From contig NZ_JANINI010000002.1 of NCBI RefSeq assembly GCF_024580145.1, positions 248,001 to 312,000 on the forward strand: 64,000 nucleotides of DNA, given 5' to 3'. Positions 1 through 64,000 of the stretch are shown here, piece by piece; the stretch's first letter is position 1; the number at the start of each line of letters is the position of its first letter. The translations under genes and the position numbers were made by a program. Under the pieces are notes generated by a model that did no database searches, was not told where the DNA came from, and was given only the letters and a program-made list of their open reading frames with translations. The DNA comes from Methyloversatilis sp. XJ19-49 (lineage in GTDB: Bacteria > Pseudomonadota > Gammaproteobacteria > Burkholderiales > Rhodocyclaceae).

Positions 1-433
1 TGTCGGCCAGCAGGCCGCCGACGAACAGACGTTCGGCATCAAGCAGGCCGCAGCTCTTGGCGGCCGCGCGCGCCAGCAACCCGCGCATCGCGGACGCGCG
101 CCAGAAGCGGGCAACGTCCATGCGCTCGGGGCGCATGCCGGAGAAGACGGCGGTCACCGTGGTGGCCAGCACGATGTCGTGCACCTGCTGCATGCCGAGC
201 ACGCTGACCGCGCGCGACATGGTTTCGACCTTGCCGGGAAAGCCGTAGAAGACGCTGTTGACGACGCGCAGCACGCGCATCGTGATTCCGGGATCCGCCA
301 CCACCACTTTCGCAAGGTCGAGCACCGAACCTTCCGGGTCGTCGAAGACCTGTTTCACGCGATGGTAGATGGCCGGCAGGGTCACCAGCTCTGTCGTGCG
401 CTGCGCCAGTTCCTGTGCGGTATGGAAGGACAT
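1..433 (-). CDS. HDOD domain protein, C-terminal part outside the window
   Basis: The minus-strand frame from the ATG at 433 stays open to the window edge, so only the first 144 residues are visible. The translation has the HDOD pattern: a helical N-terminus (MSFHTAQELAQRTTELVTLP), then VVADPGITMRVLRVVNS, FYGFPGKVETMSRAVSVLG and HDIVLATTV. HDOD proteins are HD-related domains of bacterial signalling proteins, often with a second output domain. That part would lie beyond position 1, so the full architecture cannot be given. The overlapping R-rich ORF at 39-473 is a frame shadow of this gene. Confidence 0.8.
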   Translation of the reverse strand, partial: MSFHTAQELAQRTTELVTLPAIYHRVKQVFDDPEGSVLDLAKVVVADPGITMRVLRVVNSVFYGFPGKVETMSRAVSVLGMQQVHDIVLATTVTAVFSGMRPERMDVARFWRASAMRGLLARAAAKSCGLLDAERLFVGGLLAD

Positions 434-544
434 GTCGGGTGTCGGAACGATGGCAGTGAGCTGAATTCGGCAATCTTGCCGAAAACTTGAGTTACCGGCG
501 CCGAACCCGCGCCCGCTGGCGGGCAATCCCGATTCGCGCGCGGC

Positions 545-847
545 TCATGATCGCCTGCCGTCGGAACCCAGCCTGTGCTGCAACTGCTGCAGCAATCGCC
601 AGCCACCCCACAGCCGCAGGCCCCAGCGCCAGACGCGGCGCGGCCGCAACACGAACAGACAAACCGCTGCCCCCGCAATGATCTCCGGATGTACCCGCAC
701 CCACCGAACACCTTCGCGTACCGTGTCGCCAAAGCGCAGTGCCGGCGACAGCGCGGCCGATTGTTCCACGGCAATGCTGCGCAGCGTTCGCGAGCGCTCC
801 AGCAGCCGCTCGCGCGTCAGGGCAAGGCGCATGCGTTGCGGATTCAT
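545..847 (-). CDS. YqjK-like small protein
   Basis: A 100-residue protein with a basic, helical N-terminus (MNPQRMRLALTRERLLERS) and one hydrophobic segment near residues 55-68 (PEIIAGAAVCLFVL) followed by arginines. This fits the YqjK-type proteins encoded beside yqjD/elaB and yqjE. It overlaps the end of the upstream yqjE-like gene by 4 nt (844-847), which indicates an operon. The biochemical function of the family is not known; the assignment rests on size, topology and neighbours. Confidence 0.7.
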   Translation of the reverse strand: MNPQRMRLALTRERLLERSRTLRSIAVEQSAALSPALRFGDTVREGVRWVRVHPEIIAGAAVCLFVLRPRRVWRWGLRLWGGWRLLQQLQHRLGSDGRRS

Positions 848-1224
848 GGTTGCAGGCTGTCGCGGTCGCGTTTCAGCTCGTCAAGCGACGATGCGAACAG
901 TCTCGTGCCCTCTGCCATGCGCGCCCGCGCAACGACCGCCGCGAGCACCCCGAGCGTGATGAACAGCGTGGAAAACAGCGTCAGAGCCAGCAGGCGGTGG
1001 CTGTCCCACAGAAGCACCGTCAACAGTACCGCCAGAAAGGCGATGCCAAAGGTGAGAAAGGCGATGGCCAGTGCGCCATACACCAGCAGTTCGGTCAGAC
1101 GCAGCGCTTCATCGCGCGCCTCTACCGTGACCAATTCCAGCCTGACATGGACAAGTTCGATCAGGCTGGAGAAGAACCCCTTCAGCGATACGGCAAGACG
1201 CTCGGGCCGTTGCGGTTCCGACAT
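844..1224 (-). CDS. YqjE / phage-holin-superfamily membrane protein
   Basis: A 126-residue protein starting at MSEPQRPERL. An amphipathic N-terminus precedes two adjacent transmembrane helices (about residues 45-95, with ALAIAFLTFGIAFLAVLLTV), and the tail is charged. This is the YqjE (Actinobacteria holin-X/YqjE) topology. The ORF is open further upstream, but that extension overlaps elaB and is arginine-rich. The gene sits between elaB-like and yqjK-like genes, the arrangement seen in many proteobacteria, where the set is thought to act at the inner membrane under stress. Confidence 0.75.
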   Translation of the reverse strand: MSEPQRPERLAVSLKGFFSSLIELVHVRLELVTVEARDEALRLTELLVYGALAIAFLTFGIAFLAVLLTVLLWDSHRLLALTLFSTLFITLGVLAAVVARARMAEGTRLFASSLDELKRDRDSLQP

Positions 1225-1229
1225 CGCGC

Positions 1230-1550
1230 TCAGCGACGACCGATCAGCAGCCCGATCAGCAAACCGGCGCCGGCCGCAACGCCGATCGCCTTCCACGGGT
1301 GGTCGTGTACATAGTCATCGGTGACGCGCGCCACTTCGCGCGACTTTTCCTTCAGCGCGGCTTCGGCGTCGGCCAGCTTGTGACGTGCGGAGGTCAGGTT
1401 CTCCTGCATGCGCACGCGCAATTCACCCACTTTTTCACCCGCCTGATTGGCCGTGACCTTCAGCAGTTCTTCCGCGTCCGCGATCACCACCTTCAGGTCC
1501 GCAATCAGCTTTTGCTTGGTTACCGTTGATTGATCGATGAGTTCGGACAT
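1230..1550 (-). CDS. ElaB/YqjD/DUF883 family membrane-anchored protein
   Basis: The start is MSELIDQSTVTKQ at 1550; a longer in-frame ATG at 1589 lacks family similarity. 106 residues: a long helical/coiled-coil segment, then the family's C-terminal signature DDYVHDHPWKAIGVAAGAG, one short transmembrane helix and a terminal GRR. E. coli ElaB and YqjD are tail-anchored inner-membrane proteins that bind ribosomes in stationary phase; that role is known for the family, not shown here. First gene of the elaB-yqjE-yqjK run, 5 nt from yqjE. Confidence 0.85.
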   Translation of the reverse strand: MSELIDQSTVTKQKLIADLKVVIADAEELLKVTANQAGEKVGELRVRMQENLTSARHKLADAEAALKEKSREVARVTDDYVHDHPWKAIGVAAGAGLLIGLLIGRR

Positions 1551-1601
1551 TGATGTTCTCCTTGTTGAATGGGCTGCCTTTAAAGACAAGAAGTTAACCC
1601 C

Positions 1602-2636
1602 TTAAGTTGCCTCGCGCAACGCACCTGTGTGGGCCTGCACCCTTGAAGCACGTAGGCGACCGGCTACGCCGATCAGGCCAAGACCGGCCAGCAGCATGGC
1701 CCAGGTCTGCGCCTCCGGCACCGGTGCGAGTGCGGATGCGAAGGCGGACGCGACCTGCTGGTGAGCTGCCGTGGTGATGTGCACACCATCCCAGAACAGA
1801 TATCCGGCACCGTTGCCGTCGATGCAGGACACGCTTTCGATGCAGGCGTCCGTCGCGTTCGTGAGGCCGAACGCTTGCGGATCGGCATTGACCGCGGTGG
1901 TCAAAGCGAAGGTATCGGCGGTGAAGAAGTTCGCATCCGGCAGCGCAGTGTCGAGATCGGCCAGCAGATCGGCCAGTGCGGCATTGTGTCCAAGCGATAT
2001 CTGCGTCGCCACCAGCGAAATGAAGGGATCGTCGTCGGCCAGCTCGGGTACCAGACCGAGGTTGGGCAGGTTCGGGATCAGGAAATTCTTTGCGCCTGCG
2101 GCATACAGCGTGGTGACCGAACTGTAGAGATTGCCGATGGCGTTCGTCACGTAGTCCTGCGGATCGACCGATCCCGGTGTCGCTTCGGACAGCAGGAAGT
2201 AATCGTTCGGGCCGGCCCAGATGAAGTACAAACCGCTCGCGCTGGCTGTTCCACCGCTGCCGCCCAGGTAGCCGTTAACCTGGGCCACAACGCCGGTGCC
2301 GTTGAAGAAATTTGGCGGAAACAGCGAATCGTCGTCATCGATGAAGTTGTCCGAACCGCCGCCGACCGGTGTGCCGGTGCGGGCGCCCGCCACGGCAAAG
2401 TTCGACAATCCGGCGCCGAGCGTGTCGGCCAGATACTCGACCGCCGTGATGCCGTTCGACAATCGCCCCTCGAAATACGGGAGAGGCGGATAGAGGTTTC
2501 CGGTCAGCGCGTAGAGATTCCCGTCATCCGACAGGCTGTCGCCGAAGGCATAGATGCGGTCATACGCCGCAGCCGGCAGCGGCAGGGCGAATGGCGCGGT
2601 AAGCAGGGCAAACAGCACGACACGGCTTGTCTTCAT
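1602..2636 (-). CDS. PEP-CTERM-anchored SGNH/GDSL lipase/esterase
   Basis: 344 residues from MKTSRVVLFALL. A signal peptide ends near LPAAA, then comes the GDSL block (YAFGDSLSDDGNLY) with the nucleophilic Ser. An internal GPNDYFL block and a C-terminal DGVHITTAAHQ (catalytic Asp and His) complete the SGNH set. The extreme C-terminus is a PEP-CTERM sorting signal: VPEAQTWAMLLAGLGLIG, a hydrophobic helix and arginines. Such tags are processed by exosortase in exopolysaccharide-producing bacteria. It is likely an exported hydrolase; substrate unknown. The ORF extends upstream to 2714, but that part overlaps the exonuclease gene and precedes the signal peptide. Confidence 0.88.
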   Translation of the reverse strand: MKTSRVVLFALLTAPFALPLPAAAYDRIYAFGDSLSDDGNLYALTGNLYPPLPYFEGRLSNGITAVEYLADTLGAGLSNFAVAGARTGTPVGGGSDNFIDDDDSLFPPNFFNGTGVVAQVNGYLGGSGGTASASGLYFIWAGPNDYFLLSEATPGSVDPQDYVTNAIGNLYSSVTTLYAAGAKNFLIPNLPNLGLVPELADDDPFISLVATQISLGHNAALADLLADLDTALPDANFFTADTFALTTAVNADPQAFGLTNATDACIESVSCIDGNGAGYLFWDGVHITTAAHQQVASAFASALAPVPEAQTWAMLLAGLGLIGVAGRLRASRVQAHTGALREAT

Positions 2637-2685
2637 GGAGCACTCCAGTGATGAACGGAAAACCCGATGGCTCGAGACTGAAGGA

Positions 2686-3480
2686 TCAGGGCAGGCTGAC
2701 ATCGTAGTCGACAATCAACGGCGCATGATCGCTGAATCTGTGATCCTTGAAGACCCTTGCTGCGCGGGCCTTCGCGGCGATTCCCGGGGTCGCGATCTGA
2801 TAGTCGATGCGCCACCCGACATTGTTTGCGCGCGCCTGGCCGCGGTTGCTCCACCAGGTGTAGCAGTCGTCGGTGGCGTCAGGGTGCAGGCTGCGATAGA
2901 CATCGACCCAGCCGCCCTGGACGAGCAGGGTGCTCATCCACGCCCGCTCTTCGGGCAGGAAGCCTGAATTCTTCAGATTCCCCTTCCAGTTCTTCAGGTC
3001 GATTTCCCGATGCGCGATGTTCCAGTCGCCGCAGATGACGATTTCGCGGCCGCTGGCGCGCAACGCCGCCAGATGCGGCACGAAGGCGTCGAGGAAGCGG
3101 AATTTCGCCTCCTGCCGCTCCGGTGCGCTGGAGCCGGACGGCAGATAGAGCGAAACGACTGTCAGGTCACCGAAATCGGCTTCCACGTAGCGGCCTTCGT
3201 CATCGAATTCCTGCTCGCCGAAACCGGTGATCACGCGAGAAGGTACCCGCCGCGCGTACAGACCGACGCCGCTGTAGCCCTTCTTCAGCGCGTAGTGGAA
3301 ATGGCCGGGCAGACCGCCGAGGGCGGCGGGGGAGCGCATCGCATCGTCGAGATCGGCCGCCTGCGCCTTCAGCTCCTGCACCGCCAGCACGTCCGGCGAC
3401 TCGCCAGCCAGCCAGGTCCACACACCCTTTGTCGTGGCCGAGCGGATACCGTTGAGGTTCAGCGACACGATACGTAACAT
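2686..3480 (-). CDS. xth: exodeoxyribonuclease III (AP endonuclease family 1)
   Basis: 264 residues from [15 protein letters not shown]. Family landmarks are in order: the SLNLNG N-terminus, the metal-binding Glu in VQELKAQ, YSGVGLY, a CGDWNIAH block (catalytic Asp and Asn), and the C-terminal [12 protein letters not shown]. It repairs abasic sites and 3'-blocked ends. The ORF stays open upstream, but MLRIVSL matches family N-termini. Its ATG (3478-3480 complement) overlaps the likely pyrE ATG (3479-3481), so the two divergent genes share a CATG. Confidence 0.93.
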
Positions 3481-4153
3481 GGCCGGTTCATCCGATTCGT
3501 TGGGAAATTCCGTGGATTCTAGACGTTCATTCGTGCAGTTCGCCTGCGACACCGGCGTGCTGCGCTTCGGCAGCTTCACCACCAAGGCGGGTCGCCAGTC
3601 ACCGTATTTTTTCAACGCCGGGTTGTTCAACAGCGGCGCGTCGGTGCTAAAGCTTTCCGAGTTCTATGCCGAAACAATCCTGAACCGTGCGCCTGCGTTC
3701 GACATGCTGTTCGGTCCGGCCTACAAGGGCATCGTGCTGGCCGCCGGCGCGGCGATGCAGATGGCGCAGCGCGGTCGCGACGTGCCATTCGCGTTCAACC
3801 GCAAGGAAGCGAAGGACCATGGCGAGGGCGGCACGTTGATCGGTGCGCCACTCAAGGGTCGCGTGCTGATCATCGATGACGTGATCAGCGCCGGCACATC
3901 GGTCCGCGAATCGGTCGAACTGATCCGTGCCGCCGGCGCGACGCCGGCCGGGGTCGCCATCGCGCTTGACCGCATGGAGCGCGGCAGCGGCGCCTTGTCA
4001 GCGGTTCAGGAAGTGGAACGTTTGTACGGCATGCCGGTGGTGGCCTGCGCCAGTCTCGATGATCTGGTGGGCTATCTGCAGCTCACCCCCGGCATGGAGA
4101 GCAATCTGGCGGCGGTGCAGGCGTACCGCGCGCAATACGGAGTCGGCCCCTGA
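3479..4153 (+). CDS. pyrE: orotate phosphoribosyltransferase
   Basis: Transfers ribose 5-phosphate from PRPP to orotate in pyrimidine synthesis. The family elements are present: [19 protein letters not shown] at the N-terminus, [21 protein letters not shown] (active-site loop) and the PRPP loop [13 protein letters not shown]. The ATG at 3479 gives 224 residues. A GTG at 3512 ([10 protein letters not shown]) aligns better with the usual N-terminus and would leave 31 bp between the divergent starts, so the start is uncertain. It is followed 2 nt later by the DUF4124-like gene. Confidence 0.93.
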
Positions 4154-4155
4154 AG

Positions 4156-4776
4156 ATGAACACCCTGGAACTGCGTCACCTGCTGCCCGGTCTGGCTTTG
4201 ATCGGCCTGATGTTCGCCCCGTTCGCCGAGGCGCGCGTCTATTGCTGCAAGGATGCGCGCGGACAGCAGGTGTGCGGCGACGTGCTGCCGGAATCCTGTG
4301 CCGACCGCAGCTACCGGGAACTCAACAAGCAGGGCGCCACGGTGAAGCAGGTCGATGCGCCGATCAGTGCGGAACAGCGCGCAAAGCGCGACGCCGCGGC
4401 GCAAAGGGCCAGCGACGAAGACCGCGCGCGCCAGGAACAGCGTCGGCGCGACGCCACGCTGCTCAATACCTATTCGAGCGAGCGCGACATCGACATGGCG
4501 CGCAAGCGCCGGGTGACCGACATCGAAGAGCTGCTTGTGCAACTGCGCGACCAGCAGCAGACGCTCCGGCAGCGCCACGTCAGCCTCGAAGCGGACGCCG
4601 CGCGCTTTGCCGGCAGGCCGGTACCGCCGGGCATCAAGGACCGGCTGGACACCAACGCGCAGGACATGCGCCTGCTGGCCGACAACATCGCAGCGAAAGA
4701 GCGCGATCTGGTCGAGACACAGCAGCGCTTCCAGGAAGATCTCGCGCGTTTCCGCCAGCTCGCCGGCCAGAACTGA
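4156..4776 (+). CDS. exported coiled-coil protein with DUF4124-like N-terminus
   Basis: 206 residues with a signal peptide (LALIGLMFAPFAEA), then a short Cys-containing module (VYCCKDARGQQVCGDVLPESC) resembling DUF4124-type periplasmic proteins. The rest is a long charged coiled coil (ARQEQRRRDATL, LVQLRDQQQTLRQRHVSLEA). Probably periplasmic. It directly follows pyrE, a common co-location in betaproteobacteria, and is likely co-transcribed. No catalytic motif is visible and the function is unknown. Confidence 0.75.
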   Translation: MNTLELRHLLPGLALIGLMFAPFAEARVYCCKDARGQQVCGDVLPESCADRSYRELNKQGATVKQVDAPISAEQRAKRDAAAQRASDEDRARQEQRRRDATLLNTYSSERDIDMARKRRVTDIEELLVQLRDQQQTLRQRHVSLEADAARFAGRPVPPGIKDRLDTNAQDMRLLADNIAAKERDLVETQQRFQEDLARFRQLAGQN

Positions 4777-4785
4777 ACGAGCGAT

Positions 4786-6285
4786 CTATCTGGCCGGCAC
4801 GTCGAGCGCGCGCCGGTACTGGATCGCTTCGGCCACATGCGCCGGGGCGATGCAATCCATGTCCGCCAGATCGGCGATCGTCCGCGCCACCTTGAGACAG
4901 CGGTGATAGGCGCGCGCCGACAGGTTCAGCGCCGTCATCGCCTGGCCGAGCAGCTTGCGCGCCGGATCGGTGAGCACGCAGTGCAGATCGATGTCGGCCG
5001 CCTCCAGCGACTGGTTCGGCCGCGCCTGACGCGCGAGCTGCCGACTGCGTGCAACCTGCACCCGTGCGCGCACAACGGGCGTGGCTTCGCCCGGGCCTGC
5101 GCGCAGCTCATGCTCGGCCAGAGGCGCCACGGTCACCATCAGATCGATGCGGTCGAGCAGAGGCCCCGACAGGCGATTCCGGTAGCGCGCCACCTGATCC
5201 GGCGTGCAGCGGCAGCGCGCCGACGGATGACCCAGATAGCCGCACGGACAGGGGTTCATCGCCGCGACCAGCTGGAAACGGGCCGGAAACTGCGCCCGGT
5301 GGGCCGCGCGGGCAATCGTGACATGACCGGTTTCCAGCGGCTCGCGCAGTGCTTCGAGCACGCGGCGGTCGAATTCGGGCAGTTCGTCGAGAAACAGCAC
5401 GCCATGATGCGCCAGCGAAATTTCGCCCGGCCGCGGTACGGCTCCCCCGCCCACCAGCGCGGCCGCGCTGGCCGAATGATGCGGTGCGCGAAACGGCCGG
5501 GTCGTCAGACGGGCGGCATCGAACAGGCCGGCGCCGGACAGCACGGCCGCCGTTTCGAGCGCCTCGGCTTCTTCAAGATCGGGCAGCAGGCCGGGCAGAC
5601 GTGCCGCCAGCATCGACTTGCCGGTGCCGGGCGGGCCGCTCAGCAAAAGCGAATGATTGCCAGCGGCGGCGATTTCCAGCGCACGGCGGGCCTGCAGCTG
5701 GCCCCGCACATCGGCCAGATCCGGCCACACCGGTGCGGCACGCTGCGCCGGCGCACTCGCGCGGGGCAGCGCCTCGCGACCGCACAGGTGGGCGCACACG
5801 TCGAGCAGCGAACAGGCAGCGCGCACATCGACGCCGGCCACCATGACTGCCTCGGCCGCCGATTCCGCCGGCAGCACGAAACAGCGTCCGGCATCGCGCG
5901 CGCCAAGCGCCATCGGCAGCGCACCGCGCACCGGGCGCAGCGCGCCGGTCAGAGAAAGCTCGCCGGCAAACTCATGACGGTCGAGCGTTGGCGCGGCGAG
6001 CGCACCGGACGCGATCAGGATACCGAGCGCGATCGGCAGGTCGAATCGGCCGGATTCCTTCGGCAGGTCGGCCGGCGCCAGATTGACGGTGATGCGCCGG
6101 GCCGGAAATTCGAAGCCGGAACAGAGGATGGCCGCGCGAACGCGGTCGCGTGCTTCGCGCACTTCCGCATCGGGCAGGCCGACCAGCGAAAACGCGGGCA
6201 AACCGTTTGCGACGTGCACTTCGACCGCCACCTCCGGTGCGTGCAGGCCGGCCAGCGCACGGCTGCGCAGGATGGCGAGTGACAT
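4786..6285 (-). CDS. comM: ComM/YifB family AAA+ ATPase (Mg-chelatase-like)
   Basis: 499 residues. The N-terminal Lon-protease-like domain (ALAGLHAPEVAVEVHVANGL, LPKESGRFDLPIALG) is followed by a Mg-chelatase-type AAA+ core with Walker A SGPPGTGKSMLA near residue 220, Walker B GVLFLDELPEF, and the zinc-type Cys cluster CPCGYLGH...CRCT. ComM proteins are hexameric helicases that promote branch migration during natural transformation, so the assignment hints at competence. Monocistronic; convergent with the DUF4124 gene. Confidence 0.93.
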   Translation of the reverse strand: MSLAILRSRALAGLHAPEVAVEVHVANGLPAFSLVGLPDAEVREARDRVRAAILCSGFEFPARRITVNLAPADLPKESGRFDLPIALGILIASGALAAPTLDRHEFAGELSLTGALRPVRGALPMALGARDAGRCFVLPAESAAEAVMVAGVDVRAACSLLDVCAHLCGREALPRASAPAQRAAPVWPDLADVRGQLQARRALEIAAAGNHSLLLSGPPGTGKSMLAARLPGLLPDLEEAEALETAAVLSGAGLFDAARLTTRPFRAPHHSASAAALVGGGAVPRPGEISLAHHGVLFLDELPEFDRRVLEALREPLETGHVTIARAAHRAQFPARFQLVAAMNPCPCGYLGHPSARCRCTPDQVARYRNRLSGPLLDRIDLMVTVAPLAEHELRAGPGEATPVVRARVQVARSRQLARQARPNQSLEAADIDLHCVLTDPARKLLGQAMTALNLSARAYHRCLKVARTIADLADMDCIAPAHVAEAIQYRRALDVPAR

Positions 6286-6349
6286 GTTGTCGTCATGGTA
6301 TGCGATGGGCGCAGTCTAGCGCACACCCTGCCTTGCCATGCCATGGGAA

Positions 6350-6745
6350 TCAGTCGATCGCTGTAATGCGGCGCCGGGCGGTTACTTCGATCTCGATTTT
6401 CATGCGCGGGTCGGCCAGGCCGGCGGACAGCATGGTGGCGGCCGGCCGCACGTCGCCGAAGTGCTTGCGCAGCACCGGCCAGCACTTCGGAAACGACGCC
6501 GCATCGGGCACGATGTAGGTCACGCGCACGACGTCCGCCAGCGTCGCACCGGCCAGCGCCAGCGCGGCTTCGATGTTGCGGAAGCACTGTTCGGTCTGTG
6601 CGACGAGATCAGCGGCGATCGTCATGGTTGCATAGTCGAAGCCGGTGGTGCCGGACACGAAGATCCAGTCGCCGTCGACCACGGCGCGCGAGTAGGCCGC
6701 CTGCGCTTCGAAGGTGGAACCCGAATCGATCCAGCGACGCATCAT
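6350..6745 (-). CDS. RidA/YjgF/YER057c family protein
   Basis: 131 residues with the RidA fold pattern: SRAVVDGDWIFVSGTTGFDY, a QTEQCFRNIEAAL helix and a strand near residues 76-85 (LADVVRVTYIVP). The family deaminates reactive enamine/imine intermediates, using an Arg-centred active site. The canonical C-terminal motif is replaced by IEIEVTARRR, so it is an outlying subgroup. Two adjacent ATGs (6745, 6742) are possible; a GGGAG precedes the first. Confidence 0.85.
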   Translation of the reverse strand: MMRRWIDSGSTFEAQAAYSRAVVDGDWIFVSGTTGFDYATMTIAADLVAQTEQCFRNIEAALALAGATLADVVRVTYIVPDAASFPKCWPVLRKHFGDVRPAATMLSAGLADPRMKIEIEVTARRRITAID

Positions 6746-6770
6746 GATGTCTCCCGCACAATCAGGGCGC

Positions 6771-7139
6771 TCAGGCCGCCCGGAACAGCATGACCGCCAG
6801 CCCGGCCGCCAGCGCCGCCACGACCAGATTGACCCAGGCGCCCCAGCGCGCGCCGTAGCCGGGTGGAAACTCGGCCGGTGTCAGCGTGTGGAGCAGGCGC
6901 AGGTACTGTCGCGACGACCATCCGGCCACCCATGCGCCGAGCACGATGAACGCCAGCCCGAACCACAGCGACGCGCCGGACAGGCCGGCCCCCTGCTGTA
7001 CCGGCGACACCAGCCGGATCAGGATGCCGGCACGTTCGACGACGAAACCGAAGGCGATCAGCGCCAGACTGGTACGGTTCCACGCCAGCAGCGTGCGCTC
7101 GGCGGCAAACAGCACGCGCGGGTCCTTCAGGTCAGACAC
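6771..7139 (-). CDS. YidH/DUF202 family inner-membrane protein
   Basis: About 122 residues with the DUF202 signature DPRVLFAAERTLLAWNRTSL followed by three predicted transmembrane helices, the middle one carrying FGLAFIVLGAWVAGW. No ATG gives a sensible N-terminus, so the GTG at 7139 just before SDLKDPRVLF is chosen; longer in-frame starts add unrelated residues. Function unknown. Confidence 0.75.
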   Translation of the reverse strand: MSDLKDPRVLFAAERTLLAWNRTSLALIAFGFVVERAGILIRLVSPVQQGAGLSGASLWFGLAFIVLGAWVAGWSSRQYLRLLHTLTPAEFPPGYGARWGAWVNLVVAALAAGLAVMLFRAA

Positions 7140-7430
7140 GATGATGGGTCCTCTCGGGTGGTGACGCGGCAGGCACCACTGCAAGCAGCCTGCCCGCACG
7201 ATGGATGCCAGACACGGACGTTAGCAGACCCGGCGAACGCTGCCCTGACGGGATGCGCGGGCCGGTCGAGCGAACCGGCCCGCGGTGATTTAGAATCGCG
7301 GGCCTTCGAGTACGCACGGCACGGCCATCCGCCGACCGACGACCCGTCGAATCGTCACAGGCACTGCCCTGCCGCCGCCACGAGCGACGGCGCGGTCCTG
7401 TCACACCACCTCATCTATCCGGAGAAAACC

Positions 7431-8558
7431 GTGCCCAGCCTGTTGCCCAATGTCGACCCCCAGGGGCTGCTCGAGTATTCGGTCGTGTACACCGACCGCG
7501 CGCTGAACCACATGTCGCAGTCCTTCCAGGGCGTCATGAAGGACATATCGCGCGTGCTCAAGCAGGTCTACAACGCAAAATCGGCGGTCGTCGTGCCGGG
7601 CAGCGGCACCTTCGGCATGGAAGCTGTAGCGCGCCAGTTCGCCACCGACAAGAAGGTGATGGTCATCCGAAACGGCTGGTTCAGCTTCCGCTGGACGCAG
7701 ATATTCGACATGGGCCGCATCCCTTCCGAATCCGTCGTGCTGAAGGCGCGCCAACCGGTGCCCGGCTCGCAGAAGGCGTTCGCGCCGCCACCGATCAGTG
7801 AAGTGGTCGCCGCCATCCTCGAACACAAGCCGGCCGTGGTGTTTGCACCGCAGGTTGAAACGTCGGCCGGCCTGCAGCTGCCGGACGATTACCTGCGCGA
7901 GGTCGCCGCCGCGGTGCGCGAAGTCGATGGCCTGTTCGTGCTCGACGCCATCGCCGCCGGCACGCTGTGGGTGGACATGGGCGCACTGGGCATCGATATC
8001 GTCGTCAGTGCGCCGCAGAAGGGCTGGAGCGGTTCGCCGTGCGCCGGGCTGGTGATGCTGGGCGAGCGCGCGCGTACGCGCATCGATGCGACCACCAGCA
8101 CCAGCTACGCCGCCGACCTGAAGAAGTGGCTGCAGATCATGGAAACCTACGAAGGCGGCGGCCATGCCTATCACGCCACGCTGCCGACCGACGGTCTGAC
8201 GCAGCTGCGCAATGTCATGCTGGAGACCGAAAGCTTCGGCTTCGACAAGGTCAAGGCCAACCAGATCGAGCTGGGTCGCCAGATCCGCGCGCTGATGGAA
8301 GCGCGCGGCTTCGAAAGCGTCGCCGCCGAAGGTTTCAAGGCGCCGTGCGTCGTGGTCAGCTACACGAGCGATCCGGATATCCAGAACGGGAAGAAATTCA
8401 TGGCGCAGGGCCTGCAGATCGCCGCCGGCGTACCGCTGCAGGTCGACGAACCGGCCGACTTCCGCAGCTTCCGCATCGGCCTGTTCGGTCTGGACAAGCT
8501 GCAGAACGTCGAACGCACGGTGCAGAACTTCAAGGCGGCGCTGGACAAGGTCGAGTAG
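7431..8558 (+). CDS. class V PLP-dependent aminotransferase (alanine/serine-glyoxylate type)
   Basis: 375 residues starting at the GTG at 7431 (VPSLLPNVDPQG), 7 nt after a GGAG. The fold-type I, class V pattern is clear: PGSGTFGMEAVARQF, an Asp block VLDAIAAGTLWVDMG, and the PLP lysine in SAPQKGWSGSP. Relatives transfer the amino group from alanine or serine to glyoxylate. A role in glyoxylate handling next to a Calvin operon is plausible, but substrate cannot be told from sequence. The last 29 nt overlap the end of the convergent hoxJ-like gene. Confidence 0.85.
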   Translation: MPSLLPNVDPQGLLEYSVVYTDRALNHMSQSFQGVMKDISRVLKQVYNAKSAVVVPGSGTFGMEAVARQFATDKKVMVIRNGWFSFRWTQIFDMGRIPSESVVLKARQPVPGSQKAFAPPPISEVVAAILEHKPAVVFAPQVETSAGLQLPDDYLREVAAAVREVDGLFVLDAIAAGTLWVDMGALGIDIVVSAPQKGWSGSPCAGLVMLGERARTRIDATTSTSYAADLKKWLQIMETYEGGGHAYHATLPTDGLTQLRNVMLETESFGFDKVKANQIELGRQIRALMEARGFESVAAEGFKAPCVVVSYTSDPDIQNGKKFMAQGLQIAAGVPLQVDEPADFRSFRIGLFGLDKLQNVERTVQNFKAALDKVE

Positions 8559-9924
8559 TTTCGGCCGGGCCAGCGGTCGAGCGCGGCAGGTCGAGCACGA
8601 ATTCCGCACCGCCCTCCGGGTGGTTGCGGGCGGACAGTACACCGCCGTGCTGTTCGACGATGCCGTAGCTGATCGAAAGGCCGAGGCCGGTGCCCTTGCC
8701 GACCGGCTTGGTCGTGAAGAACGGCTCGAAAATACGTGACAGGTACTCGTCGGGTATGCCCGGTCCGTTGTCGCGCAAGCGCATGCGCACCCGGTCGCCT
8801 TCGTTGGCGCAGCTCAATGTGAGTTCGGCGACCTGATCCTCGGTGCCGGCGGCATCGTAGGCGTTCTGCAGCAGATTCATCACCACCTGTTGCAACTGAC
8901 CGGCGCTGCCGGTGACCACACAGGGCTCGCGCGTCGCCCAGTGCAGTGCAACGGCCGCGCTGGTGCCCTTGTGTATCCAGTGGATGGCCCGCTCGATCAC
9001 GGCATTGAGATCGACTGCGCTGCGCCCTTCCGGGTCAACGGCGGAAAAGCGCTTCAGCCCGTTGACGATGTCGGCGGTGCGCTGCGCGCCTTCCATCGTG
9101 CCTTCGATCAACGACGGCAGATCCTTCAGCAGATGTTCGATGCGCAGCGCGGCGCGCAGCGCGGCCAGTTCGGCGTCCGACGCCCCGGCGTGCACGGCGT
9201 CGATGTAGCGGCCCATGCGTTCGCTGTACTTCTTCAGCGCGTGAACGTTGCCGAGCACGAAGCTGATCGGATTGTTGAGCTCGTGCGCGACTCCGGCCAC
9301 CAGACGGCCGAGCGACGCCATCTTTTCCGAATGCAGCAACTGCTGCTGCGCCAGTTTCAGCGCCTCGTGCGCCTCGCGCAGCTCGTGGTAGGCACGCTTC
9401 AGTTCGGCGGTGGGCCGGCCGACCAGCACGGTGCCGGCGCGCCGGCCGTTGCGCGTGAAACGCGGCGTCAGATTGGTGTCCACCGGCACCCCGGCGCCCG
9501 CGGCGTCGCGCAGGTTCAATTCGACCGCCTCACCCCGGCGCGACGGATTGGCATCATCGAGCACACCGCGCATGCGGGCGCGGCTTTCGTCGTCGGCCAG
9601 CAGCGCGAACACCGGCGTACCGCGCAACGCGTCGTCGCTGCGCCCCACCAGCTCGCACAGTGCGGCGTTGGTTTCCTCGATCTCGCCGCGCTCGTTGCAC
9701 ACCAGCAGCACGTCCGACATCGCCGACATGACGCTGAAGATGAACTGCTGCGACTGTTCCAGTTCGACGTTCTTCTGCTCGAGCGCGATTTCGTCGCTGA
9801 CCAGCTGCGAATACACCTCGTCCATGCGCTGGATCACGTCCAGCCAGGTCGCCTCGTCCACGCCTTCGATATGGGCGCGCGCGAGCAGAGCTTCGGTGTT
9901 GGCGGATTTCGGGCGTTCGGTCAT
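8530..9924 (-). CDS. hoxJ: PAS sensor histidine kinase of the HoxJ/HupT type
   Basis: 464 residues, no transmembrane segment, so cytoplasmic. A helical N-terminus precedes a PAS domain (about 65-170), a coiled coil and the kinase core: H-box [20 protein letters not shown] with phospho-acceptor His214, N-box [17 protein letters not shown] and [17 protein letters not shown]. The H-box region, with NNPISFV-GNVHAL-KY, resembles HupT/HoxJ, the kinases that relay H2 sensing from HupUV/HoxBC to HupR/HoxA. The matching hoxB, hoxC and hoxA lie upstream in the same direction. The assignment to that pathway is inferred from similarity and context. Confidence 0.82.
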
Positions 9925-10006
9925 CGCGGCAGGCAGGGGCGGCGTCAGCGGCGCATGGTAACGCCGACAGCGGCTACCCCGCCAACGGGTCGGAGCCCGC
10001 CCGTGG

Positions 10007-12133
10007 TCAGAAGCGTGCGCTCAGGGTGAAGCGCATGCTGCGTGGTTCGACCGGATGGAAATGACGGTCATCAATGCCGCCCGCCGCTTCGCCGCGCAGG
10101 CGAGAGGTGTAGAAGTACTCGATGTCGTTGTCACCGCTGTCGAACAGATTGAACACGTCAAGCATCAGCCGCAAGTCGCGGCTGAGCCGGTGGCCGACGC
10201 GCAGGTAGGCCAGCGTGGTCGAAGCGGAACGTTCGGAGTTGTCCTCGACCAGCGGACGCGGGCCGACGTGGCGAAGCTGCAGGTGACCGAACCAGCCGTT
10301 CGCCAGCGGATTGTCGTCGGTCAGGCTCAGGCCGGCAGCCACGACGCGGTCGACAGCGCCCGGCACGTGATTGCCGACCGGATCGCTTTCGGTGAAGCGG
10401 GCGCGCGAGGCAGCTACATCCAGATCGAACAGCAGCCACGGACGCATCGTCCAGCGGTTGTTCCACTCGACGCCGCTGCGCCGGCTGGCCCGGTTGGGCT
10501 CGGTTTCACCGGCATCGCCGACGAACAGCAGTTCCGAATCCAGCTTCAGCGTCCACACGGCGAGGGAGCTTTGCAGACCCGGTATGATTTCCGTACGTAC
10601 TCCGACTTCGCTGCCCGTGGTGCGCACCAGCGCGTCCACCGGATCGGTCGGCAGCCCGCCGCGGGCGGTGACACGTGCAGTGGTACCGCGGGCATCGTTG
10701 CTGTGGAAGCCGTTGCCAAAGTTCACGAAGTACTCGGTGCGCGCCCACGGCCCGAAGATGAGCGACAGCTTGGGTGACGCGATGTGGTCATTCGCGTCGC
10801 CACTGTTGGCGGCGATCGAACTGCTGACGTCGAAGTCGTAGTGGTCCAGGCGCAGGCCGGCCAGGCTGCGCAGCCAGGGCGTCCATTGCACACTGTTTTC
10901 GCCGTACAGGCCGACGCTGGTCTGGCGCACGTCGCTCTGCTGGGTCACGCCGGTGGTGCGGCGCGCGACCGTGGTGTAGAGCCCGACCGGGCTCAGCCGG
11001 TCGTGTCGCACCTGCACGCCCAGCGTGTTGGTCATCGGGAGCCCGGCGAGCCGGCCGTCCCAGCTTCGACTGGCGGTCATGCCCAGTACCTTGCGCTGCT
11101 CGGACTGACGGAACTGGTCACCGTCGGCCGGGTTGTCGAGGAAGTAGGTGAAGTTGGACCATAGATCCAGTTCGGACTGGATGGCGTAGACGTTGAAGCG
11201 GAACGCGCCGTCGTCATAGGCGCGCTGGTGGTTCACCGACAGGCTGTAGCGCTGCGTCTTTCCGCCATCCGTCGGGTCCACCGTACCGTAGCGGTCGATC
11301 AGGCCGGACTGCACGGCGCGCAGCGGAATCTGGTCCGTCGAATCCCAGCGTGAGGTGTAGGCCATCGCGGTGACCGAGGTGCGGTTCGCACCTTCACCCA
11401 GGGTGTAGCGCAATACGCCGTTGATGCGCCGGAAATCTTCCGGGTTTTCCCACGGGCCGTCGTTGCGCGAAGTTTCGAGCGCATAAAGGAGGGTGCCCGC
11501 GCCGGCTTCATGGGCATTCATCAGCAGCGCGCGCCGGTAGCCGTCCTTGCCGATGCTGACTTCGGCCGTGCCGTAATCGAGCCGGTCGCGCAGGCCAAGG
11601 CGAGCCGAGCCGGCAGAGGCGAAGTCGCCCTCCTCGGCGTAGTAAGGACCCTTGCGGTAATCGATGCGCCCAATCAGCTCCGGTATGAGCCAGTTCAGGT
11701 CGGTGTAGCCGTGGCCGTGCGCGTGCGTCGGCATGTTGGCGGGCATGCCATCTATATAGGTGGCGAAGTCGGTGCCGTGGTCGAGGTTGAAGCCGCGCAG
11801 GAAGTACTGGTTCGCCTTGCCGCCGCCACTGTGCTGCGTGACGATGACGCCGGGCACGAACTCCAGCACCTCGGCCGGGCGAAGCGTCGGCCGGTTCTCG
11901 ATCAGACGCGCCGTGACGCGGCCCTGACTCGCTGCATCGGAGCTGCCGACCGCATTGTCGTAATGCCCCTCGACCGTCACTGTATCCAGCTTGTGGGCGG
12001 ACGGCGTAGCCTCATGGGCCAGCGCGGTGCCCCACGCCCCGATGACGGGCACGCAAAGCGCCCCGAACATCCCCCTTCTCAAGGTCACTGCAGCGAGCAA
12101 GTCTTTCGCCGACACAACTCTATGCCTGTTCAC
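10007..12133 (-). CDS. TonB-dependent outer-membrane receptor, probable nickel uptake
   Basis: 708 residues if started at the GTG at 12133. The reading frame runs 500 bp further upstream without receptor similarity. A signal peptide (GMFGALCVPVIGAWGTALA, preceded by two Arg) leads to a TonB-box-like segment (HKLDTVTVEG), the plug domain (RPAEVLEFVPGVIV, YFLRGFNLDHGTDFATYIDG) with a His-rich loop MPTHAHGHGYTD, and a barrel ending in the terminal aromatic FTLSARF. It lies directly downstream of nikR and has a NikR-box-like sequence 7 bp before the start. Nickel or a nickel chelate is therefore the inferred cargo. An alternative GTG is at 12115. Confidence 0.88.
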   Translation of the reverse strand: MNRHRVVSAKDLLAAVTLRRGMFGALCVPVIGAWGTALAHEATPSAHKLDTVTVEGHYDNAVGSSDAASQGRVTARLIENRPTLRPAEVLEFVPGVIVTQHSGGGKANQYFLRGFNLDHGTDFATYIDGMPANMPTHAHGHGYTDLNWLIPELIGRIDYRKGPYYAEEGDFASAGSARLGLRDRLDYGTAEVSIGKDGYRRALLMNAHEAGAGTLLYALETSRNDGPWENPEDFRRINGVLRYTLGEGANRTSVTAMAYTSRWDSTDQIPLRAVQSGLIDRYGTVDPTDGGKTQRYSLSVNHQRAYDDGAFRFNVYAIQSELDLWSNFTYFLDNPADGDQFRQSEQRKVLGMTASRSWDGRLAGLPMTNTLGVQVRHDRLSPVGLYTTVARRTTGVTQQSDVRQTSVGLYGENSVQWTPWLRSLAGLRLDHYDFDVSSSIAANSGDANDHIASPKLSLIFGPWARTEYFVNFGNGFHSNDARGTTARVTARGGLPTDPVDALVRTTGSEVGVRTEIIPGLQSSLAVWTLKLDSELLFVGDAGETEPNRASRRSGVEWNNRWTMRPWLLFDLDVAASRARFTESDPVGNHVPGAVDRVVAAGLSLTDDNPLANGWFGHLQLRHVGPRPLVEDNSERSASTTLAYLRVGHRLSRDLRLMLDVFNLFDSGDNDIEYFYTSRLRGEAAGGIDDRHFHPVEPRSMRFTLSARF

Positions 12134-12139
12134 GTTCTT

Positions 12140-12167
12140 GTATGAAGAAACTAAAAACTTAGCATAA
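12140..12167 (-). promoter_or_regulatory. candidate NikR operator
   Basis: The + strand reads GTATGA, 16 nt, then GCATAA. The E. coli NikR box is GTATGA-N16-TCATAC, so the left half is identical, the right half matches at 4 of 6 positions, and the spacing is exact. It ends 7 bp before the receptor GTG, where binding would block the promoter or ribosome site, and the surrounding DNA is unusually AT-rich. A nikR gene is encoded about 115 bp away. Confidence 0.7.
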
Positions 12168-12282
12168 AAGGGAAAGATTACAGTTGGTGGACGCTGGCCG
12201 AATCCATGTTCCGGCGTGACAACCACCGTCCGGTGATCGGTCTTCGGCAGCTCGGTTCGGTGCGCCGGAGGCAGCGCTCGTG

Positions 12283-12783
12283 TCAGGTGGTCGGCTTGAT
12301 GTGCACGTGGCCATGTCCGCCGCGCGCGTGCCGCCGCGTATAGCTGTGCCCGCCGGGCCCCGCGTGGTGGTGGCCGGCATCGAGCTCGACGCTGATCAGG
12401 TTGATCTGGCCATGATGCACGCCGCGCTCGGCGCACACCGCGTCGGCGAACTGCCGCACCGCCGCGATCTCGCCCTTCAGGATGACGGTCTCGAGGCAGT
12501 GGTCGTGGTCGAGATGGGCGTGCATCGACGACACCGTGAGGTCGTGGTGTGCGTGCTGCAGGCTGATGATGCGCTCGGCCAGGTCGCGTTCGTGGTGATT
12601 GAACACGTACGACAGGCAGGCCACGCAATGCGTCGCGCTGCCCGTCTGCTGGGCCGTGCGGTCCAGTTCGGCACGGAACAGGTCACGCACCGCCTCGGAG
12701 CGGTTGCCGTAGCCGCGCTGCGCGATCCAGTCGTCGAACTGGGCGGCCAGCTGGTCGTCAAGGGATATGGTGAAGCGCTGCAT
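12283..12783 (-). CDS. nikR: nickel-responsive regulator NikR with His-rich C-terminal tail
   Basis: 166 residues. The N-terminal ribbon-helix-helix domain (MQRFTISLDDQLAAQFDDWI, YGNRSEAVRDL) is followed by the ACT-like nickel domain. Ligands equivalent to E. coli His76, His87, His89 and Cys95 are His77, His88, His90 and Cys96 (MHAHLDHDHCLE). The protein is about 30 residues longer than usual, with a His-rich tail from residue 138 (HHHAGPGGH, HGHVHIKPTT). It begins 13 nt after hoxC and is probably co-transcribed with it. The likely target is the adjacent TonB receptor. Confidence 0.93.
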   Translation of the reverse strand: MQRFTISLDDQLAAQFDDWIAQRGYGNRSEAVRDLFRAELDRTAQQTGSATHCVACLSYVFNHHERDLAERIISLQHAHHDLTVSSMHAHLDHDHCLETVILKGEIAAVRQFADAVCAERGVHHGQINLISVELDAGHHHAGPGGHSYTRRHARGGHGHVHIKPTT

Positions 12784-12796
12784 GCGGACTCCGTTG

Positions 12797-14248
12797 TCAG
12801 TGCACGGTGCACACCATGCAGGGATCGAAGGATCGCACGATATGCTGCACCGCCACCGGCGTGGTTTCGCCATCGCGCACCGGCGCGCCTTCGAGCGCCG
12901 ATTCCAGCGCGCCGGGCCGGCCGGCGGCGTCACGCGGCGAGAAGTTCCAGGTAGTGGGCGCGACGATCTGGTAGTTGGCGATGCGACCTTCGCGTACCGA
13001 AATCCAGTGGCCGAGGCTGCCGCGTGCCGCTTCGCCGAGGCCGGCGCCGCAGCCTTCGTCCGGCAGCCGGCCGGGCGAGCAGAAGGGCTCGCCCGGCCGC
13101 ACGGCGCGCAGCCAGTCCTCCACCATGATCACCACGCGCGCCAGTTCGAGCAGGCGCGCGACGACCCGGGTGTAGACCGTGCCGCCGTAACGGCCGACCA
13201 GATCGACGATGAGCGGATGGCCACTTGCCAGTTGACGCGCGATGGCGCCGGTTTCGACCACCTCGCCGGCCAGCCGCGGCGCCTTGTTCCAGGTGTAGGC
13301 GCCAGCCTTGTCCGGCTCCGGCAGCGTGACGCCGCTGCGCGGATGCTGCGGACCGCCGGCGTCGCTCAACCAGGCGTGGGTGGCGTCTTCGCGGATGGCG
13401 GCCGGGTCGAGCGGCGACAGCGCGCCGGCGTGCCACACACCGGCCCCGAGTGCGGTACTGCCGTCCGGCTGCGGGTAGGCGCCGTAGCTCAGGAAGCGGC
13501 CGGGGCCGGCACCGAGCGTGGCCAGCGCCGCATCGCGCGCGACGGTCAGGAAAAAGCGCAGGTCGCCGTTCAGCGGATCGGCCGCGTGCCAGGCGTCGAG
13601 CGCCGCTTCCGACTCGAGCGCGGCCACCTGTTCCAGCGGCGCGGCATAGGTGCGGGTTTCGAGGAAGCGGCGGAACTCGCGCACGCGCGCCAGCAGGCGC
13701 ACCTTTTCTGCCGCGTCGATGGCGCGCGTCGAACCACCCGGATCGATGCTCTGCGTGTGCGGCCACTTGCCGGCCAATGTGCCGAGCAATGTGAACCAGC
13801 GCTGGCGCGCGGCGATCGCTGCTCGCACCTGTTCGCCGCTCTGCGGCGTGAAGCGGCGCACCGCCTCGGCATGCCAGGGCCGGCCGGCATACACCGGCCG
13901 CACGAAGTCGGGCATGAAGAACAGGTAGAAGTGAGTCAGATGATCGGCCAGGTTTTCGGTGGCGAGGATCACATTGGTGACGTGCTGGCCGTTGGCCGGC
14001 ATCGCGATGCCGCCGAGCGCGGCCAGCGCGCGCGCCGCCGCCACCGACTGCGACACCGAACAGATGCCGCAGATGCGCGGCACATACACCAGCGCGTCAT
14101 GCGGCTCGCGCCCGCGCAGGATCTGTTCGAAGCCGCGGTACATCGGCGCGTTCACGTGCGCCGACGCGACGCGACCATCGACCACGTCCAGCGTCACCTC
14201 GAGATCGCCTTCGACGCGGTTGAAGGGGCCGACGAGGAGGCGGGTCAT
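12797..14248 (-). CDS. hoxC: regulatory (H2-sensing) [NiFe]-hydrogenase large subunit
   Basis: 483 residues from MTRLLVGPFNRVEG; the longer frame upstream is not conserved. Both NiFe-site motifs are present: L1 RICGICSVSQ near residue 57 and L2 DPCMVCTVH at the C-terminus. The protein stops at that His, so there is no C-terminal peptide for a maturation protease. This is diagnostic for HoxC/HupV of H2 sensors rather than for energy-converting enzymes. It pairs with HoxB and would signal to HoxJ. Its partner hoxB ends about 940 bp upstream, with an opposite-strand gene in between. Confidence 0.92.
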   Translation of the reverse strand: MTRLLVGPFNRVEGDLEVTLDVVDGRVASAHVNAPMYRGFEQILRGREPHDALVYVPRICGICSVSQSVAAARALAALGGIAMPANGQHVTNVILATENLADHLTHFYLFFMPDFVRPVYAGRPWHAEAVRRFTPQSGEQVRAAIAARQRWFTLLGTLAGKWPHTQSIDPGGSTRAIDAAEKVRLLARVREFRRFLETRTYAAPLEQVAALESEAALDAWHAADPLNGDLRFFLTVARDAALATLGAGPGRFLSYGAYPQPDGSTALGAGVWHAGALSPLDPAAIREDATHAWLSDAGGPQHPRSGVTLPEPDKAGAYTWNKAPRLAGEVVETGAIARQLASGHPLIVDLVGRYGGTVYTRVVARLLELARVVIMVEDWLRAVRPGEPFCSPGRLPDEGCGAGLGEAARGSLGHWISVREGRIANYQIVAPTTWNFSPRDAAGRPGALESALEGAPVRDGETTPVAVQHIVRSFDPCMVCTVH

Positions 14249-14511
14249 GAAAACTTCCTGAAGAGCGTGCGGCAATTGTCGACACGCTTTACACCACGAC
14301 GCCAGGATGGGTCGACATCTGCCGACGGAGACCCGCCTTCTCGCCCTGCATTCCGCGCCGGCTGTTGCATCCGGCGTTGGCGCAACAAGTCTGGCTCGAT
14401 CCCTGCTTTCATCCGGGTTGCTGTCGACGACGTGCCTTCTCGCACGTTCATGACACGTCCGGCCTCGACGGAACGGACGTGTGTCCATCGCCCAAAGAAG
14501 GAAAGACCGAC
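14249..14511. other. divergent intergenic region between hoxC and the PEP-CTERM gene
   Basis: 263 bp without a gene; it must hold any promoter of hoxC as well as the start of the plus-strand gene. An imperfect 23-bp palindrome, GCGTG-CGGCAATTGTCGA-CACGC, lies at about 14264-14287, close to the hoxC start, and could be an operator. No convincing sigma54 promoter was seen here. Confidence 0.45.
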
Positions 14512-15165
14512 ATGACCACACACCAAACGAGCACCCTGCTTCGTCGCCACGCCGCGCTGGCTGCCCTGATGGGCGGTCTGGTACTTGCGCCGGCTGCCCA
14601 CGCGGCGAACTACACATTCGATGTGCTGTACGAAGGCGCAGGTGTGGCCGCTCTTGCCGCCGGCAGCGATGATCCGGGCGCCACCGTGCTCTACGACGGC
14701 GACACCTTCGTCTGGACCCTGTCCATCGTCGGCGATCGTTATTGGGAAGTACTCGAATCGGGCGATTTCTTTCCGCTGATGGCCTTCGGCGTCAGTGAAG
14801 CCGGCGACCGCACCGTGGACTACATGCTGACGCTCTACAACGACACGACCGAAGTATTCAGCGATACGGCGGCAGATGTGGTGAATTCGTCCGTGCATCT
14901 CGGTACCAACACCATCACGCTCGACGCCGGTGTCAAGTTCGACAGCATGCGTCTCGAACTGATGCTGATCAGTGCGACGGAAGACGGCAACCCCGCCGTC
15001 GCGATAACAACCTCGCCCTCCGGGCTGCTGCCCATCTTCGGCGCACCGGAACAGAACACTTTCTATCCGGGCATCGTGCTGGCGCCGATACCGGAGCCGC
15101 AACCCTGGGCGCTTGCCATTGCGGGCCTGATCACGCTGGGCGCGCTGAGCCGCCGCCGGCGCTGA
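14512..15165 (+). CDS. PEP-CTERM exported protein of unknown function
   Basis: 217 residues, ATG at 14512 preceded by AAGGAAAG. Signal peptide (LAALMGGLVLAPAAHA), a beta-rich acidic domain with no recognised motif, and a C-terminal PEP-CTERM anchor (IPEPQPWALAIAGLITLGAL then SRRRR). It resembles many lineage-specific PEP-CTERM surface proteins. It lies on the plus strand between hoxB and hoxC, which are normally adjacent, so it looks like an insertion into the regulatory hydrogenase operon. No hydrogenase role is suggested by the sequence. Confidence 0.82.
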   Translation: MTTHQTSTLLRRHAALAALMGGLVLAPAAHAANYTFDVLYEGAGVAALAAGSDDPGATVLYDGDTFVWTLSIVGDRYWEVLESGDFFPLMAFGVSEAGDRTVDYMLTLYNDTTEVFSDTAADVVNSSVHLGTNTITLDAGVKFDSMRLELMLISATEDGNPAVAITTSPSGLLPIFGAPEQNTFYPGIVLAPIPEPQPWALAIAGLITLGALSRRRR

Positions 15166-15185
15166 ATTCCGCACCCGTGCCGGCA

Positions 15186-16181
15186 TCATTTCAGCCGCGT
15201 CCGCCGGGCCACCGGCGGCACGACGACATGGTCCGACACGGCGTTCACCTTCACCCGCTTCGGCGTGGCCGATTTGGATAGAGAGGCGAGCGCGACGAAC
15301 CAGGCCTTGGGCATGTCGGTCGGCAGGCCGATCGGGATGCCGGCGATCTTCGGCGTGGCGTGGAAGGGGTGGCCGGGTTCCTGGAAGCCGGGTTCGGTGC
15401 AGCTGATGCAGGCGTAGCCGCCGCGCGTGCACGAGCCCTCGCCGTTCCACGGCCGGGTGTTGCAGTCGGCGTGCGCCTGCGTGCCCTTGCAGCCCATGTT
15501 TTCCATCATGCAGCCGAGGTCCGAGGGCTTTTCCGCGCTGGCCTTGAATTCGTAGTACTCGTTGCGCGTGCAGCCGTGGTGCACCAGCTGGTCGGCGTAG
15601 AAGCGCGGCCGGCCCAGCGTGTCGAGGTCGTCTTCCGCGAAGCTGTCGGCGGCCAGCGCCATCAGCGTGTCCAGCACCCAGCTCGGATGGGTCGGGCAGC
15701 CGGCGATATTGATCACCGGCAGGCCGCCGTGTGCGCGGAAACCGGCACCGAGCAGGCCGCCGCGCACGTCGTCCTCGTACTGCAGGCCGCAGGCGTCGGT
15801 CGGGTTGTCGCCACCCGCGGTGATGCCGCCCCAGGCGGCGCAGCTGCCGATGGCGATCACATGGCGCGCCTTTGCGGCGAGCTTGCGCACCCATTCGACC
15901 ATCGGCACGCCGGTGCCGGCCATGACATGGAAGCGGCCGGTGCCGTTCGGCCCGCGCAGCAGCGACCCTTCAACGCACAGCGCATCCAGCGGCAGATCGC
16001 CATCAAGGATGCGGCCGAGCAGCGCGGTCACTTCGTTGCCGCTGTCCAGCGACAGCGATGGATGCCACAGCAGATCGATGCCTGCATCGCGCAGCTGACC
16101 GTGGAAATCGTCGGTATCGGCGCACAACAGCGACATGCTGCAGCCGCCGCAACCGCCGGACTGCAACCAGAGCACGTTCAT
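15186..16181 (-). CDS. hoxB: regulatory (H2-sensing) [NiFe]-hydrogenase small subunit
   Basis: 331 residues starting MNVLWLQSGGCGGCSMSLLC. It lacks a Tat signal, as expected for the cytoplasmic HoxB/HupU. Fe-S cluster cysteines are in GGCGGC, IGSCAAWGG, NIAGCPTHP, and the C-terminal HHGCTRNEYYEF / LGCMMENMGCKG / CISCTEPGF region. The proximal motif GGCGGC lacks the extra Cys of the membrane enzyme's ECTCC. It overlaps the end of hoxW by 4 nt. Confidence 0.93.
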   Translation of the reverse strand: MNVLWLQSGGCGGCSMSLLCADTDDFHGQLRDAGIDLLWHPSLSLDSGNEVTALLGRILDGDLPLDALCVEGSLLRGPNGTGRFHVMAGTGVPMVEWVRKLAAKARHVIAIGSCAAWGGITAGGDNPTDACGLQYEDDVRGGLLGAGFRAHGGLPVINIAGCPTHPSWVLDTLMALAADSFAEDDLDTLGRPRFYADQLVHHGCTRNEYYEFKASAEKPSDLGCMMENMGCKGTQAHADCNTRPWNGEGSCTRGGYACISCTEPGFQEPGHPFHATPKIAGIPIGLPTDMPKAWFVALASLSKSATPKRVKVNAVSDHVVVPPVARRTRLK

Positions 16182-16672
16182 GCATTCACTCCTTCGGTGT
16201 GCGCGCCGCCGGTGACGGTGTCGTGCAGCCAGCGGCGCGCCCGGGCGAGCGCCTGTTCGAGATCGGCCGCGGCCTGCGCATCCGGCTGCTCGCCCAGTTC
16301 CCAGCGGCGGCCACGGATGGCCAGTACATCACACACCGGCGGTGGGCGGCGCTGCAGGTCGACGAACACCTGCAGCAGCGCTTCCGGCGACAGCGCGTGG
16401 CTGGTGATCCGGCGCTCGCGCTGCGGCTGCACGCTGCGCACCTCATAGGCGGCATCCAGACCGCGCGCGGCGTCGACGAACAGCACGCGGTCGCGGCCGA
16501 CCAGGTCGAGCGCGTGCTCGATCTGCAGCTGGTAGTCGTTGAGGCAGTCCACGCTGCCGGCGGGCAGGGCGCGTCCGGCATACGCCGCCAGCGCATCGAC
16601 CAGCATCGGGCCGAGCGCGTCGTCGCCGCGGCTCGGATTGCCCCAGCCCAGCACCAGCAGCGGCGCCGTCAT
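16178..16672 (-). CDS. hoxW: hydrogenase maturation protease of the soluble hydrogenase
   Basis: 164 residues, HycI/HoxW peptidase family: LLVLGWGNPSRGDDALGPML at the N-terminus with the nickel-sensing acidic residue in GDDALGP, and a FVDAARGLD block. It trims the C-terminus of the large subunit after nickel insertion. Position directly after hoxH, with ATGA overlaps on both sides (16669-16672 and 16178-16181), points to HoxH as substrate. The N-terminal extension of the ORF to 17968 is a shadow of hoxH. Confidence 0.9.
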   Translation of the reverse strand: MTAPLLVLGWGNPSRGDDALGPMLVDALAAYAGRALPAGSVDCLNDYQLQIEHALDLVGRDRVLFVDAARGLDAAYEVRSVQPQRERRITSHALSPEALLQVFVDLQRRPPPVCDVLAIRGRRWELGEQPDAQAAADLEQALARARRWLHDTVTGGAHTEGVNA

Positions 16673-18189
16673 TGCGCCGCCTCGGCGTCGTGCGCCTGGC
16701 CGTCGCGCAACAATTCGCCGGTCGAACTGCGCAGCACGTGGTCGAGCACGCGGCCGTCGGCTGCGCGCAGGCTCACCGCCAGCGGCATCTGGCCAAGCGC
16801 GTGCGTGGCGCAGGACAGGCAGGGATCGTAAGCGCGGATGGCCACCTCGATGTGGTTGAGCAGGCCTTCGGTAATCGTTTCGCCATCGAGGTAGCGCAGC
16901 GCCACCGTGCGCACCGCCTCGTTCATCGCCTGGTTGTTGTGCGTGGTCGACACGATGAGGTTGCAGCGCGTGACCAGATCGTCGTCGCCGACTTCGTACT
17001 CGTGGATCAGCGTGCCGCGCGGCGCCTCGATGATGCCGATGCCGGAGCGCTGGCGCGGCCCTTCCGCCTGCAGCGGACCGCCGGTGATGAGCGGATCGTC
17101 GAGCAGCGCCGCCACGGTTTCGACGCCGTGCAGCAGTTCGACCATGCGCGCCCAGTGGGTGGCCAGCACGGCGTGCACCGGCCGCCCGCCGTGCGCGGCG
17201 ACGAAGGCCTGACGCGCCGCTTCGGCATTCGGCGTCGGGATGAAGTCGCAGTTCTGCACGCGCGCCAGCGGACCGACGCGGTACCAGCCGTCGTCGACAC
17301 CCAGGCTGCGGCGGTAGGGGAATTTCATATAGGTCCACGGCCGCACCGCCTCGTCGATCAGCTCGCGGTAGCGCTGGTCGTCGAAGCCGTCGACCGCGAT
17401 GCGCCCGTCGGACTCGCGCAGCCGCAGCACGCCGTCGTACAGCTCCATCGCGCCGTCGTGGCCGACCAGCGACATCATGGCAGCAGGGGTGTCGGCGAAG
17501 TCGGCGTAGCGGGTCGGCAGATTCTCGTGCAGCCGGCGGGCCAGCGTCACCGCGTCCTGCGCCCAGGCCAGCACCTGTGGCAGTTCGGCGCGCAGCGCGT
17601 CGCGCTCGGCCGGATCGACCGCGCGGTTCATGCCGCCGGGTATCGAGCCGGTGCCGTGAATCCGCTTGCCCGAGGTGATGCGGATCACCTCCTGCCCGAA
17701 CTTGCGCAGCAGGATGCCCTGACGCGCGGCGTCCGGAAAGGCCGCGGCCACGCCGACGATGTTGCGCTGGTCGACGCCCGCGTCGAAGCCGAACAGCAGG
17801 TCGGGCGAGGCGAGGTGGAAGAAGTGCAGCGCGTGGCTCTGCACGATCTGGCCGTAGTGCATGAGCCGGCGGATGTGCTCGGCCGCCGGCGGCACCGGCC
17901 AGCCGCCCGCCACGCGGTCGAGCGCCTTGGACGCTGCCAGATGGTGCGACACCGGGCAGATGCCGCACAGCCGCTGCACCATGACCGGCACTTCCCAGTA
18001 CGGACGGCCTTCGATGAATTTTTCGAAGCCGCGGAATTCAACGATGTGCAGCCGCGCCTGACGCACGCGGTTGTCGTCGTCGAGCAGCAGCGTCACCTTG
18101 CCGTGGCCTTCGACGCGCGACAGCGGGTCGATCGCGATGCGGCGCAGGCCTGCGGGGTTGTCGGCGGTTTCGAGCGGGCGCGTGTTCAT
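16669..18189 (-). CDS. hoxH: NAD-reducing [NiFe]-hydrogenase large subunit
   Basis: 506 residues. The NiFe-site motifs are L1 RLCGICPVSHH near residue 73 and L2 AYDPCLSCATH near the C-terminus, followed by a cleavable extension ALGQMPLAVSL. Group 3d features such as CDFIPTPNAEAARQ are present. It forms the hydrogenase dimer with HoxY and passes electrons to the HoxFU diaphorase. The upstream junction with hoxY is broken by an inverted-repeat element whose end supplies AGGA 5 nt before the ATG, so translation may start from element sequence. Confidence 0.95.
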   Translation of the reverse strand: MNTRPLETADNPAGLRRIAIDPLSRVEGHGKVTLLLDDDNRVRQARLHIVEFRGFEKFIEGRPYWEVPVMVQRLCGICPVSHHLAASKALDRVAGGWPVPPAAEHIRRLMHYGQIVQSHALHFFHLASPDLLFGFDAGVDQRNIVGVAAAFPDAARQGILLRKFGQEVIRITSGKRIHGTGSIPGGMNRAVDPAERDALRAELPQVLAWAQDAVTLARRLHENLPTRYADFADTPAAMMSLVGHDGAMELYDGVLRLRESDGRIAVDGFDDQRYRELIDEAVRPWTYMKFPYRRSLGVDDGWYRVGPLARVQNCDFIPTPNAEAARQAFVAAHGGRPVHAVLATHWARMVELLHGVETVAALLDDPLITGGPLQAEGPRQRSGIGIIEAPRGTLIHEYEVGDDDLVTRCNLIVSTTHNNQAMNEAVRTVALRYLDGETITEGLLNHIEVAIRAYDPCLSCATHALGQMPLAVSLRAADGRVLDHVLRSSTGELLRDGQAHDAEAAQ

Positions 18190-18190
18190 G

Positions 18191-18429
18191 ATCCTGAAAA
18201 CGTCAGTTGATCGGCGTCGTGGGGATGGTCGGCAGGGTGTACGGCAAGGCGCGAGGACGCGGCAGGATGGCTCCCTGCAAGGACGAGCAACGCAGCCGGG
18301 CGCCCTGCCGGCCGTCCACGCGACGTCGAAGCGGTCTCACCCGGAGGATGGATGGTGCAAAGCACCTAACAACGTTGATGGGCAGGGCTTCTGGTTTCAT
18401 GGCAAGCGGTCAACTGAGGTTTTCAGGAT
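18191..18429. mobile_element. 239-bp MITE-like element between hoxY and hoxH
   Basis: Terminal inverted repeats of 23 bp (18191-18213 and 18407-18429) match at 21 of 23 positions; both ends begin ATCCTGAAAAC when read inward. There is no credible ORF inside. The element fills the junction exactly: 3 nt after the hoxY stop and 1 nt before the hoxH ATG. No clear target-site duplication is visible. The outward end carries AGGA, a potential ribosome site for hoxH. A non-autonomous transposon is the favoured reading; a regulatory hairpin is the alternative. Confidence 0.7.
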
Positions 18430-18432
18430 TAT

Positions 18433-18981
18433 TCAGTCATAGCGGATCAGTCCGGGTGCCGGCACCGGCGTGCGCCCGGCGATCAGGTCCTGCAGCAGTT
18501 GCCAGAAGGCGTCGGCCGGCGGCGGGCAGCCGGGCAGCGCGTGGTCGATATGCACCACCTCGTGTATCGGCAGGACGCGGTTCAGCGGCAGCGGCAGCTC
18601 CGGGTCATCCGGCACCTCGCCGTACACCGACTGCAGGATGTCGCCGACGTCCAGGTGATTGCGCAACGCCGGCAGGCCGCCGGTGATGGCGCAGGCGCCG
18701 ACCGCCACCAGCACGGTGCAGTGCGCGCGGAAGGCGCGCAGCACTTCGACGTTCTCGGCATTGCACAGGCCGCCTTCGACCAGGCCGATGTCGCATTGAC
18801 CACGCTCACCCACGGTCTTGATGTCGGTCAGCGGCGAGCGGTCGAACTCGACCCGCTCGATCAGTTCGAACAGCCGCTCATCGATGTCGAGCAGCGACAT
18901 GTGGCAGCCGAAACAACCGGCCAGCGACACGGTGGCGACACGCAGCTTGCGCGGCGCTTCGGGGATGGGCGGCGCGTTCAT
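18433..18981 (-). CDS. hoxY: NAD-reducing [NiFe]-hydrogenase small subunit
   Basis: 182 residues, the short HoxY form with only the proximal [4Fe-4S] cluster: LAGCFGCHMSLLDIDE, VGACAITGGLP and LPGCPPPADAFW supply the cysteines. No Tat signal, consistent with a cytoplasmic enzyme. Starts with an ATGA overlap with hoxU (18978-18981). Downstream the operon is interrupted by the 239-bp element before hoxH. Confidence 0.94.
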   Translation of the reverse strand: MNAPPIPEAPRKLRVATVSLAGCFGCHMSLLDIDERLFELIERVEFDRSPLTDIKTVGERGQCDIGLVEGGLCNAENVEVLRAFRAHCTVLVAVGACAITGGLPALRNHLDVGDILQSVYGEVPDDPELPLPLNRVLPIHEVVHIDHALPGCPPPADAFWQLLQDLIAGRTPVPAPGLIRYD

Positions 18982-19670
18982 CCGCGCGTGTCCCCGGTGT
19001 CGAAGCGGCGCCGGCCGATCGGCACCGCGAAGCCGACCCGCTTGGGCAGCAGCGCGCCGACCGGGCAGATGTGGGCGGCGCGGTCGTCCACCGACAGCGC
19101 GCTGTCGCCGAGTCGGCCGCTGGCGCTGTCGATCACCAGCCGGGTGGCGATGCCGTGGCCGCCGATGGCGAACACCCGCTTGCCGTCGATCTCCTCGCTG
19201 GCGCGCACGCACAGCTGGCACAGGATGCAGCGGTTGGGTTCGAACAGCACGTCCGGGTGACTGGCATCGACCGGCCGCTCCGGGTTCAGCACCTCGAAAT
19301 TCAGGTCGGTCATGCCGGCGCGCTCGGCCTGTACCTGCAGCAGGCAGTGGCCGCTCTTTTCGCAGCCGGGGCAGAAGTGATTGCCCTCGACGAACAGCAT
19401 CTGCAGCAGGCGCAGCCGCTGCGTGGCCAGCAACGCGGTCCGGCATTCCACCTTCTGGCCGGCCACCGCCGGCGTCACGCAGGCGGCCACCGGGCGGCCG
19501 TCTGCCAGCACCGTGCACAGCCGGCACGACGCGCTGGCCGACACCTCTGCACTCCAGCACAGGTGCGGCACCTCGTGACCGGCGCGCGCCGCGGCGGTCA
19601 GTATCGTGTCGCCCGGCTGCAGCGCGATCGGCTGGCCGTCAAGGTCGAAGGTCGGATCGACAGCGCTCAT
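18978..19670 (-). CDS. hoxU: soluble hydrogenase diaphorase Fe-S subunit
   Basis: 230 residues, homologous to the N-terminus of NuoG. An N-terminal [2Fe-2S] domain (HLCWSAEVSASASCRLC plus a later Cys in VAACVTP), the NuoG-type His/Cys cluster HFCPGCEKSGHCLLQ, and a [4Fe-4S] motif NRCILCQLCVRAS. It relays electrons between HoxFH-side centres. Overlaps hoxF and hoxY by 4 nt each. Confidence 0.94.
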   Translation of the reverse strand: MSAVDPTFDLDGQPIALQPGDTILTAAARAGHEVPHLCWSAEVSASASCRLCTVLADGRPVAACVTPAVAGQKVECRTALLATQRLRLLQMLFVEGNHFCPGCEKSGHCLLQVQAERAGMTDLNFEVLNPERPVDASHPDVLFEPNRCILCQLCVRASEEIDGKRVFAIGGHGIATRLVIDSASGRLGDSALSVDDRAAHICPVGALLPKRVGFAVPIGRRRFDTGDTRG

Positions 19671-21499
19671 GCCTGCGTGTCCGTATGCAGATGCGCGCCC
19701 GCGTCGCTGCGGCCGGTGGCGCGGCGCGCCGACGACAGTTCGGCGTCGAGGTCGATGTCGGGCTGAAACTGGGGCGCGGTCGCGCGCTGCGCATATGCTT
19801 CGCCGAAATGCCGCAGCGTGTCGCGCAGCGGATTGCAGGCCGACGCACCGAGGCCGCAGTGGGTGCCGCTGTGCAGCACCGTATCGAGATCGTGCAGGCG
19901 TTCGATGTCGAAGGCCGACGCGCTGCCTGCGCCGCGCGCGTGCGCCAGCTTGTCCAGCCGCCGCACCACCAGTTCGGTGCCGACCCGGCAGGGCGTGCAC
20001 AGGCCGCAGCTTTCGTGCGCGAAGAAGCGGGCGAAGTGGCGCGCCACTTCAAACAGATCGCGCGAGCGGTCGAACACCATGAAGGCGCCGGCGCTCGGCA
20101 CGTCCTCGAAGGCGATGGCGCGGTTGAATTCGGACGCCGGCACACAGGCGCCGGACGGCCCGCCGACCTGCACTGCCTGCACGTCGCGGGCGCCGCAGTC
20201 GTCGAGGATCTGCGCAATGGGTGTGCCCAGCGGATATTCGTACAGACCGGGCCGCGCGCAGTCGCCGGACACCGAATGGATTTTCGTACCGGTTGATTGC
20301 GCGGTACCGATGCCGGCCCACCAGGCGCCACCGCGGCGCGCGATATGGGCGACCGCGCAGAAGGTTTCGACGTTGTTCACCACGGTCGGCCGGCCGAGAT
20401 AACCGGCCTGCACCGGGAAGGGCGGACGGATGCGTGGCGTGCCGCGCTTGCCTTCCAGCGATTCGATCAGCGCCGATTCCTCGCCGCAGACATAGGCGCC
20501 GGCACCCAGGTGGATGGCGATATCGAAGTCGAAACCAACGACGCCGCACGCGTCACGGCCGAGCAGGCCTTGGGCGCGGCGACGCACGAGCACTTCTTCG
20601 AGCTGCGGTAGCAGGTAGCGGTATTCGCCACGCAGGTACAGAAAGCCCTGCTGCGCGCCGACCGCACGCGCCGCCGCCGTCATGCCATCGAACACGGCAT
20701 CGGCATGACTCGCCAGCAGCACGCGGTCCTTGAAGGTGCCAGGCTCGCCCTCGTCGGCGTTGCAGACGACGCAGCGCAGCGGACCCGGCGCGTCGCGACA
20801 GGCCTGCCATTTGCGTGCGGTCGGGAAGCCTGCGCCGCCGCGTCCGCGCAGGCCGGACTGCGCCACTGCGTCGAGCAAGGCCTGCGGCGGCTGCGCGAGC
20901 ACCACCGGCAACGTCGGCGCATCGGCGGCCAGACCGCTCAGCAGCACGTCGGCGCGCTGCACGCCGTCGATCACGTCGAACCACGCCGCCGGCCACTGCT
21001 CGACCGGCGTGCCGGCCAGCAGCAGATCGGCCAGCGCATCGACGCGTGCCGCGTTGAGCCGGGTAATCACCTGATGGTGATTCACCAGCAGCGCCGGCCC
21101 CTGGTCGCACAGCCCGGTACAGGAACAGCGGTCGACGCTGAAACGGCCCTGCGCCTCGATTTCGCCAGGCGCCACGCCGAGGCGTGCGCAAAGTTGCGCC
21201 AGCAGCGCTTCGCTGCCCAGCATGCGGTCGGTGATGTTGTCGGAAAACAGAATCCGCGTGCGGCCGACCGGGCGGGTGTGGAAGAAACGGTAGAAGCCGG
21301 CCACGCCTTCGACCTGGGCCAGCGTGAGGCCGAGCGCGGCGGCGATGTGGGCAAGCAGCGGGCGCGGCAGCCAGTGCGTGACGGCCTGCGTTTCGCGCAG
21401 CACCTGCACCAGCGCGAGCGGATCACGCTGCCAGCGGTCGAGCACCGCGTCGGCGGCCGCCCGCGCCGCCTCGCTCGCGATGTCCGCAGCGTCGCCCAT
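19667..21499 (-). CDS. hoxF: soluble hydrogenase diaphorase flavoprotein subunit
   Basis: 610 residues from MGDAADIASEAARA. The N-terminal ~160 residues are a NuoE/HoxE-like thioredoxin fold (VEGVAGFYRFFHTRP, DRCSCTGLCDQGP) fused to a NuoF-like core with the NAD/FMN glycine loops GRGGAGFPTARKW and HLGAGAYVCGEESAL, and a C-terminal [4Fe-4S] site ESCGLCTPCRVG. It reduces NAD+ with electrons from H2. Its ATG overlaps the hoxA stop (TGATG). No separate hoxE is present, as expected from the fusion. Confidence 0.95.
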   Translation of the reverse strand: MGDAADIASEAARAAADAVLDRWQRDPLALVQVLRETQAVTHWLPRPLLAHIAAALGLTLAQVEGVAGFYRFFHTRPVGRTRILFSDNITDRMLGSEALLAQLCARLGVAPGEIEAQGRFSVDRCSCTGLCDQGPALLVNHHQVITRLNAARVDALADLLLAGTPVEQWPAAWFDVIDGVQRADVLLSGLAADAPTLPVVLAQPPQALLDAVAQSGLRGRGGAGFPTARKWQACRDAPGPLRCVVCNADEGEPGTFKDRVLLASHADAVFDGMTAAARAVGAQQGFLYLRGEYRYLLPQLEEVLVRRRAQGLLGRDACGVVGFDFDIAIHLGAGAYVCGEESALIESLEGKRGTPRIRPPFPVQAGYLGRPTVVNNVETFCAVAHIARRGGAWWAGIGTAQSTGTKIHSVSGDCARPGLYEYPLGTPIAQILDDCGARDVQAVQVGGPSGACVPASEFNRAIAFEDVPSAGAFMVFDRSRDLFEVARHFARFFAHESCGLCTPCRVGTELVVRRLDKLAHARGAGSASAFDIERLHDLDTVLHSGTHCGLGASACNPLRDTLRHFGEAYAQRATAPQFQPDIDLDAELSSARRATGRSDAGAHLHTDTQA

Positions 21500-22947
21500 C
21501 AACCCTCCAGCCCGAAGCGCACCATCTTTCCACGCAGACCGACGCGCGACAGGCCCAGTTCCTTGGCGGCGCGCGTCTTGTTCCAGCGGTGGCGCAGCAG
21601 GGTTTCGCGCAACACCATGGCTTCGATGGCATCCAGCCGCTCGGCCAGCGTGCCGCTGGCCGGCAGCGGGGTGGCGCTGGCCGTGGCGGTCAGGCCGGCC
21701 TGACCATGCAGCACGCGCAGCGACAGCGACTGCGCCTCGATGCGTTCGCTGTCGCTCAACGCGAGCGCGCGCGCCAGTTCGTTGCGCAGTTCGCGGATGT
21801 TGCCGGGCCACGGGTAGCCCATCAGACAGGCCATCGCCTCATCGCTCAGCGAGGCGCCGGGGCGCCCCAGTTCGATGCCCACCTCATCGATTACGCGGCG
21901 AGCGATCGGCTCGATGTCGCCGACCCGCTCGCGCAGCGGTGGCACGGTGAAGGTGGCGCCGGCGATGCGGTAATACAGATCCTCGCGGAACAGCCCTTCG
22001 CGCACCCGCTGTTCGAGCTCGCGGTGGGTGGCGGCGATGACGCGCACGTCCACCGGCAGCGCGCGTGTGCCGCCGACCGGACGCACCTCGCCTTCCTGCA
22101 GCACGCGCAGCAGGCGCACCTGGAAGGCGGGCGATGTTTCGCCGATCTCGTCGAGGAATACGGTGCCGCCGTCGGCGCGCTGGAACAGCCCGATATGGTC
22201 TTCGTAGGCACCGGTGAAGGCGCCGCGCTTGTGGCCGAACAGTTCCGATTCGAGCAGGGTTTCCGGTATCGCCGCGCAGTTCTCGACGACGAAGGCGCCG
22301 CCGGCGCGCGGGCTGGCGTAGTGGATGGCGCGCGCCAGCAGTTCCTTGCCGGTGCCGGATTCGCCGAGCACCAGAACCGACAGGTCGTAGCGCGCGACGC
22401 GCGCCGCCATTTCGCACACTGCATCGAGCGGGCTGCCGGGCGCGCGCTCGATGCGGTCGAAGCCGAAGGTCTTGCGCGCGCGCTCCAGCCTGTGCGCGGC
22501 ACGCTGACGCAGCACCGGCGTGGCGGTGCGCAGTTCGAGGTCGAGGCGGGCGGTTTCCTGCTGCAGCGTCTGCGCTTCAGCGGCGTTGCGCACGGTGGCC
22601 AGAAGGTGGTCGGGCACCCAGGGCTTCAGGATGTACTGGTAGATGCCGGCGTCGTTGATGCCGGCGATGATGTCTTCCGAATCGGTGTAGCCGGAAATGA
22701 CGATGCGCACGACGTCGGGCCAGTGCTCGCGCACCTCTTTCAGGAACAGCACGCCGGTCAGCCCCGGCATGCGCTGGTCGCACAGGATGACGTTCACCTC
22801 GTGCCGCTCCAGCAGCTGGCGCGCGTCGTCGGCACCGCTTGCGGTCAGCACGGAGAAGTCCTCCTCCAGCGTGCGGCGCATCGCGTCCTGCGAGCGCACT
22901 TCGTCGTCGACCACCAGCACGGTGGGCAGGCGCAGCGTGGCGTTCAT
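21499..22947 (-). CDS. hoxA: NtrC-family activator of hydrogenase genes
   Basis: 482 residues. Receiver domain (VVDDE, acceptor Asp57 in ILCDQRMPG), AAA+ sigma54-interaction domain with Walker A GESGTGKE (195-202), GAFTGA loop (242-247) and DGGTVFLDEIGE, then a Fis-type helix-turn-helix (TRAAKELGLSRVGLRGKM). GAFTGA means sigma54-dependent promoters. HoxA/HupR activate hydrogenase operons and are controlled by HoxJ/HupT with the HoxBC sensor. It lies between hypX and hoxF (4-nt and 1-nt overlaps). Confidence 0.93.
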   Translation of the reverse strand: MNATLRLPTVLVVDDEVRSQDAMRRTLEEDFSVLTASGADDARQLLERHEVNVILCDQRMPGLTGVLFLKEVREHWPDVVRIVISGYTDSEDIIAGINDAGIYQYILKPWVPDHLLATVRNAAEAQTLQQETARLDLELRTATPVLRQRAAHRLERARKTFGFDRIERAPGSPLDAVCEMAARVARYDLSVLVLGESGTGKELLARAIHYASPRAGGAFVVENCAAIPETLLESELFGHKRGAFTGAYEDHIGLFQRADGGTVFLDEIGETSPAFQVRLLRVLQEGEVRPVGGTRALPVDVRVIAATHRELEQRVREGLFREDLYYRIAGATFTVPPLRERVGDIEPIARRVIDEVGIELGRPGASLSDEAMACLMGYPWPGNIRELRNELARALALSDSERIEAQSLSLRVLHGQAGLTATASATPLPASGTLAERLDAIEAMVLRETLLRHRWNKTRAAKELGLSRVGLRGKMVRFGLEG

Positions 22948-24686
22948 CGTGCGCCGGCCTCGCGGTGCATTGCCAGATGGCGCGGCGTCCAGGCATGCGG
23001 CAGCTTGTGCACGAAGTGGTGGCGTGCGATGTGGAAGCTGGGGTCGAAGCCGTAGAAGTTGCGGTGCATGCGGGACAGTTCTTCCTGGCGGTAATCGGCG
23101 AGTGGACGGTCGGCTTCGTGGGCCGCACGCTCGATCTGTTTGCGCATCACGCGATCGCGCAGATTGTACGACGCAGCCAGCAGGCGAGCGTCCCGCACCG
23201 CCGCATCGAGCGCGTCGCGGGCCGGCACGTCGAGACTGCGGTCGATGAAGCCGATGCGCAGCGCCTCGGGCGCCGACAGCGGCAGCCGGCGCTGCATCAG
23301 CACGTGCGCAGCGTCGGCGCCGAGCCGGCGCGGCGCCAGATAGGTCCAGTATTCCGATCCGTACAGATTGCCCATGTTCCTGTAGTGCGGGTTCAGCATG
23401 ACGCCGCGCTGCGCCCACACCTCGTCGGCCGCCAGCGCGAGGAAGGCGCCGCCGGCACCGGCGTTGCCGCGCAGCAGCGACACGGTGAGGCGGTCGGTGG
23501 TGGTGATGATGTCCAGCGCGACGTCGTTCATCGCGTTGATGTTGCGCCACGATTCGTCGGCCGCGCTGTCGCCGTCGCGGTGCGCCGCCGCCTCGATGCC
23601 GTTGAGGTCGATGCCATTGCTGAAGAAGCCGTCGCCGCCAGCGATCAGCAGCAGCTGCGTGTCGCGCCGCTTCACCTCGGCCAGCGCGTCACGCAGGCGC
23701 AGACACTGCACGGTGGACATCGCGCCGTTGCAGAAGTCGAAACTCAGCACGCCGACGCGGGCGCCGCGCTCGCCGTGCTCGGTGTAGCGCAGCTCGCCCC
23801 ACTCATCGGCCGCCCGCGTGAGCGGCACGGCACGTTCGGGCAGCGTCGCGGCCTCCGCCGCAAAGGCCTGCGTCGCCGGCAGCTTGATCGGCGACGCGGC
23901 GTCGCCGAGCGCGACCGACACGCGGCCTATCCAGACACCGCCATCCACGGTACGGCGCAAAAGCGCACCGTCGCGCTGCGCCAGCACATCGCCCGGTGCC
24001 CCACCGAAACCGGCCAGCGCCTGCGCGCTCGCCGGGTGTGCGTCGAACAGCCGGCAGGGCCGGCCGAACAGCGCGTCGGCCACGCCCGGCTGGCCGTCGG
24101 ACGCACGGATCTTCGCCAGCACGGTGGCGCTGTCGTCGCGCGACCAGTCGATCGCGCGGCGCGCCTGCGGCAGCACGCCGCGCCAGCCGTCGGCGGCGGG
24201 CACGCTTTTCTGCGGCGTGTCGCAGGCGGTGAAGCGGGCGAGCGCCTGCAAAGTCGCCGCGACCGCCGCCTCGGTCACCTCGCGCCGGTAGATGTCGCCC
24301 TTGGACGCCGCACGCAGCGGGAAGGTCGCGGCCGCCCAGACCGGACCGGCGTCGAAATCGCCATCCGCCTGCAGCACGGTGACGCCCCATTCGCGCCGGC
24401 CTTCCAGAATCGCCCAGTCGAGTGCCGCCGGGCCGCGGTCGCCCGGCGGACCCGGGTGCACGACGAAGCACGGAACGGCGCGCCACACCGGCTCCGGGAT
24501 GCGCCGCTTCAGGAAAGGCGCCAGCACGAGGTCCGGCTGGAACAGCGCAACCGCCTCTTCGGTCACCGCGTCGGCGATGTCCAGTTCCACCGACAGCACA
24601 TGACCAAGCGCCGTCAGTTCGGCGTACAGACGCTGGCTCAGGCTGTTGAAGCTGTGGCACAGCAGCAGGATGCGCAGCGCCGGCAT
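22944..24686 (-). CDS. hypX: HypX, CO-forming maturation enzyme
   Basis: 580 residues from MPALRILLLCHSFNSL. The N-terminal half is a formyl-THF transferase-like domain (VVHPGPPGDRGPAALDWAI, VTVLQADGDFDAGPVW); the C-terminal half is an enoyl-CoA hydratase-like domain (SFDFCNGAMSTVQC, GGDGFFSNGIDLN, GNAGAGGAFLALAADEV). HypX converts the formyl group of formyl-THF to CO for the NiFe(CN)2CO site and is typical of bacteria that make hydrogenase in air. Placed between hypE and hoxA with 1-nt and 4-nt overlaps. Confidence 0.94.
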   Translation of the reverse strand: MPALRILLLCHSFNSLSQRLYAELTALGHVLSVELDIADAVTEEAVALFQPDLVLAPFLKRRIPEPVWRAVPCFVVHPGPPGDRGPAALDWAILEGRREWGVTVLQADGDFDAGPVWAAATFPLRAASKGDIYRREVTEAAVAATLQALARFTACDTPQKSVPAADGWRGVLPQARRAIDWSRDDSATVLAKIRASDGQPGVADALFGRPCRLFDAHPASAQALAGFGGAPGDVLAQRDGALLRRTVDGGVWIGRVSVALGDAASPIKLPATQAFAAEAATLPERAVPLTRAADEWGELRYTEHGERGARVGVLSFDFCNGAMSTVQCLRLRDALAEVKRRDTQLLLIAGGDGFFSNGIDLNGIEAAAHRDGDSAADESWRNINAMNDVALDIITTTDRLTVSLLRGNAGAGGAFLALAADEVWAQRGVMLNPHYRNMGNLYGSEYWTYLAPRRLGADAAHVLMQRRLPLSAPEALRIGFIDRSLDVPARDALDAAVRDARLLAASYNLRDRVMRKQIERAAHEADRPLADYRQEELSRMHRNFYGFDPSFHIARHHFVHKLPHAWTPRHLAMHREAGAR

Positions 24687-25762
24687 CAGCAGATGCGCGG
24701 CAACTGCTCTCCGCTCAGCCAGTCGACCACGCGCCGGCCACCGAAGCGGGTGTTCATCTGCACGAAGTGGTGCGCGTCTTCCTGCACGACGCCGATGCGC
24801 GCGGCGTCCGCACCGTGCGGATGCGCGCGCATGGCCGCCAGCACCGTGTCGGCGTTCTCGGGCGGGACGATGGCGACCAGCTTGCCTTCGTTGGCGACAT
24901 ACAGCGGGTCGAGCCCGAGCAGTTCGCATGCGGCATCGACTTCCGGTTTGACCGGTATCGCCGCCTCGTCGAGCAGGATGCCGACGCCCGACTGGCCGGC
25001 GATTTCGTTCAGCGTGGTGGCCAGGCCGCCGCGCGTCGGGTCGCGCAGCACGCGGATGGCCGGCGACGCGGCCAGCATGGCGGCGACCAGCGTGTGCAGC
25101 GCTGCGGTGTCCGACACGATGGTCGTTTCGAATTCGAGCGATTCGCGCTGCGACAGCACGGCCACGCCGTGGTCGCCCACGGTGCCGGACAGCAGGATGA
25201 CGTCGCCCGGCCGCGCGTTCGCGCCCGACACGTCGATGCCGTGCGGCACCACGCCGACACCGGTGGTGCTGATGAACACGCCGTCGCCCTTGCCCTGTTC
25301 GACCACCTTGGTGTCGCCGGTGATGACCGGCACGCCAGCTTCGCGCGCCGCCGCCGCCATCGACTGCACGATGCGCTTCAGATCGGCCAGCGGAAAGCCT
25401 TCTTCGAGGATGAAGCTGGCCGCCAGGTAGAGCGGCGTCGCGCCCATCATCGCCACGTCGTTCACCGTGCCGTGCACGCTCAGTGCGCCGATGTCGCCGC
25501 CGGGGAAGAACAGCGGCGAGATCACATGCGCGTCGGTCGCCATCACCATGCGCTGGCCGGCCGGGAGGGCGAACGCGGCGCCGTCGTTGCCCTGACGCAG
25601 CCACGGGTTGTCGAAGGCGGCGAGGAAGATTTCGTCGATCAGCTGCGCGGCGGCGCGGCCACCGGCGCCATGGCCCATGTCGATGCGACCGTGCCGGATG
25701 TCCAGCGGCCGGACGTAACCGGCGCGCACCGTGCCGCCCTTGCTGTCGTCTCTCGCGTTCAT
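24686..25762 (-). CDS. hypE: hydrogenase maturation protein HypE
   Basis: 358 residues, PurM-like. N-terminal HGAGGRAAAQL, DAHVISPLFFPGGDIG, ATP-site GDTKVVEQGKGDG, DPTRGGLATTLNEIA, and the essential C-terminal cysteine in the terminal PRIC. HypE dehydrates the carbamoyl group on that Cys to cyanide. The start is MNARDDSKGG at 25762 with AAGGTGAG upstream; the ORF runs on into the 267-bp inverted-repeat element, which separates it from hypD. Confidence 0.95.
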   Translation of the reverse strand: MNARDDSKGGTVRAGYVRPLDIRHGRIDMGHGAGGRAAAQLIDEIFLAAFDNPWLRQGNDGAAFALPAGQRMVMATDAHVISPLFFPGGDIGALSVHGTVNDVAMMGATPLYLAASFILEEGFPLADLKRIVQSMAAAAREAGVPVITGDTKVVEQGKGDGVFISTTGVGVVPHGIDVSGANARPGDVILLSGTVGDHGVAVLSQRESLEFETTIVSDTAALHTLVAAMLAASPAIRVLRDPTRGGLATTLNEIAGQSGVGILLDEAAIPVKPEVDAACELLGLDPLYVANEGKLVAIVPPENADTVLAAMRAHPHGADAARIGVVQEDAHHFVQMNTRFGGRRVVDWLSGEQLPRIC

Positions 25763-25788
25763 GCGCTCACCTTGACGGGAATGTCCCA

Positions 25789-26055
25789 AGGAGTGTCTGA
25801 ATGAATCGATCGCACAAGCGTTGCCGACGCGCACCCCGCAGCCAAGGCGCGCAACGAAGTCGAGACTGGCCGTCTCGACGAGGCGTGCAACGCAGGCTGC
25901 GGGGTGCACGCCGGCAACCCTTCGGGGCGTCGGCCAAGCCTCCCCGTGCCGCGTTGCACCTCCTTTGCTGACAGCCAGTCAGCACGCGTCGGTGCGCCTT
26001 GCACGCGAAGGCTTGGCCATAGCCGCTTGTGTGATCGATTCATTCAGACACTCCT
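25789..26055. mobile_element. 267-bp structured inverted-repeat element between hypD and hypE
   Basis: Terminal inverted repeats of 32 bp (25789-25820, 26024-26055) match at 31 of 32 positions. The left half folds on itself: GCACCCCGCAGCC pairs with GGCTGCGGGGTGC, enclosing GTCGAGAC-TGGCC-GTCTCGAC. The right half has GGCCAAGCC / GGCTTGGCC enclosing TGCTGAC-AGCCA-GTCAGCA. No ORF is evident. The right repeat supplies the last codons and the TGA of hypD. It looks like a MITE with two internal stem-loops; its family was not recognised. Confidence 0.75.
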
Positions 26056-27168
26056 AAACCGGCCATACGCGTAATGCGCGGCACAGGCGCCCTCGCTCGA
26101 CACCATGCACGAGCCCACCGGATTCTCCGGCGTGCACACGGTGCCGAATATCCTGCAGTCGGTCGGCTGCTTGACGCCGCGCAGGATGGCGCCGCACTCG
26201 CAGGCCTTGTTGTCGGCGACCGGCGTGTAGCCGAGGCCGAAGCGGCGCTCGGCGTCGAACTGCGCGAACGCCGGGCGGATCTTCAGCGCGCTGTACGGCA
26301 CTTCGCCCAGACCGCGCCATTCGAAGGTCGGCCGCAGCTCGAACACCTCGGACACCTTCTGCTGCGCGCCGAGGTTGCCGTCGCGGTCGACCGCGCGCGA
26401 GAACTCGTTCTCGACGTGCGCCCGGCCTTCGTTCACCTGCCGCACCAGCATCAGGATGGCCTGCATCACGTCCAGCGGTTCGAAGCCGGCGATCACCACC
26501 GGCTTGCGGTATTCCTCGGCGAAGTGCTCGTACGGGCCCGAACCGATGACGATGCTCACGTGCGCCGGGCCGACGAAGCCGTCGATCGGCACCGTGCCGT
26601 AGCGGCGCACCTCGGGCGATTCGAGAATGTGAGTGATGGCCGACGGCGTCAGCACGTGGCAGCACAGCACGCTGAAATTCTCCAGCTCCTCGCGCTGCGC
26701 GCGCAGGATGGCCAGCGCGGTCGGCGGCGTCGTCGTTTCGAAGCCGATGGCGAAGAACACCACTTCGCGCCCCGGGTTGTCGCGCGCGACGGTGAGCGCG
26801 TCGGTGGCCGAATACACCATGCGGATGTCGCCGCCGCGCGCCTTGGCCTTCGTCAGCGACAGGTTGTCGGAGGCCGGCACGCGCATCGTGTCGCCGTAGG
26901 TGCATACGATGGCGCCGCGTTCGAGCGCCAGGCCGATCGCCATGTCGACGCGGCCGATCGGCAGCACGCACACCGGGCAGCCCGGGCCGTGGATCATGCG
27001 CACGTTCGGCGGCAGCAGTTCGCGCACGCCGTAGCGTGAAATGGCGTGCGTATGGCCGCCGCAGAACTCCATGAAGCTGTACTGGCGGGCCGGATCCGCT
27101 TCGGCCCGCAGGCGCTCGCCGATCTTGCGGGCGACGTCGCCGTCGCGGAATTCGTCGATGTATTTCAT
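26044..27168 (-). CDS. hypD: hydrogenase maturation protein HypD
   Basis: 374 residues from MKYIDEFRDGDVA. The conserved blocks are EFCGGHTHAI, HGPGCPVCVLP, GFETTTPPTA and the C-terminal Fe-S cluster region CECGAILRG ... CRIFGTVCTPENPVGSC. HypD with HypC holds Fe(CN)2CO during assembly. The normal end is near EGACAAHYAYG; here the frame runs into the adjacent repeat element and terminates RFRSV, so the last residues and the stop codon are element-derived. 4-nt overlap with hypC. Confidence 0.95.
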   Translation of the reverse strand: MKYIDEFRDGDVARKIGERLRAEADPARQYSFMEFCGGHTHAISRYGVRELLPPNVRMIHGPGCPVCVLPIGRVDMAIGLALERGAIVCTYGDTMRVPASDNLSLTKAKARGGDIRMVYSATDALTVARDNPGREVVFFAIGFETTTPPTALAILRAQREELENFSVLCCHVLTPSAITHILESPEVRRYGTVPIDGFVGPAHVSIVIGSGPYEHFAEEYRKPVVIAGFEPLDVMQAILMLVRQVNEGRAHVENEFSRAVDRDGNLGAQQKVSEVFELRPTFEWRGLGEVPYSALKIRPAFAQFDAERRFGLGYTPVADNKACECGAILRGVKQPTDCRIFGTVCTPENPVGSCMVSSEGACAAHYAYGRFRSV

Positions 27169-27407
27169 GCGGATGCTCCGTCTGCGGCGGCCGCTTCGGC
27201 CATTTCGCCGAACAGCGCCAGCGTGCGCTCGGCCTCTTCCGGGTCGATCATGCCAATGGCGTGACCGACATGGACGATGACGTAGTCGCCGACCTGCGCC
27301 TCGGGCACCAGTTCGATCGACACGTCCTTGCGGATGCCGCCGAGGTTCACCACGGCGCGTTCGTCCTCGCGCAGTTCGACCAGGCGGGCGGGAATGGCTA
27401 GGCACAT
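27165..27407 (-). CDS. hypC: HypC/HybG/HupF family hydrogenase chaperone
   Basis: 80 residues starting [12 protein letters not shown]; the essential N-terminal Cys2 is present, followed by the OB-fold pattern VGDYVIVHVGHAIGMID. It carries the Fe(CN)2CO group with HypD to the large subunit. The true start at 27407 overlaps the end of hypF by 10 nt. A second family member, HoxL, is encoded at 33220-33585 in the MBH accessory set. Confidence 0.93.
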   Translation of the reverse strand: MCLAIPARLVELREDERAVVNLGGIRKDVSIELVPEAQVGDYVIVHVGHAIGMIDPEEAERTLALFGEMAEAAAADGASA

Positions 27408-28537
27408 GACAGGGACTCCGTGAGCACGCCGGGTGCGAGGTGGATCTGCTGTGCGACCGCCCAGGCCTGGCCCAGGGCCAGACCGGCATCGCCACAGGAG
27501 GTGGCCTGCGGTCGCAGCACGCGCAGGCTGCGGCGCTGCAGCCGCAGCGTGACGCGGCGGGTCAGCAGCGCGTTCATGAAACAGCCGCCGCCGAGGCAGA
27601 CGGTGTCGACCTGGGTGGCCTGCGCGGCGGCGATCGCCCACTGCGCGAGGCCGTCGGCCAGCGCCACGTGGAACCAGGCCGCGGCTTCGTCGGCCCTGCC
27701 GTCCGGCCAGTCGAGCAGGCGGGCAAGCAGCGGGCGAAGGTCCAGCATGCTGTCGCCCGCGACCTCGACGACGCTGTCCAGCGTCGGCTCGCCGTGAACG
27801 GCAAACCAGCGCTGCGCGGCCGCTTCGAGCGCGATGGCGGCTTCGGCCTCGTGCGACTGGCGCACGCTGACGCCGAGGGCGCCCGCGGCGGCGTCGAACC
27901 AGCGGCCGGTGCTGGTGGTGGGCGGGCTGTTCAGGCCGGTATCGAGCATGCGGGCGACGGTGCGGGCGGCCTGCGCGCCGACTTTTGAGCTGTAGCGCGC
28001 TTCGATGTCGGCGCCACGGCCCAGCGTCTGCATCGCAGCGGCCGACATGCGCCAGGGCTCACGCGCGGCCACGTCGCCGCCGGCCAGTCGCAGCGGCCAG
28101 AGGTGGCCGAGCCGGCGCCAGTCGCCGGGGGCGACCCACAGCAGTTCGCCGCCCCAGGCGAGGCCGTCGGTGCCGAGGCCGACGCCGTCGAGCGCCAGCC
28201 CGATCACCGGTTCGGTCAGTCCATGTTCCGCCATCACCGCGGCGATGTGCGCGTGGTGGTGCTGCACGCCGATGGCCGGCACGCCGAGCCGGTCGGCCAG
28301 CGCAACCGCCCGCTGCGTGCTGAAGAAGTCCGGATGCAGATCATGTGCGATCGCTGCGACCGGCGAGGTCGCCTGCGCGAGCAGGGTGTCCAGCGAACGG
28401 CCGAGCGCCACACAGGCCTGCGGGTCGCCGAGGTCGCCGTGCAGCGGCGACCACATTGCGCGGCCGTCCTCGAACAGGCAGGCGGCGTTCTTCAGCCAGG
28501 CGCCGGCCGCCAGCACGGTGGGCGTTGTCTGGCTCAT
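27398..28537 (-). CDS. hypF: truncated HypF (HypF1-like), Kae1-like domain only
   Basis: 379 residues. Full HypF is about 750 residues and has acylphosphatase, zinc-finger and YrdC domains before the Kae1/HypF-C domain. Only the last is here: [43 protein letters not shown], and the C-terminal [12 protein letters not shown]. The ATG overlaps the hypB stop by 4 nt, so no N-terminal remnant sits upstream. It is a genuine short form, as in Ralstonia HypF1, rather than a frameshift. How it obtains carbamoyl-AMP is open; a full-length HypF may be encoded elsewhere. Confidence 0.88.
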
Positions 28538-29508
28538 GAGGCGACGCTCCGCACGATGTCGTCCAGACCGGCCCGCAGCCCGGCCACCGCGTCGCATGAC
28601 AGCCGTGACTCCATCCACGCCAGCCAGTCGCCCATGCCTTCGCCGGTGGTGGCCGACACGCGTATCACCTGGATGTCTGGATTGACGCGGCGCGCGAAGG
28701 CGATGCAGCGTTCGACGTCGAAATTCAGATACGGCAGCAGGTCGATCTTGTTCACCAGCATGAGCGTACTGGCGGCGAACATGTCCGGGTATTTCAGCGG
28801 CTTGTCCTCGCCTTCGGTGACCGACAGGATGGCCACCTTGGCCGCCTCGCCCAGGTCCCACATCGCCGGGCACACGAGGTTGCCGACGTTCTCGATGAAC
28901 AGCAGGCTGCGGCCGTCACCGTGCCCACGGTCGTCGCGCTGCAGGCGGGCGAAGGCTTCGGCCACCATGGGCGCGTCGAGGTGGCAGCCCTTGCCGGTGT
29001 TGATCTGCAGCGCCGGCGCGCCGGTGGCACGGATGCGGTCGGCATCGAAGGAAGTCTGCTGATCGCCCTCGATCACCGCCACCGGAAAGCCCGGCGCGCG
29101 CGCCTTCAGCGCCTCGATGGTGGCGCACAGCAATGTCGTCTTGCCGGAGCCCGGGCTGGACACGAAATTCAGCGCGGTCACGCCGTGCGCCGCGAACAGT
29201 GCGCGGTTCTGCGCGGCCACGCGGTCGTTCTCGCCGAGGATGTCGGTTTCGAGCCGGATGGCGCGCGCCTGGCTCATGCCGGGCACCGACACCTTCGCCG
29301 CACCGGCGCCGAAATGCAGGTCGCCGCTGGATGGGTCGACCGCGATGTGCGACGCATCGGCCGGCGTCGGTTCCGCCAGACGGATCGCCGGCGCACCGGC
29401 CTTCACCCGGCGCGCCGCCGGCGAATAAGGGCTGGGCGGATGGGCGTGCCCGTGCCCCTCCATCGTCACCTGGCTCCCGTCTCCGGCACATCCGCATACA
29501 ACGCACAT
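28534..29508 (-). CDS. hypB: hydrogenase nickel-incorporation GTPase HypB
   Basis: 324 residues from [11 protein letters not shown], which contains the N-terminal high-affinity nickel motif CxxCGC. A short His stretch (HGHAH) follows, then the G-domain: [13 protein letters not shown] (P-loop), [36 protein letters not shown] hydrolysis drives nickel transfer with HypA. Strong ribosome site AAGGAGATCGAT before the ATG, needed because hypA ends 136 bp upstream across a REP-containing gap. Confidence 0.95.
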
Positions 29509-29607
29509 ATCGATCTCCTTGGTCCTTGCCCGGTCCGGGCCCCGACTTCCGTGTTGGCGAGCGTGCCCGCGACGGCGCGAAAATCCTGCAGCGCTGCGCA
29601 ACCGCTC

Positions 29608-29632
29608 GATCGCGAGCACGCTCGCTCCCACA
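29608..29632. repeat. REP-like palindrome between hypB and hypA
   Basis: GATCGCGAGCACGCTCGCTC followed by CCACA: a short imperfect hairpin (GCGAG / CTCGC) ending in a CTCCCACA tail, the same tail as the larger REP elements at 42.2 and 49.2 kb but with a different core. It lies in the 136-bp gap between hypB and hypA, the only long gap in this part of the operon other than the inserted elements. Confidence 0.6.
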
Positions 29633-29644
29633 AAAAACCGCTTC

Positions 29645-29989
29645 TCAATCCTCGACCTGCATGTCGATCACCTTCAGTTCGGTGCCGCCGGTCGGCTGCA
29701 GCCGGTAGCCGCCGCAGTGGGCGCAGGCGTCGCCGCGCTGCGCGATCTCAACAGTGAGGCTGCAGTCCATGCACCACGCCTGACCCGGCGGTTCGTCGAT
29801 GTCGATCCGTGCGCCGTCGAGCAAGGTGCCGGGCGCGATGGCTTCGAGTGCGAAGCGCAGTGCTCGCGACTCGACGCCGGCCAGCTGGCCCGCCTCCAGC
29901 CGCAGATGCGTGACGCGGGCGAAGCGCTCGCGCTCGGCAGTACGTTCGACCAGCTGCAGGATGCCGCCGGCCAGACTGGCTTCATGCAT
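29645..29989 (-). CDS. hypA: hydrogenase nickel metallochaperone HypA
   Basis: 114 residues from [15 protein letters not shown]; the N-terminal MHE is the nickel ligand set of the family. The zinc site is [20 protein letters not shown] (two CxxC pairs). It delivers nickel with HypB. It overlaps the end of the hupK/hoxV-like gene by 8 nt. Confidence 0.94.
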
Positions 29990-31073
29990 GGGCCGCCTCC
30001 GGCACACCCGCCACCTCGTAGCGCACGCAGGGGTCGTACGCCGCCATCAGCAGCGCGACACGGCGCGCGCAGTCGGGTTCTGCGGGGTCAAGTTTCTCGA
30101 TCGCGGCGGCCACTGCGCCGTCAGCATCGAAATTCCATTCGGTCGGCGCCAGCACGTGACAGGCATCGATGCGCGCGTCGTCGCTGCGACCATCCAGCCG
30201 CACGTGATGCATCAGCAGGCCGCGCGCCATTTCCACCCAGGCCAGCCCCTCGCCCGGTGCCAGTGCAATGCGGCCGCTGCGCAAACGGCATTCGCCGCCG
30301 GGCAGGGCAAGGCGCACCAGTTCGGCCAGCCGCGACGCGTAACGGTCGGACGCAGAACGCGGCGGCACGGAATCCGCCAGCCGCGTCCAGCAGCCGGTTT
30401 CGGCACAGGCACCATCGATGCGCGGGCGACGGGTGAAGGCCGGGTCAGCCGTCATCTCGGCGGCCAGTGCGCGCAACGCCGCTTCACTGGCATGCACGTG
30501 CAGCAGAGGCGCCGCGGCGACCGGTGCATCGGCCAGCGCGGCGTTGTCGCGCAGCAGGCGGGCCAGCCAGGACGGTGCGGCATCGCGCCAGTCGGCAAAG
30601 GCCTGCAGCGGTGAACGCTCGAAGGCGGCCAGCCAGGGCGCCGGCGCGACGCCGAGGAGGTGGCGCTCGATCCAGTCCGGCATGTTGTCGGCGAAGGCGG
30701 CGTCGCACCCGCCGGCGCGCAGCACCGGACAGGTGGCGAGCGCGCGCTGTGCGTCGGCCGATGGCCCGGCCGTCAGCAGCGCCGGCCAGTCGAGCAGGAT
30801 GCGGCGCAGGTGTTCGCGCAGTGTTTCGCCGCGCAGAGTGTCCGGCCGCGGCGCATCGACGCCCAGCGCTGCGTCGACCGCGGCGCCCGCGCACAACCGG
30901 TGCGCGTGGCTGCACAGGCTGAACACGGCACCGAGCAGATCGGGCAGCGATTGCGCCGGGCGACCGACAGCCAGGCGCGCCGCCCAGTCCGGACGCTGAC
31001 CGCTCAGTGCGGCCGGGCGCCGAGCACCCGGTTGCACGCGCAGCACGCCGGCCAGTGCGTCGAGCGACATCAT
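29982..31073 (-). CDS. hoxV: HupK/HoxV family large-subunit-like assembly protein
   Basis: 363 residues with weak similarity to [NiFe] large subunits: APTEWNFDADGAVAAA near the C-terminus and MAAYDPCVRYEV, a remnant of the L2 DPCxxC motif with only one Cys. HupK/HoxV acts as a scaffold during Fe(CN)2CO transfer to the membrane-bound large subunit. The start codon is one of two adjacent ATGs (31073, 31070), overlapping the hoxT stop. Confidence 0.82.
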   Translation of the reverse strand: MMSLDALAGVLRVQPGARRPAALSGQRPDWAARLAVGRPAQSLPDLLGAVFSLCSHAHRLCAGAAVDAALGVDAPRPDTLRGETLREHLRRILLDWPALLTAGPSADAQRALATCPVLRAGGCDAAFADNMPDWIERHLLGVAPAPWLAAFERSPLQAFADWRDAAPSWLARLLRDNAALADAPVAAAPLLHVHASEAALRALAAEMTADPAFTRRPRIDGACAETGCWTRLADSVPPRSASDRYASRLAELVRLALPGGECRLRSGRIALAPGEGLAWVEMARGLLMHHVRLDGRSDDARIDACHVLAPTEWNFDADGAVAAAIEKLDPAEPDCARRVALLMAAYDPCVRYEVAGVPEAAHA

Positions 31074-31576
31074 GGCGCGCGGCTCCGGCCGAACAGGAAG
31101 CCGCGGCGGGCCGGTCGTTCGGGTTGTTCCGCCGCGTCGTTCGCCACCTCGGGCAGCGGTTCGCGCAGTCGCGCCAGCACCGCCTGCGCGGTGGCGACGG
31201 CGGTGTCCTGCGACGCGAAATCGAACATCGGCGAAAACAGCGAACAGGCGTCGAAGGTGCCGATGGCGGCCTCGTGCGCGCCGATGAAGTCGAAGCGCTC
31301 GCGCCCGACCGCCAGCCGGCGCGTGACGCCGACGCGCCCGAGCTCGTCCTCGCGGGCCAGCGGCAGGCGCACCAGATTCATGAACCACGGCGTCACCAGC
31401 ACGCCGCTGGCCGCCGCCGGCAGGTCCGGCTCGGACGTACAGGGCTCGAAACCCACCGCCTCGATGCGCAGCGCCCCGTTCACGATCGGCAGCCCGGCCA
31501 TGCGGGTGTTGGCGATCTGGCGGAACAGCGCTTCGAGGGCGCTTATGCGGTAGGCGAGCATCGGGTCGGTGGTCAT
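31070..31576 (-). CDS. hoxT: HybE/HupJ/HoxT family hydrogenase assembly chaperone
   Basis: 168 residues. The [NiFe]-hydrogenase chaperone HybE family pattern is visible: RISALEALFRQIANTRMAG, LVTPWFMNLVRLP and the block GTFDACSLFSPMFDF. In Ralstonia HoxT protects maturation of the membrane-bound hydrogenase in the presence of oxygen. Lies between hoxR and hoxV as in the known hoxMLOQRTV order. Confidence 0.88.
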   Translation of the reverse strand: MTTDPMLAYRISALEALFRQIANTRMAGLPIVNGALRIEAVGFEPCTSEPDLPAAASGVLVTPWFMNLVRLPLAREDELGRVGVTRRLAVGRERFDFIGAHEAAIGTFDACSLFSPMFDFASQDTAVATAQAVLARLREPLPEVANDAAEQPERPARRGFLFGRSRAP

Positions 31577-31614
31577 GTCGGTCGCTCAGGTGCGGTGAGG
31601 TGAGGCGATCAACC

Positions 31615-31836
31615 TCAGTCGATCACCATGAACTGGTCGGCATCGCCGTCGCACTGCGGGCAGCGCCAGTGCGGCGGCAGGTCGGTGAATGCGGTACCCG
31701 GCGCGATCTGCCACACCGGGTCGCCCTGCTGCGGGTCATACACCCACCAGCAGATCTTGCATTCGAGCTTCGCATTGTCCGGCAACTTGCCGGCGTCGCC
31801 GAGATAGCTGCCTTCGAAGCGCACATTGGCCGACAT
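31615..31836 (-). CDS. hoxR: rubredoxin-like protein HoxR/HupI
   Basis: 73 residues with both rubredoxin iron motifs, CKICWWVYDP and HWRCPQCDGDADQF, each CxxC. HupI/HoxR helps assemble or repair Fe-S clusters of the small subunit of O2-tolerant hydrogenase under air. The longer ORF upstream to 32247 overlaps hoxQ and is a shadow. Starts 2 nt after hoxQ. Confidence 0.93.
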   Translation of the reverse strand: MSANVRFEGSYLGDAGKLPDNAKLECKICWWVYDPQQGDPVWQIAPGTAFTDLPPHWRCPQCDGDADQFMVID

Positions 31837-31838
31837 GA

Positions 31839-32714
31839 TCAGTCGCCTTCCACCCAGGCCAGCACTTCGGTCAGGCGCTCGAACGAGTCCTCCAGATCCT
31901 CCTTCGCCGCCAGAGCGACTTCCGGCAGCGCGGACACTTCGACCGTGTTCAGGATGACCACGTCCTGCGAGTTGTAATACACGACGCGCCAGGTGTTGGG
32001 CACGCGCGTATTGGTGATGCGGCAGTTGCCATAGCCGCGCGACAGGATGAGCACGCGGCCGGTCCCGAGGTGGTGATCCATGAAGCCGATGTCTTCGACC
32101 GACATCGGCAGCAGCGTCAGGTTCACCACGTGCGCCGGCTTGCCCGGCTGCCAGCCGCGCCACTGGTCGCCGATCTCGGCCAGCAGCGCCGGTGCGTTCT
32201 GCACATTGGGCGGCAGCGCGCCCTGCCAGCGCGGCGCGGTGATCCACAGGTCTTCGGTGGCCGAAGTACGCAGCACCTGCGGAATGGCGCCCACCTCCAT
32301 CGTGTCGGACACGACACGGCCACCGTCGCTAACAATGACGCGCCAGACGCCGGCGAACACCGATTCCTGCACCGCCACGTGGTGGCAGGCATCGCCGTCG
32401 GTGCGTACCTGCGCGCTGACCTCGCCCTCGCCCATGACCTGGTTGATCAGCTTCAGGTCCTCGGGCGGCAGGCGGGTCAGGTCGATGCTGCGGTTGCGGC
32501 CGTCGGTGCGCGTCTCGCCCAGGCAGGCGAGCACATCGCGCAGCGCCAGATGCGCCTGTTCGTGGCCGACCAGCTCTTCCGGCTCGGGCAGGACGGGCGG
32601 GCGGAAGGTTTCCATGCCCTGCGGCATGTTGAGGTAGTGCAGCGTTTCGTCTTCAACCTGGGTGCCGGGGCCGATGACGGCGACCGGAATCGGGAAAGCG
32701 GGAAATTCTTTCAC
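31839..32714 (-). CDS. hoxQ: HupH/HoxQ family small-subunit maturation protein
   Basis: 291 residues. Typical HupH/HyaF blocks: an N-terminal IPVAVIGPGTQ, a central RSIDLTRLPPED and C-terminal HLGTGRVLILSRGYGNCRI ... NTWRVVYYNSQDV. Acts on Fe-S cluster assembly or Tat hold-back of the HoxK precursor together with HoxO. The start codon is GTG at 32714 with GGAG 8 nt upstream. Confidence 0.9.
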   Translation of the reverse strand: MKEFPAFPIPVAVIGPGTQVEDETLHYLNMPQGMETFRPPVLPEPEELVGHEQAHLALRDVLACLGETRTDGRNRSIDLTRLPPEDLKLINQVMGEGEVSAQVRTDGDACHHVAVQESVFAGVWRVIVSDGGRVVSDTMEVGAIPQVLRTSATEDLWITAPRWQGALPPNVQNAPALLAEIGDQWRGWQPGKPAHVVNLTLLPMSVEDIGFMDHHLGTGRVLILSRGYGNCRITNTRVPNTWRVVYYNSQDVVILNTVEVSALPEVALAAKEDLEDSFERLTEVLAWVEGD

Positions 32715-32728
32715 GTGTCGTACTCCGT

Positions 32729-33223
32729 TCAGTGACAGGACGAATCGGATGCGCTGCCATTGCGCACCGGAATGCCGATGGTGGGTGCGCGCGACGCGGG
32801 CATCGCCAGCGCTTCGCCGACGCGCTCGACATAGACCTGCCAGTCGAGCATGCCGGACAGCACGGTGACGTACTGGCCGTCGCGCACGAACACCAGCGCC
32901 GGCCAGCGAATCGAGCCGTAGCGCTTGGCGATCGCGTCCTCGTGTTCGCGCGTGGCGACGCCGATGGCGAAGCGCTGCGCGAAGTGCCGATGCAGTTCCG
33001 GCAGCACGACGGCGAGATCCAGCGCCTCGGGGAAGCGCACCGGGTCGCCGGCCAGCAGGATGACGCGGTCGCCGCCGCCGCCGGCCCAGTCGGCGACGTT
33101 GTCGGCGGTCAGCCAGGTCGCGCCGTGCGTGCTGACCAGCCGCTCGATCAGCGGCGACACGAGAGCCGGCGCGGCGACCGGCAGTGTGACGACCGTTTCG
33201 GATGATGCGGTTTCGATGCTCAT
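32729..33223 (-). CDS. hoxO: HupG/HoxO/HyaE family chaperone
   Basis: 164 residues with a thioredoxin-like fold lacking the CxxC: LLAGDPVRFPEALDLAVVLP, IGVATREHEDAIAKRYG, WPALVFVRDGQYVTVLSG. HyaE/HoxO proteins bind the Tat leader of the hydrogenase small subunit. Overlaps hoxL by 4 nt. Confidence 0.88.
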   Translation of the reverse strand: MSIETASSETVVTLPVAAPALVSPLIERLVSTHGATWLTADNVADWAGGGGDRVILLAGDPVRFPEALDLAVVLPELHRHFAQRFAIGVATREHEDAIAKRYGSIRWPALVFVRDGQYVTVLSGMLDWQVYVERVGEALAMPASRAPTIGIPVRNGSASDSSCH

Positions 33224-33585
33224 GCGCTTTCTCCCTGCGTGGTGTGCTGCGAGTTTTCCGGTGTGGTGTCCTGCACTTCGGCGCGGGCGCCGGACAGCGC
33301 CCGCAGTTGTTCGCTGCTCATCGCCGACGGCAGCGCGAAGGCGGCAGCGCCGTCACCACCCTCGCCCTGCATGACGGCTTCGATCAGGTCCAGCGTGGCG
33401 TCGACTTCGCGTGCGCGCTCGACCGTGATGCGTTCCTGCGCACTGTCGAGGAACACCAGCAGCCAGTCACCGACGGCCAAATCGCCGACCAGCGCGCTGC
33501 GCACGCGGCGTTCGCCCAGCCGGCCCGCGCAGCGCGCGTGACCCGGCTCCACGGCGATCACCTGCATCGGTATGCCCAGACACAT
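33220..33585 (-). CDS. hoxL: HoxL, HypC-family chaperone of the membrane-bound hydrogenase
   Basis: 121 residues. The first half is a HypC homologue (MCLGIPMQVIAVEPG with Cys2, then VGDWLLVFLDSAQ). The last ~50 residues are an extra polar tail (LIEAVMQGEGGDG, AMSSEQLRALSG), longer than canonical HypC. HoxL works with HypD/HypC to deliver the Fe group to HoxG. One nucleotide pair separates it from hoxM. Confidence 0.88.
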   Translation of the reverse strand: MCLGIPMQVIAVEPGHARCAGRLGERRVRSALVGDLAVGDWLLVFLDSAQERITVERAREVDATLDLIEAVMQGEGGDGAAAFALPSAMSSEQLRALSGARAEVQDTTPENSQHTTQGESA

Positions 33586-33587
33586 GA

Positions 33588-34286
33588 TCAGGCTGTGCCC
33601 ACAGTCGAGTCCTCCGCACCTGCGGCAGGAAAGAAGCGGGCGTCGCCGCTGCGGCAGGCGAGCGCTTCCGGCGGACGCTCATCCTCGTAGCGCGCCAGTT
33701 CGAGCTCGGCGAAGGTGATGCACTCGCGCACGGTCAGCGGCGTGGTGCGCGGCACCGGTCGGGCGCCCCAGCGGCGCAGCGCCTCCAGGCCAAGCGCCAG
33801 CGCGTCGTCCATCGCACGGCGCACCGTCGGTCGCAGGCTGCCGCCGTAGTCCTCCAGCTCTTCCGGCTGACAGCCGATCAGCAGCACTTCGCGCGGGTAC
33901 CGCCCGGTCAGCTGCGCCAGCATCAGCACCTCCTGGAAGCCGGTCTGGTGCAGGCTCATCTTCTTGGCGCCCATGAAACGCGGCACGTCGTCGTTGGCGA
34001 TGCACTTGAGCGTGCCCGGTTCGAGGCCGTAGTCGATGGCGTCGAAGATGAGCAGGCAGTCGGCTGCCTGCACATGCTGCACGAGGTACAGGCCTTGCGT
34101 GCCGCCGTCGATCAGCTGAACGTCGGGGCCCCCTTGCGGTGCGAAATCGAATTCGAAGCGATGCTGCAGCGCTTCGACGCAGCGCACGCCGAAGCCTTCG
34201 TCGGCCCACAGCACGTTGCCGATGCCGAGCACGACGATGCTGTCACGGGGTGGGTGACAGCTGCTTGCGGACGGATTCGGGGTCAC
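33588..34286 (-). CDS. hoxM: hydrogenase maturation protease of the membrane-bound enzyme
   Basis: About 232 residues, HyaD/HoxM peptidase family: IVVLGIGNVLWADEGFGVRC at the N-terminus with the nickel-binding Glu, a central LLIFDAIDYGLEPGTL, the SLHQTGFQEVL region and LLIGCQPEELEDYGGS. It removes the C-terminal peptide of HoxG. No ATG suits; the GTG at 34286 or the TTG at 34292, both after AAGGGA, are the candidate starts. Confidence 0.9.
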   Translation of the reverse strand: MTPNPSASSCHPPRDSIVVLGIGNVLWADEGFGVRCVEALQHRFEFDFAPQGGPDVQLIDGGTQGLYLVQHVQAADCLLIFDAIDYGLEPGTLKCIANDDVPRFMGAKKMSLHQTGFQEVLMLAQLTGRYPREVLLIGCQPEELEDYGGSLRPTVRRAMDDALALGLEALRRWGARPVPRTTPLTVRECITFAELELARYEDERPPEALACRSGDARFFPAAGAEDSTVGTA

Positions 34287-34309
34287 GGTCAAAATCCCTT
34301 CGGAAAGAA

Positions 34310-34687
34310 TCAGTGAGCGCCGCGCGGAAGCGTGGCGTGGGGCGTGGCGCGCAGCGACTTCCAGGCGTGGAAGCTGTCCCAGGCGGACTGCAGCGCGAGC
34401 CAGAAGGCGGCGTCGGTGCCGAACAGCAGGGCGCAGCGGATGGCGGTGTCGGGCGTGAAGGCGCGCTGGCCGTGCACGATCTCGTGCAGGCGGCGGCGCG
34501 ACATGCCGAGCGCGCGCGCGGCTTCGCTCTGCGACAGCCCGAGCGGCTCGAGATAGTTGCGCGAAAGAAATCGTCCCGGATGCCACGGCGCACGCACCGG
34601 AATGCCGGCGGGTACGCGTTGCGGCGGTGGCAGTCCGGGGCGCAGGCGATGCACCGCGAGCCGGCTCTCGGACGAGGCGGCCGACAT
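34310..34687 (-). CDS. orphan HigA-type helix-turn-helix protein within the hydrogenase operon
   Basis: 125 residues. The C-terminal two-thirds are a HigA/VapI-type XRE domain: LEPLGLSQSEAARALGMSRR, LHEIVHGQRAFTPDTAIR, LFGTDAAFWLALQSAWD. HigA antitoxins normally bind and repress a HigB RNase encoded next to them; here the neighbours are hoxZ (4 nt before) and hoxM, and no toxin ORF is present. It may be a transcriptional regulator recruited into the operon. Its N-terminal ~40 residues are Pro/Arg-rich and of unclear origin, so the start is uncertain. Confidence 0.8.
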   Translation of the reverse strand: MSAASSESRLAVHRLRPGLPPPQRVPAGIPVRAPWHPGRFLSRNYLEPLGLSQSEAARALGMSRRRLHEIVHGQRAFTPDTAIRCALLFGTDAAFWLALQSAWDSFHAWKSLRATPHATLPRGAH

Positions 34688-34691
34688 GTCG

Positions 34692-35420
34692 TCAGTCCTT
34701 GAACGTGCGGTGGCCGGAAATCATCGTGCTCACCACGCTGGAGCGACCCATGATGTCTTCGCGGATCGCCGCGTAGATATGGACGATGATGAACACGACC
34801 AGCGCCCACATGCCGAGGTGGTGCCAGGTATGCACGTCCTGCGACTGGCCGAACAGCGGGATCACCCAGCCGAACATGCGTTCCTGCCACGACCCCATCT
34901 GCGCGCCTTCACCGTACAGCGCAAAGCCGGTCACGATCATGAACACGGTGAGCACCAGATAGCCGAAGAACATCGCGAAGCGCGCCAGCGGGTTGTGCCC
35001 GACGTAGCGCCCGGGACGCGGGCTGATGAAGGCGTACCACTTCAGCATGCCCAGCACCTCGACCCAGTAGGCCCTGGTGAAGAGCGGCACCCAGTACAGT
35101 TCGCGCGCATGGTGATTGCCGACAATGGCCCAGTAGGTGCGGCCGAGCAGACCGACCGCCAGGATGTAGCCGGCGGCGAAGTGGGCGAAGCGGATGTAGC
35201 CCATCAGGTAGTTGGCGCTGGCTTCGCCCGGCTGCGTCGGCAGCGGCGAGCCGATGAAGTAGCCGGTCAGCGCGAGCACCGTGATCGCCAGCGCGTTGAT
35301 CCAGTGCCACACGCGCACCGGCGCTTCATACACGTAGACCGACTTGATCGAGCGGCCGTGGGCGACCGCCCCCTCGTCGATGCCGGTGGCGTGGGACAGC
35401 TTTTCAGTAGTGGCGGACAT
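34692..35420 (-). CDS. hoxZ: cytochrome b subunit of the membrane-bound hydrogenase
   Basis: 242 residues, Ni/Fe-hydrogenase cytochrome b (HyaC/HupC) family, four transmembrane helices. Heme-ligand His candidates are in RVWHWINALAI, FAHFAAGYI, and WHHLGMWALVVFIIVHIYAA. It anchors HoxKG to the periplasmic face and passes electrons to ubiquinone. Lies after hupE and before the higA-like gene. Confidence 0.94.
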   Translation of the reverse strand: MSATTEKLSHATGIDEGAVAHGRSIKSVYVYEAPVRVWHWINALAITVLALTGYFIGSPLPTQPGEASANYLMGYIRFAHFAAGYILAVGLLGRTYWAIVGNHHARELYWVPLFTRAYWVEVLGMLKWYAFISPRPGRYVGHNPLARFAMFFGYLVLTVFMIVTGFALYGEGAQMGSWQERMFGWVIPLFGQSQDVHTWHHLGMWALVVFIIVHIYAAIREDIMGRSSVVSTMISGHRTFKD

Positions 35421-35445
35421 CTGTCGTCTCCCGCGGTTGGATGCT

Positions 35446-36069
35446 TCAGATGCGCGACGCGAACATGAACAGGCCGGCAACGCCGAGTCCGGCCGCCTGC
35501 ACGCGCCACACCCAGCCGGGCACGCGCGCCAGCGCAGCGCCGGTGCCCAGACCGATGGCGTGCAGCAGCGCCGAGCCGAGCATGAAGCCGGCGGCGTAGG
35601 TCGCGAACGACGTACCCGCCGCCCACTCGGCGCCGTGCGCCACGCCGTGCACCACACCGGCTGCGGCGACCAGCGCGAAGCCGGCGGCCGCCGGCAACTG
35701 GCGGCGTGCCTGCAGCAGCACGCCGAACAGTGCGACGCTGAGCGCGACACCGGCTTCGATGTACGCACCCGCGACACCCGCGCCGGTTTGCACGCCGACG
35801 TAGGCTCCAGCCAGCAGCGCAAGCAGGAAGAACGCCGGGCCGGACAGGCGTTGCGCAGCCGGCAGCACGGCGGCCGACCAGATGCCGACGGCGATCATCG
35901 CCAGCAGGTGATCGACGCCGGCGAAGGGATGCGCCAGACCGGCGGCCAGACCCTGTGCGTCGTGACCTTCATGCGCATGGGCGAGGCCGGCCGCCAGCGT
36001 CAGGGCAGCCGCGACGCAGACGCGGCGGACCGTGGAACAGGCCGGAAAAAAGGATGGGGACGTATTCAT
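35446..36069 (-). CDS. hupE: HupE/UreJ family nickel (or metal) permease
   Basis: 207 residues: signal peptide (VAAALTLAAGLAHA) followed directly by the HupE motif HEGHDAQGLAAGLAHPFAGVDH, then five or six transmembrane helices, one with VVHGVAHGAEW. HupE imports nickel for hydrogenase. Placing it between the large subunit and the cytochrome b gene is a variant of the usual hup order. Confidence 0.9.
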   Translation of the reverse strand: MNTSPSFFPACSTVRRVCVAAALTLAAGLAHAHEGHDAQGLAAGLAHPFAGVDHLLAMIAVGIWSAAVLPAAQRLSGPAFFLLALLAGAYVGVQTGAGVAGAYIEAGVALSVALFGVLLQARRQLPAAAGFALVAAAGVVHGVAHGAEWAAGTSFATYAAGFMLGSALLHAIGLGTGAALARVPGWVWRVQAAGLGVAGLFMFASRI

Positions 36070-36105
36070 TGATTCCTCCTGATGTCTAGTTGTCGTGGGC
36101 GCCGT

Positions 36106-37962
36106 TCAGCGCACCTTCACCGTGGTCAGTTCGCGGCCGTCCTCGCTCATCACGTGCGTCGAACAGGCGAGGCAGGGATCGAAGGAATGCAATGTGCGCA
36201 GGATTTCGACCGGCTGTTCCGGATTGGCCATCGGCGTGTTCATCAGGCTGGCTTCGAAGGCGCCGATCTGCCCCTTGGTGTCGCGCGGGCTGCCGTTCCA
36301 GGTGGTCGGCACGACGCACTGGTAGTTCTCGATGCGACCATCCTTGATGCGGATCCAGTGGCCCAGCATGCCGCGCGGCGCGGCGACGGTGCCGACGCCC
36401 TTGGCTTCCTTCGGCCAGGTCTTCGGGTCCCACTTCTCGACGTTGGCGGTGCTGGTGTCGCCGGCCTTGATGTTGCCGATCAGCTGCTTGTAGTCGTCCA
36501 TCATCATTTCGGCTGCGTACTGGCTTTCCAGCGCGCGCGCCAGCGTTCGGCCGATGGTGGTGGGCAGCAGCTGCTTGGCGCTGTACTGCGTTTCAGGCAG
36601 GCCGAGCGCCTTCGGGATGCCGCTGTTGATCGCCGCGGCCGAGCTTTCGACCTGTTCCTTCACGCGCTGGCACCACGTGTTGCCCTTGAGCGCGTGCGCA
36701 TAGCCAAGGATGTAGCGCGACAGCGGGCCGACCTCGACCGCGTGGCCGCGCCAGCGCGGCGACTTGATCCACGAGTACTTGGCGCTTTCGTCGATTTCCT
36801 CGATGTTCGTGCGCGTGCCCTTCGTGTTGGCACCGAGCTCGTAATTCGGCTCGGTGACGCCGTCCCACGGGTGCAGGCCCTTGGATTCGTCGGCGTACTT
36901 GTACCAGCTATGATTGACGAATTCCTGCACCTGCTCGGGGTCGCGCGGATCGATTTCGTGAATGTCGTCCCAGTTGCCGTCGAGGATGACGCCGCCCGGC
37001 AACTGGTGCGTGCTGTGGTCGTACGGCACCTTCTCGTAGGTGCCGTAATCGGCCACGTTGGTCGCCGACAGGCCGCCGCCGTACAGCCAGCCGGCGTTCT
37101 TGTAGATCGTGCCGATGGCCAGAACGTCCGGGATGTAGACGTTGTTGTTGAACTCGATCATTTCCTTGATGCGCGCCTCGACGAAGTTCAGCCGCTCCAT
37201 GTTGATCGGCGCGCCGGCCGCGCCATCGCCGTCGATGTTGATCGCGCACGGCACGCCGCCGACCAGATAGTTCGGGTGCGGGTTCTTGCCGCCGAAGATG
37301 GTGTGCACCTTGACCCATTCCTTCTGCAGGTCGAGCGCTTCGAGGTAGTGGGTGACCGCCATCAGGTTGGCTTCCGGCGGCAGCACATAGGCCTTGCTGC
37401 CCCAGTAGCCATTCATGAAGGGGCCGAGCTGGCCGCTTTCGACGAACTTCTTCAACCGGTTCTGGATGTCGCGGAAATAGCCGGGCGAGGACATCGGATG
37501 CGACGGCGACACCAGATGCTGCAGTTCGCTGGTCTGCTTCGGGTCGGCCTTCAGCGCCGACACCACGTCCACCCAGTCGAGCGCGTGCAGGTGATAGAAG
37601 TGCACCGCGTGGTCATGCACCTGCAGCGTCTTCGCCATCATTTCGCGGATCAGGTGCGCGTTCAGCGGAATCCGGATGCCCAGCGCATCCTCCACCGCAC
37701 GCACCGAGGTGAGCGCGTGACAGCCGGTACAGACGCCGCAGATGCGTTCGACGAAGGCCCAGGCGTCGCGCGGATCGCGCCCCTTGAGAATCACCTCCAG
37801 ACCGCGCCACATGGTGCCGGTCGACACCGCATTGCGGATGATGTTGTTCTCGTCCACATTCACTTCGCAGCGCATGTGGCCTTCGATGCGCGTGACCGGG
37901 TCGACGACGATGCGCCGGCCCGAGTTGTCCATGTTGAAACCCTGCGTTTCGTAAGCACCCAT
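36106..37962 (-). CDS. hoxG: membrane-bound [NiFe]-hydrogenase large subunit
   Basis: 618 residues, group 1d. Active-site motifs are L1 [15 protein letters not shown] near residue 73 and L2 [16 protein letters not shown] at the C-terminus; the protease cuts after that His. It oxidises H2 in the periplasm as a heterodimer co-exported with HoxK. Located 50 nt after hoxK. Length and the C-terminal extension [15 protein letters not shown] are close to Ralstonia HoxG. Confidence 0.96.
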
Positions 37963-38012
37963 CTTCGTATCCTTTGCTGGAACCAGTCCTGCCCGCGCGG
38001 GCAGGTCCGTGA

Positions 38013-39098
38013 TCAGTGGTCAGCCGTGCTGGCGGGGGTATCGTTCTTGTGCGAGGCGCGCTTGATCGCCGATACCGCGGCGTGCGCCACCGCAGCCGCA
38101 CCGACCACGCCGGCGGCGGTCGCGCCGACCTGGTCGGCGTTCGCCTCGATGCCGAACTGGTGGATGTCGGTCAGCCGGTCGTAGAACGAACCCTTGTCCC
38201 AGAAGCCGTCTTCCGAACAGCCGATGCAGCCGTGGCCGGCCTTGATCGGGAAGCTGGTGCCCTCGTTCCACTGCACGGTGGAACAGGCGTTGTAGGTGGT
38301 CGGGCCCTTGCAGCCGACCTTGTAGAGGCAGTAGCCCTTGCGCGCGGATTCGTCGTCCCACGCCTCGACGAACTGGCCGGCGTCGAAGTGCGGGCGGCGG
38401 TAGCACTTGTCGTGGATGCGCTGGCTGTAGAACATCTTCGGCCGGCCCTGGCGGTCCAGTTCGGGAATGCGGTCGAAGGTGAGCATGTAGGTGATCACGC
38501 CGGTCATCACCTCGGCGATCGGCGGGCAGCCCGGCACCTTGATGATGGGCTTGTCGAAGATGACCTTGTGCACCGGCGTGGCCTGGGTCGGGTTCGGCTT
38601 GGCCGCCTGCACGCAGCCCCAGCTGGCGCAGCTGCCCCAGCTGATGATGGCCTTGGCGTCCTTGGCCACGTGCTTCAACTGGTCGATGAAGGGCTTGCCG
38701 CCGATGATGCAGCTCATGCCATCCTGGTTCAGCGGCGGGTTGCCCTCGACCGCCAGGATGTAGTTGCCCTTGTACTTGGTCATGATCTCTTCGAGGATCG
38801 CCTCGGCCTGGTGCCCTGCGGCGGCCATCAGCGTGTCGTCGTAGTCGAGCGAAATCATCGACAGCACCACGTCCTTCGCCAGCGGATGCGCCGAGCGGAT
38901 GAAGGATTCGGAACAGCAGGTGCATTCCAGCCCGTGCAGCCACAGCACCGGCGTGCGCGGCTTGGTTTCCATCGCTTGCGCGATCTGCGGCACGAAAGCC
39001 GGGCCGAGCCCGAGCGACGTGGCCGTCAATGAGCAGTACTTGAGAAAGCTGCGGCGCGAAATGCCCTGCCGGCGCATCACCTCGTAGAAGGTTTCCAT
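38013..39098 (-). CDS. hoxK: membrane-bound [NiFe]-hydrogenase small subunit, O2-tolerant type
   Basis: 361 residues. Tat signal with the twin-arginine motif RRSFLK (residues 15-20) and cleavage near AQAME. The proximal cluster motif ECTCCSES and the later GSCASWGC both carry the supernumerary cysteines that form a six-Cys [4Fe-3S] cluster, the mark of O2-tolerant enzymes. Medial and distal cluster cysteines follow in [17 protein letters not shown] and [17 protein letters not shown]-terminal transmembrane helix ([18 protein letters not shown]) links it to the cytochrome. Confidence 0.96.
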
Positions 39099-39143
39099 CC
39101 TGGTGTCTCCCCTGTGCGTCTTGTTGTCATGCCACGCCCCGAT

Positions 39144-39158
39144 CGAACCTCTGGTTCG
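39144..39158 (-). other. hairpin in the hoxK leader
   Basis: CGAACC-TCT-GGTTCG, a 6-bp stem with a 3-nt loop, lies about 46 nt upstream of the hoxK ATG and inside its transcribed leader if the sigma54-like promoter is used. It could stabilise the mRNA 5' end. Confidence 0.35.
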
Positions 39159-39178
39159 CGCCGGTGGTGGGGATGACT

Positions 39179-39195
39179 AACAAGATGCGGGCCAG
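39179..39195 (-). promoter_or_regulatory. candidate sigma54 promoter of hoxKG
   Basis: The minus strand reads CTGGCCCGCATCTTGTT, close to the -24/-12 consensus TGGCACG-N4-TTGCW: the -24 GG is intact, spacing is correct, and the -12 element is TTGT rather than TTGC. It is about 80 nt upstream of the hoxK ATG. The nearby HoxA protein carries the sigma54-contacting GAFTGA loop, which makes such a promoter expected. Confidence 0.45.
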
Positions 39196-39201
39196 CCGGA
39201 A

Positions 39202-39221
39202 ATTTTGCGCTGCAGCAAAAT
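39202..39221. promoter_or_regulatory. palindromic operator candidate upstream of hoxK
   Basis: ATTTTGC-GCTGCA-GCAAAAT, perfect 7-bp arms with a 6-bp spacer, 7 bp upstream of the sigma54-like promoter and AT-rich against a GC-rich background. It could be a site for a regulator of hoxK; classical HoxA/HupR sites are TTG-N5-CAA and usually lie farther upstream, so its binder is unknown. Confidence 0.4.
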
Positions 39222-39388
39222 AGGTATTCAGATCAAGACCTTGTTCCGTATCGGAAAAGGTATTCGAGCGGACAGGCGAGGCGGCTGGCGTCGTCAGGCG
39301 GGGGTGGAAGATGGATTTGCGCTTTCCACCCGGGGGCGGAAAGTACGCTTGCAGTGCGCACGGGCACGCCGGCGCGCGCCCGGCCGGG

Positions 39389-40318
39389 TCAGGCCGGCGC
39401 GCGCAGCAGCTGGTCCTGCACGTGCTTCTGGCCGTGTTCGATCAGGAACTGTTCGAAGGCGGCGGCCACCGGGGCGAGCGTGCGTGCGGCCAGATGAATG
39501 ACGAACCACTCGCGCTCGATCGGATTGCGTTCGACCGGCAGCAGCGCCAGTTCGCCCGATGCCAGCTCGTGCCGGCAGATGTGCTGCGACATGAAGGCGA
39601 GGCCGAATCCGGCGGCGCACATCTGCTTGATCGCCTCGTTGCTCGACAGCTCGGAGCCGACGCGCAGATTCAGCTCGGCGTCGCGGAACAGCTTTTCCAG
39701 CGTCGTACGCGTACCCGAACCGCGTTCGCGCACCAGCAGGTCTTCCTGCGCCAGGTCCCGCAACAGCAGCGGGCCGCGCGACATCAGGGGATGTGACGGC
39801 GCGGCGATGAAGGCCATCGTGTGGCGCGCAAACGGCGTGGCCTGGGTTTTCAGCTCCTTGGGCGCACGGCCCATAATGACCAGATCGACCTCGTGGCTCG
39901 ACAGCAGGCGCACGATTTCGTCGCGGTTGCCCACCTTGAGCTTCACTTCGACATTCGGATTGTCGCGCGCGAACACGACCAGCATGCGCGGCACCAGATA
40001 TTCGGCGGTGGTCACCACGCCGATGCGCAGCCGGCGCGACACGACGCCGCGGTGCGCGGCCATTTCGTCGCCCACCTCGCGCCACAGTTCGAGGATGCGT
40101 CCGGCGTAGTCGGCCATCACCTCACCGGCCGTCGTCAGCCGGATGCCGCGTCCTTCGCGTTCGATCAGCGGCGTGCCGGCCGACTCCTCAAGCAGCTTGA
40201 GCTGGATCGACACCGCCGGCTGCGTCAGATTGATTTCACTGGCCGCACGCGACACGCTGCCCAGTCGGGCGACTGCGTGCAGTGCGGAAAGCTGGCGAAG
40301 CGTGGCGTTCTTGAGCAT
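39389..40318 (-). CDS. cbbR: LysR-type Calvin-cycle regulator CbbR
   Basis: 309 residues. N-terminal winged helix (LRQLSALHAVARLGSVSRAA, LTQPAVSIQLKLLEE) and a periplasmic-binding-like effector domain (LRIGVVTTAEYLVPRMLVVF). Divergent from cbbL, the standard CbbR position, and it likely responds to metabolites such as RuBP or NADPH. The ATG at 40318 has GGGAG 7 nt upstream; the codon at 40324 is GTG with no room for a ribosome site. Confidence 0.93.
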   Translation of the reverse strand: MLKNATLRQLSALHAVARLGSVSRAASEINLTQPAVSIQLKLLEESAGTPLIEREGRGIRLTTAGEVMADYAGRILELWREVGDEMAAHRGVVSRRLRIGVVTTAEYLVPRMLVVFARDNPNVEVKLKVGNRDEIVRLLSSHEVDLVIMGRAPKELKTQATPFARHTMAFIAAPSHPLMSRGPLLLRDLAQEDLLVRERGSGTRTTLEKLFRDAELNLRVGSELSSNEAIKQMCAAGFGLAFMSQHICRHELASGELALLPVERNPIEREWFVIHLAARTLAPVAAAFEQFLIEHGQKHVQDQLLRAPA

Positions 40319-40503
40319 GTACACACTCCCGGACAGGGGATCACAGACACCCGACCTTCACAGGCAGCGCGACACCGACCGGCGGATACGTCGCGCTGCA
40401 GCACTTTGCCAGAAATCCATCAAATCAAGACCTCTTGCACAGCACGCCGGCCACCGCGCCGATGAACTGCTGCAATGCGACATTCTGCTGCACCTTCGGT
40501 TCA

Positions 40504-42108
<1,605 letters not shown>

Positions 42109-42185
42109 ATACGGCGTGAGCACGGCGTGAGTCGGGGACTGGCGACCGTCGGAGCGAACGCAATGGCTGTACGAGCGGCGATGGT

Positions 42186-42270
42186 CTGTGGGAGCGGCGG
42201 CCTCGCCGCGATAGGCACTTTGCACAGCGACCATCGCCGCACGATCGCGGCGAGGCCGCCGCTCCCACAG
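42186..42270. repeat. inverted REP pair between cbbL and cbbS
   Basis: Two 27-nt arms, 42186-42212 and 42244-42270, are perfect inverse complements (arm CTGTGGGAGCGGCGGCCTCG...) and flank a 31-nt loop. The same pair occurs at 49213-49298. In the cbbLS transcript it would form a very stable hairpin. The remaining 245-bp gap also has degenerate fragments of the same sequence (GCCGCCGC repeats) but no ORF. Confidence 0.85.
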
Positions 42271-42353
42271 GCCGCCGCTGTACCCACAGTTCGCCGCCGC
42301 TCTCGCAGGCCGCCGCCGCGGCCAGAGAACATCAACTGAACAAGGAGAACACC

Positions 42354-42773
42354 ATGCGCATCACCCAGGGCACCTTTTCCTACCTGCCGGACCTGACCGA
42401 TTCCCAGATCGCGGCGCAGATCGACTACTGCCTGGACCAGGGCTGGGCGGTCGGCATCGAGTACACCGATGACCCGCACCCGCGCAACACCTTCTGGGAA
42501 ATGTACGGCAACCCGATGTTCGACATCCGCGACGCGGCCGCCATCCTGCTCGAGGTGAACGCCTGCCGCGCCACCTTCCCGCAGTACTACATCCGGGTCA
42601 CCGCGTTCGACTCGACGCACGGCACCGAATCGGTCGTGCTGTCGTTCATCGTGAACCGGCCCGATGCGGAACCCGGCTTCCGCCTGATCCGCACCGAAGA
42701 ACCGGGTCGCACCGTGCGCTACAGCATCGAAAGCTATGCCGTGCAGGCGCGTCCGGAAGGCGCGCGTTACTGA
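42354..42773 (+). CDS. cbbS: RubisCO small subunit, red-type
   Basis: 139 residues: [40 protein letters not shown] and the C-terminal extension ([20 protein letters not shown]) that forms the beta-hairpin tail of red-type form I small subunits. Good ribosome site AAGGAGAACACC. Followed by cbbX. Confidence 0.96.
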
Positions 42774-42787
42774 AGGAGTTTTGCCTC

Positions 42788-43690
42788 ATGGACGCCGCCA
42801 CCGCCCCCCCGACCGGAATCGCATCGCCGCGCTCGATGTTCGCATCGTCCGGCGTGCAGGCCCTGCTCGACCAGCTCGATGACGAGCTGATCGGGCTTGC
42901 GCCGGTCAAGAGCCGCATCCGCGACATCGCCGCACTGCTGCTGATCGACCGGCTGCGCGCCGAGCAGGGCCTGCAGTCGAAGCCGCCGTCGCTGCACATG
43001 TGCTTCACCGGCAACCCCGGCACCGGCAAGACCACGGTCGCGCTGCGCATGGCCGAGGTGCTGAAGCAGCTCGGCTATGTGCGCAAGGGCCACATGGTGG
43101 CGGTGACGCGCGACGATCTGGTCGGCCAGTTCATCGGCCACACCGCGCCCAAGACGAAGGAAATCATCAAGAAGGCGATGGGCGGCGTGCTGTTCATCGA
43201 CGAGGCCTACTACCTGTACCGGCCGGAGAACGAACGCGACTACGGACAGGAAGCGATCGAAATCCTGCTGCAGGTGATGGAGAACCACCGCGACGACCTG
43301 GTGGTGATCCTGGCCGGCTACCGCGACCGCATGGACACCTTCTTTTCCAGCAACCCCGGCATGGCGTCGCGCATCGCGCACCACATCGACTTCCCGGACT
43401 ACGACCAGGACGAGTTGATGCGCATCGCCCAGCTGATGCTGCGCAACCTGAACTACCGCTTCGACGACACCGCCGAATCGGCGTTCGAACGCTACCTTGG
43501 CCTGCGCCGCCAGCAGCCGCACTTCGCCAATGCGCGTTCGGTGCGCAACGCGCTCGACCGCATCCGGCTGCGCCACGCCACCCGGCTGTTCGCCACCGAC
43601 ACGGCGCCGACGCGCGATGCGCTCTGCACGCTGTACGCCGAAGACGTGCTGGCCAGTCGCGTGTTTTCGATGAACCGACAAGACAGCTGA
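42788..43690 (+). CDS. cbbX: red-type RubisCO activase CbbX
   Basis: 300 residues, AAA+ protein. Walker [18 protein letters not shown], Walker [14 protein letters not shown], sensor region [18 protein letters not shown]. CbbX threads the RubisCO large-subunit C-terminus to eject inhibitory sugar phosphates and is activated by RuBP. Position cbbL-S-X matches red-type operons. It ends 1 nt before the phosphoglycolate phosphatase gene. Confidence 0.96.
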
Positions 43691-43691
43691 C

Positions 43692-44387
43692 ATGAACCCC
43701 GACACCCTGAACCACATCCGCGCGATCGCCTTCGACCTCGACGGCACGCTGGTCGACAGCGCACCCGACATCTGCGCCGCGCTCAATGCCGGCCTGGCCC
43801 AGGCCGGCCTGGCGAGCGCCGATCTCGACACCGCACGCGGCTGGATCGGCGGCGGCCCGGATCTGCTGATCCGCCGTGCGCTGGCGCATTTCGGCATCGC
43901 CGACCCCGACGGCGTACTGCAGACGCAGCTGCGCCAGTCCTTCGACGACGCCACGCTGGCCGCACCGCTCAAGTACGGCCATGTGTATGACGGCATCGCC
44001 GACATGGTCGAAGGGCTGTACGGCGTGTTTCCGCTCGCCGTGGTCACCAACAAGCCGACCCTGCTGGCGCGTGCCGTGCTCGGGGCGGCCGGCCTGCTGC
44101 CTTTCATGGCGTCGGTGCATGGCGGTGACCGGGCGGACGAACTCAAGCCGTCACCGGCGGCGCTGTTCGCCGCCGCGCAGCGGCTGCACGTTGCACCGCG
44201 CGAGCTGCTGATGGTGGGCGACAGTTCGGCCGACCTGCTGGCGGCGCGCGCCGCAGGCTGCCCGGTGGTGCTGGTCGGCTGGGGCTATGGCGCACATTCG
44301 CTTCCGGAAGGCATCGAGCCCTGGCATGTCGCATCGCCCGCGCAACTGCTGCAGGAAATGGTGTCGCGCTGCGCCGAACCGCGTTAG
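43692..44387 (+). CDS. cbbZ: phosphoglycolate phosphatase
   Basis: 231 residues, HAD superfamily: nucleophile Asp in AFDLDGTLVDS, motif II VVTNKP, motif III Lys in ADELKPSPAAL, and motif IV MVGDSSADLLAA. It dephosphorylates 2-phosphoglycolate formed by RubisCO oxygenation. The operon position after cbbX matches cbbZ. Confidence 0.92.
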   Translation: MNPDTLNHIRAIAFDLDGTLVDSAPDICAALNAGLAQAGLASADLDTARGWIGGGPDLLIRRALAHFGIADPDGVLQTQLRQSFDDATLAAPLKYGHVYDGIADMVEGLYGVFPLAVVTNKPTLLARAVLGAAGLLPFMASVHGGDRADELKPSPAALFAAAQRLHVAPRELLMVGDSSADLLAARAAGCPVVLVGWGYGAHSLPEGIEPWHVASPAQLLQEMVSRCAEPR

Positions 44388-44471
44388 CGCGACCGGGATG
44401 GAGAGGGAAGAGCAGGCAGCACCCCGGCCGGACCGCGCCCGCAGAGGCGCGGCCGGACAACCGGGCAAAAC

Positions 44472-44507
44472 AATGACCTGAGCAGTGACCTGTGCAGTGA
44501 CCTGAGG
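44472..44507 (+). repeat. three tandem 12-mers upstream of fbp
   Basis: Three copies of a 12-mer, aATGACCTGAGC / AGTGACCTGTGC / AGTGACCTGAGG, end 11 nt before the fbp ATG, inside the 131-bp gap between cbbZ and fbp. The repeat may arise by slippage or act in translation initiation of fbp; no other feature is visible in the gap. Confidence 0.5.
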
Positions 44508-44518
44508 GGGAGACCGAA

Positions 44519-45613
44519 ATGCCGACAGGCGGACGCAGCACGTTGATTCAGTTCCTGATCGAGGAGCGGCGCCGGCACCCGGGTGCCACCGGCGACCTGA
44601 ACGGCCTGATTGCCGACGTCGCGCTCGCCTGCAAGGCGATTTCGCGCAAGGTGGCGTTCGGCGGTCTGGCCGACGTGCTGGGTGACCACGACAAGAGCGG
44701 CTCGGGTCGCGCGATCAACATCCAGGGCGAAACGCAGAAGACGCTCGATGTGCTGAGCAACAACATCTTCCTGCGCGCCAACGAATGGGGCGGTCACGTC
44801 GCCGCCATGGCGTCCGAGGAGCTGGACGACATCCACCTGCTGCCGGGCCACTATCCGCGCGGCAAGTATCTGCTGGCATTCGACCCGCTCGATGGCTCGT
44901 CCAACATCGACGTCAATGTGTCGGTCGGCAGCATCTTTTCGATCACGCGCGCCGTGCGACCGGGCGAAGACGCGACCGGCGCCGACTTCCTGCAGCCGGG
45001 CACGCAGCAGGTCTGCGCCGGTTACGCCATCTACGGCCCGTCCACCATGCTCGTGCTGACGCTGGGCAACGGCACGCACGCCTTCACGCTCGACCCGGTG
45101 CTCGGCGAATGGGTGCTCAGCCACGCCAATCTGAAGGTGCCGCGCAGCACGCGCGAATTCGCCATCAATGCGTCGAACAGCCGCTTCTGGGAACCCGCGG
45201 TGCGCCGCTATGTCGATGAGTGCCTGGCCGGCAAGACCGGTCCGCGCGGCGAGGACTTCAACATGCGCTGGATCGCCTCGCTGGTGGCCGAAACGCATCG
45301 CATCCTGATGCGCGGCGGCGTGTTCATGTATCCGCGCGACACGAAGGACCCGTCGAAGCCGGGCCGGCTGCGCCTTCTGTACGAGGCGAATCCGGTGTCC
45401 TTCCTGATCGAGCAGGCGGGTGGCATGGCGAGCACCGGGCACAGCAGGCTGATGGAGGTGCAGCCGACGTCGCTGCACCAGCGCATTGCGTTCGTCTTCG
45501 GCTCGGCCGAAGAAGTGACCCGCATCGAGGCCTATCACCGCGAACCGCAACCGGACACCTATGAGTCGCCGCTGTTCGGGCGGCGCGGACTGTTCGCCGG
45601 TCAGAACGGCTGA
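44519..45613 (+). CDS. fbp: class I fructose-1,6-bisphosphatase
   Basis: 364 residues. Metal-binding blocks are present: [26 protein letters not shown] and [22 protein letters not shown] matches the C-terminal active-site region. It supplies F6P (and may act on sedoheptulose bisphosphate) in the Calvin cycle. Located between cbbZ and prk. Confidence 0.95.
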
Positions 45614-45654
45614 GCGGGACTGAAGGTAAAGAATCCAGTCATCACGAGGTTGCC

Positions 45655-46533
45655 ATGTCAGTCAGACACCCCATCGTTGCGATCACCGGCTCGTCCGGCG
45701 CCGGCACCACATCGGTCACCCGAACTTTCGAAAGCATCTTCCGCCGCGAAGGCGTGGCCGCGGCCGTGATCGAGGGCGACAGCTTCCATCGCTACGACCG
45801 CGCCGAAATGAAGCGCGCCGCCGCCGAGATCGATCCGAAGGAAAAACCGCACTTCAGCCATTTCGGCGAAGAGGCCAATCTGTTCGACGAACTCGAAACG
45901 CTGTTCCGCACCTACTCGGAAACCGGGACCGGGCGCAGCCGCAAATACCTGCACAACGACGAGGAGGCCGCCCCGTACGACCAGCCGGCCGGCACCTTCA
46001 CGCCCTGGTCCGACCTGCCGCCGAGCGAGCTGCTGTTCTACGAAGGCCTGCACGGAGGCGTGAAGACCGACAGCATCGACGTGTCGCGCTACCCCGACCT
46101 GCTGATCGGCGTGGTGCCGGTGATCAATCTGGAATGGATACAGAAGATACATCGCGACCGCAGCACGCGCGGCTACTCGACCGCCGCGGTGACCGACGTC
46201 ATCCTCGGCCGCATGCACGACTACGTGCATTACATCTGCCCGCAATTCACGCGCACCCACATCAACTTCCAGCGTGTGCCGGTGGTCGACACCAGCGACC
46301 CCTTCATCGCGCGCACCATTCCGACCGCCGACGAAAGCCTGGTGGTGATCCGCTTCTCGAATCCGCGCGGCTTCGACTTTCCCTACCTGCTGAGCATGCT
46401 GCACGACTCCTTCATGTCGCGCGCCAACACGCTGGTGGTGCCGGGCGGCAAGATGGAACTGGCGATGCAGCTCATCTTCACGCCGATGATCCTGCGCCTG
46501 CTGGAACGGCGTCGACAACAGCGGGCGGCATGA
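45655..46533 (+). CDS. cbbP: phosphoribulokinase, proteobacterial class I
   Basis: 292 residues. P-loop-like AITGSSGAGTTSVT, VIEGDSFHRYDR, FYEGLHGG and RDRSTRGYS match class I phosphoribulokinase, which makes RuBP from Ru5P with ATP. It lies 41 nt after fbp and is followed by the degenerate GAPDH-like gene. No cbbT, cbbA or active cbbG appears in the window. Confidence 0.95.
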   Translation: MSVRHPIVAITGSSGAGTTSVTRTFESIFRREGVAAAVIEGDSFHRYDRAEMKRAAAEIDPKEKPHFSHFGEEANLFDELETLFRTYSETGTGRSRKYLHNDEEAAPYDQPAGTFTPWSDLPPSELLFYEGLHGGVKTDSIDVSRYPDLLIGVVPVINLEWIQKIHRDRSTRGYSTAAVTDVILGRMHDYVHYICPQFTRTHINFQRVPVVDTSDPFIARTIPTADESLVVIRFSNPRGFDFPYLLSMLHDSFMSRANTLVVPGGKMELAMQLIFTPMILRLLERRRQQRAA

Positions 46534-46585
46534 ACGACATGGTGACCCGACGGAACAGGCGGCGACGAATGCCGCCGCAGCGAAC

Positions 46586-47425
46586 ATGGTGAGGCGGATC
46601 GCCATCGACGGCTGCGGACGCACCGCGCGCAACGCGCGCGCGGCGATCGGCGCGCACGCGGCTTTCTGCGCCAACGGCGGGCTGGAACTGGTCAGCGTGG
46701 CGGCGCGCGACGACGCCCCCGGCGATGCCACGCCGGCCTGGGGCCAGCACGGTGTCGACATCGTGCTCGATTGTTCAGGCGGCGATCCGCGGCGGCACCT
46801 CGCGGCGGGCGCGACCAAGGTGCTGTGCGGCGCACCGGCCGGCGGCTTCGCCTTCGACGGCATGGTGGTGTTCGGCGTGAACCACATGCGGATCGACGGC
46901 TCGCACCGCCTGCTGCATGGCGCATGCAGCGCCACCCACGGCATCGCACCGGTGGCGCGCCTGCTGCATTACGCGCTGGGCATCGAGCACGCGGTGATCA
47001 CGCCGATGCTCGACGTGCAGCACTGCGCCGGCGTCGCCTGCGAGCGCGAAGGCAGTGTGGCCGCGCAGCTGCAGCAGGTGCTGCCCCGCCTGCCGGGCGC
47101 ACTCGACGAAACACCGCCGGTGCATGTGCCGGACTGCGATCTGGTGCTGCTCGGCATGATGTTCGTCGCCTCGCGGGACACCAGCGTGGAAGAGGTGAAT
47201 GCGCTGATCCAGTGCGCCAGCTTCGGCGCCTGGGGCGAACTGCTGCGTTACTGCGACGGCCCGGACGCCGGCACAGCCGCCGCGAACGACATGCACTCCT
47301 GCCTGTTCCAGGCAGCGCTCACCCAGGTGTCGGGCCGCATCGTCAAGGTGTGCGCCGGCTACCGCAGCGAACTGGGCTACGCATGCCGGCTGGTCGACAC
47401 ACTGGAAGTGATGGCGCGCGTCTGA
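46586..47425 (+). CDS. degenerate GAPDH-like protein at the end of the cbb operon
   Basis: 279 residues, about 50 shorter than GAPDH. Homology is seen in the Rossmann start (RIAIDGCGRTARNARAA versus INGFGRIGR), LDCSGGD, the region ACSATHGIAPVARLL opposite SCTTNCLAPVAKVL, DMHSCLFQAALT (like DPHSSIFDA) and the end GYACRLVDTLEVMA. About 45 residues of the NAD-binding domain are absent, the nucleophile Cys is shifted by one residue, and the catalytic His region reads ITPMLDVQHC. Dehydrogenase activity is therefore unlikely; a regulatory or scaffolding role is possible. No good ribosome site precedes the ATG. Confidence 0.7.
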   Translation: MVRRIAIDGCGRTARNARAAIGAHAAFCANGGLELVSVAARDDAPGDATPAWGQHGVDIVLDCSGGDPRRHLAAGATKVLCGAPAGGFAFDGMVVFGVNHMRIDGSHRLLHGACSATHGIAPVARLLHYALGIEHAVITPMLDVQHCAGVACEREGSVAAQLQQVLPRLPGALDETPPVHVPDCDLVLLGMMFVASRDTSVEEVNALIQCASFGAWGELLRYCDGPDAGTAAANDMHSCLFQAALTQVSGRIVKVCAGYRSELGYACRLVDTLEVMARV

Positions 47426-47452
47426 TGCGGCCCGGCCCGCGGCCGGATGTGC

Positions 47453-48220
47453 TCAGCAACCGGTGCGTGCGCTGGCCGCCCGTCGCCAGTGACCGGGCGG
47501 CAGGCCGAAGCGCTGCGTGAAGCGGCGGGTGAAGGTGCTCTGGTCGGAGAAACCGGTGTCGAGCGCGATGTCGCCGAGCGCACGCGAGCCGTCGTCGAGC
47601 AGGGCGAGGGCGGCGTCCAGGCGCAGGCGGGTCAGGTAACGGTGCGGGGCTTCGCCGAAGGCGTCGACGAACAGGTCATGGAAGCGGCGCGGGCCGTAGC
47701 CGAAGCAGGCCGCCAGATCCTTCAGCGGCGGTGCGTCGCCGGCGTGGCGGCGCAGCCAGGCGTCGATGCGGGCGACCGGAAAACGGCGCGCGTCGTCGTT
47801 CGCCGGGGCGGTGTGCAGGCGGTGCGCCAGGTCATCGGCAAAGCGGGTGGCCAGCAGCCAGTGACGCGGACGCGACACGCGCTCGCCGGCCAGGCCGAGC
47901 AGCGGCTGCACGCGCCGGCGCAGAGGTGCGTCGATGACGAAGGCGCGCGGACGCCGGAACAGCGAGGCCGGCAAGGCGACCGAATCGGCCGGGAGGTCGA
48001 CCACGAGCTGGCGGTTGGCGGCATCCAGCCCGCGGTAGTCGTGCCGGGTGCCGGCCGGTATCAGCAGGCCGGCGCCGGCATCGACCCGGTGCAGATGGCT
48101 CTCGAGTTCCAGTTCGGTACCGCCGTCGCCGCCCAGCACGACCTGGTGGAAATCGTGCGCGTGTCCGGCCGGTTCGGCCGCGTAGCAGCGGGTATCGACG
48201 TTGGGATCGGTGGCGTGCAT
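47453..48220 (-). CDS. AraC-family regulator with N-terminal cupin
   Basis: 255 residues from MHATDPNVDTRCY. An N-terminal cupin-like arm (HAHDFHQVVLGGDG, AGLLIPAGTRHDY) and a C-terminal double helix-turn-helix (LKDLAACFGYGPRRFHDLF, LGDIALDTGFSDQSTFTRRF). It likely controls the divergent or adjacent exporter gene; effector unknown. Start chosen at the ATG 10 nt after the exporter stop. Confidence 0.87.
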   Translation of the reverse strand: MHATDPNVDTRCYAAEPAGHAHDFHQVVLGGDGGTELELESHLHRVDAGAGLLIPAGTRHDYRGLDAANRQLVVDLPADSVALPASLFRRPRAFVIDAPLRRRVQPLLGLAGERVSRPRHWLLATRFADDLAHRLHTAPANDDARRFPVARIDAWLRRHAGDAPPLKDLAACFGYGPRRFHDLFVDAFGEAPHRYLTRLRLDAALALLDDGSRALGDIALDTGFSDQSTFTRRFTQRFGLPPGHWRRAASARTGC

Positions 48221-48230
48221 GACAGGGCTT

Positions 48231-49091
48231 TCAGCGACGCCGGCACAGTAGCACGCCGCCCAGCGCCAGCGCGAAACCGGCCATCTGCAGCGGCGCCAGC
48301 CGCTCGCCGAACAGCAGGGCGGCCTGCACCGCGGCCAGCGGCGGGGCCAGCAGCACCAGCACGCTGACCTTTGCCGCCGAGCCACGGCGCACCATCCACA
48401 CCAGCAGCGTGCTGCCGATGGCCGACAGGCCGAACACCGCCCAGGCCAGTGACGCCCACAGTGCCGGGCCGGGCACCCATAACGACTCGCCGAGCGCCAG
48501 CGCGACGACCAGACAGACCAGCGCGCCACCGGCATTCTGGATCGCGCTCGAACTGAACAGGTCGGCGGCGGCGATCGAGCTTTTCTGCACCAGCGTGCCT
48601 GCGGTGATGCCGGCCACGGCGACCAGCGCCACACCGACAACCAGCGGCGACAACGCCTCAGGGCCCACGCTTGCCAGCCGCGGCGCCAGCACCAGCACGA
48701 CCCCCAGCGCACCGGCCAGCAAACCCGCCCAGAAATGACGGCCCGGCGGTTCGTTGAACAGGCGCTGCGCGATCAGGGCGGTGAACATCGGCTGCAGCGT
48801 GGCCAGCAGCGCCATCACCGCCGGCGACAGCCCGTGCGCCACCGCCCAGTAGCCGCCGCCCATGTAGACGCCCTGCAGCAGCGCACCAGCCAGCAGATGC
48901 TTGGGCCACTGGCTGCGCGCCGGCCAGGCGACACGCAGCGCGCCGGCGATGGCGGCGTACATCAGTGTGGTCAACGTGAAGCGGGCGAGCAGGAATAGCG
49001 CCGGATCGGCCACGCCGTCGATCGCCCGCGCAACGATGAAACCGGTGGACCAGACGACGACGAACAGGGCAGGGGCGATGACGGCGAGCAC
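48231..49091 (-). CDS. EamA/DMT superfamily transporter
   Basis: About 286 residues with ten predicted transmembrane helices in two EamA repeats (FVVVWSTGFIVARAIDG; MALLATLQPMFTALIAQRLF; LLAPPLAAVQAALLFGERLA). The long frame begins at a TTG (49163); the GTG at 49091 (VLAVIAPALFVVVW) gives the usual family length, but neither has a good ribosome site. Exporters of this family move amino acids or metabolites. Followed by the AraC gene on the same strand. Confidence 0.82.
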   Translation of the reverse strand: MLAVIAPALFVVVWSTGFIVARAIDGVADPALFLLARFTLTTLMYAAIAGALRVAWPARSQWPKHLLAGALLQGVYMGGGYWAVAHGLSPAVMALLATLQPMFTALIAQRLFNEPPGRHFWAGLLAGALGVVLVLAPRLASVGPEALSPLVVGVALVAVAGITAGTLVQKSSIAAADLFSSSAIQNAGGALVCLVVALALGESLWVPGPALWASLAWAVFGLSAIGSTLLVWMVRRGSAAKVSVLVLLAPPLAAVQAALLFGERLAPLQMAGFALALGGVLLCRRR

Positions 49092-49212
49092 GACACGGGA
49101 CCCGGAATGAGAGGGCTGCCAGTCTGCACGGGCACCGCGGTGATGTCTTGTCGAAAACTGCAATGACTGCCTGCGCCGGACACGGCGGCGGCGGCGGGCC
49201 TGTGGGAGGGAC

Positions 49213-49556
49213 CTGTGGGAGCGGCGGCCCCGCCGCGATTGATGCTTCGATTATCGCTGATCAACGCGAGTATCGCGGCGAGGCCGCCGCTCCCACAGGG
49301 ACGGCATGCTGCACAGAGACCATCGCGGCGCGATCGCGGCGGGGCCGCCGCTCCCACAGGGACAGCACGCTGCACAGAGACCATCGCGGGGCTGATCGCG
49401 GCGAGGCCGCCGCTCCCACAGGGATGGCACGCTGCACAGAGACCATCGCGGGACTGATCGCGGCGAGGCCGCCGCTCCTACAGGGACGGCACGCCGCACA
49501 AAGACCATCGCGGGGCTGATCGCGGCGGGGCCGCCGCTCCCACAAGTCCAGCTCCT
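49213..49556. repeat. REP array: one inverted pair plus direct tandem copies
   Basis: An inverted pair (49213-49239 and 49272-49298, same 27-nt arm as at 42.2 kb) is followed by four further direct copies of the right arm, all ending at a CTCCCACAG-type tail. Their spacing is 61, 62, 62 and 62 nt. Between arms is a conserved CACGCTGCACAGAGACCATC-type spacer. This is a REP/BIME-type array between the exporter and the acetamidase gene; it lacks the near-random spacers of CRISPR. Confidence 0.88.
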
Positions 49557-51042
49557 ACAGGCTGCCGCCGGAGAACAGTGCCTTCCTGATCACCGCGTGC
49601 ACGCCCCAGTTGCCATCCACCACCTGGGTCACGGCGAAGTCGACGCCGACCGACAGCAGCGAAATCGCTTCGTCCTCGGTGAGCTTCTGCGTGTCCATCA
49701 GGAAGGCGCGGCTCTTGCGGAAGGCGTCCTTCAGTGCGAGGTCGACCGACGATTTGGCGTAGATGTCGCTCTGCGCCTTGTCGCCCAGTTCGGCCAGGTA
49801 GTTGGCGAAGCTGAAGCCGTGGATCACCCATTCCTCAGGTGTTTCAAGCAGCGGGTAGGCGAGCTTTTCGAGTGCGGTGCCGGCGAGGTCGGCCTTCTTG
49901 TGCAGGATGAACTGGAAGGTGCCGGTCAGTGAACATTCGATGGCCGTGCCGCACAGTTCGGAGTCGCCCTGACCCGCGTGCGGATCACCGACCGAAAACA
50001 GCGCGCCCTTGACGGCGACCGGGTAGTACATCGTTGCGCCCTTGCCGATGCGCCAGTTGTCGATGTTGCCGCCGGTATAGCTGGGCGGGATGGAATCGAC
50101 CATGTCGGCTTCCTTCGGCGCCACGCCGGTCACGCCGAAGTGCGGCCGCGTCGGCACGCGCACGTTCTTCAGCACGCCGTGATTTTCCTTGATCGTCGAG
50201 TGATCGACGACCACGCCCGGGTAGTCGATCGTCTTGTGCACCACGCCGAACGGATCGGTCTGCGGTGTCCACTGGAAGTTGTACACCGCCTGCGCCCAGT
50301 TCTTCTCGCTGCTGGCGTCGATCTCGTAGATCGTGATGACTTCGCGTTCCTTCGGCTCGGTGATCAGCTCCTTGAAGTGGAAGCCCCACCAGGCCGCGGC
50401 ATTGACGCCGAAGCTCTTGCCCTTGTACTTCGGGTTGGCGCTCGGCCGCGGCGTGACGTCGACGATGCGCACCTCGAGCACGTCGCCCTCTTCCGCGCCC
50501 TTCACGTACACCGGCCCGGTGCATATGTGTACACCGAGACCTTCGCCGGCGCCGCGCCCGAACAGGCTGGCGTCCATCGGCCCGGCACCGCGGCGGATGA
50601 CGCCCTTCTTCTTCTTGTCCCAGTAGAAAACGCTTTCCGCGCCCGGGTCACCCTTGATCATGCGATCGAAATCGTCGCCCGCGTGGTGGGTCAGCGTTTC
50701 GATGGTGACGAAATCACCCGGCTCGACGGTCACCTGCGGCTTCAGCGACTTGCTGAAGTAACCCCAGTGCACCGTGTCGGCGCTGGCCGCGATGTAATAG
50801 TGATTGACTGCCTTCATCGTGCCGGTGGCCGCATCCTTGGCCATCGCCGAGCCGACCCAGCCGGCGCTCAGCGTGCCGAAGCCGGCCGCCAGCGAACCCT
50901 TCAGCAAGCCGCGCCGTGACGGATCCGGCGGCGCCGGCGTATCGAGCGCCGCCTCGCCATTGCCATCGACCTGTACCGTCAGGCGGCCTTTTGCATCACA
51001 GAAACTGCAGTGCTGATGTGCGGGATGAGTACAGCTCGACAT
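49555..51042 (-). CDS. Tat-exported acetamidase/formamidase
   Basis: 495 residues from MSSCTHPAHQHC. The leader has a twin-arginine motif SRRGLLKGSL followed by a hydrophobic stretch (AAGFGTLSAGWVGSAMA). An N-terminal Cys/His segment (CTHPAHQHCSFC) precedes it and might bind metal. The mature region is the FmdA/AmdA acetamidase/formamidase fold: VEPGDFVTIETLTHHAG, HICTGPVYVKGAEEGD, VGDPHAGQGDSELCGTAIE. Known members hydrolyse formamide or acetamide; a Tat-exported form is unusual and substrate is unproven. Confidence 0.85.
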   Translation of the reverse strand: MSSCTHPAHQHCSFCDAKGRLTVQVDGNGEAALDTPAPPDPSRRGLLKGSLAAGFGTLSAGWVGSAMAKDAATGTMKAVNHYYIAASADTVHWGYFSKSLKPQVTVEPGDFVTIETLTHHAGDDFDRMIKGDPGAESVFYWDKKKKGVIRRGAGPMDASLFGRGAGEGLGVHICTGPVYVKGAEEGDVLEVRIVDVTPRPSANPKYKGKSFGVNAAAWWGFHFKELITEPKEREVITIYEIDASSEKNWAQAVYNFQWTPQTDPFGVVHKTIDYPGVVVDHSTIKENHGVLKNVRVPTRPHFGVTGVAPKEADMVDSIPPSYTGGNIDNWRIGKGATMYYPVAVKGALFSVGDPHAGQGDSELCGTAIECSLTGTFQFILHKKADLAGTALEKLAYPLLETPEEWVIHGFSFANYLAELGDKAQSDIYAKSSVDLALKDAFRKSRAFLMDTQKLTEDEAISLLSVGVDFAVTQVVDGNWGVHAVIRKALFSGGSL

Positions 51043-51411
51043 GCGGACGCTCCTTCTGGACAGTGGGGATGTGCAGCACCGCGTGTTGCAGTGCATCAAC
51101 CGTGCCAGACGGAAAGTCGTTAAGAATCAATGGGCGGGTGTGTGAAATTTGCCCGCTTGCGGTGCGTTGCGCACTGCAACAGGGCTCGCCGTGATGAGCA
51201 TCTCTGACCTTGCTCTGCGAGCGTGCGGGTGCAGGGCGCTGGAGCTACCTAGAGTGACGGGCTTCAGATCATTGCAACGCTGGCCGCCGCAATGCGTGGA
51301 AAGCTGTAAAGCACACTGTCCATGAAACTCGAACTTCAGTTCGACTTCCGGGTAAGCGCAAGAACCTCGGCTACCAAAAGCGTCGGGGTTCACACACAGC
51401 TTTTCCATTCA
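51043..51411. other. intergenic stretch at the edge of the defence island
   Basis: 369 bp between the acetamidase start and the HNH gene end. Only short arginine-rich or unrelated ORFs are found. Base composition is lower in GC than most of the window, including several A/T runs, which may mark an island boundary. The pair CTCGAACTTCAGTTCGACTT is a small inverted repeat near 51329-51345. Confidence 0.4.
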
Positions 51412-51981
51412 TCAGCCAGTCTGCGCCTCAACCGCCGCTGCCAGCAGAGGCGCAACCCGGCGAAGGCCGTCCAGACTCAAATCGCCGCTTCGATACATGT
51501 CGTACCACGACTTGCGCCAGCGGATGATGCGTTCGCCATCGCGCAGCTTGAGGCGCTTCAGTGTGTACTCAGCCTTGGCGCGATGCGCTGCCGGCACCGC
51601 GTCGGTAACACGCATCTGCAGAGACGGAAGGATGATCTCGAACCACCCCTGACCGACCTCATAAGGATCAAGCACGTCGGCATCGGCATTCTTCTTCGAG
51701 GAATTCAACGTCGCAGATGCAAAGCGGTAGTTGCTCCACTCGTATGCGAGCTTTGGGTGGTTTTTGTAGCTGAGGTAATGGTCCACCGTGCCGCCGGTCG
51801 GGTCGTGCATGGCAGCGTAGCCGCACATATCAAAAAAGCCTTCCGAAAGTTTGGCTATGTAGGGCTCCCAAAGTGCCTTCGGGCGTTTGGCGCCGGGATT
51901 CGCCGCAAGCCAGTCATTTCCCGGTGCCTTCACCTTGCTGTCGAAATCCTTCGGCTTCCGCACCTTGGCAACCGGAATCAT
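51412..51981 (-). CDS. HNH-like nuclease partner of the AAA ATPase (Septu PtuB-like)
   Basis: 189 residues from MIPVAKVRKPKDF; the ATG overlaps the ATPase stop (ATGA, 51978-51981), so the two are a translationally coupled pair. The core TVDHYLSYKNHPKLAYEWSN ... NSSKK matches an HNH metal site (DH, a later Asn and Lys), but the usual CxxC zinc knuckles are missing; only MCGYAAM precedes it. The partner and neighbourhood (type I R-M) fit a two-gene Septu-like defence system. No PtuB-wide motif beyond this could be checked. Confidence 0.7.
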   Translation of the reverse strand: MIPVAKVRKPKDFDSKVKAPGNDWLAANPGAKRPKALWEPYIAKLSEGFFDMCGYAAMHDPTGGTVDHYLSYKNHPKLAYEWSNYRFASATLNSSKKNADADVLDPYEVGQGWFEIILPSLQMRVTDAVPAAHRAKAEYTLKRLKLRDGERIIRWRKSWYDMYRSGDLSLDGLRRVAPLLAAAVEAQTG

Positions 51982-53240
51982 CCCTTGTCCCCACGCAAGA
52001 CTTTGATGGCATTTGTTTTCACGAGCCAACGCGGCCAGAACTCATCGCCTGCGGGCAATAGCTTCTTGAGCTGCGCATGAATAGCCTTCTGACTGTCCAG
52101 CCCCGCTGGCAGGGGCTTGTCGCCACGCATGAAGGCCTCGGCTGCTTCGATGGCGCGCTCTGCTTCGACCGAACGCGCCTGTTCCAGGCCGAAGGTTTCG
52201 GATACCAGCCAATTGGTTGCGTCACCCTGTGTCGCCCAACCACCCTGGTCGATCTCAACGCGACCGTCACGCAGGGAAAGGTGGATCAGATCGTCCTTTA
52301 CCGGATCGAAGTAGGGCTCGAGCGAGGCGGCCACCAGTGGCGCATGCGTGGCTACCAGCATTTGCGGCGGCTTGCCGTTCTTGCCGCGCAGAATGTCGAT
52401 CGCCTGCAGCACGCTGGGCAGCACCGAGCGTTGCCAGCGCGGGTGAAGATGGGTTTCCGGCTCATCGAACAGGATGACGAAACGGTCTTCAGGCTTCTTT
52501 CCCAGCAACTGCGCAGCCACCCGGTGTTCATGCCAAGCCCACACCAGAAAGTAGGCGAGCGCGAGCATGCGGCGCACACCGGCCGATGCCAGCGTCACCG
52601 GTACCGTCTGATTGCCGACCAGCAAGGTTGGCCGGTCTCGCCCTTCGCCGACGAACAGCCTTTGCGGCTGGCCAACCCTCAGTGGTTCGGACGGTGGCGA
52701 TATGACCCGCAGCACCTCTTCCAACGCCTGGAACTGCGGCTTGCGCCCCTCTTGCCAGTTCACCCAGTCGCGCTCCAGGCCCTCGCATACGCGCTGGCCC
52801 TTCACGTCGAGGCCATTCCATACATCGGCGGCCTGGAAATGATAGGCCGACGGTCGACCGGGATCGTTGCGCCAGTAATTGCGTGCCGGGTCCCACACCG
52901 AAAAGCCGCCATCGATGCGGATATAGACGACGATGCCCGGAATCGGCGGCCGCTTGGCATCCAGCGGCCAGGTTTCATCGGTGCGCCGGAAAGTGGATAC
53001 CACCGGCTCGGCTGCTTTGGCGACGCCACGGACCACGTATTCGATCGATGCCTTTTTGCTGGATGGAGCCGGCAACGCCACCTGTCCCGCCCATGTACGA
53101 GTCAGCGCCCACCAAGCCAAATCGAGCAGAAAGCTCTTGCCCAGGCCGTTGTCACCGGCGATCAGATTGATTCGCTCCGCCCAGTCGACCCGAACATCCG
53201 GCGACAGACCGACGTCTTTTAGATGTAGATATTGGAGCAT
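51978..53240 (-). CDS. AAA/SMC-type ATPase of a two-gene defence system (Septu PtuA-like)
   Basis: 420 residues. N-terminal Walker A AGDNGLGKSFLLD near residue 30, an ABC signature-like LASAGVRRMLALAYFLVWAW, Walker B VILFDEPETHLHP and the His-switch LVATHAPLVAAS. It is an OLD/RecF-like ABC ATPase without a TOPRIM domain. Pairing with a small HNH-like protein resembles Septu (PtuA-PtuB). Lies 228 bp downstream of hsdR in the same direction. Confidence 0.78.
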   Translation of the reverse strand: MLQYLHLKDVGLSPDVRVDWAERINLIAGDNGLGKSFLLDLAWWALTRTWAGQVALPAPSSKKASIEYVVRGVAKAAEPVVSTFRRTDETWPLDAKRPPIPGIVVYIRIDGGFSVWDPARNYWRNDPGRPSAYHFQAADVWNGLDVKGQRVCEGLERDWVNWQEGRKPQFQALEEVLRVISPPSEPLRVGQPQRLFVGEGRDRPTLLVGNQTVPVTLASAGVRRMLALAYFLVWAWHEHRVAAQLLGKKPEDRFVILFDEPETHLHPRWQRSVLPSVLQAIDILRGKNGKPPQMLVATHAPLVAASLEPYFDPVKDDLIHLSLRDGRVEIDQGGWATQGDATNWLVSETFGLEQARSVEAERAIEAAEAFMRGDKPLPAGLDSQKAIHAQLKKLLPAGDEFWPRWLVKTNAIKVLRGDKG

Positions 53241-53467
53241 GTCGTGGAAGTGTCCTCTTCGTGTGCCCGCGAGATTAGATCAAACCCCGACACGAAAAGC
53301 GAAGCGAACAGGCATTTCCCTCGTTTCTTTTATGAAGGGGGGGCATCGCCCCATCGTCGCTCTCGAACAGCAGGCATTCGCCGCTGGGTTGATCAGTCAT
53401 GTCGCAGAGGTGGAAAGGGGTGCAAGACGCGGCGGAAAGGCAGCCGCAGCCGACACGGTCACGCCAA

Positions 53468-56400
53468 TCACGCCGACCAGGCCTCGCCCAGTGCCTGCGC
53501 CTGCTGCAGCACCAGTTCCACCGCCTTCTCCTGTTCATCCGGCGGGTAGCGGTACTTGCGCAGGATGCGCTTCACCATCAGGCGCAGCTTTGCCCGCACG
53601 CTTTCGCGTTCCGACCAGTCGACCGTCAGGTTCCGGCGCAGGCTGTCGGTCAGTTCCTGGGCGATCTTCTTCAGGATGTCGTCGCTGAGTTCGCGCACCG
53701 CCGATTCGTTGTCGGCCAGCGCGTCGTAGAAGCGCACTTCGTCTTCGCTCAGGCCCATTTCCTCGCCACGGCTGGCCGCCGCACGGAATTTCTTCGCCAT
53801 CGCGATCAGCTCTTCGATCACTTGGGCGGTTTCGATGGCGCGGTTCTGGTAGCGCGTGATGACGTTGGCGAGCAGTTCGGAAAACTTCTTTTCCTGCACG
53901 ACGTTGCTGCCGAAGCGTGACTTGATTTCGCCCTGCAGCAACCGGTCGAGCAGTTCGATCGCCAGATTGCGTTCCGGCAGGTTGCGCACGTCGGCGAGAA
54001 AGTCGTCGTCAAGAATGCCGATGTTCGGCTTGTCCAGCCCGACGGCATTGAATACATCGACCACGTCTTCGGACACGACCGCCGAGCTGATGATCTGGCG
54101 GATGGCCAGTTCGCGCTCATCGTCGGTGCGCTTCTGCTGTGTGATGTCGCGCTTGGTCAGGATGACCTTGACCGCCTGCAGGAATGCCACCTCCTCGCGC
54201 ACGGCCTTCGCCTCGTCCAGCGTGCAGCACAGCGAAAAAGCCTGGCTCATGGCCAGCGCATTGTCGGCGAAACGCTTCTTGCCATCCGGCTGGCCGAGCA
54301 CGTGGTTGGCCGCACCGGCCAGGCGCTTGTGGCTGGCGGTCAGGAAATCGCTCCAGTCGTAGCCGTGCAGGAGCGCGCGCAGCAGGTCGAGCTTTTCCGC
54401 CAGCAGCGCATAGGCTTCCGCGGCATCGACCGTCGGCCGGCCGCGGCCATTGCTGGCGGTGTACTCCCTCAGCGCGCTTTTCAGTTCGTTGGCGATGCCG
54501 ATGTAATCGACCACCAGCCCACCCTGCTTGTCCTTGAATACCCGATTGACGCGGGCGATCGCCTGCATCAGGTTGTGGCCCTTCATCGGCTTGTCGATGT
54601 ACAGCGTGTGCATGCACGGCGCGTCGAAACCGGTGAGCCACATGTCGCGCACGATGACCAGGCGCAGCGGATCACCCGGCGCCTTGAAGCGCTTCTCGAG
54701 CCGCTTCTTCACCTTGGCACTATATATATGCGGCTGCAGCAGGGCGCGGTCCGAGGCCGAGCCGGTCATGACGATCTTGATCGCACCCTTCTCCGCGTCG
54801 TCGTCGTGCCAGTCGGGGCGCAGCGCCACGATGGCGTCGTACAGATGCACGCAGATTTCGCGGCTCATCGCCACGACCATGGCCTTGCCGGACTGTGCCT
54901 TGCTGCGTTCCTCGAAGTGCGCGACCAGATCGGCCGCCACGCGGGCGATGCGCGGTTCGGCGCCGACCACCTTTTCGAGCGCGGCCCAGCGGCTTTTGAG
55001 TTTCGCCTGCTGGCTTTCTTCCTCGTCTTCGGCCAGTTCGTCGACCTCGTCGTCGATCTGCGGCAGGTCCTCCTGCTTCAGCGACAGCCGAGCCAGTCGC
55101 GATTCGAAGTAGATCGCGACCGTGGCGCCGTCCTCGCGCGCCTGCTGCATGTCGTAGATGTGGATGTAATCGCCGAACACGGCGCGCGTATCGCGGTCTT
55201 CGCTCGATACCGGCGTGCCCGTGAAGGCGACGAAGGTGGCGTTGGGCAGCGCATCGCGCAGATGCTGCGCATAGCCGACCTGATAGCGGGTGACGTACTC
55301 AGCCTCCGGCTGGGCCACCTTCAGCGCCGGCCCATCGTCATTGGCGGCATCGGCTGAACCGGCGCGCGCGGGGCGCACCGTTTTCAGTTTCGCCTCGAAG
55401 CCGTACTGCGTGCGGTGCGCCTCGTCGGCGATCACCACGATGTTGTGGCGATCCGACAGCACCGGAAAGCTGTCTTCGTCTTCGCCCGGCATGAATTTCT
55501 GGATGGTGGCGAACACGATGCCGCCCGACGGGCGGTTGCCGAGCCGGGCGCGCAGATCCTGCCGGGTGGCCGCCTGCACCGGCTGTTCGCGCAGCAGGTC
55601 CTGCGCCAGCGAGAACACGCCGAACAGCTGGCCGTCGAGGTCGTTGCGGTCGGTGATGACGACGATGGTCGGGTTTTCCATCGCCACGTCCTGCATCACG
55701 CGGGCGGCGAAGCAGGTCATCGTGATGCTCTTGCCGCTGCCCTGGGTGTGCCACACCACGCCGCCCTTGCCGCGGATGAGCGGCGCGCCGTCGGGTCGCG
55801 ACGCGGCCACCACCTGACGGATCGCCGCGCGCACCGCGTGGAACTGGTGGTAGCCGGCGATCTTCTTCACCAGCCCACCATCGTCTTCGAACAGCACGAA
55901 GAAGCGCAGATAGTCGAGCAGCATCGGCGGCGCGAGCACGCCGCGCACCAGCGTTTCGAGTTCGTTGAACTGGCCCAGCGGGTCGAGCACGTCCCCATCG
56001 ATGGTGCGCCACTGCATGAAGCGCTCGGAATTGGCCGACAGCGAACCCAGCCGCGCCTCGCTGCCGTCGGCAATCACCAGCAGTTCGTTGTACTGGAACA
56101 CATCCGGGATCTGCGCCTTGTAGGTCTGGATCTGGTCGTAGGCCTTCCAGATGCTGGCGGTCTGGTCGGCCGGGTTCTTCAGTTCCAGCAGCACCAGCGG
56201 CAGCCCATTGACGAACAGGATCACGTCGGGCCGGCGCGTGTGCTTCGGCCCCTTGATCGTGAACTGCCGGATCGCCAGCCACTCGTTGCACGCGGGGTCG
56301 GCCCAGTCGATCAGCCGCACGAAGTCACCGCGGGTGTCGCCCTCCTGCTGGTACTCGACCGGCACGCCGCCGATGAGCAGCCGGTGAAACAGCCGGTTCG

Positions 56401-56644
56401 CCGCGAGTAGCGCCGGCGTGCCCAGATCGAGCACCTGGCGCAGCGCATCTTCGCGCGCCGGCGCGGGAATCGCCGGGTTCAGCCGCGCGATCGCGCTGCG
56501 CAGCCGCCCTTCCAGCACCACCTCGCGGTAGTGGCCGCGCTCCGGGCGGCTGCCGTCAGGCGCCAGATCCGGGCCGTCGAGCGGCGTGTAGCCGACGTCG
56601 GCCAGCCAGCCCAGCACTTCCTGTTCGAGGTGGTCTTCGGTCAC
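53468..56644 (-). CDS. hsdR: type I restriction enzyme R subunit
   Basis: About 1058 residues from the GTG at 56644 ([14 protein letters not shown]), which overlaps the HEPN stop as GTGA. The nuclease domain shows ADGSE...and the [18 protein letters not shown] motif (PD-ExK with E-K). The SF2 helicase region has [28 protein letters not shown] and the [13 protein letters not shown] and [13 protein letters not shown] blocks. It translocates and cuts unmodified DNA with HsdM and HsdS. The C-terminus includes coiled-coil regions ([18 protein letters not shown]). Confidence 0.93.
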
Positions 56645-57099
56645 GGTTGCGCCTTGCTCGCCAGCAACTCCGGGCGATTCCTGCGCAACCACGTCTGCGT
56701 ATGTTCAAGAAGCAAAGCCGCCTGCCTGCAGCATTCAGTCACGGCACTATCGCTGACCGGATCGCCCTCGTAGTCGTTCAGGTTGCGTTGCTTGCGCAGG
56801 GCGTCCAGCACGATCACGGCGTCCCGCTCCAGCCCCAGCGTCTTTGGCAATACCTGCAAGGCGGTCTGGTGATGGCCGGGCTGGCTGGTCGATGTACGGT
56901 AGCCATTGGCCCACAAGCCAATCATCGCGCACTGCATGATGGCCTTGTAGGCCGCATCAAACCGGTTTTCCGAACTGAGCGCCTCGATCCCGGCATCCGC
57001 CAGGTTACGGCTGGCAGCCGCCAGCAGGCGTTGCACGCCAGCCGCGCTCGCTTCAAAGCTTTGCAGCTTGTGAATCGCCAGCAAGTTTTCCAAGTTCAT
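56641..57099 (-). CDS. HEPN domain protein (toxin partner of the MNT gene)
   Basis: 152 residues, all-alpha. Near the C-terminus [16 protein letters not shown] carries the HEPN-type RN-x-x-[Y/H] style site (RNLNDYE). It overlaps the upstream MNT gene by 47 nt and the hsdR start by 4 nt, placing the pair inside the hsd operon. HEPN proteins are often RNases neutralised by a MNT partner that adds adenylyl groups. Toxicity is an inference from architecture. Confidence 0.68.
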
Positions 57100-57661
57100 G
57101 CTCGGTTCCGATCACGAATAATTTGGGTTTGGCGAGAAGCTCGCGGATGAAAGGCTCGCCCGCCGCAATGTGCCTGGCAACTTCCTGAGCGCTGTAGACC
57201 GCCGGATTGATTTCACGCTGCAGGGTTTCCTGCGCCGGGTACAAGGCCTTCACGACATCGGCGAAGGCCGGCGAGCCGATCAGCATCAGATCCACGTCGC
57301 TGCCGGGCTGCTCGTCGCCACGCGCCATCGAGCCGAAGACGAAAGCCAGCGCAATATCGCCAGCCAGGGGTTGCAAGGCGTCGGCCAGCACATCCACAAG
57401 GCCGCTGGTCTTGCGAAACAGGCCGGCCAGTTCAGGGAAGACCGGACACGCCCGGTTGGCCTGGTAACGCACCTGGTTACCCTGCTCCTGACGCAGCAGC
57501 AAACCGGCCTGAGCCAGGCGGGTCAATTCCTTGTGCAGGGTGCCGGCGCTGGTGCCGGTCAGGCGCGCCAGTTCCCGCACGTAATAACTTGAATCGGGAT
57601 GCAACAACAACAGGCTCAACACCCGCTGGCGATAACTCCCGAACAACAGCTCCATCAACAT
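57053..57661 (-). CDS. winged-helix plus MNT nucleotidyltransferase, antitoxin candidate
   Basis: 202 residues. N-terminal MarR-like helix-turn-helix (LLLLHPDSSYYVRELARLTG, LHKELTRLAQAGLLLR) fused to a minimal nucleotidyltransferase: VFGSMARGDEQPGSDVDLML with the G-S and D-x-D catalytic residues. The combined domain order is common for regulators paired with HEPN partners. Two palindromes lie just upstream (57687-57703 and 57742-57766) and are likely autoregulatory operators. Confidence 0.78.
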   Translation of the reverse strand: MLMELLFGSYRQRVLSLLLLHPDSSYYVRELARLTGTSAGTLHKELTRLAQAGLLLRQEQGNQVRYQANRACPVFPELAGLFRKTSGLVDVLADALQPLAGDIALAFVFGSMARGDEQPGSDVDLMLIGSPAFADVVKALYPAQETLQREINPAVYSAQEVARHIAAGEPFIRELLAKPKLFVIGTEHELGKLAGDSQAAKL

Positions 57662-57686
57662 AGTCGTAGCTCCATTGGCTTCGACT

Positions 57687-57703
57687 GTAGCCTTATCGGC
57701 TAC
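57687..57703. promoter_or_regulatory. palindrome upstream of the HTH-MNT gene
   Basis: GTAGCC-TTATC-GGCTAC, perfect 6-bp arms with a 5-nt centre, starting 26 bp before the HTH-MNT start. Position and symmetry fit an operator bound by the winged-helix domain of that protein. Confidence 0.55.
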
Positions 57704-57741
57704 TTAATGCAAGATGGGTGACTGAAAGCGGGCCGCTGAAT

Positions 57742-57766
57742 GTATGGAAAACGGCATTTTCCATAC
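57742..57766. promoter_or_regulatory. perfect 25-bp palindrome between hsdS and the HTH-MNT gene
   Basis: GTATGGAAAA-CGGCA-TTTTCCATAC: ten base pairs of perfect arms around a 5-nt centre. It may be a second operator of the MNT module or a terminator-like hairpin after hsdS (on the minus strand, hsdS ends about 90 nt before). The AT-rich arms favour an operator. Confidence 0.6.
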
Positions 57767-57856
57767 CTATCAGCGACTACATGTACGCGAAGTTCGCAAT
57801 CGCCAGCCCGAGATGAGCCCCGACCGACCCAATGGGTACGAAGTGAAGGTTTGCAG

Positions 57857-59156
57857 CTACGCCACTTCAGCCGCCATCGCTTCGGCTTCCGGCAGGCGCA
57901 ACTGGCCGGAAATCAGGCGGGGCAGCAGGGTGTCGCGGAGGGTGGCGAGGGTTTGGGCTTGCTGCTCGTTTTCCGTAAGGCGCGAGAACAAGACGGTGGC
58001 TGCATCCGTGAATCTCTCGACGACTGGGCGCGGCGGCAGTGCAACCGGAATCGGCCGGAAGGCTTTCTTGCTGATCTCCATGAAGGTCGAGCCGTTGGCA
58101 CGCCCCTTGATCACATCCATGTTCAAGCGGCACCAGAACAGCATGTACAGCGGCGGCAATTCACTATTCGGAAGAATTGCGATGTAGCCCTGATTGATGG
58201 CAAGCGGCACGTTCGCAATCGCGAGATAGCCGATGGGGGCGCGGGACGACATCAACAACGTCCCTGCGGGCAGCAAGCCAGAACTGACTTTTGACAAACC
58301 TTTGGCGGAAAGCCTGCGTTCCGTGTCGAGCAGAACTGGCGCGGGCGCGCCTGACAGGTCCTTGGGCGTCGTCCAGCGGAACTCGGGCGGGTGCCAGAAA
58401 CTTTCGTCCTTCGTATCGGGCGTGCCACCGCCGGTCGTTTCGGTGATCTCGCCGACAGGCCGAACTTTCCAGCCTGTCGGGAGCAGCCCCAGTTCCGATT
58501 CCTCGAAGCTGTCGGGGAAGAGGGCGGCGGTGGCGTCGTCCATGCCTTCCGGGGGGCGGCCTTCCATGCGGGCGCGGACGGGGTCGAAATCGACGAACCA
58601 CGACTTGAACAGCGCTTGCGCGATGGCTTCGAGCGTAGCGTTGGTTTCGCGCAAGAGGGCGACTCGCTCCGAGAGTGTGAAGTAAAAATCTCCGATTACG
58701 TGCTGAGCGTGTCTCGGAGGGACAGGTATGTTGAGCTTGCCGAAATCGCCCTTCTTAAAGTGCGGGATCATCGTTCCAACATGCATATTGTCGATCTGCG
58801 ACTGAACGATCGACGAGCGCAGTGCAGCGAAAAGGTACTTCGGATAGATCCTGTTCGAGTCGGCTCTTACCGCAACCATGTCCTGGGCGATGCAGAAGTC
58901 CACCGGATCTGGCACCCAATTTGTTCGTCCCGGGCTTCCCTTACATACAAAAAGAATATCGCCCGGCTCTGGATGTGCTCGAAACCAAGTGAGGTATGTC
59001 TCAGGCGCCACAAAGCGCGTCGAGTCGTACGACGGATAAAGACTGCTCGGATCGATGCAATTGGTGGCAATCAAGGGTATTCCGACATCACCTACTGGGC
59101 ATGTTCGGCCTCTGTTGTCGACAATCGCCTTCAGCAAAGAAGTAAACGAGGCCCAC

Positions 59157-59167
<11 letters not shown>
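57857..59167 (-). CDS. hsdS: type I restriction-modification specificity subunit
   Basis: About 436 residues from MSFEWASFTSLLKA. Two target-recognition halves, each followed by a conserved helix: LNIPVPPRHAQHVIGDFYFT and the C-terminal LRDTLLPRLISGQLRLPEAE. HsdS determines the bipartite recognition site; the site cannot be read from sequence here. Starts 11 nt inside the end of hsdM. Confidence 0.9.
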
Positions 59168-60722
<1,555 letters not shown>

Positions 60723-60922
60723 GGGTTTCCAGGTCGTGGTCGGCGTGCGCCGACTGACCTGCTAACGCGCGGGCATCGGGCACCGCGCGACTGTAACCAC
60801 AAACGCGAAAGTCACAAACGGGAACGGTGCGGCACCGGGCGCGGCAGACAGACGTGGGATAGACGTCAAATAGACATCGGGGCGGGCCTGAGGACGCACC
60901 TGAGGACGGCCTCGGGTCAGAC

Positions 60923-60937
60923 GTGATATATATTCAC
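60923..60937. promoter_or_regulatory. AT-rich dyad upstream of yjjJ
   Basis: GTGATATATATTCAC lies 28 bp before the yjjJ ATG, with three ATTCA repeats directly downstream. The AT-rich dyad (GTGA...TCAC half-sites) could be an operator for the winged-helix N-terminus of YjjJ. The rest of the hsdM-yjjJ gap holds no gene. Confidence 0.4.
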
Positions 60938-60964
60938 ATATCTATTCATTAATCCATTCAAAGT

Positions 60965-62308
60965 ATGTCGCCGCACGCTGAAAGCATTCGCATGCGCCTG
61001 TCCGGGGGGCCGCTGTCTGCGCGCCAACTGTCTGAAAGCATGGGCATCAGTCAGCCGACGATGTCGCGTGCGCTGACCGACCTGGGCGACGACATCGTGC
61101 GCATCGGCGCGGCGCGATCCATTCGTTACGCGCTGAGGGATGCCGCCCGTGGCTTGCCGGACATCGCGATATACCGGGTCGATGCGGAAGGCCGGATCAA
61201 GCTGCTGGGCACGCTTGTACCGGTGCGTTCCGAAGGATTCGTGATGCGCCAGACCGACGGCGTCACGCTGTACAGCGAAGGTCTGCCCTGGTGGCTCTTC
61301 GATATGCGCCCGCAGGGCTATCTGGGTCGGGCCCACGCGGCGCGCCATGGTGCTGAACTCGGGCTGCCGGCCCGACTGGCCGACTGGAGCGATACGCATG
61401 CCTTGCGGGCGCTGCTGGCGCATGGTCACGACCTGGTCGGCAATCTGCTCCCCGGCGATGTGGCGCGCGACCGGTTTCTGGCCATGCCGGTTCCGGCGCC
61501 CATCCCCGATGCGGAAAGGGCTGAAACCTATGCCCGACTGGCGTGCGAGGCGGCCCGGGGGGACACCCCGGGATCATCAGCGGGGGGGGAACAACCGAAA
61601 TTCACCGCCTATGCCATGACACCCGGCGGAGCCCGGCATGTGATCGTGAAATTCAGCGAACCCGAGAACAGCCCGGTCAGCGAGCGCTGGCGTGACCTGC
61701 TGCTGGCCGAGCATGTCGCGCTTGAAACGCTGCGTGACGCGGACGTGCCGGCTTCTTCCACCCAGTGGATCGACCACGGTGGTCAGCGCTTCCTGCAGAT
61801 CGAACGCTTCGATCGCATCGGCCGTCTGGGACGGCGGGCGCTGTTCTCACTGACTGCGCTGGATGCAGAGTTCGTTGGCGCGGCATCGGTCGGCTGGCCC
61901 GACATTGCGGCCAGGCTCGCCGCTGCCGGCCATATCCGTCCGGAAGCGGCGGCCGGCGCCGGTCTGCTGTGGGCTTTCGGCACGCTGATCGGCAACTCGG
62001 ACATGCATGCCGGCAATCTGTCCTTCGTTGCCGAGTATGGACGTCCATACGACCTCGCACCCGCCTACGACATGACGCCGATGACCTTCGCACCGCGCAG
62101 TGGTGGTGGCCTGCCCGACACGGTTCCCGAAGCCGTCATTCACGCAGGCGTAGCAAACGAAACGTGGCGTCAGGCCGAGGCGCTGGCACGCGCCTACCTC
62201 GCCGGGATCATGGCGCAAAACGGATTCAGCGAGCGATTCCGACCCTGCGTCGCTGCGCTGGAACGTCACGTCAACAGCGCAAGTGCGCGGATCGAACGAC
62301 TGGCTTGA
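60965..62308 (+). CDS. yjjJ: HipA-family kinase with N-terminal winged helix (YjjJ type)
   Basis: 447 residues. An N-terminal winged helix (SGGPLSARQLSESMGISQPT, DDIVRIGAARSIRYALRD) precedes a HipA-like kinase: phosphate-binding loop SSAGGEQPKFTAY, the Lys in HVIVKFSEP, the catalytic HNxD-type GNSDMHAGNLSFV and DLAPAYDMTPM. YjjJ-type proteins are single-gene HipA relatives that carry their own DNA-binding domain. An 8-G tract lies in the coding sequence of the phosphate loop (61582-61589). Confidence 0.85.
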   Translation: MSPHAESIRMRLSGGPLSARQLSESMGISQPTMSRALTDLGDDIVRIGAARSIRYALRDAARGLPDIAIYRVDAEGRIKLLGTLVPVRSEGFVMRQTDGVTLYSEGLPWWLFDMRPQGYLGRAHAARHGAELGLPARLADWSDTHALRALLAHGHDLVGNLLPGDVARDRFLAMPVPAPIPDAERAETYARLACEAARGDTPGSSAGGEQPKFTAYAMTPGGARHVIVKFSEPENSPVSERWRDLLLAEHVALETLRDADVPASSTQWIDHGGQRFLQIERFDRIGRLGRRALFSLTALDAEFVGAASVGWPDIAARLAAAGHIRPEAAAGAGLLWAFGTLIGNSDMHAGNLSFVAEYGRPYDLAPAYDMTPMTFAPRSGGGLPDTVPEAVIHAGVANETWRQAEALARAYLAGIMAQNGFSERFRPCVAALERHVNSASARIERLA

Positions 62309-62368
62309 GCGTGCCGACGAAGACCTCGGCACCGGCAAGGAAAGCAAGGCCTGAACACGGCGTAGATA

Positions 62369-62400
62369 ACGGCGGGTTGGCGAGGATCAGGTCGGCGCAC
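62369..62400 (-). other. remnant of a DNA methylase gene
   Basis: A 32-bp stretch in the yjjJ-yjdM gap matches 29 of 32 positions of hsdM 59840-59871, which encodes the catalytic ADFILANPP. Read on the minus strand it gives ADLILANPP. It is not part of an ORF and looks like a scar left by recombination within or near the island. Confidence 0.5.
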
Positions 62401-62418
62401 CGGCCGGAAAACGTCCGA

Positions 62419-62757
62419 TCAGGCCTTCTTGACGAATTCCGACTTCAGCTGCATCGAGCCGAAGCCGTCGATCTTGCAGTCGATGTCGTGATCGCCTTCG
62501 ATCAGGCGGATGTTCTTCACCTTGGTGCCGACCTTCACGACCGACGAGGTGCCCTTGACCTTGAGGTCCTTGATGACGGTGACCGAATCGCCGTCCTGCA
62601 GCACGTTGCCGTGGGCATCCTTCCACACGCGCTTGTCCTCGACGGCCGCCGCGTCGCCGCTGGCCCACTCATGGGCGCATTCGGGGCAGACGAGCATGGC
62701 GCCATCCTCGTAGGTGTACTCGGAACTGCATTGCGGGCAGGGGGGCAGGCCGCTCAT
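62419..62757 (-). CDS. yjdM: YjdM/PhnA family zinc-ribbon protein
   Basis: 112 residues from [16 protein letters not shown]. The N-terminal zinc ribbon has CPQC and CPEC pairs ([23 protein letters not shown]), followed by the PhnA domain [20 protein letters not shown] and [20 protein letters not shown]. Despite the old name PhnA, the family is not required for phosphonate use in E. coli. Start at 62757 is chosen over 62775 because of AAGGA in front and the family N-terminus. Confidence 0.88.
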
Positions 62758-62912
62758 CGGGATTCCTTCAGTCATTGCGCGCGCTTCGGACGGCGATGAA
62801 CCGTCCGGCGCCGCGCCAGCCGAAGTGCAGGCGGGCCGAAATGGCGTGCCGCGCTTCGCTCGAAAGGCGCGCAGTGTACTGCGATGAACGCCATCCGCGC
62901 GGGCGGCAGCGC

Positions 62913-63947
62913 TCAGTCGTCGGCCACCTGTATGACCAGCTTGCCGAAATTCCTGCCTTCGAGCTGGCCGATGAACGCAGCGGGTGCGTTCTCCAGACCG
63001 ACGACGATGTCTTCGCGCGCCTTGATCCGGCCCTCGTTCACCCACGCGCCCGTCGCGTCCGCGAACTCGTTCCAGCGCGGCCCGTAGTCGTCGAAGATGA
63101 TGAATCCCTGCATGCGGATGCGCTTGCGCAGCACGGTGCCCATCAGCAGTCCGAGCCGGTCGGGGCCGGGCGGCAGGCCGGTGGCGTTGTAGGCCGAAAT
63201 GAGCCCGCACACCGGGATGCGTGCCCTGGTGTTGAGCAGCGGCAGCACGGCATCGAACACCGGCCCGCCCACGCTTTCGAAGTACACGTCGATGCCTTTC
63301 GGGCAGGCGGCGACGAGGCGACCGGGCAGGTCGTCGGCGTGGTGATCGAGGCAGACGTCGAAGCCGAGTTCATCGACCACGTAGCGGCATTTGTCCTCGC
63401 CGCCGGCGATGCCCACCACGGTGCACCCCTTGATCTTCGCGATCTGTCCGACGACCGAGCCGACGGCCCCGCTGGCCGCGGCGACGACGACCGTTTCGCC
63501 CGGTACCGGGCGACCGATGTCGAGCAGCCCCATGTAGGCGGTGAAGCCCGGCATGCCGAGCACGCCCAGGGCGCGCGACGGATGCGTCTCGTCGGCGGGC
63601 AGCGGTGTCAGGCCCTGGCCATCCGAGATCGCATAGTCCTGCCAGCCGCTGGCGCCCAGCACCCACGCGCCGGGCTTGAAGTCGTCGTGACGCGAGGCCT
63701 CGACGCGCGAAACGGTGGCGCCGACCATGACGTCGCCGATCTCCACCGGCGCGGCGTACGACGGTCCGTCGCTCATCCGGCCACGCATATAAGGGTCGAG
63801 CGACAGGAACACGGTGCGCAACAGAAGCTGGCCCGCTTCGGGCGTCGGCGGCGGACCGCTTTCGAGCCGGAAGTCTTCCGCGGTCGGTGCGCCGCGCGGC
63901 CGGGCATTCAGAACGATGCGTCGATTGACGGTCTTGCCTTGCGACAT
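62913..63947 (-). CDS. NADPH-dependent CurA-like alkenal/ketone reductase
   Basis: 344 residues, zinc-less MDR family: N-terminal [33 protein letters not shown], Rossmann [19 protein letters not shown] and the C-terminal [14 protein letters not shown] and [20 protein letters not shown]. Relatives (CurA, prostaglandin/alkenal reductases) reduce activated double bonds with NADPH. The gene appears single; a partial gene lies upstream. Confidence 0.88.
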
Positions 63948-63975
63948 GGCGCGTGTCCTTTCGGGGTTGATCGGC

Positions 63976-64000
63976 TTACTTCAGTGCCTTGACCAGTGCG
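63976..64000 (-). CDS. C-terminal end of a gene running out of the window
   Basis: The last minus-strand frame reads ALVKALK then TAA at 63976-63978, and it is open to the window edge. Only seven residues are visible, so nothing can be said about identity. It is listed because the stop codon is followed by 28 nt and the CurA-like start, which suggests an upstream neighbour in the same direction. Confidence 0.35.

Follow-up and report, generated by a model that had tools for sequence, protein, structure and literature searches.

The locus described here raises the question of whether a short palindrome in front of a TonB-dependent receptor gene, embedded among hydrogenase genes of Methyloversatilis sp. 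XJ19-49, is an operator through which NikR controls the import of nickel across the outer membrane. The window, meaning the whole 64-kb stretch of DNA that was analyzed, belongs to a 4.10-Mb assembly made up of 45 contigs, and the features on which the argument depends are as follows.

8530-9924, minus strand: histidine kinase, hoxJ-like (66% to a C. necator pHG1 protein)
10007-12133, minus strand: TonB-dependent receptor with a GTG start at 12133, a plug match at residues 72-175, a barrel, and a His-rich plug loop at residues 137-141
12140-12167, no strand assigned: putative NikR operator (N16) with an eroded distal half, from consensus, matrix, and congener comparison
12283-12783, minus strand: nikR, from domains and an equivalog model, with nickel ligands H77, H88, H90, and C96 kept
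12797-14248, minus strand: regulatory hydrogenase large subunit, hoxC-like (71% to a C. necator pHG1 protein)
15186-16181, minus strand: small subunit of the regulatory hydrogenase, taken as hoxB-like because it pairs with the gene at 12797-14248
16669-18189, minus strand: NAD-reducing hydrogenase large subunit, hoxH-like
21499-22953, minus strand: NtrC-type sigma-54 activator carrying a sigma-54 interaction domain, judged hoxA-like from its position, with an approximate 5' end
35446-36069, minus strand: HupE/UreJ family protein, candidate inner-membrane nickel permease
36106-37962, minus strand: membrane-bound hydrogenase large subunit
38013-39098, minus strand: membrane-bound hydrogenase small subunit with a Tat signal

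The original prediction placed three nickel enzymes in this locus, and three NiFe large subunits are indeed encoded there, together with hyp genes. In C. necator, according to PMC11540253, HoxA and sigma-54 drive the expression of hydrogenase genes, while the regulatory hydrogenase and HoxJ set the activity of HoxA. A plus-strand gene at 14512-15165, with a PEP-CTERM-like tail recognized by eye and no Pfam match, splits the hoxC-like and hoxB-like genes of the window, which are adjacent in the genome G118. In the source genome we found no NiCoT (NicO), CbiM, or DUF4198 protein and four HupE/UreJ matches. Three consecutive HupE/UreJ matches at C3:57403-59131 (L215, L217) are candidate nickel permeases.

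As predicted, nikR is the next gene, lying immediately upstream of the receptor gene on the same strand and starting 13 bp after the hydrogenase large-subunit gene. Its product contains the domains PF08753 (100.3 bits) and PF01402 (30.0 bits), scoring above the cut-off of the equivalog model NF002815 (205 bits against 83) and below that of TIGR02793 (163 against 175). The nearest solved structure is that of E. coli NikR, and alignment to 1q5v places H77, H88, H90, and C96 at the four nickel ligands, given as His76, His87, His89, and Cys95 in PMC7055735. All four are invariant in 13 aligned NikR proteins, the window's among them.

The GTG start of the receptor gene (12131-12133) aligns under the ATG of the closest congeners in a comparison of six Methyloversatilis intergenic regions. 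The encoded protein matches both PF07715 and PF00593, placing it among receptors with a plug and a barrel, and its structure model (pLDDT 81.8, pTM 0.83) has PqqU, YncD, FecA, and OprC among the best Foldseek matches. A sequence search of solved structures at E 1e-5 returned only six BtuB sequences (best E 2e-6, residues 72-195). An assignment as BtuB, for vitamin B12, was rejected on a TIGR01779 score of 28 bits against a cut-off of 600. Among the named matches listed, the nearest receptors are 90-91% identical and belong to Methyloversatilis MAGs. The His-rich plug loop of the original prediction is present, and in an alignment of 25 receptors, of which 18 come from what is here called the nickel clade and 7 from its sister clade, H139 never varies while H137 is conserved in at least 90%. 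It is no marker of nickel, however, and was rejected as nickel evidence, being common to the nickel clade and to the clade with cobalamin riboswitches described below.

The box itself, GTATGAAGAAACTAAAAACTTAGCATAA at 12140-12167, reads GTATGA-N16-GCATAA and matches the E. coli operator GTATGA-N16-TCATAC at 10 of 12 positions with exact spacing, so that the predicted match and its coordinates held. Both mismatches fall in the distal half-site and the proximal half-site is perfect. The gap to the receptor start is 6 bp (12134-12139) rather than the 7 bp first given, the GTG occupying 12131-12133. A consensus search alone was rejected as proof of the box, since its counts are at chance level both in the window (3 sites with at most three mismatches, 6.3 expected) and in the whole genome (261 such sites versus 380 for the reversed pattern); across the 4.1 Mb, 13 places have two mismatches and none has fewer. 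With a matrix trained on 45 box sites, all from outside Methyloversatilis, picked for closeness to the consensus and scored without hold-out so that the matrix leans toward the consensus, the box scores top in the 64 kb at 20.2 bits, the runner-up reaching 9.8. None of 1000 shuffles of the intergenic region attained this score, where shuffling, as in the 30-receptor scan and the comparison of boxes with nikR below, preserved base composition only. The box nonetheless scores lower than any training site (minimum 22.7, median 31.4) and lower than all five congener boxes that were scored (26.2-37.2 bits), the scored genus set being six with the window and leaving out the 3-mismatch site of G158 and the 4-mismatch site of G154. 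It is because of its position and conservation, and not because of consensus counts, that the box is more than chance, and 12140-12167 is a predicted NikR operator of the N16 type, a weak version with an eroded distal half-site.

Conservation is most easily followed within the genus. The receptor is present in 12 and nikR in 11 of the 13 Methyloversatilis genomes examined, and in none of the 13 was a NicO-family (NiCoT) permease found. Among the 11 genomes with both genes, the box has no mismatch in seven, one in G157, two in the window's genome (G000) and in G070, and three in G158. The distal half-site reads GTATGA in other congeners, GTATGC in G157, and TTATGC in the window. Eight of these 11 genomes carry a sigma-54-like sequence, TGGCACR-N4-TYGC (GG-N10-GC, 10/11 positions), that ends exactly at the start of the box; in the window and its sister genome G157 the box is kept and this element is absent. 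In G154, which has the receptor and no detected nikR, the box has decayed to four mismatches and the sigma-54-like element is retained at 9/11 positions in the same place. Outside the genus, no abutting sigma-54-like element at 10/11 was found within 100 bp upstream of 45 box sites in either orientation, and a search of the open-licence literature found neither a study of this receptor in Methyloversatilis nor a sigma-54 promoter fused to a NikR operator. One possible reading is a fused control element, in which the -12 end of a sigma-54 promoter touches the NikR operator, so that hydrogen sensing through HoxBC-J-A and nickel shortage would both be required; the lineage of the window would since have been rewired through loss of the sigma-54 promoter, with the operator retained. 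We consider this scheme plausible, albeit with somewhat less than even confidence.

Two further observations concern promoter-like elements and spacing. A sigma-54-like element, TGGCACGGTTGATGC, lies at 51093-51107 of the window, at the 5' end of the ORF listed at 49555-51099, which we take to be formamidase/acetamidase-like; the window holds two sigma-54-like matches, with about two expected by chance. Both N15 and N16 spacings occur within the genus (L011-L014, L221-L227), and since the NikR proteins concerned are 88% identical, the spacing of the half-sites seems flexible.

Relatives of the receptor (E <= 1e-60) were found in 34 and NikR (E <= 1e-10) in 66 of 150 family genomes. Upstream of 30 receptors, an N15 box with at most two mismatches is present in 14 cases (100 base shuffles: mean 0.17, maximum 2) and an N16 box in two, the window and G005; all other spacings in a control from N10 to N22 gave 0-3. 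The usual spacing in relatives is N15, which corrects the N16 reference of the original prediction. Exact N15 or N16 boxes amount to 30 sites in 26 of the 150 genomes, versus 8 for the reversed pattern. A locus was available for 26 of these sites: 12 front a NiCoT gene, 4 this receptor, 4 another TonB receptor, and 2 a DUF4198 gene, with 4 unassigned and the further 4 of the 30 sites outside this count. The order box, NiCoT permease, receptor is found at 13 of 20 family loci, and of these 13 stretches 11 include a HoxJ-like kinase, 6 include regulatory hydrogenase genes, and most include nikR. At some loci of this order another box separates the NiCoT gene from the receptor gene.

Comparing genomes with and without nikR, it is apparent that the boxes track nikR in relatives, and it is this, rather than the chance-level consensus counts, that carries the argument. 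Within about 1.65 kb upstream of the receptor and under uniform scoring, nickel-clade receptors in nikR genomes have a box with at most two mismatches in 30 of 32 cases (21 N15, 9 N16; base shuffles: mean 0.67, maximum 3), and those in genomes without detected nikR in one of four (G129, two mismatches). Sister-clade receptors have none in 14 cases, though 12 of the 14 are in nikR genomes. Similarly, among the named loci (the best 80 of 586 relatives, 79 of them scorable), a box is present at 20 of the 23 that include nikR (shuffles: mean 1.0, maximum 3) and at 4 of the 56 without (mean 1.5, maximum 6). The named and family sets overlap (L135, L136, and L137 are G156, G157, and G154; L186 matches the G062 box), so their counts are not independent, and G065 and L202, which have no upstream sequence, were left out. 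G051 and G158 have nikR and boxes only with three mismatches, and L167, L199, and L208 have nikR in the locus and no box with two or fewer. Many close receptors, 55-66% identical to that of the window, lack both nikR and a box in their vicinity (53 of the best 80 of 586 loci).

The survey of boxes also brought up other genes. A second, distant kind of TonB receptor stands behind exact NikR boxes at L072 (1-1518), L073 (1562-3028), L077 (1510-3027), and L085 (1510-3027), with 25-26% identity where matched and L077 unmatched; it is perhaps another nickel receptor family. In front of it, at L072, L077, and L085, three of the 45 sites examined above, the box is overlapped by a weak sigma-54-like element (9/11). 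At L088 (784-1491) and L094 (1540-2244), exact boxes are followed directly by DUF4198 genes, which possibly encode periplasmic nickel-binding proteins. At L168, L177, L193, and L165, which are Burkholderiales loci without nikR, a HupE_UreJ_2-type gene ends just before the receptor, as called by Pfam for L168 and by eye for the other three.

The sister clade of receptors splits from the nickel clade with 100/100 support, in trees that exclude G065 and the partial G016 and whose root was set for drawing. Upstream of its receptors and on their strand, a cobalamin riboswitch is present at 11 of 14 loci (L097-L108, L110, L111), within about 1 kb in ten and 3.8 kb away in one. No such riboswitch was found in 20 nickel-clade loci, taken from 30 nickel-clade or related ones and searched with about 1.5 kb of flank, or in the 64-kb window. 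Duganella/Massilia loci nested in the wider nickel clade have a riboswitch in six of ten cases, and another set in none of ten. From the distribution of these upstream elements, regulation by nickel and by B12 has been acquired repeatedly within a single receptor family. Because of the six riboswitch loci and the many close receptors without nikR or box, the receptor type as such is not tied to nickel. An ExbD-like coding sequence, recognized by eye, lies just upstream of the receptor at L101 and L107 of the sister clade.

Could the palindrome be a chance match in an AT-rich spot? The consensus counts would allow it, but its recurrence at the same place and register in congeners, the outcome of the shuffles, and its absence from three of four nickel-clade genomes without nikR reduce the probability to next to nothing. 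It could also be a relic in decay, no longer bound by NikR, in which case transcription of the receptor gene would start at a different promoter or continue into it from hoxC-nikR. A simple scan of 12050-12900 found no sigma-70 promoter or terminator, hence none of the latter between nikR and the receptor, and such a state would be consistent with that result, with the lowest score among all scored sites (45 training, 6 genus), and with the loss of the sigma-54-like element in the window and G157. We nevertheless regard a disused box as unlikely, if a contender to be taken seriously, as the window has an intact nikR and a perfect proximal half-site, and no other place in the 64 kb comes within 10 bits of the box.

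A different doubt concerns the substrate: the receptor might carry a cobalt complex, a cobalamin precursor, or several metals, with NikR control a local regulatory choice. The riboswitches of the sister clade and of the six nested Duganella/Massilia receptors speak for this, as does the plug motif common to both clades, whereas in genomes that have nikR, NiCoT and nikR often precede the receptor close to hydrogenase genes, and riboswitches are lacking from the window and the nickel-clade loci surveyed. On balance, a cobalt or cobalamin function seems distinctly improbable for the window receptor.

We therefore favor, with good confidence, the reading in which the receptor imports a nickel complex to the periplasm and its gene is repressed through 12140-12167 by NikR carrying nickel. 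The tracking of nikR by boxes and the loci in which a box heads NiCoT and receptor support the NikR-repressed nickel importer of the original prediction. In this scheme, which we infer from gene context and upstream elements, the TonB-dependent receptor at 10007-12133 would take nickel, presumably in complexed form, across the outer membrane, and binding of nickel-loaded NikR to the operator would shut off the receptor gene. The inner-membrane step would proceed via HupE-type proteins, because no NiCoT or CbiM was found in the genome. In most members of the genus, the operator lies directly behind the sigma-54-like promoter, so expression of the receptor there probably requires an NtrC-type activator plus nickel shortage; HoxA may be the activator acting on this promoter in Methyloversatilis.

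The locus offers a dense comparative case of nickel receptors in free-living bacteria with hydrogenases. The two sister clades, one with NikR boxes and the other mostly with cobalamin riboswitches, provide matched pairs for nickel versus cobalt specificity, and G154, in which nikR is missing and the box has decayed while the promoter-like element survives, serves the operator as a natural control. Should the fused sigma-54/NikR element work as proposed, a cell would import nickel solely under a combination of hydrogen supply and nickel shortage. To our knowledge, experiments on nickel receptors of the outer membrane have been done mainly in H. pylori. The table in PMC7142613 points the same way. 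The original description of nickel TonB receptors in hydrogen oxidizers as little characterized may hold for experiments, but not for prediction, as such receptors are already listed as predicted nickel/cobalt transporters.

Among known systems, pHG1 of C. necator H16 is close in layout: hoxB, hoxC, a HoxJ-like kinase, and hoxN are followed about 4 kb on by a receptor 49.6% identical to that of the window. Unlike the window, however, the 20-kb stretch of pHG1 contains no N15 or N16 box with at most two mismatches; the nikR-HoxN-receptor locus of Paraburkholderia acidisoli likewise has none. E. coli provides the closest solved NikR and the reference operator at nikABCDE, GTATGA-N16-TCATAC in PMC7055735, whereas the target here is an outer-membrane receptor and most relatives use N15. 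FrpB4 of Helicobacter pylori is reportedly a NikR-repressed nickel receptor, as proposed here. It is set apart by its placement in Region I, whereas the receptors predicted for nickel and cobalt fall together in Region VIII (PMC2771747).

The nearest parallels are those predicted receptors. PMC3400609 places Bll6948, Daro_3944, RPA_4757, pHCG3_081, and Daro_1684 in one nickel/cobalt cluster; PMC7142613, citing Rodionov 2006, gives Daro_3944 as predicted for nickel and Daro_1684 for cobalt; and PMC11247825 names Daro_3944 among known nickel receptors. A single cluster unites nickel and cobalt predictions, like the nickel and sister clades here. The Afipia pHCG3 receptor, presumably pHCG3_081, is 45.7% identical over 95% and adjoins a divergent nikR, the interval between the two genes holding an N16 box with one mismatch; a possible likeness to Daro_3944 is judged from the published listing, from this pHCG3 relative, and from a pattern of NikR or riboswitch control that agrees with expectation for that type. 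Unlike these predicted receptors, those of Methyloversatilis occur without NiCoT, and in most members of the genus the operator is joined directly to a sigma-54-like promoter. The kind of receptor is known, having been predicted before in Daro_3944 and pHCG3_081, and the added value of the present case is the genus-level arrangement and its natural experiments.
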